A stretch of 64,000 bases of DNA from a virus, in the IMG/VR virus record IMGVR_UViG_3300008108_000057, positions 57,540 to 121,539 of that record. The stretch is one strand, 5' to 3'. Below, one piece after another: positions 1 through 64,000 of this stretch (its first letter is position 1; every line of letters starts with the position of its first letter). Below the pieces are notes generated by a model. That model searched no databases. It was not told the origin of the DNA and worked only from the letters and a program-made list of their open reading frames with translations. The position numbers and the translations under genes are program-made.

Positions 1-801
1 TCCAAGACAGTCACAATTAACTCTACTGCAACTGGTGGTGTAGAAGATACTGTTGCTAGAGAATTAGCACAAGGCGCATTTACTGCTGCAAATACCGCAG
101 GGTCAAATACTGTATATCTACAAGCAGTTAACGATTCACAAAATACCAACATTACTGCGGTTAATACTTTTTCTAGCTCCGCATTTGATTCTGCAAATGC
201 AGGAGTAAATCTAGCAACCGCTTCTTATGCTCAAGCCAATAATGCTTCAGGTAACACCGTAGCATTACAGGCACAGATGACAACAACTAACACTAACGTT
301 ACTAGTGTTAATACATTTGCACAGTCAGGATTTAACTCAGCAAATGCAGGAGTTACTCTAGCGGCAGCAGCATATAACCAAGCCAATACCGCATCAAGTA
401 ATACAGTATACTTACAATCAATCAATGATTTACAGAATACTAATATCACTTCTGTAAATACTTTTACTGGTTCTGCATTTAACTCAGCAAACGCTGGAGT
501 AGCATTAGCTACCTCCGCATATGGTAAAGCTAACGCTGAAGGTGAAATTAATAATACGCAGAATACTTGGATTGCAAATACTAATACTTTTGCACAAGCG
601 GCATATAATTTTGCAAACACACGTTTCAGTTCATCTGGTGGTACAATTTCAGGCAACGTAACAATTCAAAATGATTTGAGTGTTTTGGGTAATGTTAATT
701 TTATCGGAAATGTTACTTCTGTAACTGTTACAGGTAACAGTGGTCAGTTTTTCGGTTATGCATCAAATGGACTGCAAATCACGATGGTTATTCACAGATA
801 A
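1..801 (+). CDS. Tail fibre protein, N-terminal part (cut by window edge, ends at a frameshift)
   Basis: The frame is open from the first base, so the true start lies outside the window. The protein is built from about 49-residue units with recurring SNTVYLQ, NTNITSVNTF and SANAGV blocks, followed by a beta-rich stretch (GNVTIQNDLSVLGNVNF) typical of marine T4-like tail fibres just before the shaft tip. The frame stops at 801 while the same protein continues in the -1 frame from about 738 onward. Homologous fibres read straight through this point as I remember them, so this is very probably the front half of one gene split by an indel. An alternative is a true phase-variable break or an assembly error. 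Confidence 0.8.
   Translation, partial: SKTVTINSTATGGVEDTVARELAQGAFTAANTAGSNTVYLQAVNDSQNTNITAVNTFSSSAFDSANAGVNLATASYAQANNASGNTVALQAQMTTTNTNVTSVNTFAQSGFNSANAGVTLAAAAYNQANTASSNTVYLQSINDLQNTNITSVNTFTGSAFNSANAGVALATSAYGKANAEGEINNTQNTWIANTNTFAQAAYNFANTRFSSSGGTISGNVTIQNDLSVLGNVNFIGNVTSVTVTGNSGQFFGYASNGLQITMVIHR
91..531 (+). repeat. 147-bp tandem coding repeats, first block
   Basis: Units start at 91, 238 and 385, an exact spacing of 147 bp (49 codons), marked by the AAY-ACC/AAT-GCN codons before the SNTV block. Copies differ mostly at third positions, with some amino-acid changes. They encode the repetitive fibre shaft. The second block lies at 1275-2020. Confidence 0.85.
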
Positions 802-842
802 ACATTCAAAATATTAATAGTGGACTTGATGCATCTAGTGAT

Positions 843-3056
843 TTGGTTGCAACTGCTGATAATGGTACTGAAGATGATACATATATTGCCGCAGGTATCG
901 GTAGTAGTCAACATAGTGTTTCAGACTATACTTTGGTTGGACCAAACGATGGATACCTTTATGTGTCAGGTAACACAACTACTGGTGGTGGTGATCTTGT
1001 AATAGGTACATTTTTACCCCAAAATGATGTAATAATTGCCGCAGGCGGCATGAATACAGAAAATGAACAGATGCGTATCATCGGTTCAAGCAACACAATT
1101 AGTATTCGTTCTAATGTAAATTCAAGTTTAGCTAAAAGTGTACTTCTAGGACCCATTGCAAATCTTCATATCACTGGAGGAAGTACAGGTCAATTATTAT
1201 CTACTGATGGTTCTGGAAATTTAAGTTTTATCAATTCTCCAGCAGACTTAGCTTCTGCTGCTTATGCTCAAGCTAATAATGCATCAAGTAATACTGTAGC
1301 TATACAGGCAGTTAATGATCTACAGAATACTAATATTACTTCAGTAAACACTTTTGCTGCATCAGCATTTAATAGTGCTAATGCTGGAGTTACTCTAGCA
1401 ACTGCTGCTTTTGAGGTAGCAAATACCGCAGCAGGTAATACTGTGGCTCTACAGTCACAGATGACTACCACAAATACTAATATTACATCAGTAAACACAT
1501 TTGCTGGTTCTGCTTTTAATTCTGCTAATGCAGGAGTAACTTTAGCAACGGCTGCCTTTGAAGCAGCAAACACCGCAGCAGGTAATACTGTTTACCTACA
1601 AACAGTTAATAACCTACAAAATACAAATATTACTGCTGTTAATACGTTTGCTCAAGCAGCTTATGATAAGGCGAATACTGGAGGTGGTGGAAGTGATACT
1701 GTAGCATTCGCTGCTTATGCTCAAGCTAATAATGCATCAAGTAATACTGTAGCCTTGCAAGCAGTTAATGATCTACAGAATACCAATATTACTTCAGTCA
1801 ATACATTTACTCAGGCAGCATATAACTCAGCAAATGCAGGAGTAACTTTAGCAACGGCTGCCTTTGAAGCAGCAAACACCGCAGGATCAAATACTGTATA
1901 CTTACAAGCAGTTAATGATCTACAGAATACCAATATTACTAGTGTTAATACCTTTGCTCAAGCAGGATTCAACAAAGCAAATGATGCAGTACAAACAGGG
2001 TTCACAACAATATCTGCAAATGCTGTTTCAATTACACCAGCAAATAATGCAGACACCTTAACAATTAATCCTGGTACCAATATAACAATATCTGCATGTA
2101 CCACTACAAAAACAATTACAATTAATTCGACAGCAAGTGGTGGTGGAGGTGGAAGTACAACATTAATATCTGACGTTAGGTCTTTTATTGCCAATAGTGG
2201 ACAAACAGTATTTACTGTTCCTACATATGTTGTAGGAGAAAATAGAATTAGAGTATTTGTTAACGGTGTAAGACAAAATAATGTTGTCGATTATGCTGAA
2301 ACTAATCCAACAACTATAACTTTAAATCCTGCGGCTGACGCAGGTGATAATGTTGTTTTTGAAGTTACTGCCTTTGATGGAGCATTAACTCCAAACCAAA
2401 ACACTTGGATTAATAATACTGATACTTTTGCTAAAATGGCTGCCTTTACTGCCAATGCAGCATATAATACAGCAAACACTCCACCAACTAGAGGAATAAC
2501 AACAGACGCTAGTTATTATCCAGTTTTTGTTGACGCTAATAATTCTACCGCATTAGTTGAATCACTTCATACCAACTTAAATTTAAATTATAATCCTTCC
2601 ACTTCATTACTATTTGTATCTTCTGCTAACATATTATCTTTAGGTGTTGGAACAGCACCATCTCCAACTGGTGGTGATATTCGTGCATCCAACAATATTA
2701 CTGCATTCTTCTCTGATGAAAGATTGAAAATAAACATCAAACCTATTGATAATGCATTAGAAAAGATACAAGAAATTTCTGGTGTATACTATAATACAAA
2801 TGAATTGGCTAGAACATACGGTTATACTGACACATCCGAACATGTCGGTGTTATAGCACAACAAATTCAAAGTGTGTTACCACACGCTGTTAAGCCTGCT
2901 CCATTCGACACAGACTTTGATAAAAATGGAAATATATTTTCGAAATCTGGAGAAAATTATCTAACTGTACAGTATGAAAAATTAATTCCTCTCTTAATTC
3001 AAGCAATTAAAGAACAGCAAGAACAGATTGATGAGTTGAAACGAAATGCTAAATAA
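843..3056 (+). CDS. Tail fibre protein, C-terminal part with S74 intramolecular chaperone domain
   Basis: This continues the preceding fibre in another frame. The frame is open back to 738 and already reads fibre-like sequence (NHDGYSQINIQNINSG) before the nominal TTG start at 843, which has no convincing ribosome binding site, so 843 is probably not a natural start. Residues about 140-390 hold more 49-residue units separated by a GGGGS linker. A beta-rich middle follows, and the last 115 residues carry the peptidase S74 signature (FFSDERLKINI, then EHVGVIAQQIQ) and a terminal coiled coil. In this family the C-terminal domain helps trimer folding and is then cut off autocatalytically. Role: receptor-binding fibre shaft. 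Confidence 0.85.
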   Translation: MVATADNGTEDDTYIAAGIGSSQHSVSDYTLVGPNDGYLYVSGNTTTGGGDLVIGTFLPQNDVIIAAGGMNTENEQMRIIGSSNTISIRSNVNSSLAKSVLLGPIANLHITGGSTGQLLSTDGSGNLSFINSPADLASAAYAQANNASSNTVAIQAVNDLQNTNITSVNTFAASAFNSANAGVTLATAAFEVANTAAGNTVALQSQMTTTNTNITSVNTFAGSAFNSANAGVTLATAAFEAANTAAGNTVYLQTVNNLQNTNITAVNTFAQAAYDKANTGGGGSDTVAFAAYAQANNASSNTVALQAVNDLQNTNITSVNTFTQAAYNSANAGVTLATAAFEAANTAGSNTVYLQAVNDLQNTNITSVNTFAQAGFNKANDAVQTGFTTISANAVSITPANNADTLTINPGTNITISACTTTKTITINSTASGGGGGSTTLISDVRSFIANSGQTVFTVPTYVVGENRIRVFVNGVRQNNVVDYAETNPTTITLNPAADAGDNVVFEVTAFDGALTPNQNTWINNTDTFAKMAAFTANAAYNTANTPPTRGITTDASYYPVFVDANNSTALVESLHTNLNLNYNPSTSLLFVSSANILSLGVGTAPSPTGGDIRASNNITAFFSDERLKINIKPIDNALEKIQEISGVYYNTNELARTYGYTDTSEHVGVIAQQIQSVLPHAVKPAPFDTDFDKNGNIFSKSGENYLTVQYEKLIPLLIQAIKEQQEQIDELKRNAK
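1275..2020 (+). repeat. 147-bp tandem coding repeats, second block
   Basis: Units start at 1275, 1422, 1569, 1728 and 1875. Spacings are 147, 147, 159 and 147 bp, and the 159-bp step contains a 12-bp glycine-serine insertion. Several units share long identical stretches with block one (for example the SANAGVTLATAAFEAANTA segment), so recombination between units could lengthen or shorten the fibre. Confidence 0.85.
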
Positions 3057-3102
3057 TTTTTCAAATTGTCGGAATTTTTTTATGGTAGGATAAGGAGTAC
3101 AA

Positions 3103-4062
3103 ATGCCAATCCCTGGCCCAGGTCAATCGTTACCAATAACTACAATTGCTACTGAGTTTGGTGGCACGGTACCGCATGAAATTAGTGAATATTATCGTGG
3201 GGGTGCTTTAGTACCTAATTCTCCCGGTACTGCTACTATTCCTACGAGCGGAACAATAGCATATTCAGATTTTTATAATACTTCAGCTACAACAAGAGTT
3301 GCAATACCTTTAGTGATTTCAGCGTCAACCGACAACTATAATGTATATACGAGTCGTGGACCAACTTATAATCCTGGTAATTCTGATATTACAGTCACAA
3401 TAAATCCAGGAGTAACTGTAGGAAGCTCAAGCACTCCTGCTTATGCATTTTCGGTGCCTTCAGAATTTTCTCCTGCTGACACTATAACTGTCATCAATAA
3501 TGGTCTAATTCAAGGTAAAGGAGGAGCTGGTGGTCGTGGTACTGGCTCAAGCTCAACGTCCTGTGCCGGTGCTGTTGGTGGTAATGCAATATTTGTTAAT
3601 AGACCAACAGTTATTACTAATAATGGTACTGTTGCAGCTGGAGGTGGCGGAGGTGGCGGAGGAGGAGCGAACTTCGTTCCTAGACCGGCCAAGTCAGGAG
3701 GACCAAGATATGCACTTGGTGGTGGCGGTGGCGGAGGAGCAAGTGCACCACCATCAGCAGGTGGTCCTCTAGGTCCTGGCCCATTTCCAGGAACGTCAGC
3801 AACGGTAGGTGGTCCAGGTACCAGTCCTGCTGGTGGTACTGGTGGTACTGGAGGAACAAGTCTTCCAGGGGTTGCAATTGGAGGTGCAGGTGGAGCTGGT
3901 GGTGGTAGAGGTGCTGCCGGTACTGCTGGCACAAACCGAACGTATGCACCAAACCCAGCCTTAGGCCTCGGCGGCGCAGGAGGAGCGGCTGGAAATTATA
4001 TCGTAGGTAATCCATTCGTAACTTGGCCAGTAACAGGTACCCGACAAGGTGGCGTAGCCTAA
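3103..4062 (+). CDS. Glycine-rich tail tip / adhesin-like structural protein
   Basis: 319 residues with an AAGGAG site 7 nt before the ATG. The first 45 residues (MPIPGPGQSLPITTIATEFGG) match the small-domain start seen in many marine T4-like virion proteins. The C-terminal half is a series of glycine runs (GGGGGGGGGA, GGGGGGGAS, GGAGGAGGGRG, GLGGAGGAAG) separated by short variable segments. That layout recalls the glycine-rich region of T-even gp38 adhesins, whose polyglycine helices carry variable receptor-contact loops. It directly follows the tail fibre gene, where gp38-type adhesins sit. The adhesin role is inferred from composition and position, not from clear sequence identity. Confidence 0.6.
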   Translation: MPIPGPGQSLPITTIATEFGGTVPHEISEYYRGGALVPNSPGTATIPTSGTIAYSDFYNTSATTRVAIPLVISASTDNYNVYTSRGPTYNPGNSDITVTINPGVTVGSSSTPAYAFSVPSEFSPADTITVINNGLIQGKGGAGGRGTGSSSTSCAGAVGGNAIFVNRPTVITNNGTVAAGGGGGGGGGANFVPRPAKSGGPRYALGGGGGGGASAPPSAGGPLGPGPFPGTSATVGGPGTSPAGGTGGTGGTSLPGVAIGGAGGAGGGRGAAGTAGTNRTYAPNPALGLGGAGGAAGNYIVGNPFVTWPVTGTRQGGVA

Positions 4063-4079
4063 TAAAAAAAAGGATTTAT

Positions 4080-4421
4080 ATGAACACACTTTATATGAAA
4101 ATACATCAATTTGAAGAACAGAGTCATTCTTTGATAGTATCATTTGCCTCAGATACGACAGAACATCAAGATCCGGATAAATATCCAGCATATGCTTATC
4201 AGCCGCTACATATGTGGCCAGGCGTAAATGACCCAGAAGAAATAAAAAAACGAATTGCAATTTCTGGAATGTATCACGCCGAGCAGCAAGAGCGTGAAGA
4301 AAAATTTGTTGCAGATTCAGCAAAAATACAACAGTATAAAGACATGATTGGACAGGTATCTTCATATTCTATAGAAGATTTGGCACCAACTACTCCTCCC
4401 GAATTTGTTATAGAGGTGTGA
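4080..4421 (+). CDS. Conserved-looking hypothetical protein
   Basis: 113 residues. The start at 4080 is chosen because AAAAGGA lies just upstream; the frame runs back to 4023 but that part overlaps the preceding gene's end. The protein is acidic and rich in Gln and Glu, with no recognised domain, signal or membrane segment. It sits between the adhesin-like gene and the neck genes, so a tail-related or fibre-assembly role is possible but unsupported. Confidence 0.6.
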   Translation: MNTLYMKIHQFEEQSHSLIVSFASDTTEHQDPDKYPAYAYQPLHMWPGVNDPEEIKKRIAISGMYHAEQQEREEKFVADSAKIQQYKDMIGQVSSYSIEDLAPTTPPEFVIEV

Positions 4422-4422
4422 A

Positions 4423-4941
4423 ATGTTTAAATTCCCACCTAAGGTATTAAAGGCATTTGATATACTGGTAGTTAAAACTGAAGTTTTTTCTGGCGCCATA
4501 TTAACTGTAGAGCCTATATTAGATGGTGTTTTCACAGTTGGATCCAGCTTTGATTATGTTTGGATGATAAGTAAAGGACGCCTGGTATGTACAGAGACAA
4601 CTACGGGTGAAGTTGTTGAATTGAGAAAAGGTGAATCTACTCTAACAAAATCTTTTTCAAAAGGAGAGTGGAGAATGCAGGTTATGGAAGATACAGAAAG
4701 TCTATGTGTTAGTCCTTTTTTGAATGAATCAACGTCACAGATAACAGACAAAGTTGCTCCTTTTGCTATACTTTCTGGACAAAATAAAGCCATATCAAAA
4801 GATTCAAAGTTATTTTTAGGATCAGGTTCTTTGCAGATTGATGATCGTACTTTTAATTCTCCTGCACAAATTCGTTTTTCTAAAGGAAATAAGATAGTTC
4901 ATGCAAATGAAGATTCTTTTGGGTTTTTTATTTTAACATAA
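4423..4941 (+). CDS. Hypothetical beta-rich (possibly cupin-like) protein
   Basis: 172 residues, starting 1 nt after the preceding stop, so probably translated together with it. The sequence alternates short hydrophobic strands with Gly and Asp turns (for example SFDYVWMISKGRLVCTE, then a KGES turn), which suggests a cupin-like barrel. The usual metal-binding histidines are not evident. No family is recognised. Its position before gene 13 suggests a virion-related role, by inference only. Confidence 0.6.
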   Translation: MFKFPPKVLKAFDILVVKTEVFSGAILTVEPILDGVFTVGSSFDYVWMISKGRLVCTETTTGEVVELRKGESTLTKSFSKGEWRMQVMEDTESLCVSPFLNESTSQITDKVAPFAILSGQNKAISKDSKLFLGSGSLQIDDRTFNSPAQIRFSKGNKIVHANEDSFGFFILT

Positions 4942-4944
4942 ATA
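4937..4944 (+). promoter_or_regulatory. Late promoter octamer CATAAATA
   Basis: This is one mismatch from the T4 late consensus TATAAATA and lies 35 bp before the gene 13 start. gp55, the late sigma factor, is encoded in this window. Confidence 0.5.
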
Positions 4945-4978
4945 TAATAATCTAGAGAACTCCAACTATAATAAAAAA

Positions 4979-5758
4979 ATGGCCCAAATAACTAACAGAC
5001 AAGAATTTAAAGACTATTGCCTTCGTCGTTTAGGGTTTCCTGTAATTGATATTAATATCGATGACGAGCAGATAGAGGACAGAATTGACGATGCCATGCA
5101 ATACTGGCAAGACTATCATTTCGACGGCCTACAAAAAGTCTACTATATCAAAGCAGTAACACAACAAGATATCAATCAGCGTTATATTGATATGCGTCCA
5201 TCTGTCACAAAAGATGCATCAAACAATTCTTTAAATATTGTTGGTGTAACTAGAATCTTTCCTATTCAAGACTCTCAGGCAACAATCAATATGTTTGACC
5301 TGCGTTATCAGTTACGTTTAAATGAATTGTATGACTTCACTTCAGCATCTTATATCAATTACACATTGACAATGCAACATCTGCGTTCACTGGAAATATT
5401 ATTTACTGGTGAAGTACCTATTCGTTTTCAGAGACATATGCATAAATTGTTTATTGATTGGGCATGGGGTGCTTCTGAGGCTCCTGTTGGTACTATAGTT
5501 GTTGCTGAGTGTTATGCATTAATTAATCCAGATGTTTATCATGCTGTCTGGGATGATCGTTGGCTCAAACGATATGCTACAGCACTCATCAAACGCAATT
5601 GGGGAGACAACCTCAAAAAGTTTCAAGGCGTTCAATTGTTAGGTGGTGTTACACTAAACGGTGACAAAATCTACGAAGATGCAGTTGACGAAATCAAACA
5701 ACTGGAACAAGAAATGGAAAGCAATTACGGCGCACCGCTAGAGTGGTTCATGAACTAA
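4979..5758 (+). CDS. 13: Neck protein gp13
   Basis: 259 residues. The N-terminus (FKDYCLRRLGFPVIDINIDDEQIEDRIDDA) has the helix-rich opening typical of gp13 in marine T4-like phages, and the gene stands first in a 13-14-15-16 series. In T4, gp13 and gp14 form the neck that closes the filled head and makes the platform for tail attachment. It acts late, in the virion. The start follows an AT-rich gap and a late-promoter-like octamer. The next gene begins 1 nt after the stop. Confidence 0.9.
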   Translation: MAQITNRQEFKDYCLRRLGFPVIDINIDDEQIEDRIDDAMQYWQDYHFDGLQKVYYIKAVTQQDINQRYIDMRPSVTKDASNNSLNIVGVTRIFPIQDSQATINMFDLRYQLRLNELYDFTSASYINYTLTMQHLRSLEILFTGEVPIRFQRHMHKLFIDWAWGASEAPVGTIVVAECYALINPDVYHAVWDDRWLKRYATALIKRNWGDNLKKFQGVQLLGGVTLNGDKIYEDAVDEIKQLEQEMESNYGAPLEWFMN

Positions 5759-5759
5759 G

Positions 5760-6647
5760 ATGCCAACTAACCATTATTTTAATAACTATAATGCCAAATA
5801 CACTGAACAACGTTTAGTGGAAGATTTGATTGTTGAATCCATAAAAATAATGGGTGTGACTTGTTATTATATTCCGACCACTTACAATAATCCAACAGAT
5901 TTTATATATGGTGAAGATCCTCTGAAAAAGTTTACAACAGCATATCCTATTGAGTTATATCCAAAAGATGTTATGGATTATAAAGGAGATAAAGATTTCT
6001 TTAGTAAGTTTGGTCTTGAGATTAGAAACCATATAACTGTAGTAATGTCAAAAAGAAGTTTCTCTCAAAGAGTTCCTGTAGATCCTGATTATGGTAGACC
6101 AAAAGACGGAGACTTAATTTATATTCCTCCTCTTAATGGTGTAGGTGAACTATATGAGATTAAGTTCGTTAATCAAGATATGGACATGGCTATGCTTGGT
6201 CGTAGAGTTCCATATTTTTATGAATTAGAATTGGAGAAATTCAAGTATTCACATGAAACAATTGATACTGGTATACCTGATATTGATATCGTTCAACAAA
6301 AAGATGCTTACGCACAAAGATTTACGTTAACTGGAGTTTCAGGTGTTTTTGCTATAGGAGAAACTATTTTTATTAGTCCAGATATTACTTTAGCAAATGC
6401 AACTACAACAGGTATCATTGCAGCTTATGATTCTGCAACTGCAAACTTAGATATTAATACAATAGCAGGAACATTCTCTGTTGGTAATTTGGCTAGAGGA
6501 GCAACATCAAATGCAAGAGGAACTATTGCATCTACCAACATATATGAACATGCAGAGTATTATGCAGACTATGACAATAAAATAATCAATGCTGAAGGAA
6601 CTTCAATTATTGATTTTTCAGAAACTAATCCATTTGGTAATATATAA
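5760..6647 (+). CDS. 14: Neck protein gp14
   Basis: 295 residues. The opening NHYFNNYNAKYTEQRLVEDL and the YYIPTTYNNPTDFIYGEDP block are characteristic of gp14 in this phage group. In T4 it joins gp13 in the head-completion neck. A C-terminal segment of about 70 residues with short Gly/Thr-rich strands resembles the inserts seen in other structural proteins here. The gene starts 1 nt after gene 13 and its stop overlaps the gene 15 start by 1 nt, so the three are co-translated. Confidence 0.88.
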   Translation: MPTNHYFNNYNAKYTEQRLVEDLIVESIKIMGVTCYYIPTTYNNPTDFIYGEDPLKKFTTAYPIELYPKDVMDYKGDKDFFSKFGLEIRNHITVVMSKRSFSQRVPVDPDYGRPKDGDLIYIPPLNGVGELYEIKFVNQDMDMAMLGRRVPYFYELELEKFKYSHETIDTGIPDIDIVQQKDAYAQRFTLTGVSGVFAIGETIFISPDITLANATTTGIIAAYDSATANLDINTIAGTFSVGNLARGATSNARGTIASTNIYEHAEYYADYDNKIINAEGTSIIDFSETNPFGNI

Positions 6648-7651
6648 TGTCGGCAACATATCACAGAATCATTCGTAAACTTGTAGTTGGTTTTGGTAGT
6701 TTGTTTGACAACATTACCTTAACTCGTTACAAAACAGATGGCACCGAAGATAGAAAAATCAAGGTGCCTATTATCTATGCACCAAAAGAAAAGTATGCTG
6801 CTCGTTTACTAGGCGATCCAGATTTAAATAAAAAAGTTCAAATCACATTACCTAGAATGTCTTTTGATTTGATAAGCATGGAATATGACGCATCAAGAAA
6901 ACAAATAACAAATTTAAAGACTACAGCAGCATCAGGAAATCCTAACGTAAAACTTGCACAATATACTCCTGTGCCTTATAACTTTGATTTTTCATTATAC
7001 ATCTATGTCAGAAATATAGAAGATGGTACTCAAATAATAGAACACATATTGCCATTTTTTACTCCTGAGTATACAATAAAACTAAATCTTATTCCTACGA
7101 TGGGAGTAACAAAAGAAGTACCAATTAATTTAAATTCAGTAAATTACGACATTGAGTATGAAGGATTGCAAGACTCTGATGCTAGGGTAGTTATTTGGAC
7201 TTTAAATTTTACAGTAAAAGCTTTTGTATATGGAGCAATATCTCAAGCAAAGATAATCAAAGATTCTTTTGTAAACATATTAGATTTAGATTCATCTGTC
7301 AATAATGGAAAAGTTACTTTTAATATGAGTCCTTCCGGTTTTGGAACATACAAGGAAGGAGAAACAGTTTATCAAGGATATTCATTAGATACAGCTAGTG
7401 CTACTGGTACAGTTGTATACTATAGTAATACCACAGATCAAATGGTAATTACAGATATAAATGGTGGGTTTAAAGCAAATACAGAAATTATAGGACTAGA
7501 TTCTTTTGCAGAATATACTCTATTATCAGTTGAAGGTGTAAATGCAAATAATAAGATGGTAACAATTAATTCTTATGTGAACCCAGCAAATGCTACCATT
7601 AACTCAGCATATACTATTGTGACAACAGTGACGGAGTACAACAGTGACTAA
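6647..7651 (+). CDS. 15: Tail sheath terminator gp15
   Basis: 334 residues. The N-terminal SATYHRIIRKLVVGFGSLFDNITLTRY block and the central LPRMSFDLISMEYD segment identify gp15, the protein that caps the contracted-sheath end of the tail and joins it to the neck. The last 100 residues form a beta-rich extension with ETVYQGYSLDTASATGTV, a motif like the one at the end of gp14. The ATG overlaps the gene 14 stop. The end overlaps the start of gene 16 by 8 nt. Confidence 0.9.
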   Translation: MSATYHRIIRKLVVGFGSLFDNITLTRYKTDGTEDRKIKVPIIYAPKEKYAARLLGDPDLNKKVQITLPRMSFDLISMEYDASRKQITNLKTTAASGNPNVKLAQYTPVPYNFDFSLYIYVRNIEDGTQIIEHILPFFTPEYTIKLNLIPTMGVTKEVPINLNSVNYDIEYEGLQDSDARVVIWTLNFTVKAFVYGAISQAKIIKDSFVNILDLDSSVNNGKVTFNMSPSGFGTYKEGETVYQGYSLDTASATGTVVYYSNTTDQMVITDINGGFKANTEIIGLDSFAEYTLLSVEGVNANNKMVTINSYVNPANATINSAYTIVTTVTEYNSD

Positions 7652-8072
7652 ATTTGAAAAAAATATGAGTGATATCTTTGAAGTAGAGCCAAAACAAATT
7701 GCTAGTACAGATATTATAGTTAAAGAAGAAAGACCTGTCGTTCAAGTTGATTCTAAGTTAGAAGATGATCTAGAAAAAGATTATAATAAAGTCCGTCAGA
7801 ACTATGAAGAAATTATCAACAAAGGAGTTGATGCCATAGATTCTATTCTTGAGATAGCCAGAGAATCTGAGCATCCAAGAGCATTTGAAGTTGCAGCTAC
7901 CATGATTAAGAACGTAGCAGATGCAAACGAAAAGTTAATTATGTTACAGAAACAGATGCGTGAAATACAAAGAGCATCAGGAAAAGAACCACAAACAAGC
8001 ACTAAAATAGATAAAGCCATATTCGTTGGTAGTACAGCAGATTTAAATAAAATGTTAAAAGGTAAGGAATGA
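7644..8072 (+). CDS. 16: Terminase small subunit gp16
   Basis: 142 residues. The GTG start at 7644 is chosen because GGAG lies 8 nt upstream and the resulting N-terminus (TKFEKNMSDIFEVEP) fits my recollection of gp16; an ATG at 7665 is the alternative. The coiled-coil-forming middle (YEEIINKGVDAIDSILEIA) and the C-terminal FVGSTADLNKMLK tail are hallmarks. The small terminase subunit recognises phage DNA and stimulates the packaging motor. The large subunit lies 1 kb downstream, separated by two inserted genes. Confidence 0.88.
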   Translation: MTKFEKNMSDIFEVEPKQIASTDIIVKEERPVVQVDSKLEDDLEKDYNKVRQNYEEIINKGVDAIDSILEIARESEHPRAFEVAATMIKNVADANEKLIMLQKQMREIQRASGKEPQTSTKIDKAIFVGSTADLNKMLKGKE

Positions 8073-8710
8073 AATACTTCAAACATTTAAGAGAAGAAGT
8101 TCAAGAAAGAAAAGATACAAAATCAAAGACACTTCATGCATTTGATATGGATGAAGTATTGTTTCATCACGATCATTCTAAACTAAAAGTTCATGTTAAA
8201 GATCAGCACGGTAAAAGAGTTCAGTCTTTGACTAACACAGAATATAATGACCATAAGTTGAAACATGGTCACAGTTATGACTATAGTGATTTTAAATCAC
8301 ACAAAGTGTTTCAGAAGTCTGCTCATCCTATTCATAAGATGATTAATAAACTGAAGGCGATACACAAGAATAATAAAAATGTTGAGATTGTAACTGCAAG
8401 ATCAGATATGGATGACAAGCATGGTTTTATGAAAACACTAAAGCATCACGGTATTGATCCTCACCACATTCACGTTCGTCGTGCTGGTAATGTTGGTGCA
8501 CCTTCTCCAGCAGAAGCAAAACATAAAGTCATTGGTGATTTAGTTAAGAAGCATGGTTATAAGAAAGTTCATTTGTATGATGATTCTCATGCCAATCTGA
8601 AACACTTCAAAAAACTAAAAGATGATCATCCTGATGTTGAGTTTCATGCACACCATGTTAGTCATGATCCAGAAACAGGACATGTGAAAGTAACTACAAC
8701 AAAAGCATAA
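8069..8710 (+). CDS. HAD-like phosphatase with capsid-targeting-like leader
   Basis: 213 residues. FDMDEVLF (Asp26, Asp28) is HAD motif I, EIVTARSD fits motif II, and HLYDDSHANL near residue 170 fits the acidic motif IV. The protein is unusually rich in His and Lys. The first ten residues (MKYFKHLREE) resemble the MKxFxxxLxEE leaders of other proteins in this window and of T4 internal head proteins, so the enzyme may be packaged in the head. The substrate is unknown; polynucleotide 3'-phosphate or nucleotides are possible. The ATG overlaps the gene 16 stop by 4 nt. Confidence 0.7.
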   Translation: MKYFKHLREEVQERKDTKSKTLHAFDMDEVLFHHDHSKLKVHVKDQHGKRVQSLTNTEYNDHKLKHGHSYDYSDFKSHKVFQKSAHPIHKMINKLKAIHKNNKNVEIVTARSDMDDKHGFMKTLKHHGIDPHHIHVRRAGNVGAPSPAEAKHKVIGDLVKKHGYKKVHLYDDSHANLKHFKKLKDDHPDVEFHAHHVSHDPETGHVKVTTTKA

Positions 8711-8712
8711 GA

Positions 8713-9111
8713 ATGAAAAAGTTTAAAGAGTATATAAATGAAGCCGAAGAGGAGCACACATCCGAATGGATGTCAAGTTCTGACTTAGGTAAACATATAC
8801 CAAAAACAGCACATAAGCAAATTCATAAAAGCAAAGAACATGGAATATTAATGAACCATGATCTTGCACATGGTGGTTCTGGACACTTGCGATATAGAGT
8901 TAAAACTAAATCGTATGATGGTTTTAAAGTAAAGAAAGTTCAAGTTGCATCAAGTAAAAAAGATAAAGATGGATTTACGCATCATGCCACATTTGGTTTA
9001 GCAGCAAAAAGTGCATATCCACATGATCATATGAAAACTCATCCAGAAAGAAAAGTTACTGTTCCTTGGTATATGAAAGATGATGAAATTAAAAAAACAA
9101 CTGGAAGATAA
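8713..9111 (+). CDS. Small basic protein with capsid-targeting-like leader
   Basis: 132 residues, basic and rich in His, Lys and Ser. The N-terminus MKKFKEYINEAEEE is strikingly like the T4 internal protein I leader (MKTYQEFIAEA, recalled), including an I-x-E|A sequence that would suit cleavage by the prohead protease gp21. No enzymatic motif is seen. It lies between the HAD-like gene and gene 17, with its stop overlapping the gene 17 start. Probably an internal head protein; inference from the leader and composition. Confidence 0.6.
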   Translation: MKKFKEYINEAEEEHTSEWMSSSDLGKHIPKTAHKQIHKSKEHGILMNHDLAHGGSGHLRYRVKTKSYDGFKVKKVQVASSKKDKDGFTHHATFGLAAKSAYPHDHMKTHPERKVTVPWYMKDDEIKKTTGR

Positions 9112-10805
9112 TGTCTATTAATAAAGATTCGTATCGTGATAATCCTCTGCTCAAAAGAGCAGGAGTAAAAATTGAATATACTCAGGAGCAAATAGAAGAA
9201 TACGTCAAGTGTTCTAAAGATCCTATTTACTTTGCGGAAAAATATATTCAAATCGTCAACGTTGACGAAGGTTTGATGCCGTTTAGAATGTGGGATTTTC
9301 AACGTGATATGATTCGTACATATCATGAGAATCGTTTCTCTATTACCAAGTGTCCTCGTCAGGTTGGTAAAACTACTACTACGGTTGCATATCTACTCTG
9401 GCTTTCTATCTTTCAAGATACACAAAATATTGCTGTTCTTGCCAACAAAGGACAATTAGCTAGAGATATTCTTTCAAAATATCAACTAGCATACGAAAAC
9501 TTACCTATGTGGTTACAGCAAGGTGTCATCACATGGAATAAAGGTTCTGTTGAACTTGAAAATGGATCAAAAGTTATTGCTGCTGCTACTTCATCATCAG
9601 CAGTTCGTGGTGGATCTTTCAATGTAGTATTCTTAGATGAATTCGCATTCGTTCCTTCAAATATAGCACACGAATTCTTCAATTCAGTCTATCCTGTTAT
9701 CTCGTCTGGTAAATCTACAAAGATCATTATTGTATCTACTCCGAATGGTATGAACTTGTTCTACAAGTTATGGATGGATGCAAAGGACAAAAAGAACAAC
9801 TATAAAACATTTGAGATTCATTGGTCACAAGTTCCAGGTAGAGATGAAGCATGGCGTGAAGAAACTATTCGTAACACTTCTGAACGTCAGTTCCAACAAG
9901 AATTTGAAACTGAATTCTTAGGTTCAACAAACACACTTATTTCTGGTTCAAAACTACAACAACTTGTTTATATTGAGCCTGTAGAAAGAAAACGAATAGC
10001 CAAAGAAGAAATACTTGATATCTACGAGCAGCCTGTTATAGGTGATGGAGAAATTACAAAAGATCATGTGTATGCTATTTGTGTGGATGTAGCAGAAGGC
10101 AAGCATATGGATTTATCTGCATTGTCAGTCATAGACATATCTGAGACACCATATAGGCAAGTAGCTAAATATGCCAGCTCTTTTATTTCTCCGGTTCTGT
10201 TTCCCACTATCATATATAATACTGCCAAATATTACAACAATGCATATGTATTGATAGAGATTAATAATACTCCACAGATTGCAGAGATTTTACATGGTGA
10301 AATGGAATATGAAAACGTGCTGAAGGTTCAAACAGGAAATAAAAAAGCACAACAAATTTCAGCAGGATTTGGTAGAGGAGTTCAACTTGGGGTCAAGATG
10401 AGTACCCAAGTAAAAAGAATTGGTTGTACTAACTTAAAAACACTCATTGAAACAGACAAACTAATAGTAAAAGATTTTGATACCATTTCAGAGTTTACCT
10501 CATTCATTTCAGATGGAGTAACGTGGAGAGCAGAAGAAGGTAAAACTGATGATATGGTTATGTCATTAGTAATGTTCGCATGGATGACAACTCAGAAGTA
10601 TTTCAAAGATGTTGTTAACCACGACTTGAGGAAACAACTACAGTTAGAAAAATTAAGTCAGACAGACGAAGAAACATCTCCTGCCGCCTTACTCATAAAT
10701 GATGGATTAGATGTTCCATTTCTTGTTGAGGGTGGAGATGTTTGGGTTACAGGGAACCAAGGTGAAGTCTATGCTGAATACTTTAGAGAAATAATGAGAA
10801 ACTGA
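9111..10805 (+). CDS. 17: Terminase large subunit gp17
   Basis: 564 residues. Walker A CPRQVGKTTT (residues 81-90), Walker B VVFLDEFAF and a C-terminal RNase H-fold nuclease domain (starting AICVDVAEGKHMDLSAL, first catalytic Asp) give the full packaging motor: an ATPase that drives DNA into the prohead and a nuclease that makes headful cuts. The length is usual for marine T4-like gp17. It starts on the last base of the preceding gene. The small subunit is two genes upstream rather than adjacent as in T4. Confidence 0.95.
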   Translation: MSINKDSYRDNPLLKRAGVKIEYTQEQIEEYVKCSKDPIYFAEKYIQIVNVDEGLMPFRMWDFQRDMIRTYHENRFSITKCPRQVGKTTTTVAYLLWLSIFQDTQNIAVLANKGQLARDILSKYQLAYENLPMWLQQGVITWNKGSVELENGSKVIAAATSSSAVRGGSFNVVFLDEFAFVPSNIAHEFFNSVYPVISSGKSTKIIIVSTPNGMNLFYKLWMDAKDKKNNYKTFEIHWSQVPGRDEAWREETIRNTSERQFQQEFETEFLGSTNTLISGSKLQQLVYIEPVERKRIAKEEILDIYEQPVIGDGEITKDHVYAICVDVAEGKHMDLSALSVIDISETPYRQVAKYASSFISPVLFPTIIYNTAKYYNNAYVLIEINNTPQIAEILHGEMEYENVLKVQTGNKKAQQISAGFGRGVQLGVKMSTQVKRIGCTNLKTLIETDKLIVKDFDTISEFTSFISDGVTWRAEEGKTDDMVMSLVMFAWMTTQKYFKDVVNHDLRKQLQLEKLSQTDEETSPAALLINDGLDVPFLVEGGDVWVTGNQGEVYAEYFREIMRN

Positions 10806-10870
10806 TATATTCTAAATAAAGAGTATAGTTTTATATACCTGCCAAATTCATATATAATAAGGAGAAAAAG

Positions 10871-12472
10871 ATGGCAATTCAGTTATCTCCAGGAGTAAGC
10901 GTTACCGAAGTTGATTTAACAACTGTCGTTCCTTCGGTTTCCACATCAACTGGTGCATTTGTTGGAAATTTCGAATGGGGTCCAGCAAGTGTCAGAGTTA
11001 CAGTAGATAGTGAGAACACTTTGGCTAGTGTTTTCGGTACCCCAAATTCCAATACATATACCTCATTCTTTACCGCAGCAAGCTTTTTAGCATATTCAAA
11101 TGATCTGCGTGTAGTTCGTGCAATTAGCACCGACACAAGAACTGCTACAGCAAATTCTTCAGCATCAGTTCAGATTGCGAACGAAGATGTTTATGAAACA
11201 GAGTATCTACAAGGAAGCAATGCAAATGCGTATGGTGCTTTTGCATCAAGATATGCTGGCGCAGCAGGAAATGCAATTCAAGTAAACGTTTACGATAATG
11301 CATCAGCCGCTACATTTGCAAATACTAACATTACTTCAGGTGGTGTTTCAAGAGCATGGTCAAGTGTTGTTAATGGTGCACCAGGAACTTCAACTTATGT
11401 AAGCACTGCTGGTGGAGCTAATGATGAATTCCATGTTGTTGTCACAGACAGCACTGGAGCAATCACTGGTACAAAAGGAAGTGTTCTTGAAGTATTCCCA
11501 TATGTTTCAAAAGCAATTGATGCAGTAGATGGAAATAATCAAACAACCTATTGGAAAAATGTAATCTTTACAAATTCAAACTTCATCTATGGTATGGATG
11601 CTGTTGATTATGCTAATACAAATGCAACATGGGGTGATACAGCAGCAAATACTACATTTGCAAGAACAGCAGCAGTAAATACTACATTAAATCTATCTGG
11701 TGGCATAACAGCAGCACTAACAGATGGTGATATTAATGTTATTTCTCCAAGATATTCTGATGTTGTAAACCAATCTGGTGGAGAAACTGATAATATTAAA
11801 AATTGGTTGGAAACATTAGCTCGTTCAAGCTCTTATACTGTTACAGATTCCGGATGGAAATACATGTACGACAAGTATAATGGTGTGTACCGCTATGTTC
11901 CACTAAATGGTGACATTGCAGGATTATGTGCATTTACAGATCAAGTTCGTGATCCATGGTTCTCACCAGCAGGATTCAATCGTGGTGCAATTAAGAATGC
12001 TGTTAAGCTGTCTTGGAATCCAAATCAAACACAAAGAGATATTCTATATCCTTTAGGTGTTAACCCAGTGGTTACCTTCCCTGGACAAGGAACAGTTCTC
12101 TATGGTGACAAAACATTGCAATCTAAACCATCAGCATTTGATAGAATCAATGTTCGTCGTCTATTCATTACTCTTGAGAAAGCAATTTCTAGAGCAGCAA
12201 AGTTCTCGTTGTTTGAATTTAACGATGACTTTACAAGAGCCCAATTTGTAGCACTTGTTGCTCCATTCCTGCGTGATGTACAAGGTCGTCGTGGTATCTA
12301 TGACTTCCGTGTTGTTTGCGATACAACAAACAACACACCACAAGTTATTGATAACAATCAATTTGTTGGAGATATTTACATCAAGCCTGCTCGTTCTATC
12401 AACTTTATCAGACTTAACTTTATTGCAGTTGGAACAGGAGTTCAGTTCACAGAAGTTACTGGTGCTATCTAA
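10871..12472 (+). CDS. 18: Tail sheath protein gp18
   Basis: 533 residues. The N-terminal LSPGVSVTEVDLTTVVPSVS and the C-terminal block (DNNQFVGDIYIKPARSINF) are the signature ends of contractile sheath proteins of T4-like phages. About 138 subunits surround the tail tube in T4 and contract on infection. A TCTAAATA sequence at 10811, one step from the late consensus, and AAGGAG just before the ATG suggest late expression. The 65-bp gap before the gene holds nothing else. Confidence 0.93.
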   Translation: MAIQLSPGVSVTEVDLTTVVPSVSTSTGAFVGNFEWGPASVRVTVDSENTLASVFGTPNSNTYTSFFTAASFLAYSNDLRVVRAISTDTRTATANSSASVQIANEDVYETEYLQGSNANAYGAFASRYAGAAGNAIQVNVYDNASAATFANTNITSGGVSRAWSSVVNGAPGTSTYVSTAGGANDEFHVVVTDSTGAITGTKGSVLEVFPYVSKAIDAVDGNNQTTYWKNVIFTNSNFIYGMDAVDYANTNATWGDTAANTTFARTAAVNTTLNLSGGITAALTDGDINVISPRYSDVVNQSGGETDNIKNWLETLARSSSYTVTDSGWKYMYDKYNGVYRYVPLNGDIAGLCAFTDQVRDPWFSPAGFNRGAIKNAVKLSWNPNQTQRDILYPLGVNPVVTFPGQGTVLYGDKTLQSKPSAFDRINVRRLFITLEKAISRAAKFSLFEFNDDFTRAQFVALVAPFLRDVQGRRGIYDFRVVCDTTNNTPQVIDNNQFVGDIYIKPARSINFIRLNFIAVGTGVQFTEVTGAI

Positions 12473-12497
12473 TAAATAAAAGAACAAGGAGAAAAGA

Positions 12498-13040
12498 ATG
12501 GCTTTTAATGTATCAGAGTTCAGAGCAAATATGATTGGGGACGGTGCCCGTCCTAATCTATTTTCTGTGACATTAATCTTTCCAACAATAGCAGCAAATG
12601 GTGCCGCAGCAGGATCTAGAGCAACATTTATGGCTAAGTCTGCACAACTGCCTGGCTCTACTGTGGGAACTGTTCCTGTATTTTATTTTGGTCGTGAATT
12701 GAAGTTTGCAGGAAACAGAACATTCCCAGATTGGACACTAACTATCATCAATGATGAAGATTTCTCAATCAGAAATTCTTTAGAATCATGGATGAATGCA
12801 ATCAACAGTCATGCAGGAAACGTTCGTAATGCACAAGCGTCAAATCCAGCAGGTTATACTGTTGATGCTGAAGTTACACAATATGGAAAAACAGGCAATA
12901 TTCTTAAGAAGTATACATTTGTTGGATTGTTCCCAGTAGATGTAGCTCCAATTGATTTAGATTGGGGATCAAACGATACGATTGAAGAATATACTGCTAC
13001 TTTTGCATATCAGTGGTGGCAAGCAGATACAACAACTTAA
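12498..13040 (+). CDS. 19: Tail tube protein gp19
   Basis: 180 residues. It opens with FNVSEFRANMIGDGARPNLF and ends with the WWQADTTT tail typical of gp19, whose hexamers stack into the tube inside the sheath. A good AAGGAG site lies 8 nt before the ATG. It follows the sheath gene by 25 bp. A second, divergent gp19-like protein is encoded at 19414. Confidence 0.92.
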   Translation: MAFNVSEFRANMIGDGARPNLFSVTLIFPTIAANGAAAGSRATFMAKSAQLPGSTVGTVPVFYFGRELKFAGNRTFPDWTLTIINDEDFSIRNSLESWMNAINSHAGNVRNAQASNPAGYTVDAEVTQYGKTGNILKKYTFVGLFPVDVAPIDLDWGSNDTIEEYTATFAYQWWQADTTT

Positions 13041-13053
13041 TTTGATTTATAAT

Positions 13054-13072
13054 GGAGAGCCTCTGGCTCTCC
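13054..13072 (+). other. Hairpin between genes 19 and 20
   Basis: A perfect 8-bp stem (GGAGAGCC/GGCTCTCC) with a 3-nt loop. The downstream run is TCATGTTATTTT rather than a clean U tract, so it may be a weak terminator, an RNase processing site or a 3' mRNA stabiliser separating tube and portal expression. Confidence 0.55.
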
Positions 13073-13110
13073 TCATGTTATTTTGATTTTATAATGCAAG
13101 GAGAAACATT

Positions 13111-14847
13111 TTGGCGCTAAACCTATTTGGCTTTACCATATCAAGACAGAAGGCTGAAGAAGATTCGTTAGTTCAGCAATCATTCGCTCCACCGAGTAGC
13201 GATGATGGCGCATTGACGATTACTTCTGCGGCCTATTATGGTACATATGTTGATTTAGATGGTACTGCAAAAAATGAAGTAGAACTAATTTCTCGATATA
13301 GAGAAATGGCTATGCAACCGGAGATTGAATCTGCTATTGATGACATTATCAATGAGTCTATTGTACAAGACGATGATGGTAGGAATGTCAAGTTAATTAT
13401 GGATGCGTTAAAGCAACCGGAGAAAATTAAAAAAGCAATATTGGAAGAATTTAATACTGTCTTGAGACTACTGAATTATAGTAACATGGCTCAAGATATT
13501 TTCAGAAGATATTATATTGATGGTAGATTATTCTATCATATTATTATTGATAGAGAAAATCCTATTGGTGGTATCAAAGAATTACGTTATATTGACCCAA
13601 GAAAAATACGCAAGGTTCGTGAATTAAGAAAAAAGAAAGATGAGAGAACTGGCGTAGAAATCATGGCTGTCATTAATGAATATTACATTTATAACGACAA
13701 AGCAATTACTGGTACTCAGTCAAACTATGGACCAGTAGGCACAAGAATTACAAAAGACTCCATCGTCAATATTAATTCAGGTTTGATGGATTCTCGTAGA
13801 GCAGTTGTTCTCTCATACTTACACAAGGCAATTAAGCCTTTGAATCAGTTGCGTATGATTGAAGATGCAACTGTCATCTATCGTATTTCAAGAGCACCAG
13901 AACGTAGAATTTTCTACATTGATGTAGGTAACTTACCAAAACTTAAAGCAGAACAATATCTGCGTGATATCATGGTCAAGTACAAGAATAAACTTGTTTA
14001 TGATGCCAATACAGGTGAAGTTCGTGATGACCGTAAGTTCCTATCAATGATGGAAGATTTCTGGTTACCTCGTAGAGAAGGTGGCAAAGGAACAGAGATC
14101 ACCACATTACCTGGTGGTCAAAACCTTGGTGAACTAGAAGATGTAAAATATTTTGAAAAGAAATTATATAAATCACTCAATGTGCCAATTTCTAGATTAG
14201 AATCATCTTCCGGTTTCACTATCGGACGTTCATCTGAAATTACCAGAGATGAATTAAAGTTTGCAAAGTTCATTGATAGACTGCGTAACAAGTTTGCTGA
14301 ATTATTTGATCAAGTATTGAGAATACAATGTGTTCTAAAAGGTATCTGTACTGATGCTGAATTTACAGAATTCAAAGAACACATGTATTATGACTTCATC
14401 AAAGATAATAATTTCTCAGAACTTAAAGAAGCAGAATTGATGGCAAACAGATTAAGTCTTTTGCAACAAGTTGATCCTTATACTGGAACTTATTATTCAA
14501 TGGGTTGGATTCGTAGAAATGTTCTACGCATGGATGATGAAGAAATCAAACTCATTGATAGAGAAATTGATGACGAAAAGAAAGCTGGTTTTGAAGTGCC
14601 GACTGAAGTGCAAAATGCTGTCACACAACAAAAGATGATGACTGACATCCAAATGGATGCACAATCACAACAGATGGCACAACAGCAAGATATGGCAGCA
14701 CAACAAAATAATACCCAAGAGCCAGAACAAACTTCTGCTGCTGATACACAAAAGTCTCAACAGAGAAAACCTAAAGCGGTTAATTCATCTGCCGATTTAA
14801 GTTTATCTGAAGATTCAATAGTAAGAAGATTGACAAGAATATTATAA
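13111..14847 (+). CDS. 20: Portal protein gp20
   Basis: 578 residues with a TTG start, supported by AAGGAG 9 nt upstream and by the family-typical N-terminus (LNLFGFTISR). The body contains the portal blocks RYREMAMQPEIESAIDDI and NVPISRLES. The C-terminal 90 residues are a Gln-rich extension. The dodecameric portal is the vertex through which DNA enters and leaves and the site where head assembly starts. A non-ATG start could lower its level relative to capsid protein, which suits 12 copies per head. Confidence 0.94.
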   Translation: MALNLFGFTISRQKAEEDSLVQQSFAPPSSDDGALTITSAAYYGTYVDLDGTAKNEVELISRYREMAMQPEIESAIDDIINESIVQDDDGRNVKLIMDALKQPEKIKKAILEEFNTVLRLLNYSNMAQDIFRRYYIDGRLFYHIIIDRENPIGGIKELRYIDPRKIRKVRELRKKKDERTGVEIMAVINEYYIYNDKAITGTQSNYGPVGTRITKDSIVNINSGLMDSRRAVVLSYLHKAIKPLNQLRMIEDATVIYRISRAPERRIFYIDVGNLPKLKAEQYLRDIMVKYKNKLVYDANTGEVRDDRKFLSMMEDFWLPRREGGKGTEITTLPGGQNLGELEDVKYFEKKLYKSLNVPISRLESSSGFTIGRSSEITRDELKFAKFIDRLRNKFAELFDQVLRIQCVLKGICTDAEFTEFKEHMYYDFIKDNNFSELKEAELMANRLSLLQQVDPYTGTYYSMGWIRRNVLRMDDEEIKLIDREIDDEKKAGFEVPTEVQNAVTQQKMMTDIQMDAQSQQMAQQQDMAAQQNNTQEPEQTSAADTQKSQQRKPKAVNSSADLSLSEDSIVRRLTRIL

Positions 14848-14850
14848 ATA
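14843..14850 (+). promoter_or_regulatory. Late promoter TATAAATA before gene 67
   Basis: An exact match to the T4 late consensus, overlapping the portal stop codon and 33 bp before the gene 67 start. Confidence 0.7.
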
Positions 14851-14882
14851 ATGTTTGTTCATTTTTTAAATAAAGGAAGATC

Positions 14883-15080
14883 ATGAATACCAGAGCAATT
14901 ATAGATTATGCAATTCAAGATGACGCCGCAGCAATGCGTGATGCTCTTTATGCTGAAATTCAAGACAGAGTACATTCACATATTGAAATGAAGAAGCAAG
15001 AGATTGCACACGGACTAGTTACACAAGAGGAAGATTCTGAAGCTTCTGTTGAAACAGAAGAAGGAATTACAGAAGAATGA
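14883..15080 (+). CDS. 67: Prohead core protein gp67
   Basis: 65 residues, mostly helical and acidic at the C-terminus (VTQEEDSEASVETEEGITEE), positioned exactly where gene 67 lies in marine T4-like phages. In T4 it is a scaffold-core component, later cut by gp21. AAGGA precedes the ATG. The stop overlaps the next start by 4 nt. Confidence 0.75.
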   Translation: MNTRAIIDYAIQDDAAAMRDALYAEIQDRVHSHIEMKKQEIAHGLVTQEEDSEASVETEEGITEE

Positions 15081-15568
15081 AATCACTAAAAGATTTTATT
15101 GCGAGAGATAAGCTAGAAGAAGATATTGATGGCATGCCTGGTGTGTTTACATCAAAGCCATCAGATCCTCCACAGATTCTTATTATGCGTAGAAAATCTA
15201 TTCGTGAATTTCCAAATGGACAACGTGTTGCCTTATATCAGGTTGATAAGTTAAATAGGTATATTACTATACCATATCAGGTCAAACAATGGGCAAACGA
15301 AGAAACAGAATTACAATTAGAGCCAATAGAAGAAAATGTAATGCATCATTTGAAGAACATTATTGACAATAGTCAAGCTAAGCCAGTCAAATTTAAAGAT
15401 GGTTCTTCAATGAAAGTTGATGTACAAACAGCAAATGCTATTTTAAAAGTACATGGTGCAGTAAACGACGAGAACAAAGAAAAGATTTCTCAAATGGCTC
15501 ATAAGAGTAAAAACCATTTTAAAAAAGTAGCAGATTTTGCATGGAAACATGTAACTTATAAAAGTTAA
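15077..15568 (+). CDS. 68: Prohead core protein gp68-like
   Basis: 163 residues. Its position between 67 and 21 and the MKSLKDFIARDKLEED leader suggest a head-core protein removed or trimmed during maturation. The C-terminal part (KFKDGSSMKVDVQTANAILK, then a Lys/His-rich helix) recurs in marine T4-like phages as I recall. Assignment to gp68 rests mainly on gene order. Confidence 0.6.
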   Translation: MKSLKDFIARDKLEEDIDGMPGVFTSKPSDPPQILIMRRKSIREFPNGQRVALYQVDKLNRYITIPYQVKQWANEETELQLEPIEENVMHHLKNIIDNSQAKPVKFKDGSSMKVDVQTANAILKVHGAVNDENKEKISQMAHKSKNHFKKVADFAWKHVTYKS

Positions 15569-15578
15569 GGATTAAGAA

Positions 15579-16127
15579 ATGGCTAACGCATTTTCATATC
15601 AAGTTCTAAAAGATGATACACAATCAGCAGTTATTAAACTAACTGGTCTTTTTGATGGATCTGGACAAGAAGAAAACATTGCTAGAATTCAAGCAAACAC
15701 ACTATATGGTGCATTAGATGCAAATAATGTTCCATTAAGAAGTGGATTAAGTGTAAGTAATACTGCTAAGCCATATTATGGTTTAACTATTAATCGTTGC
15801 TGGTATGATACAGACACGGGATCAGGATCAGTAGAATTGTATTGGAGAGCAAACAATAGCCCTCAAGCAGAGCCAGATTCTGGTGTGCCGATTTTATTCA
15901 TGCAAGGTAATGGAGAGTATGATGGTGCAGGGAACTGGATTACTATTAGAAATCCTAGTGTAAATGCCAACACAAACGGTGATATCAGTATTCACACCCG
16001 TGGGCAAGTCGCAAATGCAAGTTATACAATCATTCTAGAACTGCGTAAAGATAATGCATATTATCAGCGTGGTCAGTTTAATGATCCTGCTGCATTTAAC
16101 TACCCACCATATAGCATCACTCCATAA
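15579..16127 (+). CDS. Probable virion structural protein
   Basis: 182 residues, predicted all-beta, with no signal or membrane segment. It is inserted between the core genes and the protease gene, an arrangement I associate with marine T4-like phages. Composition (Asn, Gly, Tyr rich) and the late operon context favour a capsid-associated or decoration protein. No catalytic motif is seen. Its start has a modest AAGGA site. Confidence 0.6.
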   Translation: MANAFSYQVLKDDTQSAVIKLTGLFDGSGQEENIARIQANTLYGALDANNVPLRSGLSVSNTAKPYYGLTINRCWYDTDTGSGSVELYWRANNSPQAEPDSGVPILFMQGNGEYDGAGNWITIRNPSVNANTNGDISIHTRGQVANASYTIILELRKDNAYYQRGQFNDPAAFNYPPYSITP

Positions 16128-16139
16128 TAGGAAAGAAAT

Positions 16140-16784
16140 ATGAAACTTATCAAAGAAGTTTTTGAAACTGTTGAATATCTCACAGAAGAAGCAGACGGAC
16201 AAAAACAATTATACATTCAAGGGCCATTTCTTGTCTCAGAAAAGAAAAACAAAAATGGTCGCCTGTATGAATTCAATACGATGAAAAAAGAAGTTCATCG
16301 TTATACAGAAGATTATATCAATAAAAATCGTGCTTATGGAGAACTGGGACATCCAGATTCTCCCACAATCAACTTAGACCGTGTTGCTATTCTTATCAAA
16401 GGATTGCATGAAGATGGTACTCAGTGGATTGGTAAAGCAAAAGTGTTGGACACACCAATGGGTAACATTGCTAGAAAACTTATTGAAGGTGGAGGATGTG
16501 TAGGTGTTTCCTCTAGAGGTATGGGTTCTCTAAAAAATGTAAACGGTGTTAATGTGGTTCAACCAGACTTTTATCTTGCCACAGCGGCTGATATTGTAGC
16601 AGATCCTTCCGCACCTGGAGCTTTTGTTCAAGGTATTATGGAAGGCAAGGAATGGATGTTAGTAGAGGGCGTATGGACAGAGGTAGATCAAACTCATGCT
16701 ATTCAGCAAATCAAACAAGCGAGTAGAAAAGAGATTGAACAAGTAAGTCTACGCATATTTGAAAACTTCATAAAAAAACTTTAA
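16140..16784 (+). CDS. 21: Prohead core protease gp21
   Basis: 214 residues. GELGHP supplies the catalytic histidine and GVSSRGMG the catalytic serine of the herpesvirus-assemblin-like serine protease fold of T4 gp21. It digests scaffold and core proteins and trims capsid and internal proteins at sites ending in Glu, letting the head expand. The encoded leaders ending in x-E elsewhere in the window are plausible substrates. Confidence 0.92.
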   Translation: MKLIKEVFETVEYLTEEADGQKQLYIQGPFLVSEKKNKNGRLYEFNTMKKEVHRYTEDYINKNRAYGELGHPDSPTINLDRVAILIKGLHEDGTQWIGKAKVLDTPMGNIARKLIEGGGCVGVSSRGMGSLKNVNGVNVVQPDFYLATAADIVADPSAPGAFVQGIMEGKEWMLVEGVWTEVDQTHAIQQIKQASRKEIEQVSLRIFENFIKKL

Positions 16785-16785
16785 T

Positions 16786-16793
16786 TATAAATA
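16786..16793 (+). promoter_or_regulatory. Late promoter TATAAATA before gene 22
   Basis: An exact late consensus just after the protease stop and 32 bp before the scaffold start. Confidence 0.7.
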
Positions 16794-16824
16794 TCCAATA
16801 TAGAAAAACAAGGAGATTTCTAAA

Positions 16825-17973
16825 ATGCCTAAATTTAATCTTTCTGAAGCCGCTAAGGAAATTTTAGACGCATCTATTGCATCTAAAAGAGGTGGTCAAG
16901 ATCAACCTTCAAAGCTACCATCAAGCATTGCTTATGGTACACAAGATGTAGGTTCAATCGGTGACGATCCAGAAAAAACAGATGAGACACTACCTGATTA
17001 TACAAAAGGAGTTCCTACAGCAACTCCTCCAGGTGCAACTCCTCCTGTTGGTTCAGAGCCTATGAAGAAGTTATCAGGTCAACCACAAGAAACAATGGGT
17101 CGTGGTGATCTAAGAACAATTCAGCAATCAGATGCTACAGACATGGCTAACATCCGTGATCGTATCGCTGGTAAATTGGCACCACAAACAATGTCAATGA
17201 ATCCAGGTGCTACATTCCAATCATATCACGAAAGCATTGATATGACTGATGATGTTGCTGCTCTGCTAGAAGGTGAGAACCTATCTGAAGAATTCAGAAA
17301 CAAAGCAACAACTATTTTTGAAGCTGCTGTTCTATCAAGAGTAGAAACTATTGTTGAAGCAATGGAAACTAATCTGACAGAAGAATTCCAAGTTGCTGTT
17401 GAGCAAATCAAGGAAGACTTAGCAGAAAAGCTAGATGAATATCTAAACTATATGGTTGAAGAATGGATGCAACAAAATGAACTCGCAATTGAAAGAGGCC
17501 TACGTGCCGAAATCGTTGAAGAATTCATGGGCAAACTACGCAATCTATTCGTAGAATCATACATTGATATTCCAGAAGAAAAAGTTGATGCAGTAGAAGA
17601 ACTAGTTGGTCGTGTTGAAGAACTGGAAGACTCTCTAAACGAAGAAATTCAAAAGAATGTTGAGTTCAAAAAAGCGATTAACGAACACAAAAAAATTGAG
17701 GCTATCCACGCAGCATGTGAAGGCCTTACTCAGACTCAAGTAGAAAAAGTCAAAGCACTTGCAGAAAGTCTTGAATTTACTACTGAAGAAGATTTTGGAG
17801 AAAAACTAGAGACAATCAAGGAATCATATTTTCCAAGTCAAGTTAAAGCTGCCGAATCGTCTGACCTGAACGAAGAAATTCAAATTGATGACGAAGATAA
17901 AAAAGGTAACAAATCTTCAGATCCAATGATGAATGCTTACGCTCAAGCTATCACTAAAACTTTGGCAAAATAA
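16825..17973 (+). CDS. 22: Prohead scaffold protein gp22
   Basis: 382 residues. The N-terminal MPKFNLSEAAKEILDASI is the conserved gp22 opening. The middle and C-terminal parts are long acidic helices with strong coiled-coil character (LVGRVEELEDSLNEEIQKN). It forms the inner core on which the capsid assembles and is then degraded by gp21. AAGGAG precedes the ATG. The gene lies directly before gene 23, as in T4. Confidence 0.93.
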   Translation: MPKFNLSEAAKEILDASIASKRGGQDQPSKLPSSIAYGTQDVGSIGDDPEKTDETLPDYTKGVPTATPPGATPPVGSEPMKKLSGQPQETMGRGDLRTIQQSDATDMANIRDRIAGKLAPQTMSMNPGATFQSYHESIDMTDDVAALLEGENLSEEFRNKATTIFEAAVLSRVETIVEAMETNLTEEFQVAVEQIKEDLAEKLDEYLNYMVEEWMQQNELAIERGLRAEIVEEFMGKLRNLFVESYIDIPEEKVDAVEELVGRVEELEDSLNEEIQKNVEFKKAINEHKKIEAIHAACEGLTQTQVEKVKALAESLEFTTEEDFGEKLETIKESYFPSQVKAAESSDLNEEIQIDDEDKKGNKSSDPMMNAYAQAITKTLAK

Positions 17974-18004
17974 ATAAAAAACCAATAACAAAAAGGAGAC
18001 TTAG

Positions 18005-19327
18005 ATGTATCTTTCCGAACAACTAAAACAAAAATGGGCTCCTGTTCTGGAACATCCAGAACTAGATGCAATTAAGGACCCATATAAGAAGGCTGTTACA
18101 GCCATGGTTCTTGAGAACCAACAACAAGCTATGCAACAAGACGCTGGTTTGTTAAACGAAGCAATTCCAGGTCCTACTAACGTTACAGGTGGTGTTCAGA
18201 ACTTTGACCCAATCCTGATCTCTTTAGTTCGTCGTGCATTGCCTAACCTGATTGCATATGATGTTGCTGGCGTTCAGCCAATGACAGGTCCTACAGGACT
18301 GATCTTTGCAATGAGAGCAAGATATGCTAACCAAAATGGTTCAGAAGCTTTCTACAACGAAGCTAACACAATCTTCTCTGGTACTAGCTCACAAAACAAC
18401 CCATACGGTTTTGCAGGTACTCCAGCAACTGACGTTGGCACTAACCCTGTTGCAAGTCTAGCAGCTAATGCTTACACAACTGGTATTGCACTGCCAACTG
18501 CTACTGCTGAATTCTTGGGTTCAGACAGTAATGCTGTATTCCAGCAAATGGCATTTAGCATTGAGAAAGTTTCCGTAACTGCTCAATCACGTGCCCTGAA
18601 AGCTGAATACTCACTAGAACTAGCACAAGACTTGAAAGCAATTCATGGTCTGGATGCTGAGACAGAACTAAGCAACATTCTGTCAACAGAAATTCTAGCT
18701 GAGATCAACCGTGAAGTTATTCGTACAATCTACACCACTGCTGTTGCTGGTGCTCAGTATGGTACAACAACTGCTGGTTACTTTGACTTAGACACAGACT
18801 CAAATGGCCGTTGGTCAGTTGAGCGTTTCAAAGGTCTAATTTTCCAAATTGAGCGTGATGCAAACGTTATTGCAAAGCAGACTCGTAGAGGAAAAGGTAA
18901 CGTTCTGATCGTTTCTTCAGACGTTGCTTCAGCTATGGCTATGGCTGGTGTTCTACAATACACACCTGCTCTACAAGCTGATCTGCAAGTAGATGACACA
19001 GGCAATACCTTTGCTGGTATGCTACATGGACGTATCAAAGTGTACATCGATCCATACTTCGGTGGATACACAAGCAACCAAGAACTAGTAACAGTTGGAT
19101 ATAAGGGTTCTTCTCCTTATGACGCTGGTCTGTTCTACTGCCCATACGTTCCTCTACAAATGGTTCGTGCTGTTGACCAGTATACATTCCAACCAAAAAT
19201 TGGATTCAAGACTCGTTACGGTATGGTAGCTAACCCATTTGCTGAAGGTATCGTAAAAGGCAATGGTAATCTAGATGCTCGTAGCAATGTATACTACAGA
19301 ATCTTCGGTGTTAAGAATCTGATGTAA
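18005..19327 (+). CDS. 23: Major capsid protein gp23
   Basis: 440 residues. The N-terminal scaffold-proximal region ends near LLNEAIPGPTNVTGGVQNFDPI, where gp21 would cut to give the mature form. LISLVRRALPNLIAYDVAGVQPM is the diagnostic gp23 block. It forms the HK97-fold hexamer lattice of the head. Codon use is richer in C-ending and G-ending choices than neighbouring genes, as expected for a highly expressed protein. AAGGAG precedes the ATG and a strong terminator follows. Confidence 0.96.
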   Translation: MYLSEQLKQKWAPVLEHPELDAIKDPYKKAVTAMVLENQQQAMQQDAGLLNEAIPGPTNVTGGVQNFDPILISLVRRALPNLIAYDVAGVQPMTGPTGLIFAMRARYANQNGSEAFYNEANTIFSGTSSQNNPYGFAGTPATDVGTNPVASLAANAYTTGIALPTATAEFLGSDSNAVFQQMAFSIEKVSVTAQSRALKAEYSLELAQDLKAIHGLDAETELSNILSTEILAEINREVIRTIYTTAVAGAQYGTTTAGYFDLDTDSNGRWSVERFKGLIFQIERDANVIAKQTRRGKGNVLIVSSDVASAMAMAGVLQYTPALQADLQVDDTGNTFAGMLHGRIKVYIDPYFGGYTSNQELVTVGYKGSSPYDAGLFYCPYVPLQMVRAVDQYTFQPKIGFKTRYGMVANPFAEGIVKGNGNLDARSNVYYRIFGVKNLM

Positions 19328-19359
19328 TTGATGAAGTCACCATAGAGTGACGTTTAAGA

Positions 19360-19387
19360 GAGGCTCCCAAAAGGAGCCTCTTTTTTT
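19360..19387 (+). terminator. Rho-independent terminator after gene 23
   Basis: Perfect 8-bp stem GAGGCTCC/GGAGCCTC, 5-nt loop, then seven T. It ends the late head operon. Confidence 0.92.
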
Positions 19388-19388
19388 A

Positions 19389-19396
19389 TATAAATA
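19389..19396 (+). promoter_or_regulatory. Late promoter TATAAATA after the gene 23 terminator
   Basis: An exact match beginning 2 nt beyond the terminator T run and 18 bp before the next start codon, so transcription restarts right after termination. Confidence 0.75.
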
Positions 19397-19413
19397 CTCC
19401 ATAAGGAGATCAC

Positions 19414-19944
19414 ATGCCACAATTAGTACCTCAACCACAGAATACAAATTTCTTACAGTCTACAAAATTTGTATTGACTTTTCCTAGAATAAGCAATACA
19501 CAATTTTTCTGTCAAGAAGTTAATTTGCCTGGCGTTTCTACATCAGAAATACCACAGACAACTCCATTTGTTGATCTATACAGACCTGGTGATAAACTAG
19601 TATATGAGCCATTGAATGTGACATTTATTGTCAATGAAGATATGTCCTCATGGTTAGAAATTCATGATTGGTTGAGAGGAATGACATTCCCTACAAACTT
19701 TGAAGAATACCAAAATCTAAAGAATCTATCTCCAATAGCATACTACGCACCAAAACCACAATACTCAGATGGTATGTTGAATATACTGAGTGGATTGAAC
19801 AACAAAAAAATAACTGTACAATTCACTGATATTTTTCCAACGTCATTATCTGCAATTCAATTTAACGCTACTGATACCGACACTCCAACTATTACTGCCA
19901 CGGCGAACTTCAGATATTCTTGGTATGATATAAGTAAAGCTTGA
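19414..19944 (+). CDS. gp19-like tail tube family protein
   Basis: 176 residues. KFVLTFPRISNTQFFCQEVNLPG and the FIVNEDMSSWLEIHDWLRGM block resemble the tube/baseplate fold of T4 gp19 and related tail proteins, but the sequence is clearly different from gene 19 in this window. Marine T4-like phages often carry such a gene after gene 23, as I recall. It has its own late promoter. A tail terminal or baseplate role is likely, not proven. Confidence 0.7.
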   Translation: MPQLVPQPQNTNFLQSTKFVLTFPRISNTQFFCQEVNLPGVSTSEIPQTTPFVDLYRPGDKLVYEPLNVTFIVNEDMSSWLEIHDWLRGMTFPTNFEEYQNLKNLSPIAYYAPKPQYSDGMLNILSGLNNKKITVQFTDIFPTSLSAIQFNATDTDTPTITATANFRYSWYDISKA

Positions 19945-19970
19945 CAATAATTAATTGGTTATGATATAAT
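19941..19970 (+). promoter_or_regulatory. Sigma70-like promoter before uvsY
   Basis: TTGACA, 18-bp spacer, TATAAT, overlapping the end of the preceding gene and about 33 bp before the uvsY ATG. It probably serves the recombination genes early in infection. Confidence 0.85.
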
Positions 19971-20002
19971 CAAAGTTGGTTAACTTTTATAGTTTTTTTA
20001 TT

Positions 20003-20440
20003 ATGGAAAACTTAGAACAAGTATTGAAATATTGGGAAACTGATTCTGTAGTGGATGAAACAGAGCCATCTAGAGAGATCATTCGCATTCCAAATCTTCA
20101 CAGCAAATATCTAAACATTATGACTAAGCATAGAATTGCTGTCAAGAAAGCTACATTTGATTACCACAGAATGAAGAAAGTCAAGTGGGAATACTACACA
20201 GGTAAGATGGATGAAGATGAACTAAAAGAATACGGTTGGGAACCGTTTCGGTTTACCCTCAAATCTGATGTGTCTACATACTTAGAGAGTGACGGTGATT
20301 TAATTAAACTTTTAGAGAAGAAGGTATATCATGAAGAAGTCGTTGAAGTCTGTACTGCTATTCTTAAAGAATTAGCAAACAGAACATGGCAGCTTCGTGA
20401 ACACATGACACATGAGCGATTCATCCAAGGAGCAAGATAA
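20003..20440 (+). CDS. uvsY: UvsY recombination mediator
   Basis: 145 residues. The ATG at 20003 is preferred over the upstream TTG because it gives the family-sized protein and a sensible N-terminus (MENLEQVLKYWETD). The helical body with LHSKYLNIMTKH and KWEYYTGK matches UvsY, which loads UvsX recombinase onto ssDNA covered by gp32. It overlaps uvsW by 29 nt. A strong sigma70-like promoter lies just upstream. Confidence 0.85.
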   Translation: MENLEQVLKYWETDSVVDETEPSREIIRIPNLHSKYLNIMTKHRIAVKKATFDYHRMKKVKWEYYTGKMDEDELKEYGWEPFRFTLKSDVSTYLESDGDLIKLLEKKVYHEEVVEVCTAILKELANRTWQLREHMTHERFIQGAR

Positions 20441-21941
20441 CTTAGTTATCACAAAAAAGAATGAAGTATATGCACACATAGAATGTGAAAAACATTTAGC
20501 TAAAGAGCTATCTGAATATTTCACATTCTTTGTACCTGGTTATCAATTCACGCCAGCATTCAGAAATAGAATCTGGGATGGTAAGATAAGATTATTTGAT
20601 CAAAGAAATAATAATATCTATCTAGGTCTTTTACCATACATAGAACAATTCGCTAGTGAAAGACAATACGATATTGAGTATGGTGATCCAAGACCAGATT
20701 TAACAGACGATTTTTCAATATATCTTGCTAATAAATTTGTAGAAGAACTAAATCTACATTCTCAAAGAAAACAAATACAAGTTCGTGATTATCAGCTAGA
20801 AGCTTTTGTTCATGGTATGCGTCATAGGAGAGCATTATTATTGTCTCCTACAGCATCAGGCAAGTCCCTCATCATATATCTATTTGTACGTCAATTCCTT
20901 GAATACAAAGGCTACAAAGGGTTAATTATAGTCCCGACTACATCACTAGTAGAACAATTATATACTGATTTTGTAGACTATTCTACAGAAAATGCATTTG
21001 ATGTAGAAGCTAACGTGCATAGAGTATATCAAGGTAAAGATAAAGTATCAGAGAAGAATCTGATTATTTCTACATGGCAATCTCTGTACAAATTACCTAA
21101 AGAGTATTTTGAACAGTTTGATTATATTATTGGTGATGAAGCTCATTTATTCAAAGCTCAGTCTTTGACTACCATAATGACTTCCTGCACTAATACAAAA
21201 TACCGTATTGGTTTGACTGGTACATTAGATGGTACAAAGACACACAAACTAGTTTTAGAAGGTCTATTTGGGCCTGTAGAAAAAGTTACTACAACAAAGA
21301 AGCTAATTGAAAATGAACAATTAGCAGAATTCAATATCAAGTGTCTAATACTCAAGCATTCTGAAGAAACGGCAAAAGAATTAAAGAAAAAAGAATATAA
21401 AGACGAAATAGAATATTTAATTGGTTGTGAAGCTAGAAACAAATTCATTAAAAATCTAGCATTATCACTCGGTAATAATACATTAATCTTGTATCAATAT
21501 GTTGACAAGCACGGCCAATTGTTATATGATTGGATTGCCAATGCCAAGAATATAGGCAATAGAAAAGTATTCTTTATTCACGGTGGCGTTGATGCAGAAG
21601 AACGAGAACAAGTTAGACGAATTATGGAGGAAGAAAAAGATGCAATTATTGTGGCTTCTTTTGGTACTTTTAGTACCGGTATTAATATACGCAATTTACA
21701 TAACATTATCTTTGCGTCTCCCTCCAAATCTAGAATTAGAAATTTACAATCAATCGGCAGAGGACTTCGAAAAGGAGCAGGAAAAGAAAAAGCAGTCCTC
21801 TTTGATATTGCCGATGACCTTCGAGTCGGCAAACACATGAACTTTACTTTGAGGCATTTCGTGGAAAGAACAAAGATATATAATGATGAAGGATTCCCTT
21901 ATAAACTCTATAAAATAGGACTCAAGAATGGAACAAATTAA
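20412..21941 (+). CDS. uvsW: UvsW DNA/RNA helicase
   Basis: 509 residues. SPTASGKSLI (Walker A), GDEAH (motif II) and a C-terminal motif VI (QSIGRGLRKG) define an SF2 helicase. The N-terminal 100 residues hold the UvsW substrate-recognition domain (FFVPGYQFTPAFRNRIWDG). In T4 it unwinds R-loops, stopping origin-type replication, and migrates branched recombination intermediates. The start lies inside uvsY, so translation is coupled. The overlap with the next gene is 14 nt. Confidence 0.93.
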   Translation: MSDSSKEQDNLVITKKNEVYAHIECEKHLAKELSEYFTFFVPGYQFTPAFRNRIWDGKIRLFDQRNNNIYLGLLPYIEQFASERQYDIEYGDPRPDLTDDFSIYLANKFVEELNLHSQRKQIQVRDYQLEAFVHGMRHRRALLLSPTASGKSLIIYLFVRQFLEYKGYKGLIIVPTTSLVEQLYTDFVDYSTENAFDVEANVHRVYQGKDKVSEKNLIISTWQSLYKLPKEYFEQFDYIIGDEAHLFKAQSLTTIMTSCTNTKYRIGLTGTLDGTKTHKLVLEGLFGPVEKVTTTKKLIENEQLAEFNIKCLILKHSEETAKELKKKEYKDEIEYLIGCEARNKFIKNLALSLGNNTLILYQYVDKHGQLLYDWIANAKNIGNRKVFFIHGGVDAEEREQVRRIMEEEKDAIIVASFGTFSTGINIRNLHNIIFASPSKSRIRNLQSIGRGLRKGAGKEKAVLFDIADDLRVGKHMNFTLRHFVERTKIYNDEGFPYKLYKIGLKNGTN

Positions 21942-22305
21942 AATAGTCCGTCTTAAAACTGGAGTTGATATTATAGGCACTATCATTGAGCAAAATTACT
22001 CAACGTACATTAAAGATGCTATGATCATAGAAATACACGATGATCTTCGTAATCAAAAACAAGTCTTAACCCTTGCTAATTGGGCTCCTTCTTCAATCAT
22101 AAAAAACAATGAATGTGTTATTGGAGACAATGATATTTTAACCAAGTTTGATCCTACAGATACTTTTGTGGAACATTACATTGGTACTTTGAAAACTATC
22201 TCTGCTTTAGCTAAAGCTAAGAAAGACGCAGATGAACTTAATGATGATGAAATAACTAATTTGATTGAAGCAATGGAAGAGAAAGAATATCATACCTTAC
22301 AGTAA
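21928..22305 (+). CDS. Small Sm-fold-like hypothetical protein
   Basis: 125 residues. The first strand (IKIVRLKTGVDIIGTII) closely parallels that of the protein at 45274 (VLVLKLVTGEDIMAEVE), and both read like LSm-type beta strands with a conserved T-G-x-D-I turn. The C-terminal 35 residues are acidic and helical. The function is unknown; an RNA-binding role is a guess from the fold-like pattern. It overlaps the uvsW end. Confidence 0.65.
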   Translation: MEQIKIVRLKTGVDIIGTIIEQNYSTYIKDAMIIEIHDDLRNQKQVLTLANWAPSSIIKNNECVIGDNDILTKFDPTDTFVEHYIGTLKTISALAKAKKDADELNDDEITNLIEAMEEKEYHTLQ

Positions 22306-22389
22306 TTAATCCTTTTATTAGCATCATTCTGGACATACTCAGTATAACGGTGTGTCAAGACCTTGTCAACACTTTTTTATGGTAAACTT

Positions 22390-22920
22390 ATGAGTAAACA
22401 GAAACACTACGTCAACAATGAGGATTTTCTCAAAGCACTTGTCCAGTACAAAAAAGACTGTAAACAAGCGATTAAACACAAAGAACCAAAACCAAAAGTA
22501 CCTGAATATATTGGTGAATGCTTTATGAAGATTGCCGAAGGGTTATCTCATAAACCAAACTTTATCAACTATCCACATCGTGATGAGATGATTGGTGATG
22601 GTATAGAAAACTGTTTAATGTATTTTGAAAACTTTAATCCAGAAAAATCTAAAAATCCATTTGCTTACTTTACGCAGATAATTTATTTTGCTTTTCTTCG
22701 TCGTATCCAAAAAGAAAAGAAACAATTATACATCAAGTATAAAGCTACACAGCAAGTTGGTGTTTTGGATGAATATGAAATGTTAGAGTTTGAAGATGGA
22801 ACTACCAAACAATTTGAACTCTACGATAATATTTCCGAATTCATTGAAAACTTTGAAGAAGGCAAGCGGAAGAAAAAAGAGGCAAACAAGCCTAAAGGTA
22901 TTGAAAACTTTTTGGAATAG
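22390..22920 (+). CDS. 55: Late sigma factor gp55
   Basis: 176 residues from the ATG at 22390, chosen over 22363 because it gives the usual SKQKHYVNNEDF start. VPEYIGECFMKIAEGLSHKPNF and the region-2-like block (DGIENCLMYFENFNPEKSKNPFAYFTQIIYFAFLRRI) identify gp55. It directs host RNA polymerase to TATAAATA promoters, several of which are seen in this window. The 84-bp gap upstream has no clear sigma70 promoter. Confidence 0.92.
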   Translation: MSKQKHYVNNEDFLKALVQYKKDCKQAIKHKEPKPKVPEYIGECFMKIAEGLSHKPNFINYPHRDEMIGDGIENCLMYFENFNPEKSKNPFAYFTQIIYFAFLRRIQKEKKQLYIKYKATQQVGVLDEYEMLEFEDGTTKQFELYDNISEFIENFEEGKRKKKEANKPKGIENFLE

Positions 22921-22929
22921 TGATATAAT
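22901..22929 (+). promoter_or_regulatory. Sigma70-like promoter before gene 47
   Basis: TTGAAA, 17-bp spacer, TATAAT. It overlaps the end of gene 55 and lies 30 bp before gene 47. Confidence 0.8.
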
Positions 22930-22958
22930 TAAAGTTGGATTATTATAGGACACAATAA

Positions 22959-24032
22959 ATGTCAAAAGTGGCGATAATTACTGATCAGCATTTTGGTGCT
23001 AGAAATGACGCTCTTGTTTTTTTGGACTTCTATGAGAAGTTCTACAAAGAAACATTCTTTCCAACTTTAAGAAAAGAAGGTATACGGCAAGTATTGATTC
23101 TTGGTGATACTTTTGATAGAAGAAAGTATATAAACTTCTATAGTCTCAAAAGAGCCAAAGAGATGTTCTTTGATATTCTCCACGAAGAAGGTTTTGAAGT
23201 ATACATGTTGGCAGGAAATCATGATACATACTTCAAGAATACAAATGAAGTAAACTCTGTAGATTTGTTATTGCAAGAATATGGTAATATTCATGTGATA
23301 GACTCACCAGAACACATATATGTTGGCTCTCATCTAATCTGTATGATACCATGGATATGTGTAGATAATTATGACGAATGTCTGAGTTTTATCAAAGAAT
23401 CAACATCTGATATTTGTATGGGTCATTTTGAAATTGCAGGATTTTCAATGTACAAAGGAATGCCATCAGATGAAGGACTTGATAGGAATATTTTCAGAAA
23501 ATTCGAATTTACTTTCAGTGGGCATTATCACCATAAATCTTCTGCTGATGGGATTTACTATCTTGGTAACCCGTATGAGCTTACCTGGCAAGACTACAAC
23601 GATTCTCGTGGTTTTCACATTTTTGATCTTGATACTAGACAGCTTGATTTTGTTCAGAACCCTAACGTAATGTTTCATAAAGTTGTCTATGATGATAAGA
23701 ATAAAGAGATTAAAGAATTATCTAATCATAATATGACACCATATACAAGTAAATATGTTAAGGTGGTTGTCTTGAATAAAACTAATCCATATTTGTTTGA
23801 TGTGTTCATCAACAACTTATACCAATCAAATCCTGCCGATATTACCATCGTTGAAGATTTCACAGACTTGACAGAAGGCGTAAGTGATGATATAATTGAC
23901 CAGGCAGAAGATACTCTTACCATTTTAAACAATTATGTGGATGCTATCCAAGAAGATAATCTGGACAACAATAAACTGAAATCTATTCTCAAAGAACTTT
24001 ACCTAGAAGCTATAAACACAGAAAAAGTATGA
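22959..24032 (+). CDS. 47: Recombination endonuclease subunit gp47 (Mre11-like)
   Basis: 357 residues. Metallophosphoesterase motifs are in order: TDQHFG, LGDTFDRR, GNHD, GHFE and SGHYHH. With gp46 it forms the Mre11-Rad50-type nuclease that resects ends for recombination-dependent replication and helps degrade host DNA. The stop overlaps the gene 46 start by 4 nt, so the two subunits are co-translated. Confidence 0.95.
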   Translation: MSKVAIITDQHFGARNDALVFLDFYEKFYKETFFPTLRKEGIRQVLILGDTFDRRKYINFYSLKRAKEMFFDILHEEGFEVYMLAGNHDTYFKNTNEVNSVDLLLQEYGNIHVIDSPEHIYVGSHLICMIPWICVDNYDECLSFIKESTSDICMGHFEIAGFSMYKGMPSDEGLDRNIFRKFEFTFSGHYHHKSSADGIYYLGNPYELTWQDYNDSRGFHIFDLDTRQLDFVQNPNVMFHKVVYDDKNKEIKELSNHNMTPYTSKYVKVVVLNKTNPYLFDVFINNLYQSNPADITIVEDFTDLTEGVSDDIIDQAEDTLTILNNYVDAIQEDNLDNNKLKSILKELYLEAINTEKV

Positions 24033-25744
24033 TTATATTTGAAAAGGTTAGATGGAAAAACTTTCTGTCTACTGGAAACTGGTTTACTGAAATTGACCTA
24101 AAAAGATCGCCAAACACACTTATTATAGGTTCAAATGGATCAGGAAAGTCAACCATTCTTGATGCATTGACTTTTGGTTTGTTTGGTAAACCTTTTCGTA
24201 AAATCAACAAACCTCAACTACCAAATTCTATCAATGAAAAAGAATGTGTGGTAGAAATAGAGTTTTCTGTAGGTAAAAAAGCATATAAGATTATTCGTGG
24301 TATCAAGCCTAATGTGTTTGAAATCTACATTGACGGTAAACTACTGAATCAGGATGCAGCAGCTAAAGACTATCAAGAAGTGTTAGAAAAGAACATTCTC
24401 AAATTAAACTTTAAGTCTTTCACACAGATTGTTATTCTCGGCTCTGCATCTTTTACTCCTTTCATGCAACTATCAGCAGCAGACCGTAGAGGTATTATTG
24501 AGGACTTACTTGACATTCAAATTTTTTCTTCTATGAACTCTTTGGTAAAAGAAAAGATGGGTGAGATCAAAGATAAAAGTGTTCAATTGAAATATGATTT
24601 GGATCTGACAGCAGAGAAAATAGAACTACAGAAACAAAACATTGAAGAACACAAGAAACACAATGATGCTGAGATCGAAAAGAAAAAACAAGAAATCATT
24701 GTAAGCGAAACACAAATAGGTCATTTACAGATTGATATTGAATTAATTCAGAAACACATCAATGTACTAAATTCAAAAATCCTAAATAAAGATGTAGTAG
24801 AGACAAAAAGAACTAAACTTTCAAATCTTGAAAATCAGTTATCAAATAATTTAAGAAAACTGGATAAAGAAGTTCAGTTCTACGAAGATAACCACGACTG
24901 TCCTACTTGCAAACAGACAATTACACAAGAATGGAAAGAAAAACAAATACTAGAAAAGCAGGTTAAAAAAGGAGATATATCAGTAGCACTAACTGATATT
25001 GAGAAAAAGATTGCAGATGCAAACAATATTATAAACAAAATGTTGGAAGTTTCGAAACACATTAGTGAACATAATTCAGAGGTGATAAAACATAATGCGT
25101 CAATTACAGCAATCAACAAATACGTGGCTAAACTTAATGCAGAAATTACGGAACTCTCAAACAAAAAAGACAACCTTGAGGATGAGAACGCAAAGCTTAA
25201 AGAGTTACGAGAACAACTTGCCGGCCTTGTTAAAAAACAAAAAGAACTAGCAGACGAGAAACAGTATTATGAATTTGCTGGAACATTGTTGAAAGATACT
25301 GGTATCAAAACAAAGATTATCAAACAATATCTTCCAATTATGAATAAGTTAATTAACAAGTATCTGACAGCAATGGATTCGTTTATTAACTTTAATCTGA
25401 ATGAAAATTTTGAAGAAACAATCAAATCTCGCCATAGAGATGATTTTAGTTATCATAATTTCTCTGAAGGTGAAAAGATGCGAATTGACTTAGCTATTCT
25501 GTTCACATGGAGACAGATTGCAAAGTTGAAGAATAGTGTCAACACCAATCTGCTGATATTAGATGAAGTGTTTGATTCTAGCCTAGATACTGTAGGTACT
25601 GATGAGTTTTTGAAGTTGATGTATGACGTTGGACAAGATACCAACGTATTTGTTATATCGCATAAAGGTGATCAGTTATTTGATAAATTTAGAAGCGTGA
25701 TTCGTTTCGAGAAGAAAAACAATTTTTCGAGGATAGCAAAATGA
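24029..25744 (+). CDS. 46: Recombination endonuclease subunit gp46 (Rad50-like)
   Basis: 571 residues. Walker A GSNGSGKST (34-42), long coiled coils, a CPTC zinc hook at residues 291-294, the FSEGEKMRIDLA signature and Walker B LLILDEVFD make a complete short Rad50. It is the ATPase partner of gp47. The end overlaps the deformylase gene by 4 nt. Confidence 0.95.
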   Translation: MIIFEKVRWKNFLSTGNWFTEIDLKRSPNTLIIGSNGSGKSTILDALTFGLFGKPFRKINKPQLPNSINEKECVVEIEFSVGKKAYKIIRGIKPNVFEIYIDGKLLNQDAAAKDYQEVLEKNILKLNFKSFTQIVILGSASFTPFMQLSAADRRGIIEDLLDIQIFSSMNSLVKEKMGEIKDKSVQLKYDLDLTAEKIELQKQNIEEHKKHNDAEIEKKKQEIIVSETQIGHLQIDIELIQKHINVLNSKILNKDVVETKRTKLSNLENQLSNNLRKLDKEVQFYEDNHDCPTCKQTITQEWKEKQILEKQVKKGDISVALTDIEKKIADANNIINKMLEVSKHISEHNSEVIKHNASITAINKYVAKLNAEITELSNKKDNLEDENAKLKELREQLAGLVKKQKELADEKQYYEFAGTLLKDTGIKTKIIKQYLPIMNKLINKYLTAMDSFINFNLNENFEETIKSRHRDDFSYHNFSEGEKMRIDLAILFTWRQIAKLKNSVNTNLLILDEVFDSSLDTVGTDEFLKLMYDVGQDTNVFVISHKGDQLFDKFRSVIRFEKKNNFSRIAK

Positions 25745-26355
25745 GTGATATTATTAGAATTAGCACAGATGATCCATCTGGCACAAAAGTACAACAGGTT
25801 AAAGTATTAGAACTTGTACCAGAAAAATTTTCTATTCTAGATGAAGTAATGCCTGAATTTGATTTCAGTAATCCACCTACTGATCCAGTATTTCTCGCAT
25901 CACAATTGGTAGAAACTTGCATTTATCATAAAGGTCTTGGTCTATCTGCAAATCAATGTGGATTAAGATATAGAGTATTTGTGATGGGTGCAGGTAATGA
26001 TTATGTTGCACATTTCAATCCAAAAATTGTTAGTGTGTCTGAAGAAAAAGCACATATGGAAGAAGGATGCTTATCTTATCCATTGTTGTTCATTCACATT
26101 ACTAGACCAGAAAGTATTACTGTAGAATATCAAGACTTCAATGGTGAAAAAAAGACAGCAACATATTCGGGTATAACTGCTAGATGTTTTCAACATGAAC
26201 TTGACCACATGAATGGTGTTCGTTATACGAGTAAAGCAAAACCATTAGCACTACAAACAGCTAAGAAGAAAAAAGACAAACTAATTCACCGTTATAGGAA
26301 AGCAAATGAAAGATTGGCAGCACGGGTACGAACTGGATTACCTCAAATCGGTTGA
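25741..26355 (+). CDS. def: Peptide deformylase
   Basis: 204 residues. The three deformylase motifs are present: GLGLSANQ (65-72), EEGCLSYP (metal ligand Cys110) and QHELDHMNG (His152, Glu153, His156). The enzyme removes the formyl group from nascent proteins. Phage versions are common in marine T4-like phages and probably keep up with late protein synthesis. The C-terminal 45 residues form a Lys-rich helix; short phage deformylases often lack this, so the tail is a mild oddity. Confidence 0.92.
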   Translation: MSDIIRISTDDPSGTKVQQVKVLELVPEKFSILDEVMPEFDFSNPPTDPVFLASQLVETCIYHKGLGLSANQCGLRYRVFVMGAGNDYVAHFNPKIVSVSEEKAHMEEGCLSYPLLFIHITRPESITVEYQDFNGEKKTATYSGITARCFQHELDHMNGVRYTSKAKPLALQTAKKKKDKLIHRYRKANERLAARVRTGLPQIG

Positions 26356-27409
26356 ATCTCTTTACGCAGCATACAACAAGTTTGCAGATTCACCTTTTGC
26401 TGAATACAAGAAAAATAACATAGCAGAAGATTTACACAAAGGACATTTGCACATACATGCAGATGGCTCTTACGTTCAAACTAAAGTAAGTAAATCTTCT
26501 CCTATTACTATGTACCAAAACATAACGATTGGAACCAAAACACCAGGTGATTGTGTTATTACCAAGCTTCGTGGTACTGACGATTACATTGAAGATGTTT
26601 GTAAACAAGCAGAAGGTAATACTTGGTTATATGTTTGGGCTGAAGATAAAACTACCAGAATGATTGCACAAAACTACTTTGATTATGTCGGTAGTAAAAT
26701 TACAACATTTGGAGAAATCTATGGTATCTATTTTAAACAAGGACTAATACCAACAACATTTCCATTTGTTGACCCAGTAGAAAAGATTGCCATAAAACAG
26801 TTGCGTGTTCCTGTTAATTCTGATATTATAGAAAAAATTGCAGCTAGGTTGGAAAACCTAAATATTAAATTCCAAAATCATTATAGCAACTACAACAAGA
26901 AAAAATCTTGGTCTGCAATATCTCTGCGTGGCTATACACCAGATATTATGCGTATTGAAAAACCAGTTGAGATGAGTAAGAAATGGAAAGAGGAACACAA
27001 AGATGAAGAATTTTACTTACAAGATACATTCCTTCGCCAGGAGTTTCCAGAAGTTGAGAAACTCCTTAGTTTCTTGGGCGATGCGGAATTACATCGTATT
27101 AGATTTATGCGCCTTACTCCTGGCGGTGGTGAGCTTACCCGCCATACAGACCAAGTGGATCCAGATTCTGGTCTTAATATCAATAATTTGTCTAGGTTGC
27201 ATTTCCCTATCAGAACTAATTCAAAAGTTAAATTCGGGGTCTGGGAACCAACAGGAAATAAAAAAGAAGTAAACATGAGAGTTGGTGAGTGTTGGGTACT
27301 TGATACGAGAAAACCACACACGGTCATCAACGAAGGCGATGAAGATAGAATACATCTAGTTGTTGATGTAGTGACAGACAAAAATCTTAAAGAGACAATA
27401 TTATCATGA
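26306..27409 (+). CDS. Two-domain protein with aspartyl/asparaginyl beta-hydroxylase-like 2OG oxygenase domain
   Basis: 367 residues. The C-terminal half has a double-stranded beta-helix oxygenase pattern: RHTDQVD (His280, Asp282), a LHFPIRTNSKVKFG core and KPHTVINEGDEDRIHLV (distal His and 2OG-binding Arg). This is typical of the Asp/Asn beta-hydroxylase family (PF05118). The N-terminal 160 residues are unassigned, with a faint GNAT-like ending. The start lies 50 nt inside the deformylase gene. The 3' end overlaps the DNA methyltransferase by 4 nt, suggesting the two act together. Target unknown: a protein side chain or a modified base. Confidence 0.75.
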   Translation: MKDWQHGYELDYLKSVESLYAAYNKFADSPFAEYKKNNIAEDLHKGHLHIHADGSYVQTKVSKSSPITMYQNITIGTKTPGDCVITKLRGTDDYIEDVCKQAEGNTWLYVWAEDKTTRMIAQNYFDYVGSKITTFGEIYGIYFKQGLIPTTFPFVDPVEKIAIKQLRVPVNSDIIEKIAARLENLNIKFQNHYSNYNKKKSWSAISLRGYTPDIMRIEKPVEMSKKWKEEHKDEEFYLQDTFLRQEFPEVEKLLSFLGDAELHRIRFMRLTPGGGELTRHTDQVDPDSGLNINNLSRLHFPIRTNSKVKFGVWEPTGNKKEVNMRVGECWVLDTRKPHTVINEGDEDRIHLVVDVVTDKNLKETILS

Positions 27410-28977
27410 AATGGTTTTATGAAAAAAATCGTGAACTATTAGATTCATCAGTCAATAAATACTTTGAAGAAGTTCTTTGGATGTCCAAAGACGAATTTCG
27501 TCAATGGGTAATTGACCTTCGTAGGACTGTTGTAGATTTGTGGGATAATCATAATCTTCCGCCAAGAGTTGGCTATGATGAACAAGAAATCATAGAACAA
27601 TTCAATCAGATGCATTCTTTCCCTGTACATAAGTTTGAAGTAATTGATGAATTGACAGGCGAAAAAGATGTAATTAGAAACACAAGTGTAGTAGGTAATG
27701 CCGTCAATCAATGGTTTCCTACCATGATGAAAACTCGTATTAACTATACGAAAAAAGATGATGGTAAATCAATTTACGATTTTTTTGCAAAGGATGAATT
27801 ACTTGGAACTTTTATCACATACGCTACCCGTCATTTTAAACGTGATTCTTTTTACCATTATTCTTCTGTTGCTAAATCGAACCAGCTTGAGTGTTATGGA
27901 TATCTTCCTGTATCCGATGACGCTGTTATATGGATTACTGAATTCGAGAAGGAGTTTAGGAAGCAAGAAAAATGGGACTATTGGCTCCAACCAAAAGACA
28001 TAGACAAAGAGTATACTGGTTACAATGAAGAATTAAAAAATCAAAAATATCTCATTATACATAAAGATGATATAGAGAAATTAGATATACCAGAAAAATG
28101 TAAAACTAATGTTGATTATAGCAAATCAGAACATTATCAAATTCGTCCATATGAGTTTAAACAAAAATTATTTCCAGTTGGACTAAAAGCTTTTCGTGTT
28201 TCATTCTGTCAGTATGCTGTAAATTTTCCACCACTAACAGCAAAGTACCTATATGAAAAATTTACTCAGCACTTGGTTGGACAACCTACTATCCGCATTT
28301 ATGATCCTTCTAGTGGTTGGTCTGGGAGGCTTCTCGGTGCTATGTCTGTTCGGGATGACCGTCATATTCTTTATATTGGGACTGATCCTAACACTGATCA
28401 TAACACCACTTCTAATCGTACAAAATATCATGAAGTCGCTGATTTCTATCGTAAGAATGTTAACAAAGGCGGACTCTGGGCAGATGAACACTCCCATACA
28501 GAAACAGAAATCTATCAACTAGGATCAGAGGTTATAAGAGATGATCCAAACTTCCAAAAGCATAAAGGTAAACTGGATTTGGTCTTTACATCACCACCTT
28601 ACTTTGCTAAGGAAGCATATTCAGAAGATCCAACACAATCATATAAAAAGTTTGGGCAATATCAAGAATGGCGAGAAGGTTTTTTACGACCCACACTTGA
28701 AACCGCTGTTGAATGGTTACAGTCTGACCGTTATCTTTTGTGGAATATTGCCGATGCTGTTTTTGGAGGTGATATGTTACCTCTTGAAGAAGATAGCAGA
28801 AAAATTCTAGAAGAACTTGGTATGGTATATAAAGGCAAACTTAAAATGTCTTTAGCTCAAATGCCAGGCGGCAATAGAGTTGATACCGAGACTGGTTTAC
28901 CAAAAGCAAAGAACTTCTGCAAAGTAAATGGTATGTGGTTAAAATACGAACCGGTATTCGTTTTCTATAAACCTTAA
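27406..28977 (+). CDS. DNA methyltransferase (TSPPYF type)
   Basis: 523 residues. DPSSGWSGR (300-308) is the SAM-binding FxGxG-equivalent and TSPPYF (395-400) the catalytic (D/N/S)PPY motif of amino-methyltransferases acting on adenine N6 or cytosine N4. The 290-residue N-terminal region is unusual in length and probably recognises DNA or another partner. The order (SAM site before catalytic motif) fits gamma/alpha-type enzymes. No restriction gene is adjacent, so a solitary methylase that shields phage DNA is likely. Confidence 0.82.
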   Translation: MKWFYEKNRELLDSSVNKYFEEVLWMSKDEFRQWVIDLRRTVVDLWDNHNLPPRVGYDEQEIIEQFNQMHSFPVHKFEVIDELTGEKDVIRNTSVVGNAVNQWFPTMMKTRINYTKKDDGKSIYDFFAKDELLGTFITYATRHFKRDSFYHYSSVAKSNQLECYGYLPVSDDAVIWITEFEKEFRKQEKWDYWLQPKDIDKEYTGYNEELKNQKYLIIHKDDIEKLDIPEKCKTNVDYSKSEHYQIRPYEFKQKLFPVGLKAFRVSFCQYAVNFPPLTAKYLYEKFTQHLVGQPTIRIYDPSSGWSGRLLGAMSVRDDRHILYIGTDPNTDHNTTSNRTKYHEVADFYRKNVNKGGLWADEHSHTETEIYQLGSEVIRDDPNFQKHKGKLDLVFTSPPYFAKEAYSEDPTQSYKKFGQYQEWREGFLRPTLETAVEWLQSDRYLLWNIADAVFGGDMLPLEEDSRKILEELGMVYKGKLKMSLAQMPGGNRVDTETGLPKAKNFCKVNGMWLKYEPVFVFYKP

Positions 28978-28994
28978 GTTTACCACTAAAATTC

Positions 28995-29023
28995 TTGACA
29001 CACACACTACATAATGATATGAT
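28995..29023 (+). promoter_or_regulatory. Sigma70-like promoter before the winged-helix gene
   Basis: TTGACA, 17-bp spacer, TATGAT. Transcription would begin near 29030, at the base of the hairpin listed next. Confidence 0.85.
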
Positions 29024-29030
29024 GTGAAAA

Positions 29031-29055
29031 CTTGCTGATCACGCAAGGCTTTTTT
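29031..29055 (+). promoter_or_regulatory. 5' leader hairpin with T run (possible attenuator)
   Basis: CTTGC/GCAAG stem with a 7-nt loop followed by a GC pair and then seven T, right at the predicted transcript start and 40 nt before the ATG. It could stop some transcripts early or protect the 5' end. The stem is only 5 bp, so strong termination is doubtful. Confidence 0.5.
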
Positions 29056-29088
29056 TAACTTTGTTATTTTTTATTAGGAGATCATGAT

Positions 29089-29361
29089 ATGGCACAAAAG
29101 CTATCAGCCAAACAACGTATGTTGAACGCTCTCAAGCAAACTGAAGGCTACAATACTTTCACAGTAGCACAAGCACAACGCCGCTTTGGTGTGCAAAATG
29201 TTTCTCAGCGTATTGAAGAACTACGCAAGGAAGGTTATTGCATCTATACCAACACAAAAACACTTGACGATGGCAGCAAAGTCAAGTACTACAAAATGGG
29301 TACACCTACTCGTAAACTCGTTCAAGCAGCACTCAAAGGTGGATTTAGCTTTGCTAACTAA
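29089..29361 (+). CDS. Small winged-helix DNA-binding protein
   Basis: 90 residues. FTVAQAQRRFGVQNVSQRIEELRKEGYCIYTN reads as a helix-turn-helix plus wing, followed by a basic tail. It stands alone between its own promoter and a terminator, the arrangement of an early regulator or an abundant DNA-binding protein. GGAG lies 9 nt before the ATG. C-rich codon choices suggest strong expression. The regulated target is not visible. Confidence 0.8.
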   Translation: MAQKLSAKQRMLNALKQTEGYNTFTVAQAQRRFGVQNVSQRIEELRKEGYCIYTNTKTLDDGSKVKYYKMGTPTRKLVQAALKGGFSFAN

Positions 29362-29378
29362 TCCCCTATAAAGAAAGA

Positions 29379-29410
29379 AGGAGACTACCAAAAGTAGGTC
29401 TCCTTTTTTT
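29379..29410 (+). terminator. Rho-independent terminator after the winged-helix gene
   Basis: GGAGAC-TAC pairs with GTAGGTCTCC (one bulge), CAAAA loop, then seven T. Confidence 0.88.
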
Positions 29411-29427
29411 ACACCCATGAGGATAAA

Positions 29428-30324
29428 ATGGAAATTTCAATTAAAACAGAAGAACTAAGAAAGAAAAGCATATTCATTGCCACACCTATGTATGGTGGTA
29501 TGAATCATGGAATGTATATGAAAGCATGTCTAGATTTGCAAGGCATGTGTATGCAATATGGTGTTGCTACTAAGTTTTCATTTCTATTTAATGAATCTTT
29601 GATTACAAGAGCAAGAAACTATCTTGTTGATGAATTTCTAAGTCGTTCAGATTGCACACATCTACTATTTCTAGACTCAGATATTAATTTTGACCCTAGA
29701 GATGTTATTGCATTATTAGCTTTGGATAAAGATGTTATTGGTGGTCCATATCCAAAAAAAGCTATCAAATGGAAAAACATTAGGACTGGAATGCAAAAAC
29801 ATCCAGAAATGGAACCACAGCAATTAGAAAAACTTGCTGGTGATTTTGTTTTTAATCCTGTCAAAGGAACAGCACAGTTTAGTGTTACAGAACCACTTGA
29901 AGTTATGGAAATTGGTACTGGCTTCATGATGGTGAAACGTGAAGTGTTTGCAAAATTTGCAGATGCGTATCCACATCTTAATTACAAACCAGATCATGTG
30001 GGTCAAGCACACTTTGACGGTTCACGAATGATTCATGCATACTTTGATACTGTAATTGATAAGGGGTATACATTTGAAGATGCTCATCAATTACTACAGA
30101 GAGCAGCAAAAGGAGAAGATGTAGAATCAGAAGCAAAAAAACTTCTAGATAAAGAAAAAGAGGCATCACATCGTTACTTGTCTGAAGATTACATGTTCTG
30201 TCAATGGTGGAGAAACATCGGCGGCAAAATCTATCTATGTCCATGGATGAAAACATCTCACATTGGAACTTATCACTTCCATGGTGATATGCCAGCAATT
30301 GCAAACTTTGTTGGAGAAATGTAA
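29428..30324 (+). CDS. Glycosyltransferase-like protein (GT-A, DSD motif)
   Basis: 298 residues. HLLFLDSDINFDP contains the DxD metal/nucleotide-sugar motif of GT-A enzymes, and the pattern LITRARNYLVDEFL before it is typical of a group found in marine T4-like phages. It lies among replication genes, far from the glycan cassette at 53.5 kb, and is linked to the next gene by a 1-nt overlap. It might modify phage DNA or a host surface glycan; nothing in the sequence decides between these. Confidence 0.78.
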   Translation: MEISIKTEELRKKSIFIATPMYGGMNHGMYMKACLDLQGMCMQYGVATKFSFLFNESLITRARNYLVDEFLSRSDCTHLLFLDSDINFDPRDVIALLALDKDVIGGPYPKKAIKWKNIRTGMQKHPEMEPQQLEKLAGDFVFNPVKGTAQFSVTEPLEVMEIGTGFMMVKREVFAKFADAYPHLNYKPDHVGQAHFDGSRMIHAYFDTVIDKGYTFEDAHQLLQRAAKGEDVESEAKKLLDKEKEASHRYLSEDYMFCQWWRNIGGKIYLCPWMKTSHIGTYHFHGDMPAIANFVGEM

Positions 30325-30638
30325 TGGGAGAAGGTCGTAAGTTTGATGGAGGTAAACTGGAGTTTGGTTTACTTCCACCTTTAGCTTTAGAAGAAACCGT
30401 AAAGGTTCTTACTTTTGGTGCTCAGAAGTATGAACGAGATAATTGGAAAAAAGTACCTGATTCTAAACGCAGATACTTTGATGCAATGGAACGTCATATC
30501 TGGGCATGGAAAAAAGGTGAACAACTTGATCCTGAGTCTGGCATACATCACTTGGCACATGCTATGTGCTGCTTGATGTTTCTGTATGAACATGATATAA
30601 TGTATTCTGTTGAACTTGATAATGAGGAAACAAAATGA
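30324..30638 (+). CDS. dATP/dGTP diphosphohydrolase-like (DUF5664) protein
   Basis: 104 residues. KFDGGKLEFGLLPPLALEE and the HIWAWKKGEQLDPESGIHHLAHAMCC block are characteristic of the phage family annotated as dATP/dGTP diphosphohydrolase N-terminal domain / MazG-like. Acidic and His residues form a likely metal site. It probably adjusts dNTP pools during replication. It directly precedes the sliding clamp gene, overlapping it by 4 nt, and carries the clamp promoter within its 3' end. Confidence 0.75.
   Translation: MGEGRKFDGGKLEFGLLPPLALEETVKVLTFGAQKYERDNWKKVPDSKRRYFDAMERHIWAWKKGEQLDPESGIHHLAHAMCCLMFLYEHDIMYSVELDNEETK
30573..30601 (+). promoter_or_regulatory. Sigma70-like promoter before gene 45
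   Basis: TTGATG, 17-bp spacer, TATAAT, inside the 3' end of the preceding gene, 34 bp before the clamp start. Confidence 0.72.
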
Positions 30639-31315
30639 AACTTTCAAATGAAACAATGACAATCTTGAAGAACTTTTCTGGCATCAATGCTGGAATTTTA
30701 TTCAAAAAAGGAAAAACACTCTCCACAGTATCTTCATCTAAAACAGTTTTAGCACAAGCTACTCTGCAAGAAGATTTGCCACAAGAGTTTGCTGTTTATG
30801 ATTTAAATAATTTCCTTTCAGTTCTTTCCTTAGGTAAAGAGAATCCAGAAATTGAATTTGATGATAAACACATTATAATCAAATCACTTGGTGGTAGAAG
30901 CACAATTAAGTACAGATTTTCAGACAAAAGTATGATTGTAACACCACCCGATAAGCCAGTCGTTATGCCATCTGAAGATATTTCTTTCACACTCAATGAA
31001 TCTGACTATGATTGGATTACGAGAACTGCAAACGTACTTCAGTCACCAAACGTTGCTATTGAAGGAAAGAATGGTAAATTGAAAATTACTGCATTTGATG
31101 CAAAAAATGATGCTGCAAATGTGAACTCTGTTGACATTGGTGAAACAGAAAAGGAATTCATGTCTGTATTTAAAACCGAGAATCTGAAAATGATTCCTGG
31201 AAGTTATGATGTAACGATTTCTTCCAAAGGTATCGCACATTTTAAAAATAAAAAAGATTCCATACAATATTGGATAGCAACAGAGAAAGATTCATCAACT
31301 TGGACTAAAGGATAA
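30635..31315 (+). CDS. 45: Sliding clamp gp45
   Basis: 226 residues, the usual gp45 length. The N-terminal KLSNETMTILKNFSGINAGILFK and the central DYDWITRTANVLQSPNVAI block are diagnostic. The trimeric ring tethers gp43 polymerase and, in T4, also activates late transcription together with gp33 and gp55. It leads the 45-(31318)-44-(32555)-62-regA operon. Confidence 0.94.
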   Translation: MKLSNETMTILKNFSGINAGILFKKGKTLSTVSSSKTVLAQATLQEDLPQEFAVYDLNNFLSVLSLGKENPEIEFDDKHIIIKSLGGRSTIKYRFSDKSMIVTPPDKPVVMPSEDISFTLNESDYDWITRTANVLQSPNVAIEGKNGKLKITAFDAKNDAANVNSVDIGETEKEFMSVFKTENLKMIPGSYDVTISSKGIAHFKNKKDSIQYWIATEKDSSTWTKG

Positions 31316-31317
31316 TT

Positions 31318-31590
31318 ATGAATAGCAAAATGCTTTTAACTTTTACAGAAATCCTGTCAGGAGAACCGATAGCTATTAATCCAAATAAGGTTATTTCTGT
31401 TTTTACCATAAAACAAAGTGAAGATGTAGAAGAACAACAGTATGTAGGAGAAACTATTATAGTTTTGGAAGGTAGTAACGTTATTGTTGCAGAACCGTAT
31501 GATGAAGTTGTAGGTAGACTGAATGGTGAATTGAATAATATGATATCATTTTATGATAGACAAAACAGAATTTTTACTGCTAACGTATAA
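31318..31590 (+). CDS. Small hypothetical protein in the clamp operon
   Basis: 90 residues, starting 2 nt after gene 45 stops. Beta-rich first half (LLTFTEILSGEPIAINPNKVISVF), then an acidic strand and a short helix. No family is recognised. It lies between clamp and clamp loader, so a replication role is possible. Confidence 0.6.
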   Translation: MNSKMLLTFTEILSGEPIAINPNKVISVFTIKQSEDVEEQQYVGETIIVLEGSNVIVAEPYDEVVGRLNGELNNMISFYDRQNRIFTANV

Positions 31591-31622
31591 TTTGTTTTGT
31601 AATTTTATTATGGAGATTGTGA

Positions 31623-32558
31623 ATGAACGACCAAATACTTTGGGTAGAGAAATATCGCCCTCGTAAAGTAGAAGATTGTATTCTTCATGAAAGTCTGAAG
31701 AAAACTTTTCAAGAGTATGTTGATAGAAAGGAGATCCCAAATCTCCTTCTATCTGGTTCAGCTGGTGTAGGTAAGACTACAATTGCAAGAGCTTTGTGTG
31801 ACGAAGTAGGTTGTGATTATATCATCATCAATGGTTCTGACGAATCGGGTATCGATGTTCTCAGAAACAAAATTAAAAACTATGCTTCATCAGTCAGTCT
31901 TACTGGTGGAAGAAAAGTCATCATCATTGATGAAGCAGACTATCTAAATCCAAACTCAACTCAACCAGCCTTACGTGGTGCGATTGAAGAATTTGCATCT
32001 AATTGCTCCTTTATCTTTACCTGCAACTACAAGAATCGCATTATTGATCCGATTCATTCTCGTTGTGCCGTTATTGACTTCAAGACGAATGGTAGCAAAG
32101 CTAAACTAGCTACACAATTCATGAAGCGGGTTGAATGGATTCTAGGTGAAGAAAATATCACTTACGATAAAGAAGTTGTTGCCGCAGTTATCACAAAACA
32201 CTTTCCGGATAATCGTCGTATTCTAAATGAGTTGCAACGATACTCTGCATCAGGAACTATTGATAAAGGTATTCTATCATCCGTATCTGATATTCAAACA
32301 AAAGAACTTATTGTTGCTCTCAAAGAGAAAGACTTTGCTGCTGCTCGTAAGTGGGTAACAAACAATCTAGACAATGATCCTGCTCGTATCTATCGTAAAC
32401 TATACGATAACATGTATGATTATTTGCAGTCTAGTTCTATACCTCCCACCGTATTAGTTTTGGCTAAGTATCAATATCAAGCAGCCTTTGTCGCAGATCA
32501 AGAAATTAATCTGATGGCATGTCTAACTGAAATGATGGTTGAATGTGAATTCTCATGA
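31623..32558 (+). CDS. 44: Clamp loader large subunit gp44
   Basis: 311 residues. AAA+ motifs: Walker A GSAGVGKTT (45-53), Walker B VIIIDEADYL, sensor 1 FIFTCNYKNRI, arginine finger region DPIHSRC. With gp62 it opens the gp45 ring and loads it at primer ends. GGAG precedes the ATG by 7 nt. The stop overlaps the inserted HNH-like gene by 4 nt. Confidence 0.95.
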   Translation: MNDQILWVEKYRPRKVEDCILHESLKKTFQEYVDRKEIPNLLLSGSAGVGKTTIARALCDEVGCDYIIINGSDESGIDVLRNKIKNYASSVSLTGGRKVIIIDEADYLNPNSTQPALRGAIEEFASNCSFIFTCNYKNRIIDPIHSRCAVIDFKTNGSKAKLATQFMKRVEWILGEENITYDKEVVAAVITKHFPDNRRILNELQRYSASGTIDKGILSSVSDIQTKELIVALKEKDFAAARKWVTNNLDNDPARIYRKLYDNMYDYLQSSSIPPTVLVLAKYQYQAAFVADQEINLMACLTEMMVECEFS

Positions 32559-32965
32559 CTAGAACAAAAAAACTGAAAAATCCTTGGAATCAATTACTAA
32601 AAAATGTAATAGGAACTCAAAACTTTAATGCTTGGCATCAAGCAAGAGGAAGTAATCGTCCAGTTAAAAAAATAGAAATAACAGAACAAGATATAATGAA
32701 TATTTTTGAGAAACAAAAAGGATTAAGTAAGTGGTTGAACATACCTATTGATCCAATGGATGTGTTTAAAAAACATTATCCTTTAGCACCTAGCATAGAT
32801 AGAATAGATAATAATTTAGGATACACTCCAGAAAATATATGTATAGCAACTAGATTTGAAAATTATGGATTTAATAAGTGTTCAGACTCTACTAGACAAG
32901 AATGTATAATCAAATTGAGAAATTATACGATATCGAGTAATTTGACGGAGTTCTTCAATGGCTGA
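32555..32965 (+). CDS. HNH-like endonuclease inserted between genes 44 and 62
   Basis: 136 residues. The C-terminal PSIDRIDNNLGYTPENICIA block is the second half of an HNH-type motif found in many phage homing endonucleases. The first His of the motif is not obvious, so activity is uncertain. The gene splits the normally adjacent 44-62 pair yet overlaps both neighbours (4 and 8 nt), so it is translated with them. Its AT-rich, Asn/Ile-rich codons differ from the flanking genes. Probably a free-standing mobile endonuclease gene. Confidence 0.72.
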   Translation: MTRTKKLKNPWNQLLKNVIGTQNFNAWHQARGSNRPVKKIEITEQDIMNIFEKQKGLSKWLNIPIDPMDVFKKHYPLAPSIDRIDNNLGYTPENICIATRFENYGFNKCSDSTRQECIIKLRNYTISSNLTEFFNG

Positions 32966-33347
32966 CATATTTAAAGAAGTTGTTCCATCAATCCTTCAGA
33001 CTAAGAAAGATGTTCTCTTAGAGGAAAACGATGAAAAAGACTATAACCCATTTATCGTAAACCGTGCTTTGTCCTATCATCTTGACTGTGTTCCTTATGT
33101 CAATCAGATGAATATTCATAATTTTTTAGATAAAAAGCTACAATATCACTATCTTCTAAATACTATCAGACCTATGAAACGGAAGTTTCAACCGTGGCAG
33201 AAGTCAGATGAAGATAAGAATCTTGCTTGTGTGAAAGAGTATTTTGGGTATTCTAACAGCAAAGCCAAAGAGGCTCTCCGGATCTTATCTGATGAACAAA
33301 TCGCTTATATAAAAACAAAAACAGATAAAGGCGGAGTGAGGAAATAA
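32958..33347 (+). CDS. 62: Clamp loader small subunit gp62
   Basis: 129 residues. NPFIVNRALSYHLDCVPYVNQMN and LLNTIRPMKRKFQPWQK match the short gp62 of marine T4-like phages, which is shorter than T4 gp62. It completes the gp44-gp62 clamp loader. Its stop overlaps the regA start by 1 nt. Confidence 0.9.
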   Translation: MADIFKEVVPSILQTKKDVLLEENDEKDYNPFIVNRALSYHLDCVPYVNQMNIHNFLDKKLQYHYLLNTIRPMKRKFQPWQKSDEDKNLACVKEYFGYSNSKAKEALRILSDEQIAYIKTKTDKGGVRK

Positions 33348-33751
33348 TGATTCGTATAGAAGATATGGTTGAAGTGACGCTAAATGAGAAAGATGATTTC
33401 TTGAAGATTCGTGAAACATTGACTCGTATTGGTGTTGCATCCAAAAAAGAAAAGCTGCTCTATCAGTCTTGCCACATACTACACAAACAAGGAAAGTACT
33501 ATATTGTACATTTCAAAGAATTGTTTGCGTTAGATGGTAAGCCTACGGATATTACGGAGAATGATTTGGCACGTAGGAATACGATTGCTTTGCTACTAGA
33601 AGATTGGGGACTCCTAAAACTAGTAGATTCTAAGAAAGCAGAGGACCTACAAGTCAGTCTATCGCAAATCAAGATTATTGGTTTCCGTGAGAAAGATGAT
33701 TGGCAACTTGTACCAAAATACAATATTGGCAAGAAAGCAAAAAAAGATTGA
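33347..33751 (+). CDS. regA: RegA translational repressor
   Basis: 134 residues. FLKIRETLTRIGVASKKEK and HILHKQGKYYIVHFKELFALDGK are the conserved RegA blocks. It binds the start regions of early mRNAs and blocks their translation; in T4 it controls 44, 45 and its own gene. The gene sits at the end of the clamp operon, as in T4. Confidence 0.94.
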   Translation: MIRIEDMVEVTLNEKDDFLKIRETLTRIGVASKKEKLLYQSCHILHKQGKYYIVHFKELFALDGKPTDITENDLARRNTIALLLEDWGLLKLVDSKKAEDLQVSLSQIKIIGFREKDDWQLVPKYNIGKKAKKD

Positions 33752-33776
33752 CAGAGAATCCTTAGTGTGATATAAA
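33748..33776 (+). promoter_or_regulatory. Sigma70-like promoter before the heat-shock gene, overlapping a late octamer
   Basis: TTGACA, 17-bp spacer, TATAAA. The -10 region is part of TATAAATA (33771-33778), an exact late promoter, so the site may be read by host sigma70 early and by gp55 late. Confidence 0.82.
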
Positions 33777-33780
33777 TATG

Positions 33781-33807
33781 ACTGTAGATGCCTTCGGGGT
33801 CTACAGT
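33781..33807 (+). promoter_or_regulatory. 5' UTR hairpin with UUCG tetraloop
   Basis: ACTGTAGA/TCTACAGT forms a perfect 8-bp stem, capped by an inner CC-TTCG-GG tetraloop hairpin. It begins within a few bases of the predicted transcript start and 31 nt before the heat-shock ATG, leaving the ribosome site free. Likely an mRNA 5'-end stabiliser. Confidence 0.75.
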
Positions 33808-33837
33808 TTATTAACTCGCTTAACTAAGGAGACTTAC

Positions 33838-34284
33838 ATGACTCTTACCTCACTTTTCCCTTCCCGTTCCGTTTATGAGCCATTCACTGTTGGTTTTGAC
33901 AAGCTATTTGACCAACTACAAGATACTGCAAACAATATCGCAAAGAATGCTCCAAACTGGCCACCATACAATATTAAAAAAGTAAAAGACAATAAGTACG
34001 TCATTGAAATGGCAGTTGCTGGCTTTGCTAAATCTGATATTGAAGTTACCGTAGAAGGTAACAAGTTGGTGATTAAAGGCGAATCAAACGACAATGAAGC
34101 GGAAAACTATATCTTCAAAGGAATTGCAAATCGTGCATTCCAGCGTACCTTTACTATTGCCGACAAGGTAGAGATTAAAGATGCTGAAATGGTTAACGGA
34201 ATGCTAAGAGTTTGGTTAGAAAACCTATACCAAACACAAGAAACCGTTAAGAAAATTGCAATTAAAGAAGCCGATTCCAAGTAA
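33838..34284 (+). CDS. hsp20: Small heat-shock protein (Hsp20 / alpha-crystallin)
   Basis: 148 residues from the ATG at 33838, which has AAGGAGAC 5 nt upstream; the frame extends upstream only through the leader hairpin. The alpha-crystallin domain is clear: YVIEMAVAGFAKSDIEVTVEGNKLVIKGE, then AFQRTFTIADKVEIKDAEMVNGML. Phage Hsp20 proteins are common in marine T4-like phages and hold misfolding proteins, perhaps during capsid production. The C-terminal I-x-I anchor is weak (KIAIKE). Confidence 0.93.
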   Translation: MTLTSLFPSRSVYEPFTVGFDKLFDQLQDTANNIAKNAPNWPPYNIKKVKDNKYVIEMAVAGFAKSDIEVTVEGNKLVIKGESNDNEAENYIFKGIANRAFQRTFTIADKVEIKDAEMVNGMLRVWLENLYQTQETVKKIAIKEADSK

Positions 34285-34318
34285 TTGGTAATAATGGTGG
34301 GGTGCAATGCCCCACCTC

Positions 34319-34347
34319 TTGACATTTGAGTTTGCCTGTGATATACT
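34319..34347 (+). promoter_or_regulatory. Sigma70-like promoter before the 34357 gene
   Basis: TTGACA, exactly 17 bp, TATACT. The ATG begins 9 nt after the -10 hexamer, so the transcript would have almost no leader. A GGTGGGG/CCCCACC hairpin (about 34297-34317) lies just upstream and may end the heat-shock transcript. Confidence 0.82.
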
Positions 34348-34356
34348 ACATACACT

Positions 34357-34557
34357 ATGAAAAAACCTTATCAAAAACCCAAAGAAATCTTACAGAAGGT
34401 TCGTAACCGACTTCATATTGATGAGGTCTATTACACCTATTCTCATTGGCCTATAAAGGACATAGACGGTATTGCATTTCTTCCTATCATCAAGGAAGTA
34501 TCTGAACACCCTAAAGTTTTTTATATGCGTAAAGACAACCTGGAGTATGTCAAATGA
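34357..34557 (+). CDS. Small hypothetical early protein, nearly leaderless
   Basis: 66 residues, basic N-terminus, no known domain. The start codon is only about 3 nt from the predicted transcription start, so no ribosome binding site can exist on that transcript. It leads a run of three overlapping small genes (4-nt overlaps) that ends at the first tRNA. Small clustered genes behind a strong host-type promoter are typical of early phage take-over proteins; no specific target can be read. Confidence 0.65.
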   Translation: MKKPYQKPKEILQKVRNRLHIDEVYYTYSHWPIKDIDGIAFLPIIKEVSEHPKVFYMRKDNLEYVK

Positions 34558-34769
34558 TTCTGAATAAATTATCACAAGCAATGTACAGCCGTAGAATTTT
34601 TAACCCTACGAATAAAAAAGACCTAGCTGCATATGGTTATTTTATTCGTAATAGTAAGTGGGAAAACGGTTGTCCATTTTGGCTTGAATGGCCATATCAA
34701 AGTGTACCTGCTATGATTAAAGATAAAATTGTTCGTAATATGTTTGGTGCTGACGAAAGACTAATATGA
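34554..34769 (+). CDS. Small hypothetical protein
   Basis: 71 residues, overlapping both neighbours by 4 nt. WENGCPFWLEWPYQSVPAMIKDKIVRN is an aromatic-rich centre that I associate with small uncharacterised proteins of marine T4-like phages. No domain is assigned. Confidence 0.65.
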   Translation: MILNKLSQAMYSRRIFNPTNKKDLAAYGYFIRNSKWENGCPFWLEWPYQSVPAMIKDKIVRNMFGADERLI

Positions 34770-35038
34770 AAAAATATTTGGTTGAAACTGTGAGTATTTT
34801 CCGTCATCGGTATGTTGTTGAAGCCAAAGAAGAAGAACATGCATGTGATGAAGTCGTTTGTGAACGTGATAATTTAAAAGAATTTTCACAATATCATATT
34901 GATGAAAATATCACTTCCGTTCGTGAAATAGATGATGCAGAATATTTGAAGGTCTTTGATAAAGATAATGAGTATCTCAAAGATTGGGAAGAAGAACGGA
35001 AGTTCTCATTTGTCAACAAAATAGATTACAAAGACTAA
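34766..35038 (+). CDS. Small acidic hypothetical protein
   Basis: 90 residues, rich in Glu and Asp. YLVETVSIFRHRYVVEAKEEEHACDEV resembles the short beta-alpha fold of several unnamed phage proteins. The stop codon ends at 35038 and the tRNA-Arg gene begins on the next base, so the mRNA and tRNA must be separated by processing. Confidence 0.65.
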   Translation: MKKYLVETVSIFRHRYVVEAKEEEHACDEVVCERDNLKEFSQYHIDENITSVREIDDAEYLKVFDKDNEYLKDWEEERKFSFVNKIDYKD

Positions 35039-35113
35039 CTGGCTGTAGTACAATGGATAGTACAGTGGCCTTCTAAGCCTCTGATCCAGGTTCGATTCCT
35101 GGCAGCCGGACCA
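35039..35113 (+). tRNA. tRNA-Arg(TCT)
   Basis: Acceptor CTGGCTG/CAGCCGG, anticodon loop CTTCTAA, T arm CCAGG-TTCGATT-CCTGG and an encoded CCA. One mismatch in the anticodon stem. It reads AGA/AGG, rare in many bacteria but common in AT-rich phages. Confidence 0.9.
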
Positions 35114-35117
35114 GTTC

Positions 35118-35194
35118 GGGCCGGAAGCTTAATTGGTATAAGCGTCCGACTCATAATCGGGGGATAGAGAGTTCGAATCTCTCCCGGCCCACCA
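35118..35194 (+). tRNA. tRNA-Met/Ile2(CAT), copy 1
   Basis: Acceptor GGGCCGG/CCGGCCC fully paired, anticodon loop CTCATAA, encoded CCA. It is not an initiator, since position 1-72 is paired and the stem lacks three G-C pairs. It is elongator Met or the lysidine-modified Ile type; these cannot be separated by eye. Confidence 0.88.
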
Positions 35195-35200
35195 AATAAT

Positions 35201-35647
35201 ATGAAAACAAAATATATTAGAGCATACATGGATGTAGCAAAACGATTTGCTGAATTGTCATCAGCAAAGCGACTACATGTTGGAGCCATCATAGTCAAAG
35301 ATGACAGAATTATCTCAATCGGCTATAATGGTATGCCACCTGGTTGGTCTAATATTTGTGAAGATGTTACAGAAGAAGGAACACTCAAAACCAAACCTGA
35401 AGTAATCCATGCAGAAGCCAATGCAATTGCAAAGTTAGCTAAAAGTACAGAATCTGGCAAAGATGCTACCATGTTTCTTACTCATGCACCATGTATTGAT
35501 TGTGCCAAACAGATATTTACTGCTGGTATTCAGACGGTCTACTATGAGAAAGACTATAGATCCAATGATGGTCTGAGATTCTTATCTTTATGTGGAGTAG
35601 AGGTAATTAAGTCCCCAGAGCCGTCAGACGGGTCGGAGAAGGGTTAA
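35201..35647 (+). CDS. cd: dCMP deaminase
   Basis: 148 residues. HAEANAIAK (His and catalytic Glu) and PCIDCAKQ (two Cys) form the zinc site of cytidine/deoxycytidylate deaminases. The length and DGLRFLSLCGV tail fit the dCMP type, which makes dUMP for thymidylate synthesis. It starts 7 nt after a tRNA gene with no strong ribosome site; ATG at 35201 is the only sensible start. A DUF5664-type dNTP enzyme elsewhere in the window suits nucleotide-pool control. Confidence 0.93.
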   Translation: MKTKYIRAYMDVAKRFAELSSAKRLHVGAIIVKDDRIISIGYNGMPPGWSNICEDVTEEGTLKTKPEVIHAEANAIAKLAKSTESGKDATMFLTHAPCIDCAKQIFTAGIQTVYYEKDYRSNDGLRFLSLCGVEVIKSPEPSDGSEKG

Positions 35648-35668
35648 AAGATAAATATTGATGCGTAG

Positions 35669-35690
35669 TGGGTATATAAAGGAAAACCCA
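35669..35690 (+). promoter_or_regulatory. Hairpin over the ribosome site of the 35690 gene
   Basis: TGGGT/ACCCA stem with the AAAGGAAA ribosome site in its loop and the A of the ATG closing the stem. It could limit initiation. The stem is short. Confidence 0.4.
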
Positions 35691-36199
35691 TGCAATTCAA
35701 GATTGTCAAATGTCCAGATAAAGACTTCAAGCCTTTCGTGTCTGAGGCAGCCTCTTTCTTTGCCCAAGAACTCATCCCAAACACAAGAATACGGAATAAC
35801 TGTAAAACCAAGATTGTCTTTACCAATAAGATTAAAGAATATGGTTATGCTAGTATTGCAGGTTTCAATACTAAAAAACAACCTAGAGAATTTCTTATAG
35901 AAATACATTCAGGTATCGGTGCAAGATTGATACTAGAAACACTTGCACATGAAATGGTACATGTCAAACAATATATCATGAATGAAACTGATGATGTATT
36001 GTCTAGATGGAAGAATAAAAAGATAGACCAAAGTAAGGTTGATTATTGGAATCATCCTTGGGAAATTGATGCATATGGTAGAGAACCAGGGTTGTTATAT
36101 AAATTTGTGGTACTGAATTGTCTTTGGCACATATTTGATGAATTTAAAAATCCTGATGATCCAATTATTTCAATTCCGATAAAATGGAAAGTTTCATAA
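35690..36199 (+). CDS. SprT-like zinc metallopeptidase-like protein
   Basis: 169 residues. TLAHEMVHVKQY is an HExxH zinc-binding motif and the following WEIDAYGRE supplies a likely third ligand (Glu). The arrangement resembles SprT/zincin-like phage proteins. A GATAAATA sequence about 38 bp upstream is one base from the late consensus. Substrate unknown. Independent of the neighbouring genes apart from shared orientation. Confidence 0.72.
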   Translation: MQFKIVKCPDKDFKPFVSEAASFFAQELIPNTRIRNNCKTKIVFTNKIKEYGYASIAGFNTKKQPREFLIEIHSGIGARLILETLAHEMVHVKQYIMNETDDVLSRWKNKKIDQSKVDYWNHPWEIDAYGREPGLLYKFVVLNCLWHIFDEFKNPDDPIISIPIKWKVS

Positions 36200-36217
36200 A
36201 AAACAACAAAAAAAGCA

Positions 36218-36246
36218 TTGACAATTCAAAAAGTTTACTATATAAT
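36218..36246 (+). promoter_or_regulatory. Consensus sigma70 promoter before the tRNA array
   Basis: TTGACA, 17-bp spacer, TATAAT: a perfect consensus. Transcription would begin near 36253 and meet a strong terminator at 36402. Confidence 0.9.
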
Positions 36247-36252
36247 GTTAAC

Positions 36253-36431
36253 ATATTAAATTTAGTTAGAAAGATTACAATGTTGTCCATACGCAAACCC
36301 ATTATAATTCAGCCAGAGTATCACACAAGTAATTGTGGAGATGCGTTATGGTTCGCCTTTGGGGTCCGTGTATAGACTAGAAATCTTAATCTAAACACAA
36401 GACCCCTAGCGTAAAAACTAGGGGTTTTTTG
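36253..36431 (+). ncRNA. Candidate short independent transcript (small RNA or 31-codon leader)
   Basis: A perfect promoter and a strong terminator bound a transcript of about 180 nt. Its arms CCATACGCA (36287) and TGCGTTATGG (36342) pair with one bulged T. It also holds an ORF of 31 codons (36280-36375, ending WFAFGVRV) with a poor ribosome site. Either a structured small RNA or a tiny peptide gene. No known RNA family is recognised. Confidence 0.55.
36402..36431 (+). terminator. Rho-independent terminator before tRNA-Gln
   Basis: Stem ACCCCTAG/CTAGGGGT, 8-nt loop, six T. tRNA-Gln starts 9 nt later, so the downstream tRNAs depend on readthrough or another promoter. Confidence 0.92.
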
Positions 36432-36439
36432 TTTACTGT

Positions 36440-36513
36440 TGGGATATAGTGTAACGGCAGCACCGCAGACTTTGACTCTGTTAGTCTAGGTTCAAATCCT
36501 AGTATCCCTGCCA
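36440..36513 (+). tRNA. tRNA-Gln(TTG)
   Basis: Anticodon loop CTTTGAC, T arm CTAGG-TTCAAAT-CCTAG, encoded CCA. Position 1-72 is an unpaired T-T, in keeping with the weak first pair used by glutaminyl-tRNA synthetase. Confidence 0.9.
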
Positions 36514-36520
36514 TGGTTAA

Positions 36521-36608
36521 GGAAGTGTGGATGAGTGGTTTAAATCAGCAGTCTTGAAAACTGCCGACTGTAAAAGGTCCGTGAGTTCGAATCTCACCGC
36601 TTCCGCCA
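36521..36608 (+). tRNA. tRNA-Ser(TGA)
   Basis: Class II tRNA with a long variable arm, anticodon loop containing TGA, T arm GTGAG-TTCGAAT-CTCAC, encoded CCA. Confidence 0.93.
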
Positions 36609-36621
36609 GATAGGAGAAGAA

Positions 36622-36765
36622 ATGGATATAGCAATCATACTATTAACAATATTAGGTTATTGGATAGGAATGGGTTTTACTGTGGCTGCTATGATGTTTT
36701 TGTTTTATAAGTTTGCTGTAATAGTAGGAGATATGGCTGAGAGGCTTAAGGCAGCGGTTTGCTAA
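36622..36765 (+). CDS. Small membrane peptide ending inside tRNA-Ser
   Basis: 47 residues with an excellent AGGAGAAGAA site before the ATG. Two hydrophobic stretches (AIILLTILGYWIGMG and FTVAAMMFLFYKFAVIV) would form one or two membrane helices. The last 13 codons and stop lie inside the tRNA-Ser(GCT) gene, with TGC-TAA falling on the anticodon. Function unknown; an inner-membrane peptide is implied. Confidence 0.6.
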   Translation: MDIAIILLTILGYWIGMGFTVAAMMFLFYKFAVIVGDMAERLKAAVC

Positions 36766-36818
36766 ACCGTCGTATTGATTAAACAGTACCGTTGGTTCGA
36801 ATCCAACTATCTCCACCA
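36727..36818 (+). tRNA. tRNA-Ser(GCT)
   Basis: Acceptor GGAGATA/TATCTCC, loop with anticodon GCT, long variable arm, T arm GTTGG-TTCGAAT-CCAAC, encoded CCA. Confidence 0.93.
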
Positions 36819-36850
36819 ATTAATGAACAAAAGGAAAGGAGTAATTATGA

Positions 36851-36919
36851 ATGGCTGCGATAGTTATAGTTATCATTTTTTTGCTTCTTTATTTTGTGTT
36901 TAAGAATGACCTTCGGTAG
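36851..36919 (+). CDS. Very small membrane peptide ending at tRNA positions 8-10
   Basis: 22 residues: one hydrophobic helix (AAIVIVIIFLLLYFVF) and a charged end. AAGGAG lies 8-10 nt before the ATG; an overlapping ATG at 36847 opens another 18-codon frame. The stop TAG is nucleotides 8-10 of the next tRNA. Plausible but too short for certainty. Confidence 0.45.
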   Translation: MAAIVIVIIFLLLYFVFKNDLR

Positions 36920-36999
36920 CTCACGGTAGAGCAGGATGCCTTATAAGCATTTGTCCAGATAAGACCCAGGATGTGGTTCGACTCCACACCGAAGGACCA
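36910..36999 (+). tRNA. tRNA-Ile(TAT)-like, with long variable region
   Basis: Acceptor CCTTCGG/CCGAAGG, D arm GCTC/GAGC, T arm TGTGG-TTCGACT-CCACA, encoded CCA. The anticodon loop CTTATAA gives TAT (codon ATA). There are two bases between the D arm and the anticodon stem, and about 20 nt between the anticodon stem and T stem, which is unusual for Ile. The assignment of identity is uncertain. Confidence 0.7.
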
Positions 37000-37005
37000 G
37001 TTGAT

Positions 37006-37083
37006 GCAACGGTGGCAGAGTGGCCCAATGCAAAGGTCTGCAAAACCTTAAAACCGTCAGTTCGAATCTGACCCGTTGTTCCA
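37006..37083 (+). tRNA. tRNA-Cys(GCA)
   Basis: Anticodon loop CTGCAAA in the stem AAGGT/ACCTT, T arm GTCAG-TTCGAAT-CTGAC, discriminator T, encoded CCA. Confidence 0.9.
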
Positions 37084-37122
37084 GTTGCAAAAGTAGTAAC
37101 ATGTTGTATTTGTACAACACGC

Positions 37123-37151
37123 TTGACAAAACGATTGAGCCAATGTACAAT
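37123..37151 (+). promoter_or_regulatory. Sigma70-like promoter inside the tRNA array
   Basis: TTGACA, 17-bp spacer, TACAAT, after an inverted repeat TGTTGT/ACAACA. It would drive tRNA-Glu and the structured RNA downstream. Confidence 0.82.
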
Positions 37152-37195
37152 GATGTTTCTGTAGTTGAGTTTCTTTAACAATTTGAAGTTTCTGT

Positions 37196-37270
37196 GGACC
37201 GTTCGTCTATCGGTTAGGACATTGCCCTTTCACGGCAGTAAGAGGAGTTCGATTCTCCTACGGTCTACCA
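37196..37270 (+). tRNA. tRNA-Glu(TTC)
   Basis: Anticodon loop CTTTCAC in the stem TTGCC/GGCAG, T arm AGGAG-TTCGATT-CTCCT, encoded CCA. Confidence 0.93.
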
Positions 37271-37308
37271 TATTAAAGTATATTCATAATAAGTATACTT
37301 CAATATGG
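37268..37308 (+). repeat. Inter-tRNA palindrome 1
   Basis: CCATATTAAAGTATA pairs with TATACTTCAATATGG (14 of 15 positions). It starts on the CCA of tRNA-Glu. A matching palindrome lies at 37626. Confidence 0.8.
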
Positions 37309-37508
37309 TTTCCGGTTACTACTTTCCTGAAAGTAGCGTGTGGCGACGAGAATTGTCCCGGTGGCTATGGCACCGTTAGCGCCGTCGAAAGCAGACAACA
37401 TAGCAGCGTGGACACTACGTAGCAAATCGCTGATTAGTGTTCGGACAGGGTAACAACTCAGTCTAGGGCTTGCGTGGAAAACAAGTAGCTAGACACCTTA
37501 ATTTTTTT
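37309..37508 (+). ncRNA. Candidate structured non-coding RNA in the tRNA array
   Basis: About 200 nt, visibly richer in G and C than the surroundings and without a plausible ORF. Stems seen: CTACTTT/AAAGTAG (37319-37336), GGCG/CGCC (37342/37380) enclosing CGGTG/CACCG (37359/37371), CAGCG/CGCTG (37404/37428), and a terminal GTCTAG/CTAGAC (37461/37489) enclosing CTTG/CAAG, then seven T. Promoter at 37123 upstream. Not recognisable as tmRNA, RNase P RNA, 6S or a group I intron. Confidence 0.65.
37461..37508 (+). terminator. Terminal hairpin and T run of the structured RNA
   Basis: Six-pair GTCTAG/CTAGAC stem with an inner CTTG/CAAG helix, then ACCTTAA and seven T. The gap before the T run makes it a weaker terminator than the others here. 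Confidence 0.6.
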
Positions 37509-37524
37509 ACAAAGGAGACCTGTC

Positions 37525-37563
37525 ATGGATAGTGACAAGAGTGGTAAGATTATGGGTGCGTAA
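37525..37563 (+). CDS. 12-codon mini-ORF ending at tRNA-Lys positions 8-10
   Basis: MDSDKSGKIMGA with AAAGGAGA 8 nt before the ATG. The stop TAA is nucleotides 8-10 of tRNA-Lys. It could be a leader whose translation affects tRNA release, or chance. Very short, so low confidence. Confidence 0.3.
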   Translation: MDSDKSGKIMGA

Positions 37564-37628
37564 CTCAATGGCAGAGTAATCGGCTTTTAACCGATAAGTT
37601 GTGAGTTCGAGTCTCACCGCACCTACCA
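37554..37628 (+). tRNA. tRNA-Lys(TTT)
   Basis: Acceptor GGGTGCG/CGCACCT with one G-T, anticodon loop CTTTTAA in ATCGG/CCGAT, T arm GTGAG-TTCGAGT-CTCAC, encoded CCA. Confidence 0.93.
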
Positions 37629-37664
37629 TATAAAAGTATTTTGTATCAGAATATTTTTATATGG
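37626..37664 (+). repeat. Inter-tRNA palindrome 2
   Basis: CCATATAAAAGTATT pairs with AATATTTTTATATGG over 15 bp with one G-T. It begins on the CCA of tRNA-Lys and ends on the first GG of tRNA-Asp. Confidence 0.8.
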
Positions 37665-37739
37665 CACTTTAGTTCAGTTGGTTAGAACGCTGCCCTGTCA
37701 CGGCAGAGGTCAGGGATTCGAGTTCCCTAAGTGTCGCCA
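37663..37739 (+). tRNA. tRNA-Asp(GTC)
   Basis: Anticodon loop CTGTCAC in CTGCC/GGCAG, acceptor GGCACTT/AAGTGTC, discriminator G, encoded CCA. Confidence 0.94.
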
Positions 37740-37746
37740 AATTTAT

Positions 37747-37821
37747 TCCGGTGTAGTTCAGTGGTAGAACGGTGGACTGTTAATCCATATGTCGTTGGTT
37801 CGATCCCAACCTCCGGAGCCA
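37747..37821 (+). tRNA. tRNA-Asn(GTT)
   Basis: Anticodon loop CTGTTAA in GTGGA/TCCAT, T arm GTTGG-TTCGATC-CCAAC, encoded CCA. One T-T mismatch in the acceptor stem. Confidence 0.93.
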
Positions 37822-37826
37822 ATTAT

Positions 37827-37911
37827 GGGTGTCGAGAAGCATTGGTGACTTCAGCAGACTGTAAATCTGTCGCCTTCGGCATACGGGGTTCGAATCCCTG
37901 GGCACCCACCA
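37827..37911 (+). tRNA. tRNA-Tyr(GTA)
   Basis: Class II tRNA with long variable arm (CGCCTTCGGC), anticodon loop CTGTAAA, encoded CCA. Confidence 0.93.
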
Positions 37912-37991
37912 AATAAAAGTATCAAAGGCTATATACAGAATACATTATTCGTACTTGAATTATTATCAAATTTTTTAGTGAAGGAATCCAA

Positions 37992-39236
37992 ATGAAAACT
38001 CGTGGATTAAATTATGGGGCCAGTGTTGGTCTTGAAGCATATGATATAGACTGGAACTCTAAAGAAGAAATTGATGAATTAGGTAGACTTTGTGCTAGTC
38101 AATGTATTGTTTTTGTCAATGAAAGAATACCTACTGAACAAGTATATAACATTATGACTCAATGGGGCGACTCAAGCCGAGCCCTTATACATGAATATGT
38201 TATTCAACGTAAAATTTCAGGTAGACATTGGAGAGAGATATTACTTAATTTAGGATATATCGCTAAGGATGCAGGGAAGGACATCAGTCCGGCAGTATCT
38301 ATGGTAAGTTATAAAAAGGATGATGATGGTCGTCCTCGAGGCATTTTCAGTAACGGTGAATTAGATTGGCATAGTGACCAATGTGCATTTGATGATGCAC
38401 AACGTATTATTGGTTTACAAAGTATAAGTGACACGGTAAACAGTCAAACAACATTTTTATGTACACATGATGCTTACGAATCGCTGAGTTCGGACATACG
38501 TAGCATGGTGAAGGAATTGATTGTAAAACACAAATGGGTTGATGGAGTCATGGCTCCGGGGTTGAACTATCTTCAAACCATGCTACTAAAATACAACATG
38601 GTGCCAATAGATGGAATGGAAACTCATTTGTATAGAGAAACCGCTACCGGGCGTCCTGGTATAAAATTTCCATCACATACATTTAATGGATTTGTTGGCA
38701 TGTCGTTAGAAGAAAGCCATAGAGTCATGAATGAGTTAAAGAAAGAAGTTTATCAAGACAAATACGTATATACTCAGAACTGGCAAGATGGTCAAATTGT
38801 TTTTATGGATCAAGAAATTACATTACATGCTAGACCAACTAATGTTAGTGATGGTGATAAAAGAACTATGGCAAGAGTAATTACTTATTTAAATCATCTA
38901 TATCCAGAAAATAAATTAGCTACTCATGTAAGATTTAAAGGAAAAATGATTAGTCATGATGATTTTGCCAAACTAGTGGATGCTGATAGATCATACAAAT
39001 TTGAACAAGAACAAAAACTCAAAGAGATAATTTCAAAACAGTTCAAGGTAGTCGATAATAGACTTGATACCTGTACTAATTTAATTTCGGAGCTTGACGC
39101 CGACAGTCTTGATTTACTAGAATTAGTGCTTTCCATTGAAAGACAATTCAAAATTGAGATCGACGAATATGATACAAAAGATGTACGCACATTCGGAAAA
39201 ATTTTAGAATTGATACAGTCTAAAACTTCAAATTAA
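37992..39236 (+). CDS. TauD/TfdA-type 2OG dioxygenase fused to an acyl carrier protein domain
   Basis: 414 residues with AAGGAA before the ATG. Residues 1-330 form a TauD-like oxygenase: iron motif WHSD (His127, Asp129), distal His279 and the arginine region DKRTMARV (291-295). Residues about 340-410 are an acyl carrier protein: LDADSLDLLELV holds the phosphopantetheine serine Ser372, followed by the helix ERQFKIEI. Such fusions suggest hydroxylation or desaturation of a carrier-bound acyl or aminoacyl group. The gene stands alone between tRNA-Tyr and tRNA-Ala. No synthetase or transferase partner is adjacent, so host enzymes would have to load it. Confidence 0.85.
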   Translation: MKTRGLNYGASVGLEAYDIDWNSKEEIDELGRLCASQCIVFVNERIPTEQVYNIMTQWGDSSRALIHEYVIQRKISGRHWREILLNLGYIAKDAGKDISPAVSMVSYKKDDDGRPRGIFSNGELDWHSDQCAFDDAQRIIGLQSISDTVNSQTTFLCTHDAYESLSSDIRSMVKELIVKHKWVDGVMAPGLNYLQTMLLKYNMVPIDGMETHLYRETATGRPGIKFPSHTFNGFVGMSLEESHRVMNELKKEVYQDKYVYTQNWQDGQIVFMDQEITLHARPTNVSDGDKRTMARVITYLNHLYPENKLATHVRFKGKMISHDDFAKLVDADRSYKFEQEQKLKEIISKQFKVVDNRLDTCTNLISELDADSLDLLELVLSIERQFKIEIDEYDTKDVRTFGKILELIQSKTSN

Positions 39237-39243
39237 CATACTA

Positions 39244-39317
39244 GGGGGATTAGTTAAATGGGATAACATCGGCTTTGCAAGCCGAGATTAACAGTTCGAT
39301 TCTGTTATCCTCCACCA
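39244..39317 (+). tRNA. tRNA-Ala(TGC)
   Basis: Anticodon loop TTTGCAA in TCGGC/GCCGA, T arm AACAG-TTCGATT-CTGTT, encoded CCA. It starts 7 nt after the preceding gene's stop. Confidence 0.93.
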
Positions 39318-39323
39318 TAAATA
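39316..39323 (+). promoter_or_regulatory. Late promoter octamer CATAAATA before the S11 peptidase
   Basis: It overlaps the CCA end of tRNA-Ala and lies 25 bp before the ATG, suggesting late expression. Confidence 0.55.
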
Positions 39324-39348
39324 TTCCTTTACACACACAGGAATTAAA

Positions 39349-40092
39349 ATGAAGAAATTAGTTTTTACTTTAGCTTTACTACTATCAACCAATGTATCAT
39401 CCGCAACAACCTTTGTTTATAATGTAACAAAAGATGAAGTAGTACATGAATACGCATCCGAAAGAGTAAGACCAATTGCAAGTGTTACAAAATTGATGAC
39501 TGCGATTGTTGTTATTGAAAGTGGTGCATCATTGAATGGAAAAGTTTCTTACAGAGGTTTCTTAGGTAAGAAAGAATTGAGTAGAGAAGAATTATTAAAG
39601 TTGCTATTGGTTAAAAGTGACAATCAAGCCGCTGAGGCTTTAGCAAAAGCATACTCAGGTGGTAGAAGTGGTTTCATTGCTAACATGAATCACAAAGCAG
39701 AACAGTTAGGAATGGTTCATACTTCCTATGAAGATCCTTCTGGCATAGGAAGAAAGAATATAAGTACCGCAAGAGACATATCAATATTGTTAAATTATTC
39801 ACACAATTTTGATACAATGAAAAATCTTGCAGCACTTGAAAATGTGAAATTTACGAAACAATCAAAGAGAAAAAAGAAACAATCTTTGATGGTAGTTAAT
39901 AATACAAATTACAATTTACTGAAAGAATACAAAGAGATTGAGATATCTAAAACTGGCTTTACTAATGCTGCTGGCAAATGTCTTGCAATGCTCTTGACAA
40001 AAAATGGTGAAAAATATACAATAGTAATTCTTGGTGAAAGAAATACTAGAGATGTACAAAGAGTAGGTAGAAAGATTATTGAAACATTATAG
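39349..40092 (+). CDS. Secreted S11 peptidase (D-Ala-D-Ala carboxypeptidase family)
   Basis: 247 residues. A cleavable signal peptide (KKLVFTLALLLSTNVSSA) is followed by the three penicillin-binding active-site motifs: SVTK (Ser45, Lys48), SDN (90-92) and KTG (201-203). The family trims peptidoglycan stem peptides in the periplasm. At this length it lacks the PBP5 C-terminal domain and membrane anchor. It may remodel the wall or act in lysis or superinfection exclusion. The stop's last base is the first base of tRNA-Thr. Confidence 0.88.
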   Translation: MKKLVFTLALLLSTNVSSATTFVYNVTKDEVVHEYASERVRPIASVTKLMTAIVVIESGASLNGKVSYRGFLGKKELSREELLKLLLVKSDNQAAEALAKAYSGGRSGFIANMNHKAEQLGMVHTSYEDPSGIGRKNISTARDISILLNYSHNFDTMKNLAALENVKFTKQSKRKKKQSLMVVNNTNYNLLKEYKEIEISKTGFTNAAGKCLAMLLTKNGEKYTIVILGERNTRDVQRVGRKIIETL

Positions 40093-40165
40093 CCTCTTTA
40101 GTTAAATGGTATAACACTTGATTTGTAATCATGGATTGGCAGTTCGATTCTGTCAAGAGGCACCA
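40092..40165 (+). tRNA. tRNA-Thr(TGT)
   Basis: Acceptor GCCTCTT/AAGAGGC, anticodon loop TTTGTAA, T arm GGCAG-TTCGATT-CTGTC, encoded CCA. It overlaps the peptidase stop by 1 nt. Confidence 0.92.
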
Positions 40166-40170
40166 AACAT

Positions 40171-40244
40171 GCGGGATTAGTTTAATGGTAAAACGTGAGC
40201 CTTCCAAGCTCCTGTTATCAGTTCGATTCTGATATCCCGCTCCA
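40171..40244 (+). tRNA. tRNA-Gly(TCC)
   Basis: Acceptor GCGGGAT/ATCCCGC, anticodon loop CTTCCAA, T arm ATCAG-TTCGATT-CTGAT, discriminator T, encoded CCA. Confidence 0.93.
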
Positions 40245-40256
40245 CTTATTTAAAAA

Positions 40257-41198
40257 ATGATAAAAGTTCCTATTTACAATTCTTCTGGAGTTGCAATTGA
40301 TGAATTGATCATCAATGATGACGTTGAGTACATTCCAGATAGTAGAGTATATAAAGGCAAAAATTGCTATTACAAAGGCATAGGAGTACCATATTTTTTT
40401 CATGCTATTTTAGATGTAAATAACGATGAATATGAGAATATTGGAAAACATCCCGTTTTCTATTCGGGATATTATGTTGTAAAAAAATGTTTTAAAAATA
40501 AAACTGGAATATTTCAAGAAAGATTTCAACCATTTTTTTCTGACTTCATAGGAACTTGCGGTGTTAAAGAAGGAACCGTAGTACTAAATTCAATGTCGTT
40601 TGAGAAATCTTCTGTTGAGATTTTAGATTGTATAAACTACGATAAAGAGAATGACCAGTATTATTATTTGATGAATTATAATTGCGATAGAAAATCGTAT
40701 TTAACTGACGAAGAAGATCCAAAAAAACTAAGAGAACTTTTAGATTACATGATAATTAGTGATTGGAATTTCCTTTGGGATAAAGTTGCTATTAAAGATA
40801 TAAGTAATAAAGGAACAGTAAGTGATGTTGCAGACCTGTTTGTTTCGAATACACTTTCTCACAAAATAGGAACAGTATATTCTGTATTGTATAGTCTTGC
40901 GAAAAAAGATTCTGGAAAATATTTTAAGTTTTTGAATGTGAATAATTTGCAGCACATTGACGATCGGTCTTTTGTTTTCAATGCTATTGAAATCTTACGG
41001 GTGAACAATGTTGATGTGAGTGAATTATTTAAATATGACACAATTAATCAAGTCTACAAAAACATAGTAATAAATTATCTTGTAACTGGAAAAAATTGTG
41101 CATATTGTGCATGTGATCTATACAAAGATCAAGGTGAAGGAATAAAAGATCAATATGTTGAATTAACTAAAAACCAATTAACGGATATTATAATATAA
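40257..41198 (+). CDS. Hypothetical protein between tRNA-Gly and tRNA-Pro
   Basis: 313 residues, starting 13 nt after tRNA-Gly with no clear ribosome site, which suggests weak translation or a different start. Rich in Asp, Asn, Tyr and Lys, and more AT-rich than its neighbours. Cys residues cluster at GKNCAYCACDLY near residue 283. No signal peptide, membrane helix or known domain is recognised. Its base composition suggests a recent arrival in the array. Confidence 0.7.
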   Translation: MIKVPIYNSSGVAIDELIINDDVEYIPDSRVYKGKNCYYKGIGVPYFFHAILDVNNDEYENIGKHPVFYSGYYVVKKCFKNKTGIFQERFQPFFSDFIGTCGVKEGTVVLNSMSFEKSSVEILDCINYDKENDQYYYLMNYNCDRKSYLTDEEDPKKLRELLDYMIISDWNFLWDKVAIKDISNKGTVSDVADLFVSNTLSHKIGTVYSVLYSLAKKDSGKYFKFLNVNNLQHIDDRSFVFNAIEILRVNNVDVSELFKYDTINQVYKNIVINYLVTGKNCAYCACDLYKDQGEGIKDQYVELTKNQLTDIII

Positions 41199-41200
41199 TT

Positions 41201-41277
41201 CTGAGTGTAGTTCAGCCTGGTAGAATGCCTGCTTTGGGAGCAGGAGGTCGGGAGTTCGATCCTCTCCACTCAGACCA
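41201..41277 (+). tRNA. tRNA-Pro(TGG)
   Basis: Anticodon loop TTTGGGA in CCTGC/GCAGG, acceptor CTGAGTG/CACTCAG, encoded CCA. It begins 3 nt after the preceding stop codon. Confidence 0.93.
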
Positions 41278-41291
41278 TCATATAACTGACT

Positions 41292-41888
41292 ATGAATTTA
41301 AAAAACTTTATTAAAGAAGTTCCAAACACTCTTTCTAATGAAATGTGTGATTACTTCATTGATTTCTATGATACACATATGGAATCTGCTCAAAGATTTG
41401 AAGGTAGAAATCGGAGATGGCAGCCAACATTTAACCAAATCGTGTATACAGACTTTTTCTACAATACACCATATTGGAAACCAAATGAAAGAATAACCAA
41501 TGAAGTTGCTAGAGATATTAATGATCAAGCATACAAATATGTAAATGAACTTGGATTAGAAAAAACGTTTCCACCAAATCCTCTTAATGAAAAATTAAGA
41601 GTTAAAAAATATTTACTCAATGGAGAAGATGAATTTCCTTTGCATATTGATGCTTACTCTCAAGAAGCAGGATCAAGATTTTTATCCATGTTTGTATATT
41701 TGAACGACATAGAAGAAGGCGGCCATACAGCATTTCCAAGTTTAGGTGTTTCAATAAAACCAGAGAAAGGTAAGTTAGTAATATTTCCTTCTAATTGGAT
41801 GTTTCCTCATATCGGAGAAAAACCAATTTCAGGAGAAAAATATTTGCTGTCAACGTACTTACATTATTCTCCGTATTCAGAATCTTAG
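41292..41888 (+). CDS. Prolyl-4-hydroxylase-like 2OG-Fe(II) oxygenase
   Basis: 198 residues. LHIDAYS (His118, Asp120), FPHIGEKPISGEK (His173, Lys183) and the VYLNDIEEGGHTAFP core are the P4H-type oxygenase motifs. Marine T4-like phages frequently carry this family; proposed targets include protein prolines and nucleic acid, none established here. It stands alone between tRNA-Pro and tRNA-Met, 14 nt after the former. Confidence 0.88.
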   Translation: MNLKNFIKEVPNTLSNEMCDYFIDFYDTHMESAQRFEGRNRRWQPTFNQIVYTDFFYNTPYWKPNERITNEVARDINDQAYKYVNELGLEKTFPPNPLNEKLRVKKYLLNGEDEFPLHIDAYSQEAGSRFLSMFVYLNDIEEGGHTAFPSLGVSIKPEKGKLVIFPSNWMFPHIGEKPISGEKYLLSTYLHYSPYSES

Positions 41889-41899
41889 TTTAAGTATTA

Positions 41900-41974
41900 G
41901 GTAATGTAGCACAATGGTAGTGCAGCACCTTCATACGGTGTGTGTTGGGAGTTCAAGTCTCTCCATTACCACCA
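41900..41974 (+). tRNA. tRNA-Met/Ile2(CAT), copy 2
   Basis: Acceptor GGTAATG/CATTACC fully paired, anticodon loop TTCATAC in GCACC/GGTGT, encoded CCA. Elongator Met or Ile2 type. Confidence 0.9.
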
Positions 41975-41975
41975 G

Positions 41976-42051
41976 CGGTCCTTAGTAAAATGGATGATTA
42001 CGGATGGCTACGGACCATCAAGTGGAGGTTCGATTCCTTCAGGACCGGCCA
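41976..42051 (+). tRNA. tRNA-Arg(ACG)
   Basis: Acceptor CGGTCCT/AGGACCG, anticodon loop CTACGGA in GATGG/CCATC, T arm GGAGG-TTCGATT-CCTTC, encoded CCA. A34 would need conversion to inosine by host TadA. Confidence 0.9.
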
Positions 42052-42058
42052 GTTTTAT

Positions 42059-42135
42059 CCTCACTTAGCTCAGTAGGTTAGAGCATCGTCTTGATAAGGC
42101 GAGGGTGCTTGGTTCGATTCCAAGAGTGAGGACCA
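42059..42135 (+). tRNA. tRNA-Ile(GAT)
   Basis: Anticodon loop TTGATAA in TCGTC/GGCGA, acceptor CCTCACT/AGTGAGG, encoded CCA. Confidence 0.93.
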
Positions 42136-42152
42136 ATTAATAGGAGTTAAAT

Positions 42153-42410
42153 ATGTCAGATGGAGGTAAAGGAAGTAATCCCAGACCATATAGTGTAGAT
42201 AGAAAAACATTTAATGACAATTGGGATAAAATCTTCAAAAAAGAAAAACAATGTAAATGTGAAAGTTGTAAATGCAACATCAAAAAAAGTTCTTCAGATT
42301 TTCAAGACATCCTAAGTACAGAAGATTGTGTGTTAGATGCACTAAAAGAAATGAACAGAATTAGTGATGAATGTGGTGATTATATTACTAATGAAATAAA
42401 CCCGGAGTAG
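42153..42410 (+). CDS. Small Cys-rich hypothetical protein ending in tRNA-Trp
   Basis: 85 residues with an AGGAG site. The motif CKCESCKC near residue 38 could bind zinc or iron; two more Cys follow. The N-terminus is basic and Pro/Gly rich. The stop TAG is nucleotides 8-10 of tRNA-Trp, so the gene overlaps the tRNA by 10 nt. No family is recognised. Confidence 0.72.
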   Translation: MSDGGKGSNPRPYSVDRKTFNDNWDKIFKKEKQCKCESCKCNIKKSSSDFQDILSTEDCVLDALKEMNRISDECGDYITNEINPE

Positions 42411-42474
42411 TATAATGGCAGTGCGGCGGTCTCCAAAACCGTTAGTGGGGGTTCGATTCCCTCCTCCGGGGCCA
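42401..42474 (+). tRNA. tRNA-Trp(CCA)
   Basis: Acceptor CCCGGAG/CTCCGGG, anticodon loop CTCCAAA in GCGGT/ACCGT, discriminator G, encoded CCA. It overlaps the upstream gene by 10 nt. Confidence 0.93.
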
Positions 42475-42494
42475 TTAACATAACAGGAGTTATA

Positions 42495-42965
42495 ATGAAA
42501 AAATTAAATCTAGAGGAAGTAAAAGAGTATATTCTTGCTCAGTCACCAGAAACAAAAATCTATCTAGGTGCAGATTCCGAAAGATTTAATATGAATGGTG
42601 TTTGGTATGCAGATTATACAACCGCAATTGTTGTACACATAGATGGACGTCATGGCTGCAAAATTTTTGGTGAAGTAACAAGAGAAAGAGATTATGATCA
42701 ACGTAAAGATCGTCCTTCTATGCGTTTGATGAATGAAGTATATAAAGTATCAGAACTGTTTCAAAGCCTTGCTGATGTATTAGAAGATCGTTATGTTGAA
42801 GTACACTTGGATATTAATCCTAATGAAATGCATGGATCATCTTGTGTCATTCAACAAGCAGTTGGTTATATTCGTGGTACATGTAATGTGATACCTATGG
42901 TAAAGCCAAGAGCATTTGCGGCTTCTTATGCAGCAGACAGATTGAAAGAAGTATTAGCAGCATAA
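42495..42965 (+). CDS. RNase H-like protein of the YkuK (DUF458) type
   Basis: 156 residues. IYLGADSERF starts an RNase H-like strand with a first acidic residue, YTTAIVVHIDGRHGCKIFGEV is the next hairpin, and EVHLDINPNEMHGSS supplies the second acidic region; AASYAADRL closes the fold. This pattern matches the YkuK family, predicted ribonuclease H-like but of unknown role. In an array of tRNA genes an RNA-processing role is attractive but unproven. AGGAG precedes the ATG. Confidence 0.75.
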   Translation: MKKLNLEEVKEYILAQSPETKIYLGADSERFNMNGVWYADYTTAIVVHIDGRHGCKIFGEVTRERDYDQRKDRPSMRLMNEVYKVSELFQSLADVLEDRYVEVHLDINPNEMHGSSCVIQQAVGYIRGTCNVIPMVKPRAFAASYAADRLKEVLAA

Positions 42966-42969
42966 CAAT

Positions 42970-43044
42970 GGTGTCCATGGTGTAGTGGAAGCATTGCTCT
43001 CTGTGAAAGAGTAGGTACGAGGTCGGTACTCGTTGGACACCCCA
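42970..43044 (+). tRNA. tRNA-His(GTG)
   Basis: An encoded G at -1 precedes the acceptor GTGTCCA/TGGACAC with discriminator C73, as required by HisRS. Anticodon loop CTGTGAA in GCTCT/AGAGT. The T loop reads GTCGGTA rather than TTCRANY, which is unusual. CCA is encoded. Confidence 0.88.
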
Positions 43045-43065
43045 ATTAATTATAGGAATATTAAA

Positions 43066-43311
43066 ATGAACTTGACACCACTTAGAAATAATGTTATAGT
43101 AGAAAAACTTGAAAAGGAATTGACCACATCATCTGGTATTATTCTCAAAAGTAGCGACGAGGCGGATAAAGCAAAAGTCGTTGCAATTGGACCAGAAGTT
43201 AATGATGTTGAAGTTGGTAATGTTCTTTTAATTAATTGGAACAAAGCAACTAAATTGATGGATAATTTATATCAAATAAATGTCAATGAAGTTATTGGAG
43301 TATTTGAGTAA
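43066..43311 (+). CDS. GroES-like co-chaperonin
   Basis: 81 residues from the ATG at 43066 (an upstream in-frame start at 43033 would begin inside tRNA-His). PLRNNVIVEKLEKELTTSSGIIL and the barrel strands KAKVVAIGPEV and VGNVLLIN fit GroES, slightly shorter than bacterial GroES. The mobile-loop region (LEKELTTSSGIIL) is present, so it could cap host GroEL to fold phage capsid protein, the job of T4 gp31. Confidence 0.85.
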   Translation: MNLTPLRNNVIVEKLEKELTTSSGIILKSSDEADKAKVVAIGPEVNDVEVGNVLLINWNKATKLMDNLYQINVNEVIGVFE

Positions 43312-43312
43312 A

Positions 43313-43387
43313 GCACCGTTAGCTCAGTGGTAGAGTCCCTGCCTTACAAGCAGGTTGTCAGTGGTTCGAATCCATTACGGTGCACCA
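43313..43387 (+). tRNA. tRNA-Val(TAC)
   Basis: Anticodon loop CTTACAA in CCTGC/GCAGG, T arm AGTGG-TTCGAAT-CCATT, encoded CCA. It begins 1 nt after the GroES-like stop. Confidence 0.93.
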
Positions 43388-43551
43388 GAAATATTACCAA
43401 AAGTTTCACCATAAGTTGGCCATCTCATTGGTACAAACTCATAGCGTTCTTTTGGTATTTCATTGTATAGAGGAATAAAATTTTTTTCCTCTGTAGTGCA
43501 TACACAGACGGCGTAACGATAAAGAGTTCTAGCGTAGTAATTGTTGTCCAT
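43375..43551 (-). CDS. Small hypothetical minus-strand protein
   Basis: 58 residues read on the minus strand from ATG at 43551. It has normal protein composition (EEKNFIPLYNEIPKERYEF, then RWPTYGETFGN). Its end overlaps the + strand tRNA-Val gene by 13 nt. A CATAAATA octamer (minus strand, 43557-43564) lies immediately upstream, which would make a leaderless transcript. No family is recognised. It fills most of the gap between tRNA-Val and tRNA-Leu. Confidence 0.55.
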   Translation of the reverse strand: MDNNYYARTLYRYAVCVCTTEEKNFIPLYNEIPKERYEFVPMRWPTYGETFGNISGAP

Positions 43552-43563
43552 AAAAATATTTAT

Positions 43564-43646
43564 GCCCCGATGGTGGAATTGGTAGACACGCTGGTCTTAG
43601 AAGCCAGTGCTTCGGCGTGAGAGTTCGAGTCTCTCTTGGGGCACCA
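43564..43646 (+). tRNA. tRNA-Leu(TAG)
   Basis: Class II tRNA, anticodon loop CTTAGAA in CTGGT/GCCAG, long variable arm, encoded CCA. Confidence 0.93.
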
Positions 43647-43648
43647 AT

Positions 43649-43733
43649 GCGAGTATGGTGAAATCGGTATACACAGCAGACTTAAAATCTGCCGCCGCAA
43701 GGCGTGACGGTTCAAGTCCGTCTACTCGCACCA
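43649..43733 (+). tRNA. tRNA-Leu(TAA)
   Basis: Class II tRNA, acceptor GCGAGTA/TACTCGC, anticodon loop CTTAAAA in GCAGA/TCTGC, variable arm CCGCAAGG, encoded CCA. Confidence 0.94.
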
Positions 43734-43743
43734 CTAAATAAAT

Positions 43744-43817
43744 GGCGGGTTGGTGAAATGGTATCACAGAGGACTCATAATCCTCAGTTCCTTGTTCGAC
43801 TCTTGGGCCCGCAACCA
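43744..43817 (+). tRNA. tRNA-Met-like(CAT), copy 3, atypical
   Basis: Anticodon loop CTCATAA in GAGGA/TCCTC. The acceptor end GCCCGCA-ACCA resembles initiator tRNA with position 1-72 unpaired (G-A here), but the anticodon stem lacks the three G-C pairs of initiators. The T stem CCTTG/CTTGG has two T-T mismatches, so it may be degenerate. Confidence 0.7.
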
Positions 43818-43818
43818 G

Positions 43819-44109
43819 TTATAGATTAGTTTGTTTCCCAGAACCTATAATACAACCTTCACCTTCAAAATTTTCACCAAATTCAATTATAGTCCATGAT
43901 CCTGTATCAGAATTGCTATACATAGCAATCTTAGAGACAAACTCTCTGTACATATAATTCTCAACAATAAAGTCAAGCTTTTCACCATAGTTTGTTTTTA
44001 AGTTATCCAACATCTCATTTAGTTGATAACACGCAACTGGTTTTTGTCTTTCTTCCGAATATGTAAAACTGGAAACAGCCATTAAAGCAATAAGTAAAAT
44101 CTTTTTCAT
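43819..44109 (-). CDS. Small secreted hypothetical protein
   Basis: 96 residues with a clear signal peptide (KKILLIALMAVSSFTYS) on the minus strand. The mature part has two Cys (ACYQLNEML and GCIIGSG) likely to form a disulphide in the periplasm. I recall similar proteins in marine T4-like phages, unnamed. It begins directly after the stop of the upstream minus-strand gene, forming a two-gene unit. A periplasmic role such as superinfection exclusion is only a guess. Confidence 0.75.
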   Translation of the reverse strand: MKKILLIALMAVSSFTYSEERQKPVACYQLNEMLDNLKTNYGEKLDFIVENYMYREFVSKIAMYSNSDTGSWTIIEFGENFEGEGCIIGSGKQTNL

Positions 44110-44895
44110 TTAGTTTTCCTCTTTGGATTTAATTTCGCAATCTACCCACTTTAGATTATTGTAGTATTTGTATGGCCATGTTCCTTTTGGGATCAAGCAG
44201 CGGCCAAGTTCTGGATGCTCAATAATTCTTATTTGAACTACCGACCATACTAGTAGGCATAGATACGAAATTACAACTATTGCCACTCCCCATTTCCATG
44301 CTTCACATTTGATCTTTTGAATCCTACGTCTACGTTTCTCTGCTGCAATCTTATCTTCTTTTCTTTTCTTAGCCCAAGCTATGGACTGTTCTTTTTTCAT
44401 TTTCTCCATCATAGCGTACACACGGGTATATAAATCGCCCAATTCAGGAGGGCAATTGTACACCATTAGTTCTCGTAGCTCTGCTTCCATAGCAGTTAAT
44501 CTACTTTGCATAAGAACTCTTTGTAACGCTCTTTTACCTAGACTAGTCTCACCGGTATAAACTTCTTTAGAGTGTTTTTCTTCTTCCTCAAAGATGGCAG
44601 AACACTTGGCATAATTCTCAAAATATACGCCAAGTTCTTCTCCAATCTGAGTGTAGATATCGTTAGGCTGCTGCTTACTTAACTCAATTACACGGTTTTT
44701 TTCCTGAACATACTGGTTGCGTTCAGCAACAGTAGGAGGGTTGTCTTTGTGGCGTGAGTTAAACTGTTCTTCAAGGTCATTAAGAACGCCTTTAACATCT
44801 CCTGCCGCACTTGCTATTTCCTTATATAGTTCACAACCTTTTTTAACCGCTTGTACTGCACCATTAGCCAAAGCAAATAGTGTTAATGGATCCAT
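44110..44895 (-). CDS. Membrane-anchored coiled-coil protein conserved in marine T4-like phages
   Basis: 261 residues. The opening DPLTLFALANGAVQAVKKGCELYKEI is one I recognise from many marine T4-like genomes. A helical cytoplasmic part with charged coiled coils (about 40-200) is followed by one membrane helix (WGVAIVVISYLCLLVWSVVQ, about 208-227) and a short outside tail with two Cys (LGRCLIPKG, WVDCEI). Function unknown. It is linked to the secreted protein downstream, which may be its partner. Confidence 0.8.
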   Translation of the reverse strand: MDPLTLFALANGAVQAVKKGCELYKEIASAAGDVKGVLNDLEEQFNSRHKDNPPTVAERNQYVQEKNRVIELSKQQPNDIYTQIGEELGVYFENYAKCSAIFEEEEKHSKEVYTGETSLGKRALQRVLMQSRLTAMEAELRELMVYNCPPELGDLYTRVYAMMEKMKKEQSIAWAKKRKEDKIAAEKRRRRIQKIKCEAWKWGVAIVVISYLCLLVWSVVQIRIIEHPELGRCLIPKGTWPYKYYNNLKWVDCEIKSKEEN

Positions 44896-44939
44896 TTTCT
44901 CCGTAATAAAAATGTTGCATAACGAAGAAAACTAATGTA

Positions 44940-45173
44940 TTATTTTAACTTCAGAGTCAATTTTAGGTGATCGGCGAAATTGCTAACTACCTGGTCAGAT
45001 TGTTTCAACCACGGTCCCCAAAACCCATAAGTAAGAGTATCATATGCTTTGGTGAAATGATGATATCCATTTCTCTTTAAATCAACAAATTCGCATAAGA
45101 AAGCCGTGTACTTATCAGTCGCATCAGTTATGGTATATGAATAAGTGGGTTGTGGATTCCAGTACATTTTCAC
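44940..45173 (-). CDS. Small minus-strand hypothetical protein
   Basis: 77 residues, aromatic-rich (YWNPQPTYSYTITD, YGFWGPWLK). No signal or domain. It is first in the minus-strand unit, with a CATAAATA octamer 27 bp upstream (45200-45207, minus strand). It ends 44 bp before the next minus-strand gene. Confidence 0.65.
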   Translation of the reverse strand: MKMYWNPQPTYSYTITDATDKYTAFLCEFVDLKRNGYHHFTKAYDTLTYGFWGPWLKQSDQVVSNFADHLKLTLKLK

Positions 45174-45199
45174 CCTTAAATTTAGTGGTTACTTACTAT

Positions 45200-45207
45200 T
45201 TATGCCA
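45200..45207 (-). promoter_or_regulatory. Late promoter octamer CATAAATA, minus strand
   Basis: One base from the late consensus and correctly placed for the minus-strand island. It lies close to the divergent sigma70 promoter for the polymerase operon. Confidence 0.5.
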
Positions 45208-45216
45208 TAGAACCTC

Positions 45217-45245
45217 TTGATTTTCATTAAAATTTATGATACAAT
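45217..45245 (+). promoter_or_regulatory. Sigma70-like promoter before the DNA polymerase operon
   Basis: TTGATT, 17-bp spacer, TACAAT, about 29 bp before the 45274 gene. Confidence 0.75.
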
Positions 45246-45273
45246 GCTATACATTTAACCTTATGGAGATAAC

Positions 45274-45585
45274 ATGGTAAACGTTTTAGTTCTCAAACTA
45301 GTCACTGGAGAAGATATTATGGCAGAAGTTGAGTCTGGTGAACTCGGTTATAAAGTCATCAATCCAGTTAGAATCGCTGTTATGCCTGGACCCAATGGGC
45401 AACCGAACGTAGGATTTGCACCCTGGCCTATACATGCAGACCAAGAAAAGGATAGCGAATATAATATTGCAAAAAAACATGTAGTATATGAATATTCACC
45501 AGCACAAGAATACTTAAACAACTATAATCAAATCTTTGGGTCAGGAATCGTTCTTCCCCCTTCCAAACAACTTATCACTGGCTAA
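45274..45585 (+). CDS. Small Sm-fold-like protein before the polymerase gene
   Basis: 103 residues. VLVLKLVTGEDIMAEVESGELGYKVINPVRIAVMP reads as consecutive beta strands like an LSm barrel, and its first strand matches the protein at 21928. A Pro-rich centre follows (GPNGQPNVGFAPWPIHA). The stop overlaps the gene 43 ATG by 1 nt, so expression is tied to the polymerase. Function unknown; RNA binding is a guess. Confidence 0.7.
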   Translation: MVNVLVLKLVTGEDIMAEVESGELGYKVINPVRIAVMPGPNGQPNVGFAPWPIHADQEKDSEYNIAKKHVVYEYSPAQEYLNNYNQIFGSGIVLPPSKQLITG

Positions 45586-48122
45586 TGACTACATTCTATA
45601 CTAATGTTCAATGTTTCGGCAACAACATTCTCTATCGTGGGATAGAAAACGGTAAACGAATCAAAGAAAAGCTTCAATATCAACCCACTCTATATGAGAT
45701 GGTGAGAAAAGAAACTCCGTTCAAAACATTGAATGGAGAATACTTACACGAATTCAAATTCAATTCGATTCGTGAAGCAAGAGACTATCTAAAACAAAAC
45801 GAAGGCGTTACTAATAAGAAGATTTATGGTAATACTCGTTTTGAATACAACTACATCTCTGAGCAACATCCAAATGAAGTTGATTGGGAGCAATCATATC
45901 TGCAAATTGCAATCATTGATATTGAAGTTGGTTCTGAAAATGGATTCCCTGATCCATATGAAGCATCAGAACCAATTACTGCTATTGCTGTAAAGTATCT
46001 TGGTGGTAAAACTTATGTTTGGGGTTGCGGTGACTTTGAAAATAATGATGAGAGTGTTACATACTTCAAGTGCCGTGATGAATATACCTTGAGCAAAAAG
46101 TTTCTTGAGTTTTGGACAAAAAACTATCCTGATATCGTAACTGGTTGGAACATTAAGTTCTTTGACTTCCCGTACCTCGTAAACCGATTCAATAGAATTC
46201 TTTCCGAGCAAGATGCAAAGTCACTTTCTCCTTGGAATTATATTTCAGAAAGAACAGCAATTCTAATGGCAAAAGCTCATACAGTTTATGAGTTTGTTGG
46301 TTTACCTATGCTTGATTATATTGAGTTGTATCGTAAATATGCTCCTGGTGGTGCATCTCAAGAATCATATCGCCTAGATAATATTGCTCATGTTGAACTA
46401 GAAAAACGCAAGGTTGATTATTCTGAATATGAGAATCTACATCAACTCTATAAACTAAACTTTCAAAAGTTTATTGAATATAACATTGGTGATGTTTCTC
46501 TTATTGAAGAACTAGAAGATAAACTAAAGTTGATTGAACTTGCCTTGACTTTGGCATATGATAGTAAAACAAACTATGATGATGTTTTCACACAAGTTCG
46601 TATGTGGGATACTATTATCTACAACTTTCTACGACGAGACAATATAATCGTTCCACCAACAGAAAAGAAAAGCAAATCAGAAGCGTTTGAAGGTGCTTAT
46701 GTTAAAGAACCTCAAGTAGGTAAACATGATTGGGTTGCATCGTTTGACTTGAATAGTCTGTATCCACATTTGATCATGCAATACAATCTTTCACCAGAGA
46801 TGCTTGTTAATCCTGAAAATTACACAGAAGAAATGTCAAGTGTCATCAACAGTCGTGTATCAGTAGACAATCTATTGAAAAAAGAAATTGACACAACTGG
46901 ATTGAACAATGTAACTCTGACACCAAACGGACAATTCTTCAGAACTGAGGCACAAGGTTTTCTTCCTAAGCTGATGGCTGAGATGTATGAAGATAGAAAG
47001 AGATACAAAAAGAAATCACTTGAGGCAAAACAAGAACTTGAAAATGAGAAGAACAAATCTAAACACTTTGAGATACAGAAAAGAATAGCAAGGTTTAATA
47101 ATCTACAACTTGCAAAAAAAGTATGTTTGAATTCTGCATACGGTGCGATGGGTAATGAGTTCTTTCGTTTCTATGATTTAAGAATCGCACTTGCAGTTAC
47201 ATCAGCAGGTCAGTTGTCAATTCGTTGGATTGAAAAGAAACTCAATGAATATATGAACAATCTATTAAAGACAACTGGAGTAGACTATGTTATTGCATCT
47301 GATACAGACTCGATTTATCTCAAGCTTGGTGGCCTTGTGGATAAAGTGTTTACGCAGACACAAACACCTGACAAAGTTATCGCCTTCATGGACAAAGTAT
47401 GTGAAGATAAAATTCAACCATATATTGATCAAAGTTATCAAGAACTTGCTGAGTATGTTCATGCCTACGACCAAAAGATGCAGATGAAAAGAGAAGCTTT
47501 GGCTGATAAAGCAATCTGGACTGCAAAGAAACGATACATCATGAATGTATATAATAATGAAGGTGTGCAATATGCTGAACCTGACTTGAAAGTGATGGGT
47601 CTTGAAATGGTGAAATCATCAACACCAGCATCTATTCGTGAGAAGATGAAAGAATCAATTAAGTTAATGATGAATGGCACAGAAGAAGATGTGCAAAAAT
47701 TTATTGCCGATTTCAGAGAACAATTTAAGCAATTTTCACCTGAAGAAATTTCATTTCCTCGTGGTATTCGTGGTATCAAAAAATATTCTGACTCTGTTAC
47801 TTTGTATACCAAAGGAACGCCTATTCATGTTAAAGGAGCAATCATATATAATACTGCTCTCAAACAAAAAGGATTGGATAAAAAATATCCACTCATCAAT
47901 GATGGAGAAAAAATCAAGTTCTCTTACTTGAAAACACCAAATCCATTCAAAGAAACAGTTATATCTTTTCCAGTAACTCTACCCAAAGAGTTTGACTTAC
48001 AAAAGTATATCGATTATGATATGCAGTTCGAGAAAGCTTTTGTTGAACCAATTAAAGTCGTTCTAGATTGTATGAATTGGAATATTGAGAAGCAAAGTAC
48101 ACTTGAGGATTTCTTCGGATGA
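45585..48122 (+). CDS. 43: DNA polymerase gp43
   Basis: 845 residues, one uninterrupted family-B polymerase. Exonuclease motifs: IIDIEVGSENGFPDP (Exo I), TGWNIKFFDFPYL (Exo II), YNIGDVSLIEEL (Exo III). Polymerase motifs: SFDLNSLYPHLI (A), KKVCLNSAYGAMGN (B), ASDTDSIY (C). The C-terminal EKQSTLEDFFG is the clamp-binding tail for gp45. No intein or intron insertion is seen. It overlaps both neighbours by 1-4 nt. Confidence 0.97.
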   Translation: MTTFYTNVQCFGNNILYRGIENGKRIKEKLQYQPTLYEMVRKETPFKTLNGEYLHEFKFNSIREARDYLKQNEGVTNKKIYGNTRFEYNYISEQHPNEVDWEQSYLQIAIIDIEVGSENGFPDPYEASEPITAIAVKYLGGKTYVWGCGDFENNDESVTYFKCRDEYTLSKKFLEFWTKNYPDIVTGWNIKFFDFPYLVNRFNRILSEQDAKSLSPWNYISERTAILMAKAHTVYEFVGLPMLDYIELYRKYAPGGASQESYRLDNIAHVELEKRKVDYSEYENLHQLYKLNFQKFIEYNIGDVSLIEELEDKLKLIELALTLAYDSKTNYDDVFTQVRMWDTIIYNFLRRDNIIVPPTEKKSKSEAFEGAYVKEPQVGKHDWVASFDLNSLYPHLIMQYNLSPEMLVNPENYTEEMSSVINSRVSVDNLLKKEIDTTGLNNVTLTPNGQFFRTEAQGFLPKLMAEMYEDRKRYKKKSLEAKQELENEKNKSKHFEIQKRIARFNNLQLAKKVCLNSAYGAMGNEFFRFYDLRIALAVTSAGQLSIRWIEKKLNEYMNNLLKTTGVDYVIASDTDSIYLKLGGLVDKVFTQTQTPDKVIAFMDKVCEDKIQPYIDQSYQELAEYVHAYDQKMQMKREALADKAIWTAKKRYIMNVYNNEGVQYAEPDLKVMGLEMVKSSTPASIREKMKESIKLMMNGTEEDVQKFIADFREQFKQFSPEEISFPRGIRGIKKYSDSVTLYTKGTPIHVKGAIIYNTALKQKGLDKKYPLINDGEKIKFSYLKTPNPFKETVISFPVTLPKEFDLQKYIDYDMQFEKAFVEPIKVVLDCMNWNIEKQSTLEDFFG

Positions 48123-49246
48123 TAATCGTCATATTAACATTATTAAATGCCATATTTTTATCTGCCGTTGCTGCATACTATTCAGTAATAGGTCTAGCAG
48201 CAATCTTTCCAGGTTCATTCTGGCCTGTCGTTTTGATGGGTTCTGTCTTAGAATCTGCAAAACTGATAACTGCATCATGGCTATATCGTAACTGGAAAAC
48301 AGCACCAAAAATATTAAAGTATTATTTGACTTCTGCTGTTGCCATTCTGATGCTCATCACATCAATGGGTATCTTTGGGTATCTCTCTAAAGCACACCTT
48401 GAACATGCATCAGATATTAGTCCTGTTGCTGACAAAGTTGCAGTGCTTGATGAGAAAATACAAACTCTAAAACAGAATGTTGAATCTAATAGAAAAACAC
48501 TAAAACAACTTGATGAGGCTGTTGATAATGTTATGGCTCGTTCAGATTCAGAACGAGGAGCAGAAAGATCCATTCAAATTAGAAAATCACAACAAAAAGA
48601 AAGAAATCAACTCAATGAAGAAATAACCAAAACACAAAAAGAAATTGCAAAACTAACAGAAGAAAAAGTACCTCTCACAATAGAATTACGAAAAGCTGAA
48701 TCTGATTTTGGTCCTATTAAATATGTGGCTGAACTTATCTATGGATCTGGTGAAAAAGATATTATCGACAAAGCAGTAAGATTGGTAATTATTTTAATTA
48801 TGATTGTATTTGATCCTCTTGCTGTGCTATTATTGATAGCAAGTAATATTTCCTTTGCGTCTTTAGAGAGAAAACCACCGAAGAAAACATATGATGAAAG
48901 AGAAAAGAACCCTGTATACCAGAGGGTACTTGAAAAAGTACAGGAAGCGAAAAGAAAGCTTGAGGAAGATCAAGATCCTCCTAATGAAGAAGTACCCAGG
49001 AAAGAAGAACCTAGACCTGAGAAAAGGTCTGATGAGATTCTACAAGTTTCTAAAGAAAATGTCATAGTCATAGACGAAGCATCTGGTGAATCAATACCAC
49101 CTATCACTAAAGAACCTACGCATGAAAAGGTAGAAACGCATGTTGCTCCTGGTTTATATAAAGTTGAACATGTTGTAGCAAAAAAACTAGAACCTAAATA
49201 CGATTACGATGAACCTTTAGCCTTTAAAGAAAAGGATAATAAATGA
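48119..49246 (+). CDS. Membrane protein with periplasmic or cytoplasmic coiled coil
   Basis: 375 residues. Three N-terminal membrane helices (about 1-20, 28-50 and 62-88) are followed by a 110-residue coiled coil (VAVLDEKIQTLKQNVESNRKTL), a fourth helix (LVIILIMIVFDPLAVLLLIAS) and an acidic, Pro/Glu-rich tail. I recall the same layout in marine T4-like phages, always unnamed. Its place between gp43 and UvsX with 4-nt overlaps suggests a link of replication to the membrane. Confidence 0.82.
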   Translation: MIIVILTLLNAIFLSAVAAYYSVIGLAAIFPGSFWPVVLMGSVLESAKLITASWLYRNWKTAPKILKYYLTSAVAILMLITSMGIFGYLSKAHLEHASDISPVADKVAVLDEKIQTLKQNVESNRKTLKQLDEAVDNVMARSDSERGAERSIQIRKSQQKERNQLNEEITKTQKEIAKLTEEKVPLTIELRKAESDFGPIKYVAELIYGSGEKDIIDKAVRLVIILIMIVFDPLAVLLLIASNISFASLERKPPKKTYDEREKNPVYQRVLEKVQEAKRKLEEDQDPPNEEVPRKEEPRPEKRSDEILQVSKENVIVIDEASGESIPPITKEPTHEKVETHVAPGLYKVEHVVAKKLEPKYDYDEPLAFKEKDNK

Positions 49247-50313
49247 GCATATTAGATAAGATCAAAAAGAATAGCAGCATTAAAGAATCTGCTATTTTAT
49301 CAAAATCAAAATTCTTTACACAGAAGGATATGATTCCCACTTCTGTACCAGCTATTAATATTGCATTAAGTGGTAAGCTAGATGGTGGATTAACTCCTGG
49401 TTTAACTATGTGGGCAGGACCATCAAAACATTTCAAAACCGCCTTCAGTCTTTTGATGGCTAAATCTTATTTGGAGAAATACAAAGATGCAGCCCTTTTA
49501 TTTTATGATTCTGAGTTTGGTACTCCTCAATCTTATTTTACCTCATTCAATATTGATACCGATAGGGTGCTCCATACTCCTATTACTGATATCGAACAGT
49601 TGAAATTTGATATAATGAATCAACTAACGAATCTTGAACGAGATGATAAACTTATTATCGTTATTGATTCTATTGGTAACCTAGCGTCAAAGAAAGAAGT
49701 CGAAGATGCACTAGATCAAAAGTCTGTCGCTGATATGAGTAGAGCAAAACAAATCAAGTCTTTGTTTCGTATGGTGACACCACATCTCACTATGAAAGAC
49801 ATACCTATGATTGTTGTGAATCACACATATAAAGAGATTGGTATGTTCCCAAAAGACATTGTTGGTGGTGGTACAGGATCATATTATTCTGCTGATAACA
49901 TCTTCATTATTGGTAGACAACAAGAAAAAGAAGGACAAGAAATTGTCGGTTATAATTTCATAATTAATGTAGAAAAGAGTAGATATGTTAAAGAAAAATC
50001 AAAGATACCTATTTCTGTATCCTTTGACGGTGGTATTAGCAAGTGGTCTGGTTTATTGGATATTGCACTCGAAAGTGGTCACGTAACAAAACCAAGTAAC
50101 GGCTGGTATTCTCGTAGAGATGAAGATGGAGTGTATGAAGATAAAAAATATAGGCTGAAAGATACAGACACCAAAGATTTTTGGCTTCCTGTATTAAAAC
50201 AAAAGTCCTTCCGTGAATTCATTGAAAGCAAATACTGTATTGCAAATGGAGAAATCATTTCCGATGATGAAGTGGAAGAAGTGTTTGATGTTGAAACTAC
50301 AAATGGAGTGTAA
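49243..50313 (+). CDS. uvsX: UvsX recombinase
   Basis: 356 residues. The P loop AGPSKHFKT (58-66) has the UvsX-type variant of Walker A, Walker B is KLIIVIDSIGNL, and VVNHTYKEIG and GGGTGSYYSADNIF fit the DNA-binding loops of RecA-like proteins. It drives strand exchange with uvsY (20003). The C-terminus is acidic (DDEVEEVFDVE), a gp32-like regulatory tail. Confidence 0.95.
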   Translation: MSILDKIKKNSSIKESAILSKSKFFTQKDMIPTSVPAINIALSGKLDGGLTPGLTMWAGPSKHFKTAFSLLMAKSYLEKYKDAALLFYDSEFGTPQSYFTSFNIDTDRVLHTPITDIEQLKFDIMNQLTNLERDDKLIIVIDSIGNLASKKEVEDALDQKSVADMSRAKQIKSLFRMVTPHLTMKDIPMIVVNHTYKEIGMFPKDIVGGGTGSYYSADNIFIIGRQQEKEGQEIVGYNFIINVEKSRYVKEKSKIPISVSFDGGISKWSGLLDIALESGHVTKPSNGWYSRRDEDGVYEDKKYRLKDTDTKDFWLPVLKQKSFREFIESKYCIANGEIISDDEVEEVFDVETTNGV

Positions 50314-50314
50314 A

Positions 50315-50638
50315 ATGACAGAAGGAATAGACTATTGTTTCATCTATCCAAAAGATGATCCAGAATCAGTACACATTCGTTTACTAACTGGCAAATACGA
50401 AAATACAGTATTCAAATATGGTAAAGTAAAGTTTGAAGAAAAAAATGAGGATGTGTATTTACTTTTTGCTTATGATGTGTTAGAATCTACAATTGATACA
50501 CCTAAGAAGTTGGAAAAAGATATAGACTTCAAAAATTACTTAGGTGATTTATTGGTACAAATCATGTCGGGCAATCTTGAACAGGATATTATTGATGAAA
50601 CTGGAACAGACGATACTAAAGAATCTGATTTACAATGA
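50315..50638 (+). CDS. Hypothetical protein between uvsX and 41
   Basis: 107 residues. The ATG at 50315 lies 1 nt after the uvsX stop and gives a sensible start (MTEGIDYCFIYPKDDPES); a longer upstream frame would run inside uvsX. It is mostly beta, with an acidic C-terminus. The 3' end overlaps gene 41 by 44 nt, an unusually long overlap. I recall similar proteins at this site in marine T4-like phages. Function unknown. Confidence 0.75.
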   Translation: MTEGIDYCFIYPKDDPESVHIRLLTGKYENTVFKYGKVKFEEKNEDVYLLFAYDVLESTIDTPKKLEKDIDFKNYLGDLLVQIMSGNLEQDIIDETGTDDTKESDLQ

Positions 50639-51998
50639 TGAGTATTTACGAAAAGTTATTCCTTTTCTAAAAGCAGAATACTTCTCAGACAGAACCGAAA
50701 GAACAATTTTTGATGAAATAATATCATTCGTATCGTCTTACAACTCTCCACCAACGATTGAAGCTATTACACTTGCCGTCAAAGAGAAGAAAAATCTTAC
50801 AGATGACCAAGTGACTCAATGTGAAACGTATCTACAAGAAATTGTTGAAACTTCAAAGGAGATTTCAAAAATCGACTGGCTCCTTGACAAATCCGAGATA
50901 TTTTGTCAAGAAAAAGCGATTTATAATGCCGTCTTGGCATCTATTTCTATTCTTGATGGAAAAGACAAAACTCAGGAAAAAGGAGCTATTCCCAAGATAC
51001 TCGCAGACGCATTGGGTGTAGGCTTTGATACAAACATTGGACATGATTACTTAGAAAACTCTGATGAACGATATGAATTTTATCATAGGAAAGAAGAACG
51101 TATTCCGTTTGATCTTGAATACTTCAACAAAATTACAAAAGGTGGCCTTCCAGCTAAGACTCTTAATATCGCTTTGGCTGGTACCGGTGTTGGTAAGTCT
51201 CTTTTTATGTGCCATGTTGCCGCTGGCTGTATGGTACAAGGGAAGAATGTTCTCTACATCACAATGGAGATGGCAGAAGAAAAAATTGCAGAACGAATAG
51301 ACGCCAATCTATTGAATGTGACCATTGATGAACTTACATCGTTGTCAAAAGAAATGTATGATAAGAAGGTGCAAAGAGTAAGAAATAACACAACAGGAAA
51401 ACTTATCATCAAAGAATATCCTACCGCAGCAGCATCTACTGTACATTTTAGGACACTTCTAAATGAACTTCATCTCAAACGTAGCTTCACTCCTGACATT
51501 ATTTTTATTGATTATCTTAATATTTGCGCCTCTGCAAGAATCAAAGCAGGAGCAAATGTCAACTCATACACCTACGTCAAATCCATTGCCGAAGAACTGC
51601 GAGGTCTTGCAGTTGAGTACGGAGTACCAATCGTTAGTGCTACACAGACTACAAGAAGCGGATTTACTTCATCTGATCCCGGGCTCGAGGACACAAGTGA
51701 GTCTTTTGGTCTGCCAGCAACCGCAGACTTGATGTTTGCTTTGATAACATCAGAAGAACTTGAAGCATTGAATCAGATTATGGTCAAACAATTAAAGAAT
51801 CGTTATTCCGATCCTACAACACACAAGAGATTCGCTGTTGGTATTGACAAATCAAAGATGAGACTGTATGATGTTGAACAAGCGGCACAAGATGGTATTG
51901 TTGATGCGGGTAAAGTTGACGATAAACCTTTGAATTCATTTGGTGAGAGAGAACGAATGTCATCAATGAAAAAGAAGTTTGGTGGATTCAAAGTATAA
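50595..51998 (+). CDS. 41: Replicative helicase gp41 (DnaB family)
   Basis: 467 residues from the ATG at 50595, preferred to 50544 because it gives the family N-terminus MKLEQTILKNLIYNDEYLRKV. Walker A GTGVGKS (196-202), Walker B DIIFIDYLNI and the ATQTTRSGFTSSDP block (arginine-finger region) place it in the DnaB family. The hexamer unwinds DNA ahead of gp43 and works with primase. The C-terminus ends KKKFGGFKV. Confidence 0.94.
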   Translation: MKLEQTILKNLIYNDEYLRKVIPFLKAEYFSDRTERTIFDEIISFVSSYNSPPTIEAITLAVKEKKNLTDDQVTQCETYLQEIVETSKEISKIDWLLDKSEIFCQEKAIYNAVLASISILDGKDKTQEKGAIPKILADALGVGFDTNIGHDYLENSDERYEFYHRKEERIPFDLEYFNKITKGGLPAKTLNIALAGTGVGKSLFMCHVAAGCMVQGKNVLYITMEMAEEKIAERIDANLLNVTIDELTSLSKEMYDKKVQRVRNNTTGKLIIKEYPTAAASTVHFRTLLNELHLKRSFTPDIIFIDYLNICASARIKAGANVNSYTYVKSIAEELRGLAVEYGVPIVSATQTTRSGFTSSDPGLEDTSESFGLPATADLMFALITSEELEALNQIMVKQLKNRYSDPTTHKRFAVGIDKSKMRLYDVEQAAQDGIVDAGKVDDKPLNSFGERERMSSMKKKFGGFKV

Positions 51999-52001
51999 AT
52001 A
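51994..52001 (+). promoter_or_regulatory. Late promoter TATAAATA after gene 41
   Basis: An exact consensus overlapping the gene 41 stop and 30 bp before the 52031 gene. Confidence 0.7.
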
Positions 52002-52030
52002 TTTGATTATAACCTAATTCCTAAAACGAC

Positions 52031-52762
52031 ATGAGTGCAGCATCAGATAAATTTGAACAAGATGTAGCAAAAGAAATCAACAAGCTACCAGGTATTAAGG
52101 CTTCTAGACCATCAGTTGGTACAGATTTCTCCGATGTTAAAGTTGAATATAAAAACATAAAGACTTGGGTTGAAGTTAAAATGTCTCATACCGACAATTT
52201 ATCCAACCCTAGAGTCTATTATGAAAAAGGTCAATGGAGAACAACATACAAAACGCCTACAGCCTTTGCTGCTGTAGAAATTCTGAACAAGTCTCAAGAA
52301 GCAAAAAAATTCATTGATGCGATTTCTAAGTATTCTGGTATACCAAAAAAAGATATTAAAATTCCTACAACGAAGTCGGGATTGAAAGAACCTGGTGCAG
52401 TTCCGCTTCATGTCATGAAGTCTTTTTTTGATCAACCAGGAATCAATCGTTATATTGCGAATGACGAAAATCGTGATCTAGGTAAACTAGTAACTGAGCA
52501 TTATACAGAAGGTAAAACTGAACCAGCATACTATATGCAAGCAGGAGATGATTTCTATAGAGTTTCAAACAAGAATCCTTTAGGTCTTGATACGTCAATA
52601 CCTCTACTAAAAGGCTCTGGTGATTTTAAAGTCCGTGTTGCAACCCGTTCAGAATTTTATGAAGTGCAAGCCGAAATCAAAATCAAAAAAATGCCAAACA
52701 GTAAATTTTCTGTGGCACCAAAAACTAAAAAAGAAAATCCATTTATGGGAATGAAAAAATGA
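52031..52762 (+). CDS. PD-(D/E)XK nuclease-like protein
   Basis: 243 residues. An N-terminal Glu in FEQDVAKEINK, Asp in TDFSDVKVEYK and WVEVKM (E-x-K) form the catalytic pattern of restriction-endonuclease-like folds. The C-terminal third is Lys-rich. I recall homologues annotated as exonuclease-like in marine T4-like phages. The late promoter upstream suggests a job in DNA maturation or repair rather than host DNA breakdown. Confidence 0.75.
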   Translation: MSAASDKFEQDVAKEINKLPGIKASRPSVGTDFSDVKVEYKNIKTWVEVKMSHTDNLSNPRVYYEKGQWRTTYKTPTAFAAVEILNKSQEAKKFIDAISKYSGIPKKDIKIPTTKSGLKEPGAVPLHVMKSFFDQPGINRYIANDENRDLGKLVTEHYTEGKTEPAYYMQAGDDFYRVSNKNPLGLDTSIPLLKGSGDFKVRVATRSEFYEVQAEIKIKKMPNSKFSVAPKTKKENPFMGMKK

Positions 52763-53043
52763 GTTTATCATATGATTTTGATAAAGTATTCAAAGAATAC
52801 CAGAATGCTACTGATGATTTTGGGTTCTCTGCCGTATCAGAAGAAGAATACAATTCGGTAATAAACAAAACAGCAGAAACAGCAGATGATTATAAAACAC
52901 GTTTGAATGAAGTAGAAAAACTTATTATACCATTCTTACAAAAGTTATATCAAACAGCAGACAAAGAATACATTTATTGGCCAAACAGAAAGCCAGTAAT
53001 AGAAAAACAAATTGAGAGGATATTAAAACTCACCCGTGGATGA
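52759..53043 (+). CDS. Conserved marine T4-like hypothetical protein
   Basis: 94 residues. DDFGFSAVSEEEY at residues 19-31 and the closing YIYWPNRKPVIEKQIERILKLTRG are blocks I recognise from many marine T4-like genomes. Helical, acidic. It overlaps the nuclease gene by 4 nt. Function unknown; it could be a late transcription or packaging accessory protein, without direct evidence. Confidence 0.8.
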   Translation: MSLSYDFDKVFKEYQNATDDFGFSAVSEEEYNSVINKTAETADDYKTRLNEVEKLIIPFLQKLYQTADKEYIYWPNRKPVIEKQIERILKLTRG

Positions 53044-53065
53044 TGTTGACCTAAAGGTATAGGAA

Positions 53066-53269
53066 ATGTCAGACGATATCAAACCAGATTTTAAAAAATT
53101 CAAAAACAAAAAGAAGCTAACAGTACCAGAAGAATTTCTAGATAATGCAAAAAGTTATGAAGATAAACAGATGCTCGTAAGAGTATTGACAGAAAGAGAA
53201 AAAGGAAGAGTTCTATTGATAATGAAGTCACTTTTGGCTGATGCAGTAAAATCAAGAAACCGAAAATGA
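53066..53269 (+). CDS. Small basic hypothetical protein
   Basis: 67 residues, strongly charged and Lys-rich at both ends, helical in the middle. No family is recognised. It overlaps the next gene by 4 nt. Confidence 0.65.
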   Translation: MSDDIKPDFKKFKNKKKLTVPEEFLDNAKSYEDKQMLVRVLTEREKGRVLLIMKSLLADAVKSRNRK

Positions 53270-53502
53270 AACAATTACTTGAAATGCTACCCAAAATCTT
53301 AGGCATGATGCCTGAGATTGTGAAATACATAAAGTACATTCCAATAATTATGGTGTTAGCGGGTATTGGTTATGGAGTGTATTATGTAACAAAGAACTAC
53401 AGAGATCCTTACGTGTGCTATGATAATGAAATCTATGAACAAATATCAATCACATCAGGTGTTTATAAATTTAAAGGTGGGTATTGCATAAGCGATAAGT
53501 GA
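53266..53502 (+). CDS. Small single-pass membrane protein
   Basis: 78 residues. One membrane helix (YIPIIMVLAGIGYGVYYV, about residues 25-42) and an outer segment with two Cys (YVCYDNEIY and GGYCISDK). Unknown function. It is the last gene before the glycan cassette. Confidence 0.7.
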   Translation: MKQLLEMLPKILGMMPEIVKYIKYIPIIMVLAGIGYGVYYVTKNYRDPYVCYDNEIYEQISITSGVYKFKGGYCISDK

Positions 53503-53509
53503 GGTTATT

Positions 53510-54220
53510 ATGAGTGCAGTGGTAATTATTCCGACTACTGGAGCTGATACAGTAAAACGCTCCATTGAAAGTGTTTTATCCCAAACCTATCCGACAACTT
53601 GTTATGTTGTCTGTGATGGTAATCAATTCAGAGGTAAAGTCAAAGTTATTGTTGACAACTACCTATCAAATAAAAATATTAAACTCTGTTTCTTGCCAGA
53701 CAACGTAGGTGCTAATGGATTCTATGGCCATAGAGTTTATGCTGCGTTCTCCCATTTAGTTAATGAAGATTACGTTATGTTTCTGGATCAAGATTGTTGG
53801 TTTGAAGATAATCATGTTCAGTCCTGCGTGAACACAATTCAATCTAAAGAATTAGATTGGACGTATTCTTTGAGAAAAATTACCGACAAAGATGGAAACT
53901 TCTATTGTAATGATGACTGTGAAAGTCTTGGTAAATGGATAGCATGGACAAATACACACCATATTGACACAAATAGTTATTGCGTTCGTCGTGAAATCCT
54001 GATAAGATTAGCATCTACGTGGCATGGTGGGTGGGGTCAAGATAGAGTGTTCTTCAATACAATAGCAACCAACTTTCAGAAGTGGGATTGTACAAGAAGA
54101 TACACAGTCAACTACAGAGTTGATGGTAATGCAGGTTCTGTGACAAAAGGATTCTTTGATCAAGGTAATAAAGTGATGCATGATTTTTATAAAGGAAAAC
54201 TTCCTTGGCAAGACAATTGA
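53510..54220 (+). CDS. Glycosyltransferase family 2
   Basis: 236 residues. AVVIIPTTGADTVKRSIESVLSQ is the GT2 nucleotide-binding start, and YVMFLDQDCWFED carries the DxD-type metal site (DQD). GGWGQDRVFF supplies the likely acceptor/catalytic acidic residue. It opens an eleven-gene cassette of sugar genes with short overlaps. The cassette probably builds or alters a surface glycan, by inference. Confidence 0.88.
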   Translation: MSAVVIIPTTGADTVKRSIESVLSQTYPTTCYVVCDGNQFRGKVKVIVDNYLSNKNIKLCFLPDNVGANGFYGHRVYAAFSHLVNEDYVMFLDQDCWFEDNHVQSCVNTIQSKELDWTYSLRKITDKDGNFYCNDDCESLGKWIAWTNTHHIDTNSYCVRREILIRLASTWHGGWGQDRVFFNTIATNFQKWDCTRRYTVNYRVDGNAGSVTKGFFDQGNKVMHDFYKGKLPWQDN

Positions 54221-54996
54221 TAGTAGGTAAAACTAGTTTTATTGGTAATGAACTAGCTAAACTGAAAAATTTTGATATTGTAGCATACAAAGATATTCAT
54301 CATGTTGACTTTTCTCAATATGATGGCGTTATCAATTGTGCATTGAATCCTGTGTTTAAAACTCAAACATATGATGAAAAAATTGATGTTGATTATGAGA
54401 TAGCAAAACTTGCGTATGAAAATAATTGCCATTATGCAATGATTTCAACCAGAAAGGTTTATGGATCATCATCAGAACTGAAAACATATACAGAAGAAAG
54501 TCCTACAAATCCATTTGACTTCTATAGTGAAAACAAATTGATTTGTGAGAATAAAATTCTAAATGAGTTTGGGGATAAAGCAGTCATAGTCAGAGGATCT
54601 AATTTGTTTGGATTTGAATTGGGTAGGCAATCTTTCATGGGCTTCTGTATGGATCAATTGAAGCACAGTGAAAAGATTGTATTTTCAATTAGCGAAAAAA
54701 CAAAAAGAGACTTTATTGATGTGACTACATCAGCATGTATGTTAGATAAAATTTTAAGAAGAAAATTGACAGGAATATATAATTTAAGTTCTAACTATGG
54801 TCTTGAAATAGGCAAAGTAGCAAAACATTTAATTCGTGGTTATGGTAAAGGTGAGTTTTTATGTACCAGTGATGTTGTCAAAGAGCAGTTCATCATAGAC
54901 AACACAAAACTAATCAAACAGCTCAAACTTATTTCTCACCCATTTTATATCACAGGTATCATTGAAAATTTAGGAGAAGAATTGTGCAAGATATGA
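54205..54996 (+). CDS. NAD-dependent epimerase/dehydratase (SDR)
   Basis: 263 residues from a TTG start at 54205 with AAAGGA 9 nt upstream; a TTG at 54217 is an alternative. GKTSFIGNELA is the Rossmann-type dinucleotide loop, with an unusual Lys-Thr in place of Gly-rich GxxGxxG, and FYSENK provides the YxxxK catalytic pair with ISTRKVYGS before it. Probably a nucleotide-sugar epimerase or reductase. It overlaps the GT2 gene by 16 nt. Confidence 0.82.
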   Translation: MARQLIVGKTSFIGNELAKLKNFDIVAYKDIHHVDFSQYDGVINCALNPVFKTQTYDEKIDVDYEIAKLAYENNCHYAMISTRKVYGSSSELKTYTEESPTNPFDFYSENKLICENKILNEFGDKAVIVRGSNLFGFELGRQSFMGFCMDQLKHSEKIVFSISEKTKRDFIDVTTSACMLDKILRRKLTGIYNLSSNYGLEIGKVAKHLIRGYGKGEFLCTSDVVKEQFIIDNTKLIKQLKLISHPFYITGIIENLGEELCKI

Positions 54997-55832
54997 TCAT
55001 TAGTGCCGTGTCGGAATACAAGTACGACAGAATGAAACATTGGGTGAACTCAATCAAGAAGTGCGGATTTAAAGGTAGAATCGCAGTCGTTGCATTTAAT
55101 ATCACAGACAATACAATTAGGAAACTAAAATATGAAGGTGTTGAGGTTTACTTAACAACAAATCAAAGAAACGAAAAAGATGATGGATACTTGTACGCAA
55201 ACGGAATAACTTATCACGTACCAATGCTTAGACATTATTTTTATTGGGCAATATTGTCTCAAATGAAAGACATTCGTTATGTCATTTCTACAGATATATC
55301 TGATGTTGTATTTCAACTAGATCCTTCTGTGTGGTTAGAAAATCATCTCGGCGATAAAAAATTAAATTATGGATGTGAAGGTCTATTGTACAAAGACGAA
55401 ACATGGGGAAATCAAAACATGATGGAATGTTTTCCTCAACTATATCATCACATGAAGGACAGACCGATCTACAATGCCGGATCAATGGCTGGCGAGTTTG
55501 AGATGTTTAAAAACTTTTCATTAGCTGTTTCTTTGGCTATTAACAATATTCCACATCCAACTCCAGATCAAGCTGGTGTTAATGCTATGTTATCAATCGA
55601 ACCATATCACTCACTTACCAAGTTCAATGACCACGATACAAATTGGGCATGTGAATGTGGGACTACTGTAGACCCAAATAAAATAGAACGATTCAGACCC
55701 CATCTATTGAGTCCTGAGCCTATCTTTGATGGGGAGTATGTGTATACAAGTAAAGGCGAGAAATATGTAATGGTACACCAATATAATAGAGTGCCAGAAT
55801 GGAAAGAAAAGATTGAGAAAAAATATGGATAA
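54984..55832 (+). CDS. Glycosyltransferase-like protein
   Basis: 282 residues from GTG at 54984, supported by GGAG 7 nt upstream; an ATG at 54993 is the alternative. ISTDISDVVFQLDP has the D-x-S-D form of a GT-A metal site, PTPDQAGVNAML is a typical later acidic block, and VMVHQYNR a final His motif. These fit nucleotide-diphospho-sugar transferases acting on surface glycans. No family was named with confidence. Confidence 0.72.
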   Translation: MQDMIISAVSEYKYDRMKHWVNSIKKCGFKGRIAVVAFNITDNTIRKLKYEGVEVYLTTNQRNEKDDGYLYANGITYHVPMLRHYFYWAILSQMKDIRYVISTDISDVVFQLDPSVWLENHLGDKKLNYGCEGLLYKDETWGNQNMMECFPQLYHHMKDRPIYNAGSMAGEFEMFKNFSLAVSLAINNIPHPTPDQAGVNAMLSIEPYHSLTKFNDHDTNWACECGTTVDPNKIERFRPHLLSPEPIFDGEYVYTSKGEKYVMVHQYNRVPEWKEKIEKKYG

Positions 55833-56649
55833 TGATATTTCAGTAGTTACAGCATTCTATGATATTGGTAGAGGTAATCTACCAAAAGTAAAACATGGTA
55901 GAGAGTTACCATTCTATCAGCATAGAAGTGTAAATCAATATTTTGATTTTTTCAGTAACCTAGCTAAACTTCAAAACGAAATGGTGATTTACACAACACC
56001 CGATTTTGAAGATAAAGTTAAAACTATCAGAAAAAATGTTGGGTTGGAAGAACTGACGAAAGTTGTTATTGCAGATTCATACCTACCCGAAAGATATGAA
56101 CTAATTAAACCTATGGTTCAAAAGGTAATGGATGATCCCGCATATTATGGTAAAGTGGTGAATCCTCAACTGATTGAATATTGGCATGCCGATTATGTTC
56201 TTGTCAATATTTTTAAAGCCTGGTATGTTACTGATGCAATTGAGAAAGGTCTGATAAGTAATGATCTTACTGCATGGATAGATTTTGGTTATGTTCGTGA
56301 TGATAAAACAATACCAGCATCAAATCGTTGGACTTATAATTTTGATCGTGAGAAAATTCATTTCTTCAATCAATATACTATACACAAAGAAAGACCGATT
56401 GACAATATAATCTATACAGGTGATGTTTACATTCAAGGATGTCATATTGTAGCAGGAACAAAGAAATGGGAACTTCTTAAGCAATTGGTTCTCAAAAATC
56501 TAGAAGTTCTATTACAAAATAATTTAATTGATGATGATCAAACATTATTGCTCATGTCGTATCTGACAAGCCCACAAGATTTTCAGTTACATATTGCTGA
56601 TCCAAACGATTGGTTTAGAATCTTTAGAATATTTAATGATCAAATATGA
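55825..56649 (+). CDS. HtrL/YibB-type protein
   Basis: 274 residues from ATG at 55825; an upstream in-frame start at 55813 lies within the previous gene. SVVTAFYDIGRGNLP and the MVIYTTPDFEDKVK pattern match the HtrL/YibB family (PF09612), seen in lipopolysaccharide regions and thought to be glycosyltransferases. AWIDFGYVRD holds the probable D-x-G metal region. It overlaps the previous gene by 8 nt. Confidence 0.82.
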   Translation: MDNDISVVTAFYDIGRGNLPKVKHGRELPFYQHRSVNQYFDFFSNLAKLQNEMVIYTTPDFEDKVKTIRKNVGLEELTKVVIADSYLPERYELIKPMVQKVMDDPAYYGKVVNPQLIEYWHADYVLVNIFKAWYVTDAIEKGLISNDLTAWIDFGYVRDDKTIPASNRWTYNFDREKIHFFNQYTIHKERPIDNIIYTGDVYIQGCHIVAGTKKWELLKQLVLKNLEVLLQNNLIDDDQTLLLMSYLTSPQDFQLHIADPNDWFRIFRIFNDQI

Positions 56650-57386
56650 TTAAAATATATTCGCCAAGAATTCATAATCTGGGAGATTTTATGCATTGTC
56701 TCCCAGCATTATCGGGTCTACATAAAAAACTAAAGTATAAATTCTCATTTGTCATTTGTGATAGGCTAGAAAGATTTGTTGGTATAAAAGAATTATTGAT
56801 GCAGCAAGAGATGTTTGCTGAAGTAAAATTCATGCATGAAGAAACTATGATTGCTGAAAGATATATTCTATTGGATGATATTGGTGAGGAGAAACAACAT
56901 GGTAACAGTCCAATAGCATGTCATAGATTTTATAATTTCATCAGAGATAATTACAAAATAGATTTTGATATTGATGATGATTTTGAATTAAAAGTGCCAA
57001 AACTAGATATAGACTTTCAAACAGACAAGTTAATCATTGGTGATAGATGGTCATCTAGAGATGCACCAGATGTTGATACTAGAAGATATTCTAATCTTAT
57101 AGAAAGTGCAGAAATTGTACCAAAAGAAAAAGCATTATATCTTGACTATAAAAAAGATTTAATATATAATTGTTCTCTAATTAAGCATAATCCAAATCCA
57201 TTTATTACCACATTTACTGGAATAGGTATTGTTGCCGATTTGATGAAAAAAGATTGTTACATTTTGTGGGATGAAGATATACGAAACTGGCAAGGTTGGG
57301 GTGTAGAACAAGATTATAAACTACACTACTATCAAGATAGAAAATCAAAACTTGTTTATATAAGAGATTTTAAGTATGATAATTAA
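56646..57386 (+). CDS. GT9/heptosyltransferase-like protein (first of two)
   Basis: 246 residues. IYSPRIHNLGDFMHCLPALSGLHKKL is the start of GT-B enzymes such as heptosyltransferases (GD-x-x-x-x-LP). The C-terminal sugar-nucleotide site is less clear than in the next gene, so it may be catalytically weak. It overlaps the neighbouring genes by 4 and 11 nt. Confidence 0.65.
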   Translation: MIKIYSPRIHNLGDFMHCLPALSGLHKKLKYKFSFVICDRLERFVGIKELLMQQEMFAEVKFMHEETMIAERYILLDDIGEEKQHGNSPIACHRFYNFIRDNYKIDFDIDDDFELKVPKLDIDFQTDKLIIGDRWSSRDAPDVDTRRYSNLIESAEIVPKEKALYLDYKKDLIYNCSLIKHNPNPFITTFTGIGIVADLMKKDCYILWDEDIRNWQGWGVEQDYKLHYYQDRKSKLVYIRDFKYDN

Positions 57387-58080
57387 TGTTCCTTTAGGCG
57401 CATTTGGTGGCCCTCTCAGAAATGGTGATATTGTTGCTGTAGCAAATGTCGTTGAATATCTTAGAAAAGTAGAAGATAAAAATATAAAATTCCATCTTTT
57501 ACCTAACTCTGTGTCATCAGCAGATTACTGTCAGAAATTTTTAAAGTTTATGTTAGAGAATACAGATTATTTCTCTGATAACGCAGGTGAAAAAGAACTT
57601 TCATGGAAAAATATTAATCTTTGGGATTTTAGAGGATTATCTGGTGATTTAGTGAGAATCCCAAATAATAAAAAGCAAGAAAAGAAGATAGTTATCTGTC
57701 CTTTATTTAATGCCCAATACAACACATACAGAAATTGGCCAAAACATATTTTTGAAAAAATGCTTGAGAGATTTAAGAGCGAAGCATATTCGGATTATAG
57801 AAAAATCATTTGTACAGAAGAAACTATAGGCCACATTGATGGGTGGGAAGAATCTACAGATTTTCTAGAAAATTTAGATCACATAATGACAAGTGAAATA
57901 TTCTTTGGGGGTGATACTGGAACTAGTCACTTTGTTGGTGCATTAGAAAGTGGACCAGGTGAAATATTATATTTCTATTCTGGTCATGGTCTTATTCACA
58001 CAACTCCTTTCTACTCTACCTTAGGAAAAGGAAGAGTCATTCAGTACTGGCATAACTTTGAACAAGCAACTTGGAGTTAA
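57376..58080 (+). CDS. GT9/heptosyltransferase-like protein (second of two)
   Basis: 234 residues. LGAFGGPLRNGDIVAVANVVEYL is the N-terminal half pattern, VICPLFNAQYNTYRNWPKHIFEKML resembles the GT-B C-terminal half start, and FFGGDTGTSHFVGAL corresponds to the G-x-D-S-G-x-x-H acceptor motif of heptosyltransferases. It probably adds a sugar to a lipopolysaccharide-like acceptor. Confidence 0.72.
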   Translation: MIINVPLGAFGGPLRNGDIVAVANVVEYLRKVEDKNIKFHLLPNSVSSADYCQKFLKFMLENTDYFSDNAGEKELSWKNINLWDFRGLSGDLVRIPNNKKQEKKIVICPLFNAQYNTYRNWPKHIFEKMLERFKSEAYSDYRKIICTEETIGHIDGWEESTDFLENLDHIMTSEIFFGGDTGTSHFVGALESGPGEILYFYSGHGLIHTTPFYSTLGKGRVIQYWHNFEQATWS

Positions 58081-58081
58081 T

Positions 58082-58789
58082 ATGAGAATTAAATTATTCA
58101 GTCACATGGTTGACATTGGTTGTGGAAAAGATATTACAGTAGAACAAACAGAGCTACTAGAAAAAACAGGTTTGCTTGATGCTGTTGAACACGCATATTT
58201 CTTTGCACACTTTGATAGAGATAACTATTCCTGGTTAGAAGAAAGATGGAAAGACAGAAAGAACGTTGATATTCTACATTATAATCAAGATTATCAGCCT
58301 TGGTATGAGGCAACTTCAGTAAACTATTTGCAAGAATATTGTCATGAAAACGATGAAGAATTTTATGTTTGCTTCATGACACACAAAGGAGCAAGTCATG
58401 GTCCTGGTGGTCATCAAAACTGGCGAAGATATATGCAATACTGGAATATAGAGAAATGGAAAGACTGTGTTGCAAAGCTTGATGAAGGTTATGACATGTG
58501 TGGTGCTGCATTTTTAAATAACCCGCCACATCCTTTTTATGCGGGTAACTTTTTCTGGGCAAAAGCATCATATCTAAGGAAGTGTCGTAGACTAAAAACT
58601 CCACCAGAAAATATGTTCAAGCCACAATTTGAAGAACAACCACACCATCGTTTTGATCTTGAATGTTGGCATGGTAGTGGTGCACCTAATGCATATGATA
58701 TGCATCCTGGGGAAACAAATCGATGGTATTTACCTCCAGAAACATACCGAGATGATATGGAAGAAACCTTTACTTACAGAACAGTATGA
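58082..58789 (+). CDS. Glycosyltransferase-like protein with YAGNFFWAKASYL motif
   Basis: 235 residues from ATG at 58082 (1 nt after the preceding stop). PFYAGNFFWAKASYLRKC is a block I associate with a family of bacterial and phage sugar transferases, and FYVCFMTHKGASH is a nearby strand. The C-terminus is His/Trp-rich (CWHGSGAPNAYDMHPGETNRWY). Substrate unknown. It overlaps the next gene by 4 nt. Confidence 0.68.
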   Translation: MRIKLFSHMVDIGCGKDITVEQTELLEKTGLLDAVEHAYFFAHFDRDNYSWLEERWKDRKNVDILHYNQDYQPWYEATSVNYLQEYCHENDEEFYVCFMTHKGASHGPGGHQNWRRYMQYWNIEKWKDCVAKLDEGYDMCGAAFLNNPPHPFYAGNFFWAKASYLRKCRRLKTPPENMFKPQFEEQPHHRFDLECWHGSGAPNAYDMHPGETNRWYLPPETYRDDMEETFTYRTV

Positions 58790-59427
58790 ACGATACGGCA
58801 ATCATAGTTACCTCTTATTGTGGAGGTAATTTTCAAGAAGAAAAAAGAAAAATGACTAAGACAATCTGTAAAATGTTGTCTGAAAAAGGTCATTATGTTA
58901 TTCTTACTACACACTCACCTGTAGACGTTGATACACAAAATTATTGTGATGTATTTGTTTATGATAAAGACAATAGATTTTCTTTTGATGACGTTCCACA
59001 AAGAACGACAAATCATGGTGTCGCAGAGTTGACACTTATGAGAAATGCAGTAAAATTAATACCTGAAAATTTCAAATATCTACTGAAGATGGCATATGAT
59101 AATAAGCCAGATTTAGATTATCATGATATCATACAGAAGTGTAAAGAAACTAATAAGAAAGCGGTCACAGCAAAATGGGGTAACGATATTACGTTAGGAA
59201 CTCAGATGTATTTTTCTGAGATTGCATTCTTTAGAGAAACATTATCAATGAATGAATTATGGCGATGCGAAAAAGACTTAGAATATGTTTGGTATGATTC
59301 TGTAAAAGATAAAAACTTATTAGATCAAGTGCATGTACTAGACCTATACAGAAACTTCTTTGGCCATGATGTTCTTCAATATGCTCATGCAGCAGGAACT
59401 TTTGTAGATCACTATCCATATGATTAG
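58786..59427 (+). CDS. Glycosyltransferase-like hypothetical protein
   Basis: 213 residues. AIIVTSYCGG starts a Rossmann-like strand and LLKMAYDNKPDLD may hold a divergent metal site. ITLGTQMYFSEIAFFRETL is typical of the middle of transferases in this cassette. Identity is inferred from context and pattern. Confidence 0.6.
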   Translation: MNDTAIIVTSYCGGNFQEEKRKMTKTICKMLSEKGHYVILTTHSPVDVDTQNYCDVFVYDKDNRFSFDDVPQRTTNHGVAELTLMRNAVKLIPENFKYLLKMAYDNKPDLDYHDIIQKCKETNKKAVTAKWGNDITLGTQMYFSEIAFFRETLSMNELWRCEKDLEYVWYDSVKDKNLLDQVHVLDLYRNFFGHDVLQYAHAAGTFVDHYPYD

Positions 59428-60091
59428 TTTAACTTGTATTGATGCCTTAGATTACGAACCAACAATTCGTGCAATACGAAGCACGATCAAGTGTATTCCT
59501 ATAAGCAGAGTATATTGGTTTAGTGATGTTAATCTAATCTCGGATGAGTTTCCTGTAACTTGGATAAAAATAAACAAATTCAAACGATATACTGATGAAT
59601 ATAATTTTATAACCTTGAAATTAGTACCTCATGTTGTTACTGAACCATACAACATAATAATTCATGCTGATGGATTTGCTGTAAATCGGAGTGCATGGGA
59701 TGAACAATTCTTAAATTATGATTATATTGGCGCCAGATGGAATAATGGCATGGTAGGTAATGGTGGATTCTGTCTGAGAAGTAGAAAACTATACGATGCT
59801 TTACTGAATCTAGATGTTAAGTACAAAACATCAGATTATTCACAAGAAGTAATAGATAATTCGGAGCACTATGTGTTTGATGCATATGGTGATAAAGTGA
59901 TTCCTGAAGATAATATTATCTGCAAGATACATAGAAAAGAACTTGAAGAAAATTATGGTATTAAATTTGCTGAAGGTGACATTGTAGACAAATTTAGCAT
60001 AGAACATAATACGTCATCTTCTTGGTTAGGTAGAAGTTTAGGATTTCATGGTAAACATGGAATAGCAAAACATTATGGAGTTGAGTTATGA
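59420..60091 (+). CDS. DUF5672-type glycosyltransferase-like protein
   Basis: 223 residues. FLNYDYIGARWNN, MVGNGGFCLRSRKLYDALL and VIPEDNIICKIHRKEL are the blocks of the DUF5672 family, which has a GT-A-like fold and is usually found among surface-sugar genes. HADGFAVN contains the D-x-x pattern. It overlaps the previous gene by 8 nt. Confidence 0.8.
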   Translation: MISLTCIDALDYEPTIRAIRSTIKCIPISRVYWFSDVNLISDEFPVTWIKINKFKRYTDEYNFITLKLVPHVVTEPYNIIIHADGFAVNRSAWDEQFLNYDYIGARWNNGMVGNGGFCLRSRKLYDALLNLDVKYKTSDYSQEVIDNSEHYVFDAYGDKVIPEDNIICKIHRKELEENYGIKFAEGDIVDKFSIEHNTSSSWLGRSLGFHGKHGIAKHYGVEL

Positions 60092-60105
60092 TATGGAGAA
60101 ATTAA

Positions 60106-61386
60106 ATGACACCAAATGAAATGATTGAAGCACTATCAAAATCAGTGCAACCAAAGTATGTGAAAAATTATGATAATTATCAAGAAGGCCAGTTTGTGCA
60201 GTATTCTGGTCAACTTTGGGATCATAACGAAATACGAGTAGCACTAGACGCACTTCTAAATGGTGCATGGATTGTTTCTGGAGAAAAAGTATCTGAATTT
60301 CAAGATGCTTTTAGTAAAAGATTCAATGTCAAATATTCCCATATGGTGAACTCAGGTAGTTCAGCAAATCTTGTGATGGTGACTGCTGCTAAAAAATATT
60401 ACAAGTGGCAAGACGGCGATGAGATTATTGTTTCTCCTGTCGGGTTCCCAACAACTATTGCACCTATTATTCAAAATGGAATGAAACCAGTTTTCATTGA
60501 CATTGAACTTGAAACATTAAATTTTGATGTTAGTAAAATTGAAGAAAAGATCAATTCAAAAACAAGAGCAATTTTTGTATCTCCTGTTTTGGGTAATCCT
60601 CCAAACATGGATGTGATTGTTGACATATGCAATAAACATGGTCTTACTTTACTTGGTGATAACTGTGATTCGCTAGGCTCACTTTGGAATGGAAGATTAA
60701 TTACAGACTACTATGATACATGGACAACATCATTCTATCCTGCTCACCATATTAGCACAGGTGAAGGTGGTATGGTATGTTCAGATAACGAAGATTTCAT
60801 CAAAGAAGCAAGAAGCATTTCATGGTGGGGTAGAGATTGCTACTGTGTAGGATCAAACAATCTATTAGAATGTGGCACTTGTGGTAAACGATTTGACAAT
60901 TGGCTTGAGAATTACGATGGTATTATTGATCACAAATATCTGTTTACAAACATCGGATATAATCTAAAACCTCTTGATCTTCAAGGTGCTATTGGTCTTG
61001 AGCAATTGAAAAAGTTTGATATGCTTGAAAGTAAACGCAGAGAATATAAAGAAACTATTCAAAAATACATTGAAGATAATATCCCTGGTGCAAGAGTTAT
61101 TAATGCTACAGAAAACTCAGATCCTTCTTGGTTTGGTGTTCCCATCTATTGCGAATCACAAGAGATGAAAGAGTTGCTAGTATCTCATTTTGAATCCAAT
61201 AAAGTTCAAACTAGAAACTACTTTAGCGGGAATATTCTTTTACATCCAGGATACAAACATCTAGATGATTATAAGAATTATCCCAATTCGAATCTAGCTT
61301 TAAGTAATGTATTCTTTATCGGTTGCTCTCCTCTATACAACGAAAAGATTTTGAACTATATTGAGAAGGTATGTCAAAAATGGTAA
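60106..61386 (+). CDS. rfbH: RfbH-type CDP-4-dehydro-6-deoxyglucose 3-dehydrase
   Basis: 426 residues. It is of the DegT/DnrJ aminotransferase fold, but FYPAHHISTGEGG has His (His214/215) where ordinary aminotransferases have the PLP-binding Lys, the mark of the RfbH/E1 dehydrase. The cysteines C187, C245, C247 and C256 (WWGRDCYC, then ECGTC) sit with spacing close to the C-x57-C-x1-C-x7-C iron-sulphur motif I recall for E1. It would remove the C3 hydroxyl of a CDP-sugar on the way to 3,6-dideoxyhexoses. Partner reductase E3 is not seen in the window. Two SDR genes in the cassette could finish the sugar. Confidence 0.9.
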   Translation: MTPNEMIEALSKSVQPKYVKNYDNYQEGQFVQYSGQLWDHNEIRVALDALLNGAWIVSGEKVSEFQDAFSKRFNVKYSHMVNSGSSANLVMVTAAKKYYKWQDGDEIIVSPVGFPTTIAPIIQNGMKPVFIDIELETLNFDVSKIEEKINSKTRAIFVSPVLGNPPNMDVIVDICNKHGLTLLGDNCDSLGSLWNGRLITDYYDTWTTSFYPAHHISTGEGGMVCSDNEDFIKEARSISWWGRDCYCVGSNNLLECGTCGKRFDNWLENYDGIIDHKYLFTNIGYNLKPLDLQGAIGLEQLKKFDMLESKRREYKETIQKYIEDNIPGARVINATENSDPSWFGVPIYCESQEMKELLVSHFESNKVQTRNYFSGNILLHPGYKHLDDYKNYPNSNLALSNVFFIGCSPLYNEKILNYIEKVCQKW

Positions 61387-62189
61387 ACGTTCTTGGTGCT
61401 GGATTTGTTGGTGGTAGATATGCTGAACTAACTAAAAATGTAATTGTCAATGATAGAAATGATTATGAAGTGAAATCAAATGAAGTTCTTTATTTCATCT
61501 CTACAATTGACAATTATAATGTATTCACAAATCCATATATTGACATTGAAACAAATCTAACAACATTGATAAAGACTTTAGAATCATGTAAAGACAAAGA
61601 TGTTACTTTCAATTTCATTAGTTCTTGGTTTGTATATGGAAATGTAGATTTGCCGGCAAAAGAATCTGCTTATTGTGATCCGAAAGGATTCTACAGCATA
61701 ACCAAACGAACAGCAGAGCAACTTCTCATTTCATATTGTGAAACGTTCAACATTAAGTACAGGATTCTCAGACTAGCAAACGTTTTAGGAGAATCTGACC
61801 ACAAGGTATCTAAAAAGAAGAATGCTCTGCAATACATGATCAATGAACTGAAAGCAGGAAACACAGTTTCGTTGTATGATGGTGGTGAAGCATATAGAGA
61901 CTATATCTATGTTGACGATGCGGTTCGTGCTATTAATCTAGTATTGCAAAAAGGAAAAGTCAACGAAATCTATAATATTGGTAATGGCGTTCCAGTCAGG
62001 CTGGTAGATGCTATTAACTATGCTGCCACAAAGTTGAGTTCATCATCTAATGTGGAAACTATTGAAACCGCAGCATTTCATAAGGTGGTACAAACCACAA
62101 ACATGGTCCTTGATATTACCAAAATTAAGAGTCTGGGCTATGTACAAACTAAGTCAGTTTATGATATTATGGACAAATTAATCGTATAA
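61371..62189 (+). CDS. NAD-dependent epimerase/dehydratase (SDR)
   Basis: 272 residues. VNVLGAGFVGGRYAEL is a clean Rossmann loop, FYSITKRTAEQLL the YxxxK catalytic segment, RDYIYVDDAVRAINLVL the typical sugar-epimerase block and IYNIGNGVPVRLVD the C-terminal motif. ATG at 61371 is favoured, though 61380 is also possible. It overlaps rfbH by 16 nt and is likely to act on its product, for instance as a 4-reductase or epimerase. Confidence 0.88.
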   Translation: MSKMVNVLGAGFVGGRYAELTKNVIVNDRNDYEVKSNEVLYFISTIDNYNVFTNPYIDIETNLTTLIKTLESCKDKDVTFNFISSWFVYGNVDLPAKESAYCDPKGFYSITKRTAEQLLISYCETFNIKYRILRLANVLGESDHKVSKKKNALQYMINELKAGNTVSLYDGGEAYRDYIYVDDAVRAINLVLQKGKVNEIYNIGNGVPVRLVDAINYAATKLSSSSNVETIETAAFHKVVQTTNMVLDITKIKSLGYVQTKSVYDIMDKLIV

Positions 62190-62192
62190 ATA
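62185..62192 (+). promoter_or_regulatory. Late promoter TATAAATA before the 62233 gene
   Basis: An exact consensus just past the epimerase stop, 41 bp before the next start. Confidence 0.7.
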
Positions 62193-62232
62193 CTCAATAG
62201 GTAATCACAGGGTATTGCCATTTGAGGAATCA

Positions 62233-63408
62233 ATGCAAAAATTCAAGACTTTTCTAAAAGAAGAAACTACAGAACCGGAAGGCGAAAAACTCAAGCACAT
62301 TGAGCATCTAGAGGACCATCCTATCAACGATGGAGCCAAAGGCTTTGAACATGCCGTTGGTGCTCTAGATCAAGCCCACAATCATATTATTGCTGGTGCC
62401 CACGATTCAACATTGACCATGAAGCATGATGGTTCACCATCTATTGTATATGGTCATCATCCAGAAACTGGCAAGTTTTTCGTTGCTTCTAAGTCTGCAT
62501 TTAACAAAAACCCAAAGATTAATTATACAGAAAAAGACATTCAACAGAATCATGGTCACGCACCAGGTCTAGTTGAAAAACTCAAATCTGCATTGCAGCA
62601 CTTACCAAAGATAACACCAAAACAAGGTGTTTATCAAGGTGATGTTTTATTCTCAGATAAAGACAAGAAAAAGGAAGGAGACAAATACGCCTTCACACCA
62701 AATGTCATCAAATATTCTGCGAAAAAAGGCACACCAGAACACGACAAAATAAAAAAAGCAAAATTTGGTATATACAATCATACTGAATATGTCGGTCCCA
62801 CAGCAAAGGCTATGACTGCAAACTATAGTCCAGACCTATCTAATTTCACAGAGCATCCTGATGTTTATCATAGACTTCCTGGTCATGATACGTCAAAAGT
62901 TGTAATGACTAAGACTGCTCACGGTGAATATGCAAAGCATGTTGCTGCCGCACAAAAAGTACACGACAAAAATCCTCATATGTACCACTCTATTGATCCA
63001 GTTAGAGAGCATATGAAAACATATATAAATTCAACGGTTGATACACAAGAGAAGCCAACAGTTGCAGGTCTACAGAAGCACATAGAAAACAAACTGACAA
63101 AAGAAATAGATAAGAAAAAAACTGATGCTGGTAAGAAGAAGTATCAAGATCAATTATCCGACTTGATTCAGCATACAAACGTGCATAAGAAAAACCTTGA
63201 AGATGTTTTTGCTGTACATCATCACCTACAGAATGCAAAGAATGTTTTAGTTCATACACTGGCACAACATACTGGTGGATTAGAACATGAAATCAAAGGA
63301 CAGTCAGTAAAACCAGAAGGCTTCGTCGTAAATCACGAAGGTACAGTTTCTAAACTAAACGACAGGAACGAATTCAATAGATTGAATCGTCTAGCAAGAG
63401 CAAAATGA
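62233..63408 (+). CDS. Ligase-fold nucleotidyltransferase-like protein with capsid-targeting-like leader
   Basis: 391 residues from ATG at 62233 (GAGGAA 4 nt upstream); an upstream TTG at 62215 is less likely. MKHDGSPSIVYG holds the K-x-D-G motif I of RNA/DNA ligases (Lys64), YQGDVLF fits motif III, PEGFVV motif IV, and SKLND motif V. The N-terminus MQKFKTFLKEE matches the leaders at 8069, 8713 and 63405. It probably forms a covalent nucleotidyl-lysine and may be carried in the virion. The substrate, RNA or DNA, is unknown. Confidence 0.78.
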   Translation: MQKFKTFLKEETTEPEGEKLKHIEHLEDHPINDGAKGFEHAVGALDQAHNHIIAGAHDSTLTMKHDGSPSIVYGHHPETGKFFVASKSAFNKNPKINYTEKDIQQNHGHAPGLVEKLKSALQHLPKITPKQGVYQGDVLFSDKDKKKEGDKYAFTPNVIKYSAKKGTPEHDKIKKAKFGIYNHTEYVGPTAKAMTANYSPDLSNFTEHPDVYHRLPGHDTSKVVMTKTAHGEYAKHVAAAQKVHDKNPHMYHSIDPVREHMKTYINSTVDTQEKPTVAGLQKHIENKLTKEIDKKKTDAGKKKYQDQLSDLIQHTNVHKKNLEDVFAVHHHLQNAKNVLVHTLAQHTGGLEHEIKGQSVKPEGFVVNHEGTVSKLNDRNEFNRLNRLARAK

Positions 63409-64000
63409 AAAGATTCTCACAACTAGTAGAAGAACAACAAAAAAAACTTACGATGTTGTTTGGTCGTATGAATCCTCCAACAAAAGGTCATGAGGAGAAT
63501 GTTGAGGGTCTAAAGAAAACAGCAGAGAAAGAGAATTCAGACCATTTGGTCATTGCATCTCACTCACAGGATGCTAAGAAGAATCCTCTATCTCCAGATA
63601 CCAAACTGAAGCATCTTAAAAGAGCATTCCCTGGTACAAATATTATAACATCAAGTAAAGAGAAGCCTACAATTATGCATCATGCTGCTGATGCTCATGC
63701 TAAAGGTTATACTCATCTTCATGTTATTGCGGGTGCAGATAGAGTGGATGAATACAAAAGACTACTTCATCATTATAATGGTAAGACTCATGATGATGCG
63801 GGTAGACCATATAAACACGGGTCTTTCAATTTCAAAAAGATAACGGTATCATCGTCAGGTGAAAGAACGAAAGGTGTTTCTGGAACTGATATGCGTAATC
63901 ATGCACAGAACAATGATTACAAATCATTCAAGAGTAATCTTTCTTCACACATGCAACAAAATGATAAACATGCTAAAGAACTATTCAATGATGTTCGTAA
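63405..64000 (+). CDS. NMN-adenylyltransferase-like nucleotidyltransferase (cut by window edge)
   Basis: At least 198 residues; the end lies outside the window. LFGRMNPPTKGHEEN is the cytidylyltransferase-fold start (the T-x-G-H form) and GVSGTDMRNH the I-S-x-T-x-x-R end motif, both needed for nucleotide transfer. The N-terminus MKRFSQLVEEQ again resembles the capsid-targeting leader. It overlaps the ligase-like gene by 4 nt. It could make NAD or another dinucleotide for use early in infection. Confidence 0.78.
   Translation, partial: MKRFSQLVEEQQKKLTMLFGRMNPPTKGHEENVEGLKKTAEKENSDHLVIASHSQDAKKNPLSPDTKLKHLKRAFPGTNIITSSKEKPTIMHHAADAHAKGYTHLHVIAGADRVDEYKRLLHHYNGKTHDDAGRPYKHGSFNFKKITVSSSGERTKGVSGTDMRNHAQNNDYKSFKSNLSSHMQQNDKHAKELFNDVR

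Follow-up and report, generated by a model that had tools for sequence, protein, structure and literature searches.

The dehydrase gene described here lies in a window of 64,000 nucleotides, the whole stretch of DNA that was analysed, from a viral record of 163,380 bases (IMG/VR record IMGVR_UViG_3300008108_000057). The gene at 60106-61386 on the plus strand is genuine and intact; it is an uninterrupted ORF of 426 aa, the tenth of eleven same-strand ORFs that run from 53510 to 62189 (Table 1). This cassette contains a family 2 glycosyltransferase (GT2), two SDRs, HtrL/YibB and DUF5672 proteins and several ORFs for which no family was found in the family searches; the initial annotation of the enzyme as phage-encoded is supported.

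Table 1. Genes of the glycosyltransferase cassette and dehydrase features, in window coordinates
Feature	Position	Strand	Basis
Glycosyltransferase family 2	53510..54220	+	PF00535
Second SDR (epimerase/RmlD-like)	54205..54996	+	PF01370
Possible glycosyltransferase, weak	54984..55832	+	PHROG 1579, E 0.00039
HtrL/YibB family protein	55813..56649	+	PF09612
Cassette ORF, family none found	56646..57386	+	family searches
Cassette ORF, family none found	57376..58080	+	family searches
Cassette ORF, family none found	58058..58789	+	family searches
Cassette ORF, family none found	58786..59427	+	family searches
DUF5672 protein, upstream neighbour of the dehydrase	59420..60091	+	PF18922
18-nt stretch like the 3' end of sister-phage rmlB (15/18)	60088..60105	+	
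Predicted Fe-S, PMP-type NDP-sugar 3-dehydrase (E1/RfbH superfamily, phage clade), 426 aa	60106..61386	+	
Cys187 codon, predicted [2Fe-2S] ligand	60664..60666	+	Cys in 82/82 bacterial rows among the matches listed
His214 codon, place of the PLP lysine	60745..60747	+	aligned with K of E1 H220K (3bb8); H in 37/37 rows
Cys245-Tyr-Cys247 codons, predicted ligands	60838..60846	+	both Cys in 82/82 bacterial rows among the matches listed
Cys259 codon, predicted fourth ligand (replaces C256)	60880..60882	+	alignment, conservation
Short SDR, 272 aa, predicted NDP-4-keto-3,6-dideoxyhexose 4-reductase	61371..62189	+	

The window phage is T4-like and aquatic. Matches to T4-like Synechococcus phages extend across the portal, scaffold and head genes in part of the region 10871-25744, and the ORF at 18005-19327 resembles annotated major capsid proteins; the closest capsid proteins are those of Methylophilales phage Melnitz (65.5%) and Pelagibacter phage Mosig (65.3%), along with Stenotrophomonas and Synechococcus phages, while the DNA polymerase is closest to cyanophages (52%). 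No psbA-type gene was found in five virus records searched, that of the window phage included. The region 35039-43817 carries 25 tRNA genes covering 19 amino acids, with Phe absent. Outside the window, at approximately 143364-146258 of the same record (L036:3365-6259), separate genes encode a GalE-like SDR, an HldE-type nucleotidyltransferase, a PfkB-type kinase and a cupin, a group that possibly represents an ADP-heptose route.

Enzyme class of the dehydrase

The dehydrase is predicted to be an E1/RfbH-type, PMP-dependent, [2Fe-2S] nucleotide-sugar 3-dehydrase. It has the DegT/aspartate-aminotransferase-type fold (PF01041, 242 bits), and of nine families compared PRK15407/RfbH (NCBIfam) is by far the best at 369.8 bits, a score below the RfbH equivalog cut-off of 423; in a sequence comparison with solved structures the top matches are E1 (3bcx, E=3e-72), its H220K mutant (3bb8) and then ColD. 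The RfbH score and the 3bcx E-value argue that the E1 assignment is not due to chance. The AlphaFold2 model has a pLDDT of 92.3, falling to about 58-71 in the loop 241-280, and its best PDB matches are likewise E1; it superposes on 3bcx with a Z-score of 53.7 and 2.2 Å across 400 residues at 33% identity, while ColD reaches 47.5, tied with GDP-perosamine synthase at 47.4.

The PLP lysine was initially read as replaced by His in the motif FYPAHH, and this is confirmed; H214, the first His of the motif, aligns with the mutant lysine of 3bb8 and therefore occupies the PLP-lysine position. Four iron-sulphur cysteines had also been named, C187, C245, C247 and C256, of which the first three align with those of E1 while C256 gives way to C259: the fourth cysteine of E1 (TCxKRF) aligns with C259, which is Cys in 82/82 bacterial homologues among the matches listed, compared with 0/82 for C256. 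Position 256 is constant as Cys across the IMG/VR set (102/102 E1 ORFs among the matches listed, and also L183) and the marine phage relatives L041-L043 carry Asn there. The resulting spacing is C-X57-C-X1-C-X11-C, whereas the last gap is X7 in E1 by alignment with 3bcx. The ligand cysteines are conserved throughout the homologue set; all four are Cys in 102/102 viral E1 ORFs among the matches listed and in 36/37 rows of the first alignment, the exception being a ColD-type protein of Synechococcus phage S-CAM7 that keeps C187 only. The bacterial scan and the second viral scan were selected by the patterns SFYPAHH(I), GYNLKP.D and NSGSSANL, so the conservation of the His in these scans is partly a product of selection; the cysteines lie outside the patterns. 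L183 reads SLYPAHH and thus falls outside the SFYPAHH set of 102, yet it keeps the His and the cysteines.

A Lys-type DegT aminotransferase was rejected on the His at the PLP-lysine position and on the tree grouping (one DegT row), in support of the initial view that this is not an ordinary aminotransferase; in the phylogeny against RfbH and DegT, the starred branch separates the dehydrase from the DegT and the ColD-type rows. A ColD-type assignment of the window dehydrase was rejected on the presence of the cysteines and the tree, and neither cassette SDR comes near the Gmd cut-off. ColD, a GDP-4-keto-6-deoxymannose 3-dehydratase, shares the His for Lys and a related fold; however, it lacks an Fe-S cluster and belongs to a GDP pathway (PMC8987622, in the text available). 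In S-CAM7 (L045:8028-11086), the genes ahead of the His-type dehydrase, which lacks three of the four cysteines, carry the annotations GDP-mannose 4,6-dehydratase and GDP-L-fucose synthetase; together with the dehydrase they probably make up a phage GDP-colitose pathway.

A mainly phage-borne clade

In a 99-row tree, built as a quick SH-aLRT search with bacterial rows taken from the best 80 loci listed, among others, 14 phage rows and five bacterial rows fall on one branch (SH-aLRT 99). The bacterial members are from Nitrosomonadaceae (L048), Nitrospirales (L049) and Prochlorococcus (L050), with L139 and L140 from the family of L050; the opposite side holds 77 other bacterial rows, including those of Streptomyces/Micromonospora, together with the canonical RfbH of a Salmonella phage record (78 canonical E1 rows). 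That record (OR851175.1, L044), only 2.6 kb long and labelled 'Salmonella phage', encodes an ordinary canonical E1 and is probably host DNA. A second tree, made with FastTree, compares 49 viral clusters with ten canonical rows and splits in the same way. By these trees the sampled phage dehydrases and the five bacterial ones are placed in a clade apart from canonical E1. The Synechococcus phage S-H68 protein annotated as E1 (L043, 55%) is a near-copy of RN05-S L041, which is in the clade of the window dehydrase.

Close bacterial members of the clade are rare in the samples searched: three of 300 genomes sampled from the family to which the Prochlorococcus genome belongs hold one at E <= 1e-60, that genome included, and one of 399 genomes sampled from the order that contains the Nitrosomonadaceae genome does so at E <= 1e-90, which is that genome itself. 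The viral scan returned at least 593 confirmed relatives, a figure that does not imply clade membership of all; the viral loci kept are the best 80 of these, at 57-100% identity, and the bacterial scan likewise kept the best 80 loci among the matches listed, so that tallies are not a census. Cluster counts at 90% dehydrase identity are given because near-copies occur among the loci.

Neighbouring genes and the nucleotide

All ORFs were scanned with models of RfbF, RfbG, RmlA, RmlB and the window SDR, each made from the retrieved loci. Among the matches listed, the 103 IMG/VR viral loci hold RmlA in 31, RmlB in 38, the SDR in 95 and RfbF or RfbG in none; four further phage records (two are near-copies) hold RmlB in three and the SDR in three, with no RmlA, RfbF or RfbG. 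The 82 bacterial loci, again among the matches listed, have RfbF in 49, RfbG in 53, RmlA and RmlB in two each and the SDR in three. Short viral contigs are common and lower every viral count. These associations speak against the 'CDP-sugar' label first given to the enzyme. A canonical RfbH/E1, which would convert CDP-4-keto-6-deoxyglucose from a host with RfbF/RfbG to a CDP-3,6-dideoxyhexose, is considered unlikely; E1 is the nearest characterised relative and the S-H68 protein carries that annotation, but RfbF and RfbG are missing from all these viral loci and phage records, the record of the window phage has no RfbF match, its matches to RfbG are GalE-like and stay below cut-off, the phage clade is separate and the dehydrase scores below the RfbH equivalog cut-off.

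Contiguous RmlB-RmlA-dehydrase-SDR arrays occur in 15 loci belonging to seven clusters (90% dehydrase identity), nine further loci have the RmlB-RmlA pair but with a stretch in between or with no SDR alongside, and in 13 loci from five clusters RmlB immediately precedes the dehydrase, all among the matches listed. On the same scope, RmlA or RmlB is present in 17/49 viral clusters and both are absent in 32/49; 19 of 34 representative loci without RmlA/RmlB hold at least 9 kb of upstream sequence. One of these 19, L031, has RmlB elsewhere in its record, and a whole-record search of 12 sister records found RmlB above cut-off in six. By NCBIfam, eight of nine RmlB proteins scanned score 382.5 to 458.9 bits (cut-off 365.1), those of L005, L009, L020, L024 and L041 being among the ones that pass, while that of the marine virus L042 misses at 362.0; four of six RmlA proteins score 417.6 to 430.7 (cut-off 360.65), with L170 (321.9) and L212 (348.4) below. 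For the sub-cut-off proteins of L042, L170 and L212, rmlA/rmlB is still the best family, and the CDP-glucose 4,6-dehydratase model gives the nine RmlB proteins just 71 to 105 bits (cut-off 278.45). RmlA-type enzymes are sometimes loose about the nucleotide.

Several loci vary the arrangement. Two viral contigs carry a tryptophan-halogenase-family flavoprotein (PF04820; L178:5731-7332 with 345 bits, L198:5378-7015 with 336 bits) between RmlA and the dehydrase; in L213:5785-9079 the dehydrase is followed by RmlC and by an RmlD-type SDR fused to a GT2, which replace the short SDR; and a 642-kb phage (L040:11956-14663) has a similar-looking 472-aa ORF in place of the short SDR.

RmlC was found in one of 102 viral loci among the matches listed, with a one-sequence model and flanks of up to 10 kb, which makes a rhamnose pathway doubtful for the RmlA/RmlB loci. 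If the ascarylose pathway is taken as a guide, the RmlC of the Synechococcus phage RN05-S cluster (221.6 bits) could invert the sugar at C5. The dTDP-hexose 2,3-dehydratase (PF03559) was found in none of 15 viral records, that of the window phage included and several being fragments, compared with 4/4 positive-control genomes that hold Streptomyces/Micromonospora E1s of the SpnQ kind. An SpnQ-like role, in which a dTDP-2,3,6-trideoxy sugar would be made after the 2,3-dehydratase, or the enzyme would serve as a 4-aminotransferase when reductant is absent, is therefore very improbable: SpnQ is a known dTDP enzyme of this type for which ferredoxin or flavodoxin suffices (PMC8987622, in the text available), but its partner dehydratase is missing from these viral records and the Streptomyces/Micromonospora rows sit inside the canonical clade, away from the phages. 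The presence of RmlA/RmlB neighbours, the absence of RfbF/RfbG and of the 2,3-dehydratase, and the near absence of RmlC together make dTDP-4-keto-6-deoxyglucose the likely substrate.

The short SDR partner

The adjacent SDR, whose orthologue accompanies the dehydrase in nearly all of the viral loci counted above, keeps the motifs GxGFxG, Ser84 and Tyr108-x3-Lys112 and has SWF where RmlB has TDE, so that the Asp-Glu pair is gone. Its bacterial matches are those of the three closest relatives, L048-L050, and none lies beside the other 77 bacterial E1s (80-locus scan, best listed). L139 and L140 are clade members without the SDR nearby; close to the L139 dehydrase are E1_dh/transketolase-type and acetolactate-synthase-type ThDP enzymes (L139:6836-8911 and 13672-15471), which may represent a branched-sugar pathway like that of yersiniose. 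The best 50 structural matches of the SDR model, at Z 28.6-30.7, are a mix of 4-epimerases, reductases and dehydratases, and the fold thus fits a reductase and an epimerase alike; we infer a 4-ketoreductase, with a 4-epimerase as the alternative.

Missing steps in the window phage

In the window phage record RmlB above cut-off is absent, RmlA and RmlC are absent from the ORFs, and no Fer2 domain was found. The short SDR was rejected as the missing 4,6-dehydratase, as it has no Asp-Glu pair and scores far below cut-off; the GalE-like SDR of the record was rejected on a score that is also far below cut-off. In a near sister, L005, whose dehydrase is 97% identical, RmlB comes immediately before the dehydrase, and the stop codon of the one overlaps the start codon of the other. 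In L014 the dehydrase is preceded by an rmlB remnant (38/45 nt identical to L009; the best of 64 control stretches reaches 22), and the sequence comparison indicates a clear loss of RmlB. The 18-nt tail before the window dehydrase is weak evidence of such a loss, because it contains the likely ribosome-binding site of the dehydrase and because L015, L016, L018 and L019, with another gene upstream, also keep a similar GGAGAAATTGA ahead of the start codon, as does L017 apart from one or two changes; RmlB loss in the window lineage is considered probable. The loss would be tolerable if the host supplies dTDP-4-keto-6-deoxyglucose, and of the three bacterial genomes with L048-L050, two encode an RmlB above cut-off at another place.

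Since only the last two enzymes are present, the window phage would need both host dTDP-4-keto-6-deoxyglucose and host reductant. No E3-type reductase or ferredoxin was found in the record by the Fer2 search; a crude motif screen gave few reductase-like ORFs near the bacterial E1s too, so this absence does not set the phage enzyme apart from RfbH proper. RN05-S and S-H68 have an annotated 2Fe-2S ferredoxin-type gene approximately 11-12 kb from the dehydrase; because cyanophage ferredoxins are common, this lends weak support.

Proposed pathway

It is considered probable that the phage dehydrase strips the C3 hydroxyl from dTDP-4-keto-6-deoxyglucose, that the short SDR reduces C4, and that the resulting dTDP-3,6-dideoxyhexose feeds the glycosyltransferase cassette. 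In some sister phages RmlA would convert glucose-1-phosphate and dTTP to dTDP-glucose and RmlB would carry out its 4,6-dehydration; in the window phage the 4-keto intermediate and reducing power of the ferredoxin/flavodoxin type would come from the host. The dehydrase would then act in a PMP- and [2Fe-2S]-dependent manner, the SDR would complete the dTDP-3,6-dideoxyhexose, and a glycosyltransferase of the cassette would place the sugar on a glycan. The 3,6-dideoxyhexose synthesis first suggested for this gene remains the best guess for the product, given the distribution of the 2,3-dehydratase between the viral records and the control genomes.

In the available text of PMC8987622, the PMP cofactor forms a Schiff base with the 4-keto sugar, the His takes a proton and the C3 hydroxyl departs; in E1/SpnQ-type enzymes the intermediate is reduced via the [2Fe-2S] cluster, with E3 (E1) or ferredoxin/flavodoxin (SpnQ) as the donor. 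Three substrate types are given there, CDP-4-keto-6-deoxyglucose, GDP-4-keto-6-deoxymannose and dTDP-4-keto-2,6-dideoxyglucose; a dTDP-4-keto-6-deoxyglucose 3-dehydrase is not included in that text.

That the substrate is another 4-keto sugar (GDP-, UDP- or an unusual heptose), made by phage or host, with the RmlA/RmlB link incidental, is improbable, and somewhat more so than a canonical E1. RmlA/RmlB are within reach in a minority of the viral clusters, the window phage record also holds the HldE-like nucleotidyltransferase and PfkB kinase genes, and the S-CAM7 ColD-type relative follows genes annotated Gmd and GDP-fucose synthetase; against this stand the contiguous four-gene arrays and the loci with RmlB directly upstream, each spread over several clusters among the matches listed, and the lack of three of the four cysteines in that ColD-type row.

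The sugar formed by the dTDP route would most likely be placed on a host surface glycan; virion glycosylation is the alternative. Pelagimyophages carry many glycosyltransferases and rfaE-type genes, read as a change of the host O-chain against co-infection (PMC7029224), and cyanophage LPS gene products are said to modify the host cell surface (PMC9602691); as far as the available text of these sources goes, the host-surface reading would fit here too, by analogy.

Relation to known systems and significance

The phage enzyme and E1/RfbH/AscC/DdhC (3bcx) have a common fold, His for Lys and four aligned cysteines; the phage side differs in its neighbours, with RmlA/RmlB in many sister phages and an SDR partner in place of RfbF/RfbG. 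SpnQ, which works without E3 (PMC8987622, in the text available), is an Fe-S 3-dehydrase of a dTDP pathway, as the phage dehydrase would be, but the substrate of SpnQ is dTDP-4-keto-2,6-dideoxyglucose, and the 2,3-dehydratase step leading to it is the one not found in the 15 viral records.

Viral rfbH/ascC (PMC10653327) and rfbH (PMC11295528) are listed as viral metabolic genes, with no pathway or nucleotide proposal seen in the text available from either source, and the open-licence literature searched yielded neither a dTDP-3,6-dideoxyhexose nor such a phage pathway. Annotations of phage-borne rfbH thus already exist; the separate clade, the SDR partner and the proposed dTDP operon did not turn up in that literature, and the dTDP pathway is the new part.

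The 3,6-dideoxyhexoses are O-antigen sugars made via CDP or GDP intermediates. We lean slightly towards the broader proposal of a third nucleotide route to these sugars, dTDP beside CDP and GDP, provided by a large clade of Fe-S 3-dehydrases that is carried mostly by phages and has a short SDR of its own; some phages would encode every step from glucose-1-phosphate onwards, and in others the route would be cut back to its final two steps. If true, the dTDP route, mainly in aquatic phages, would add a new branch to deoxysugar metabolism, and its four-gene set is compact enough for in vitro testing; it also suggests that phages would rebuild the glycan with a sugar that the host may not make.
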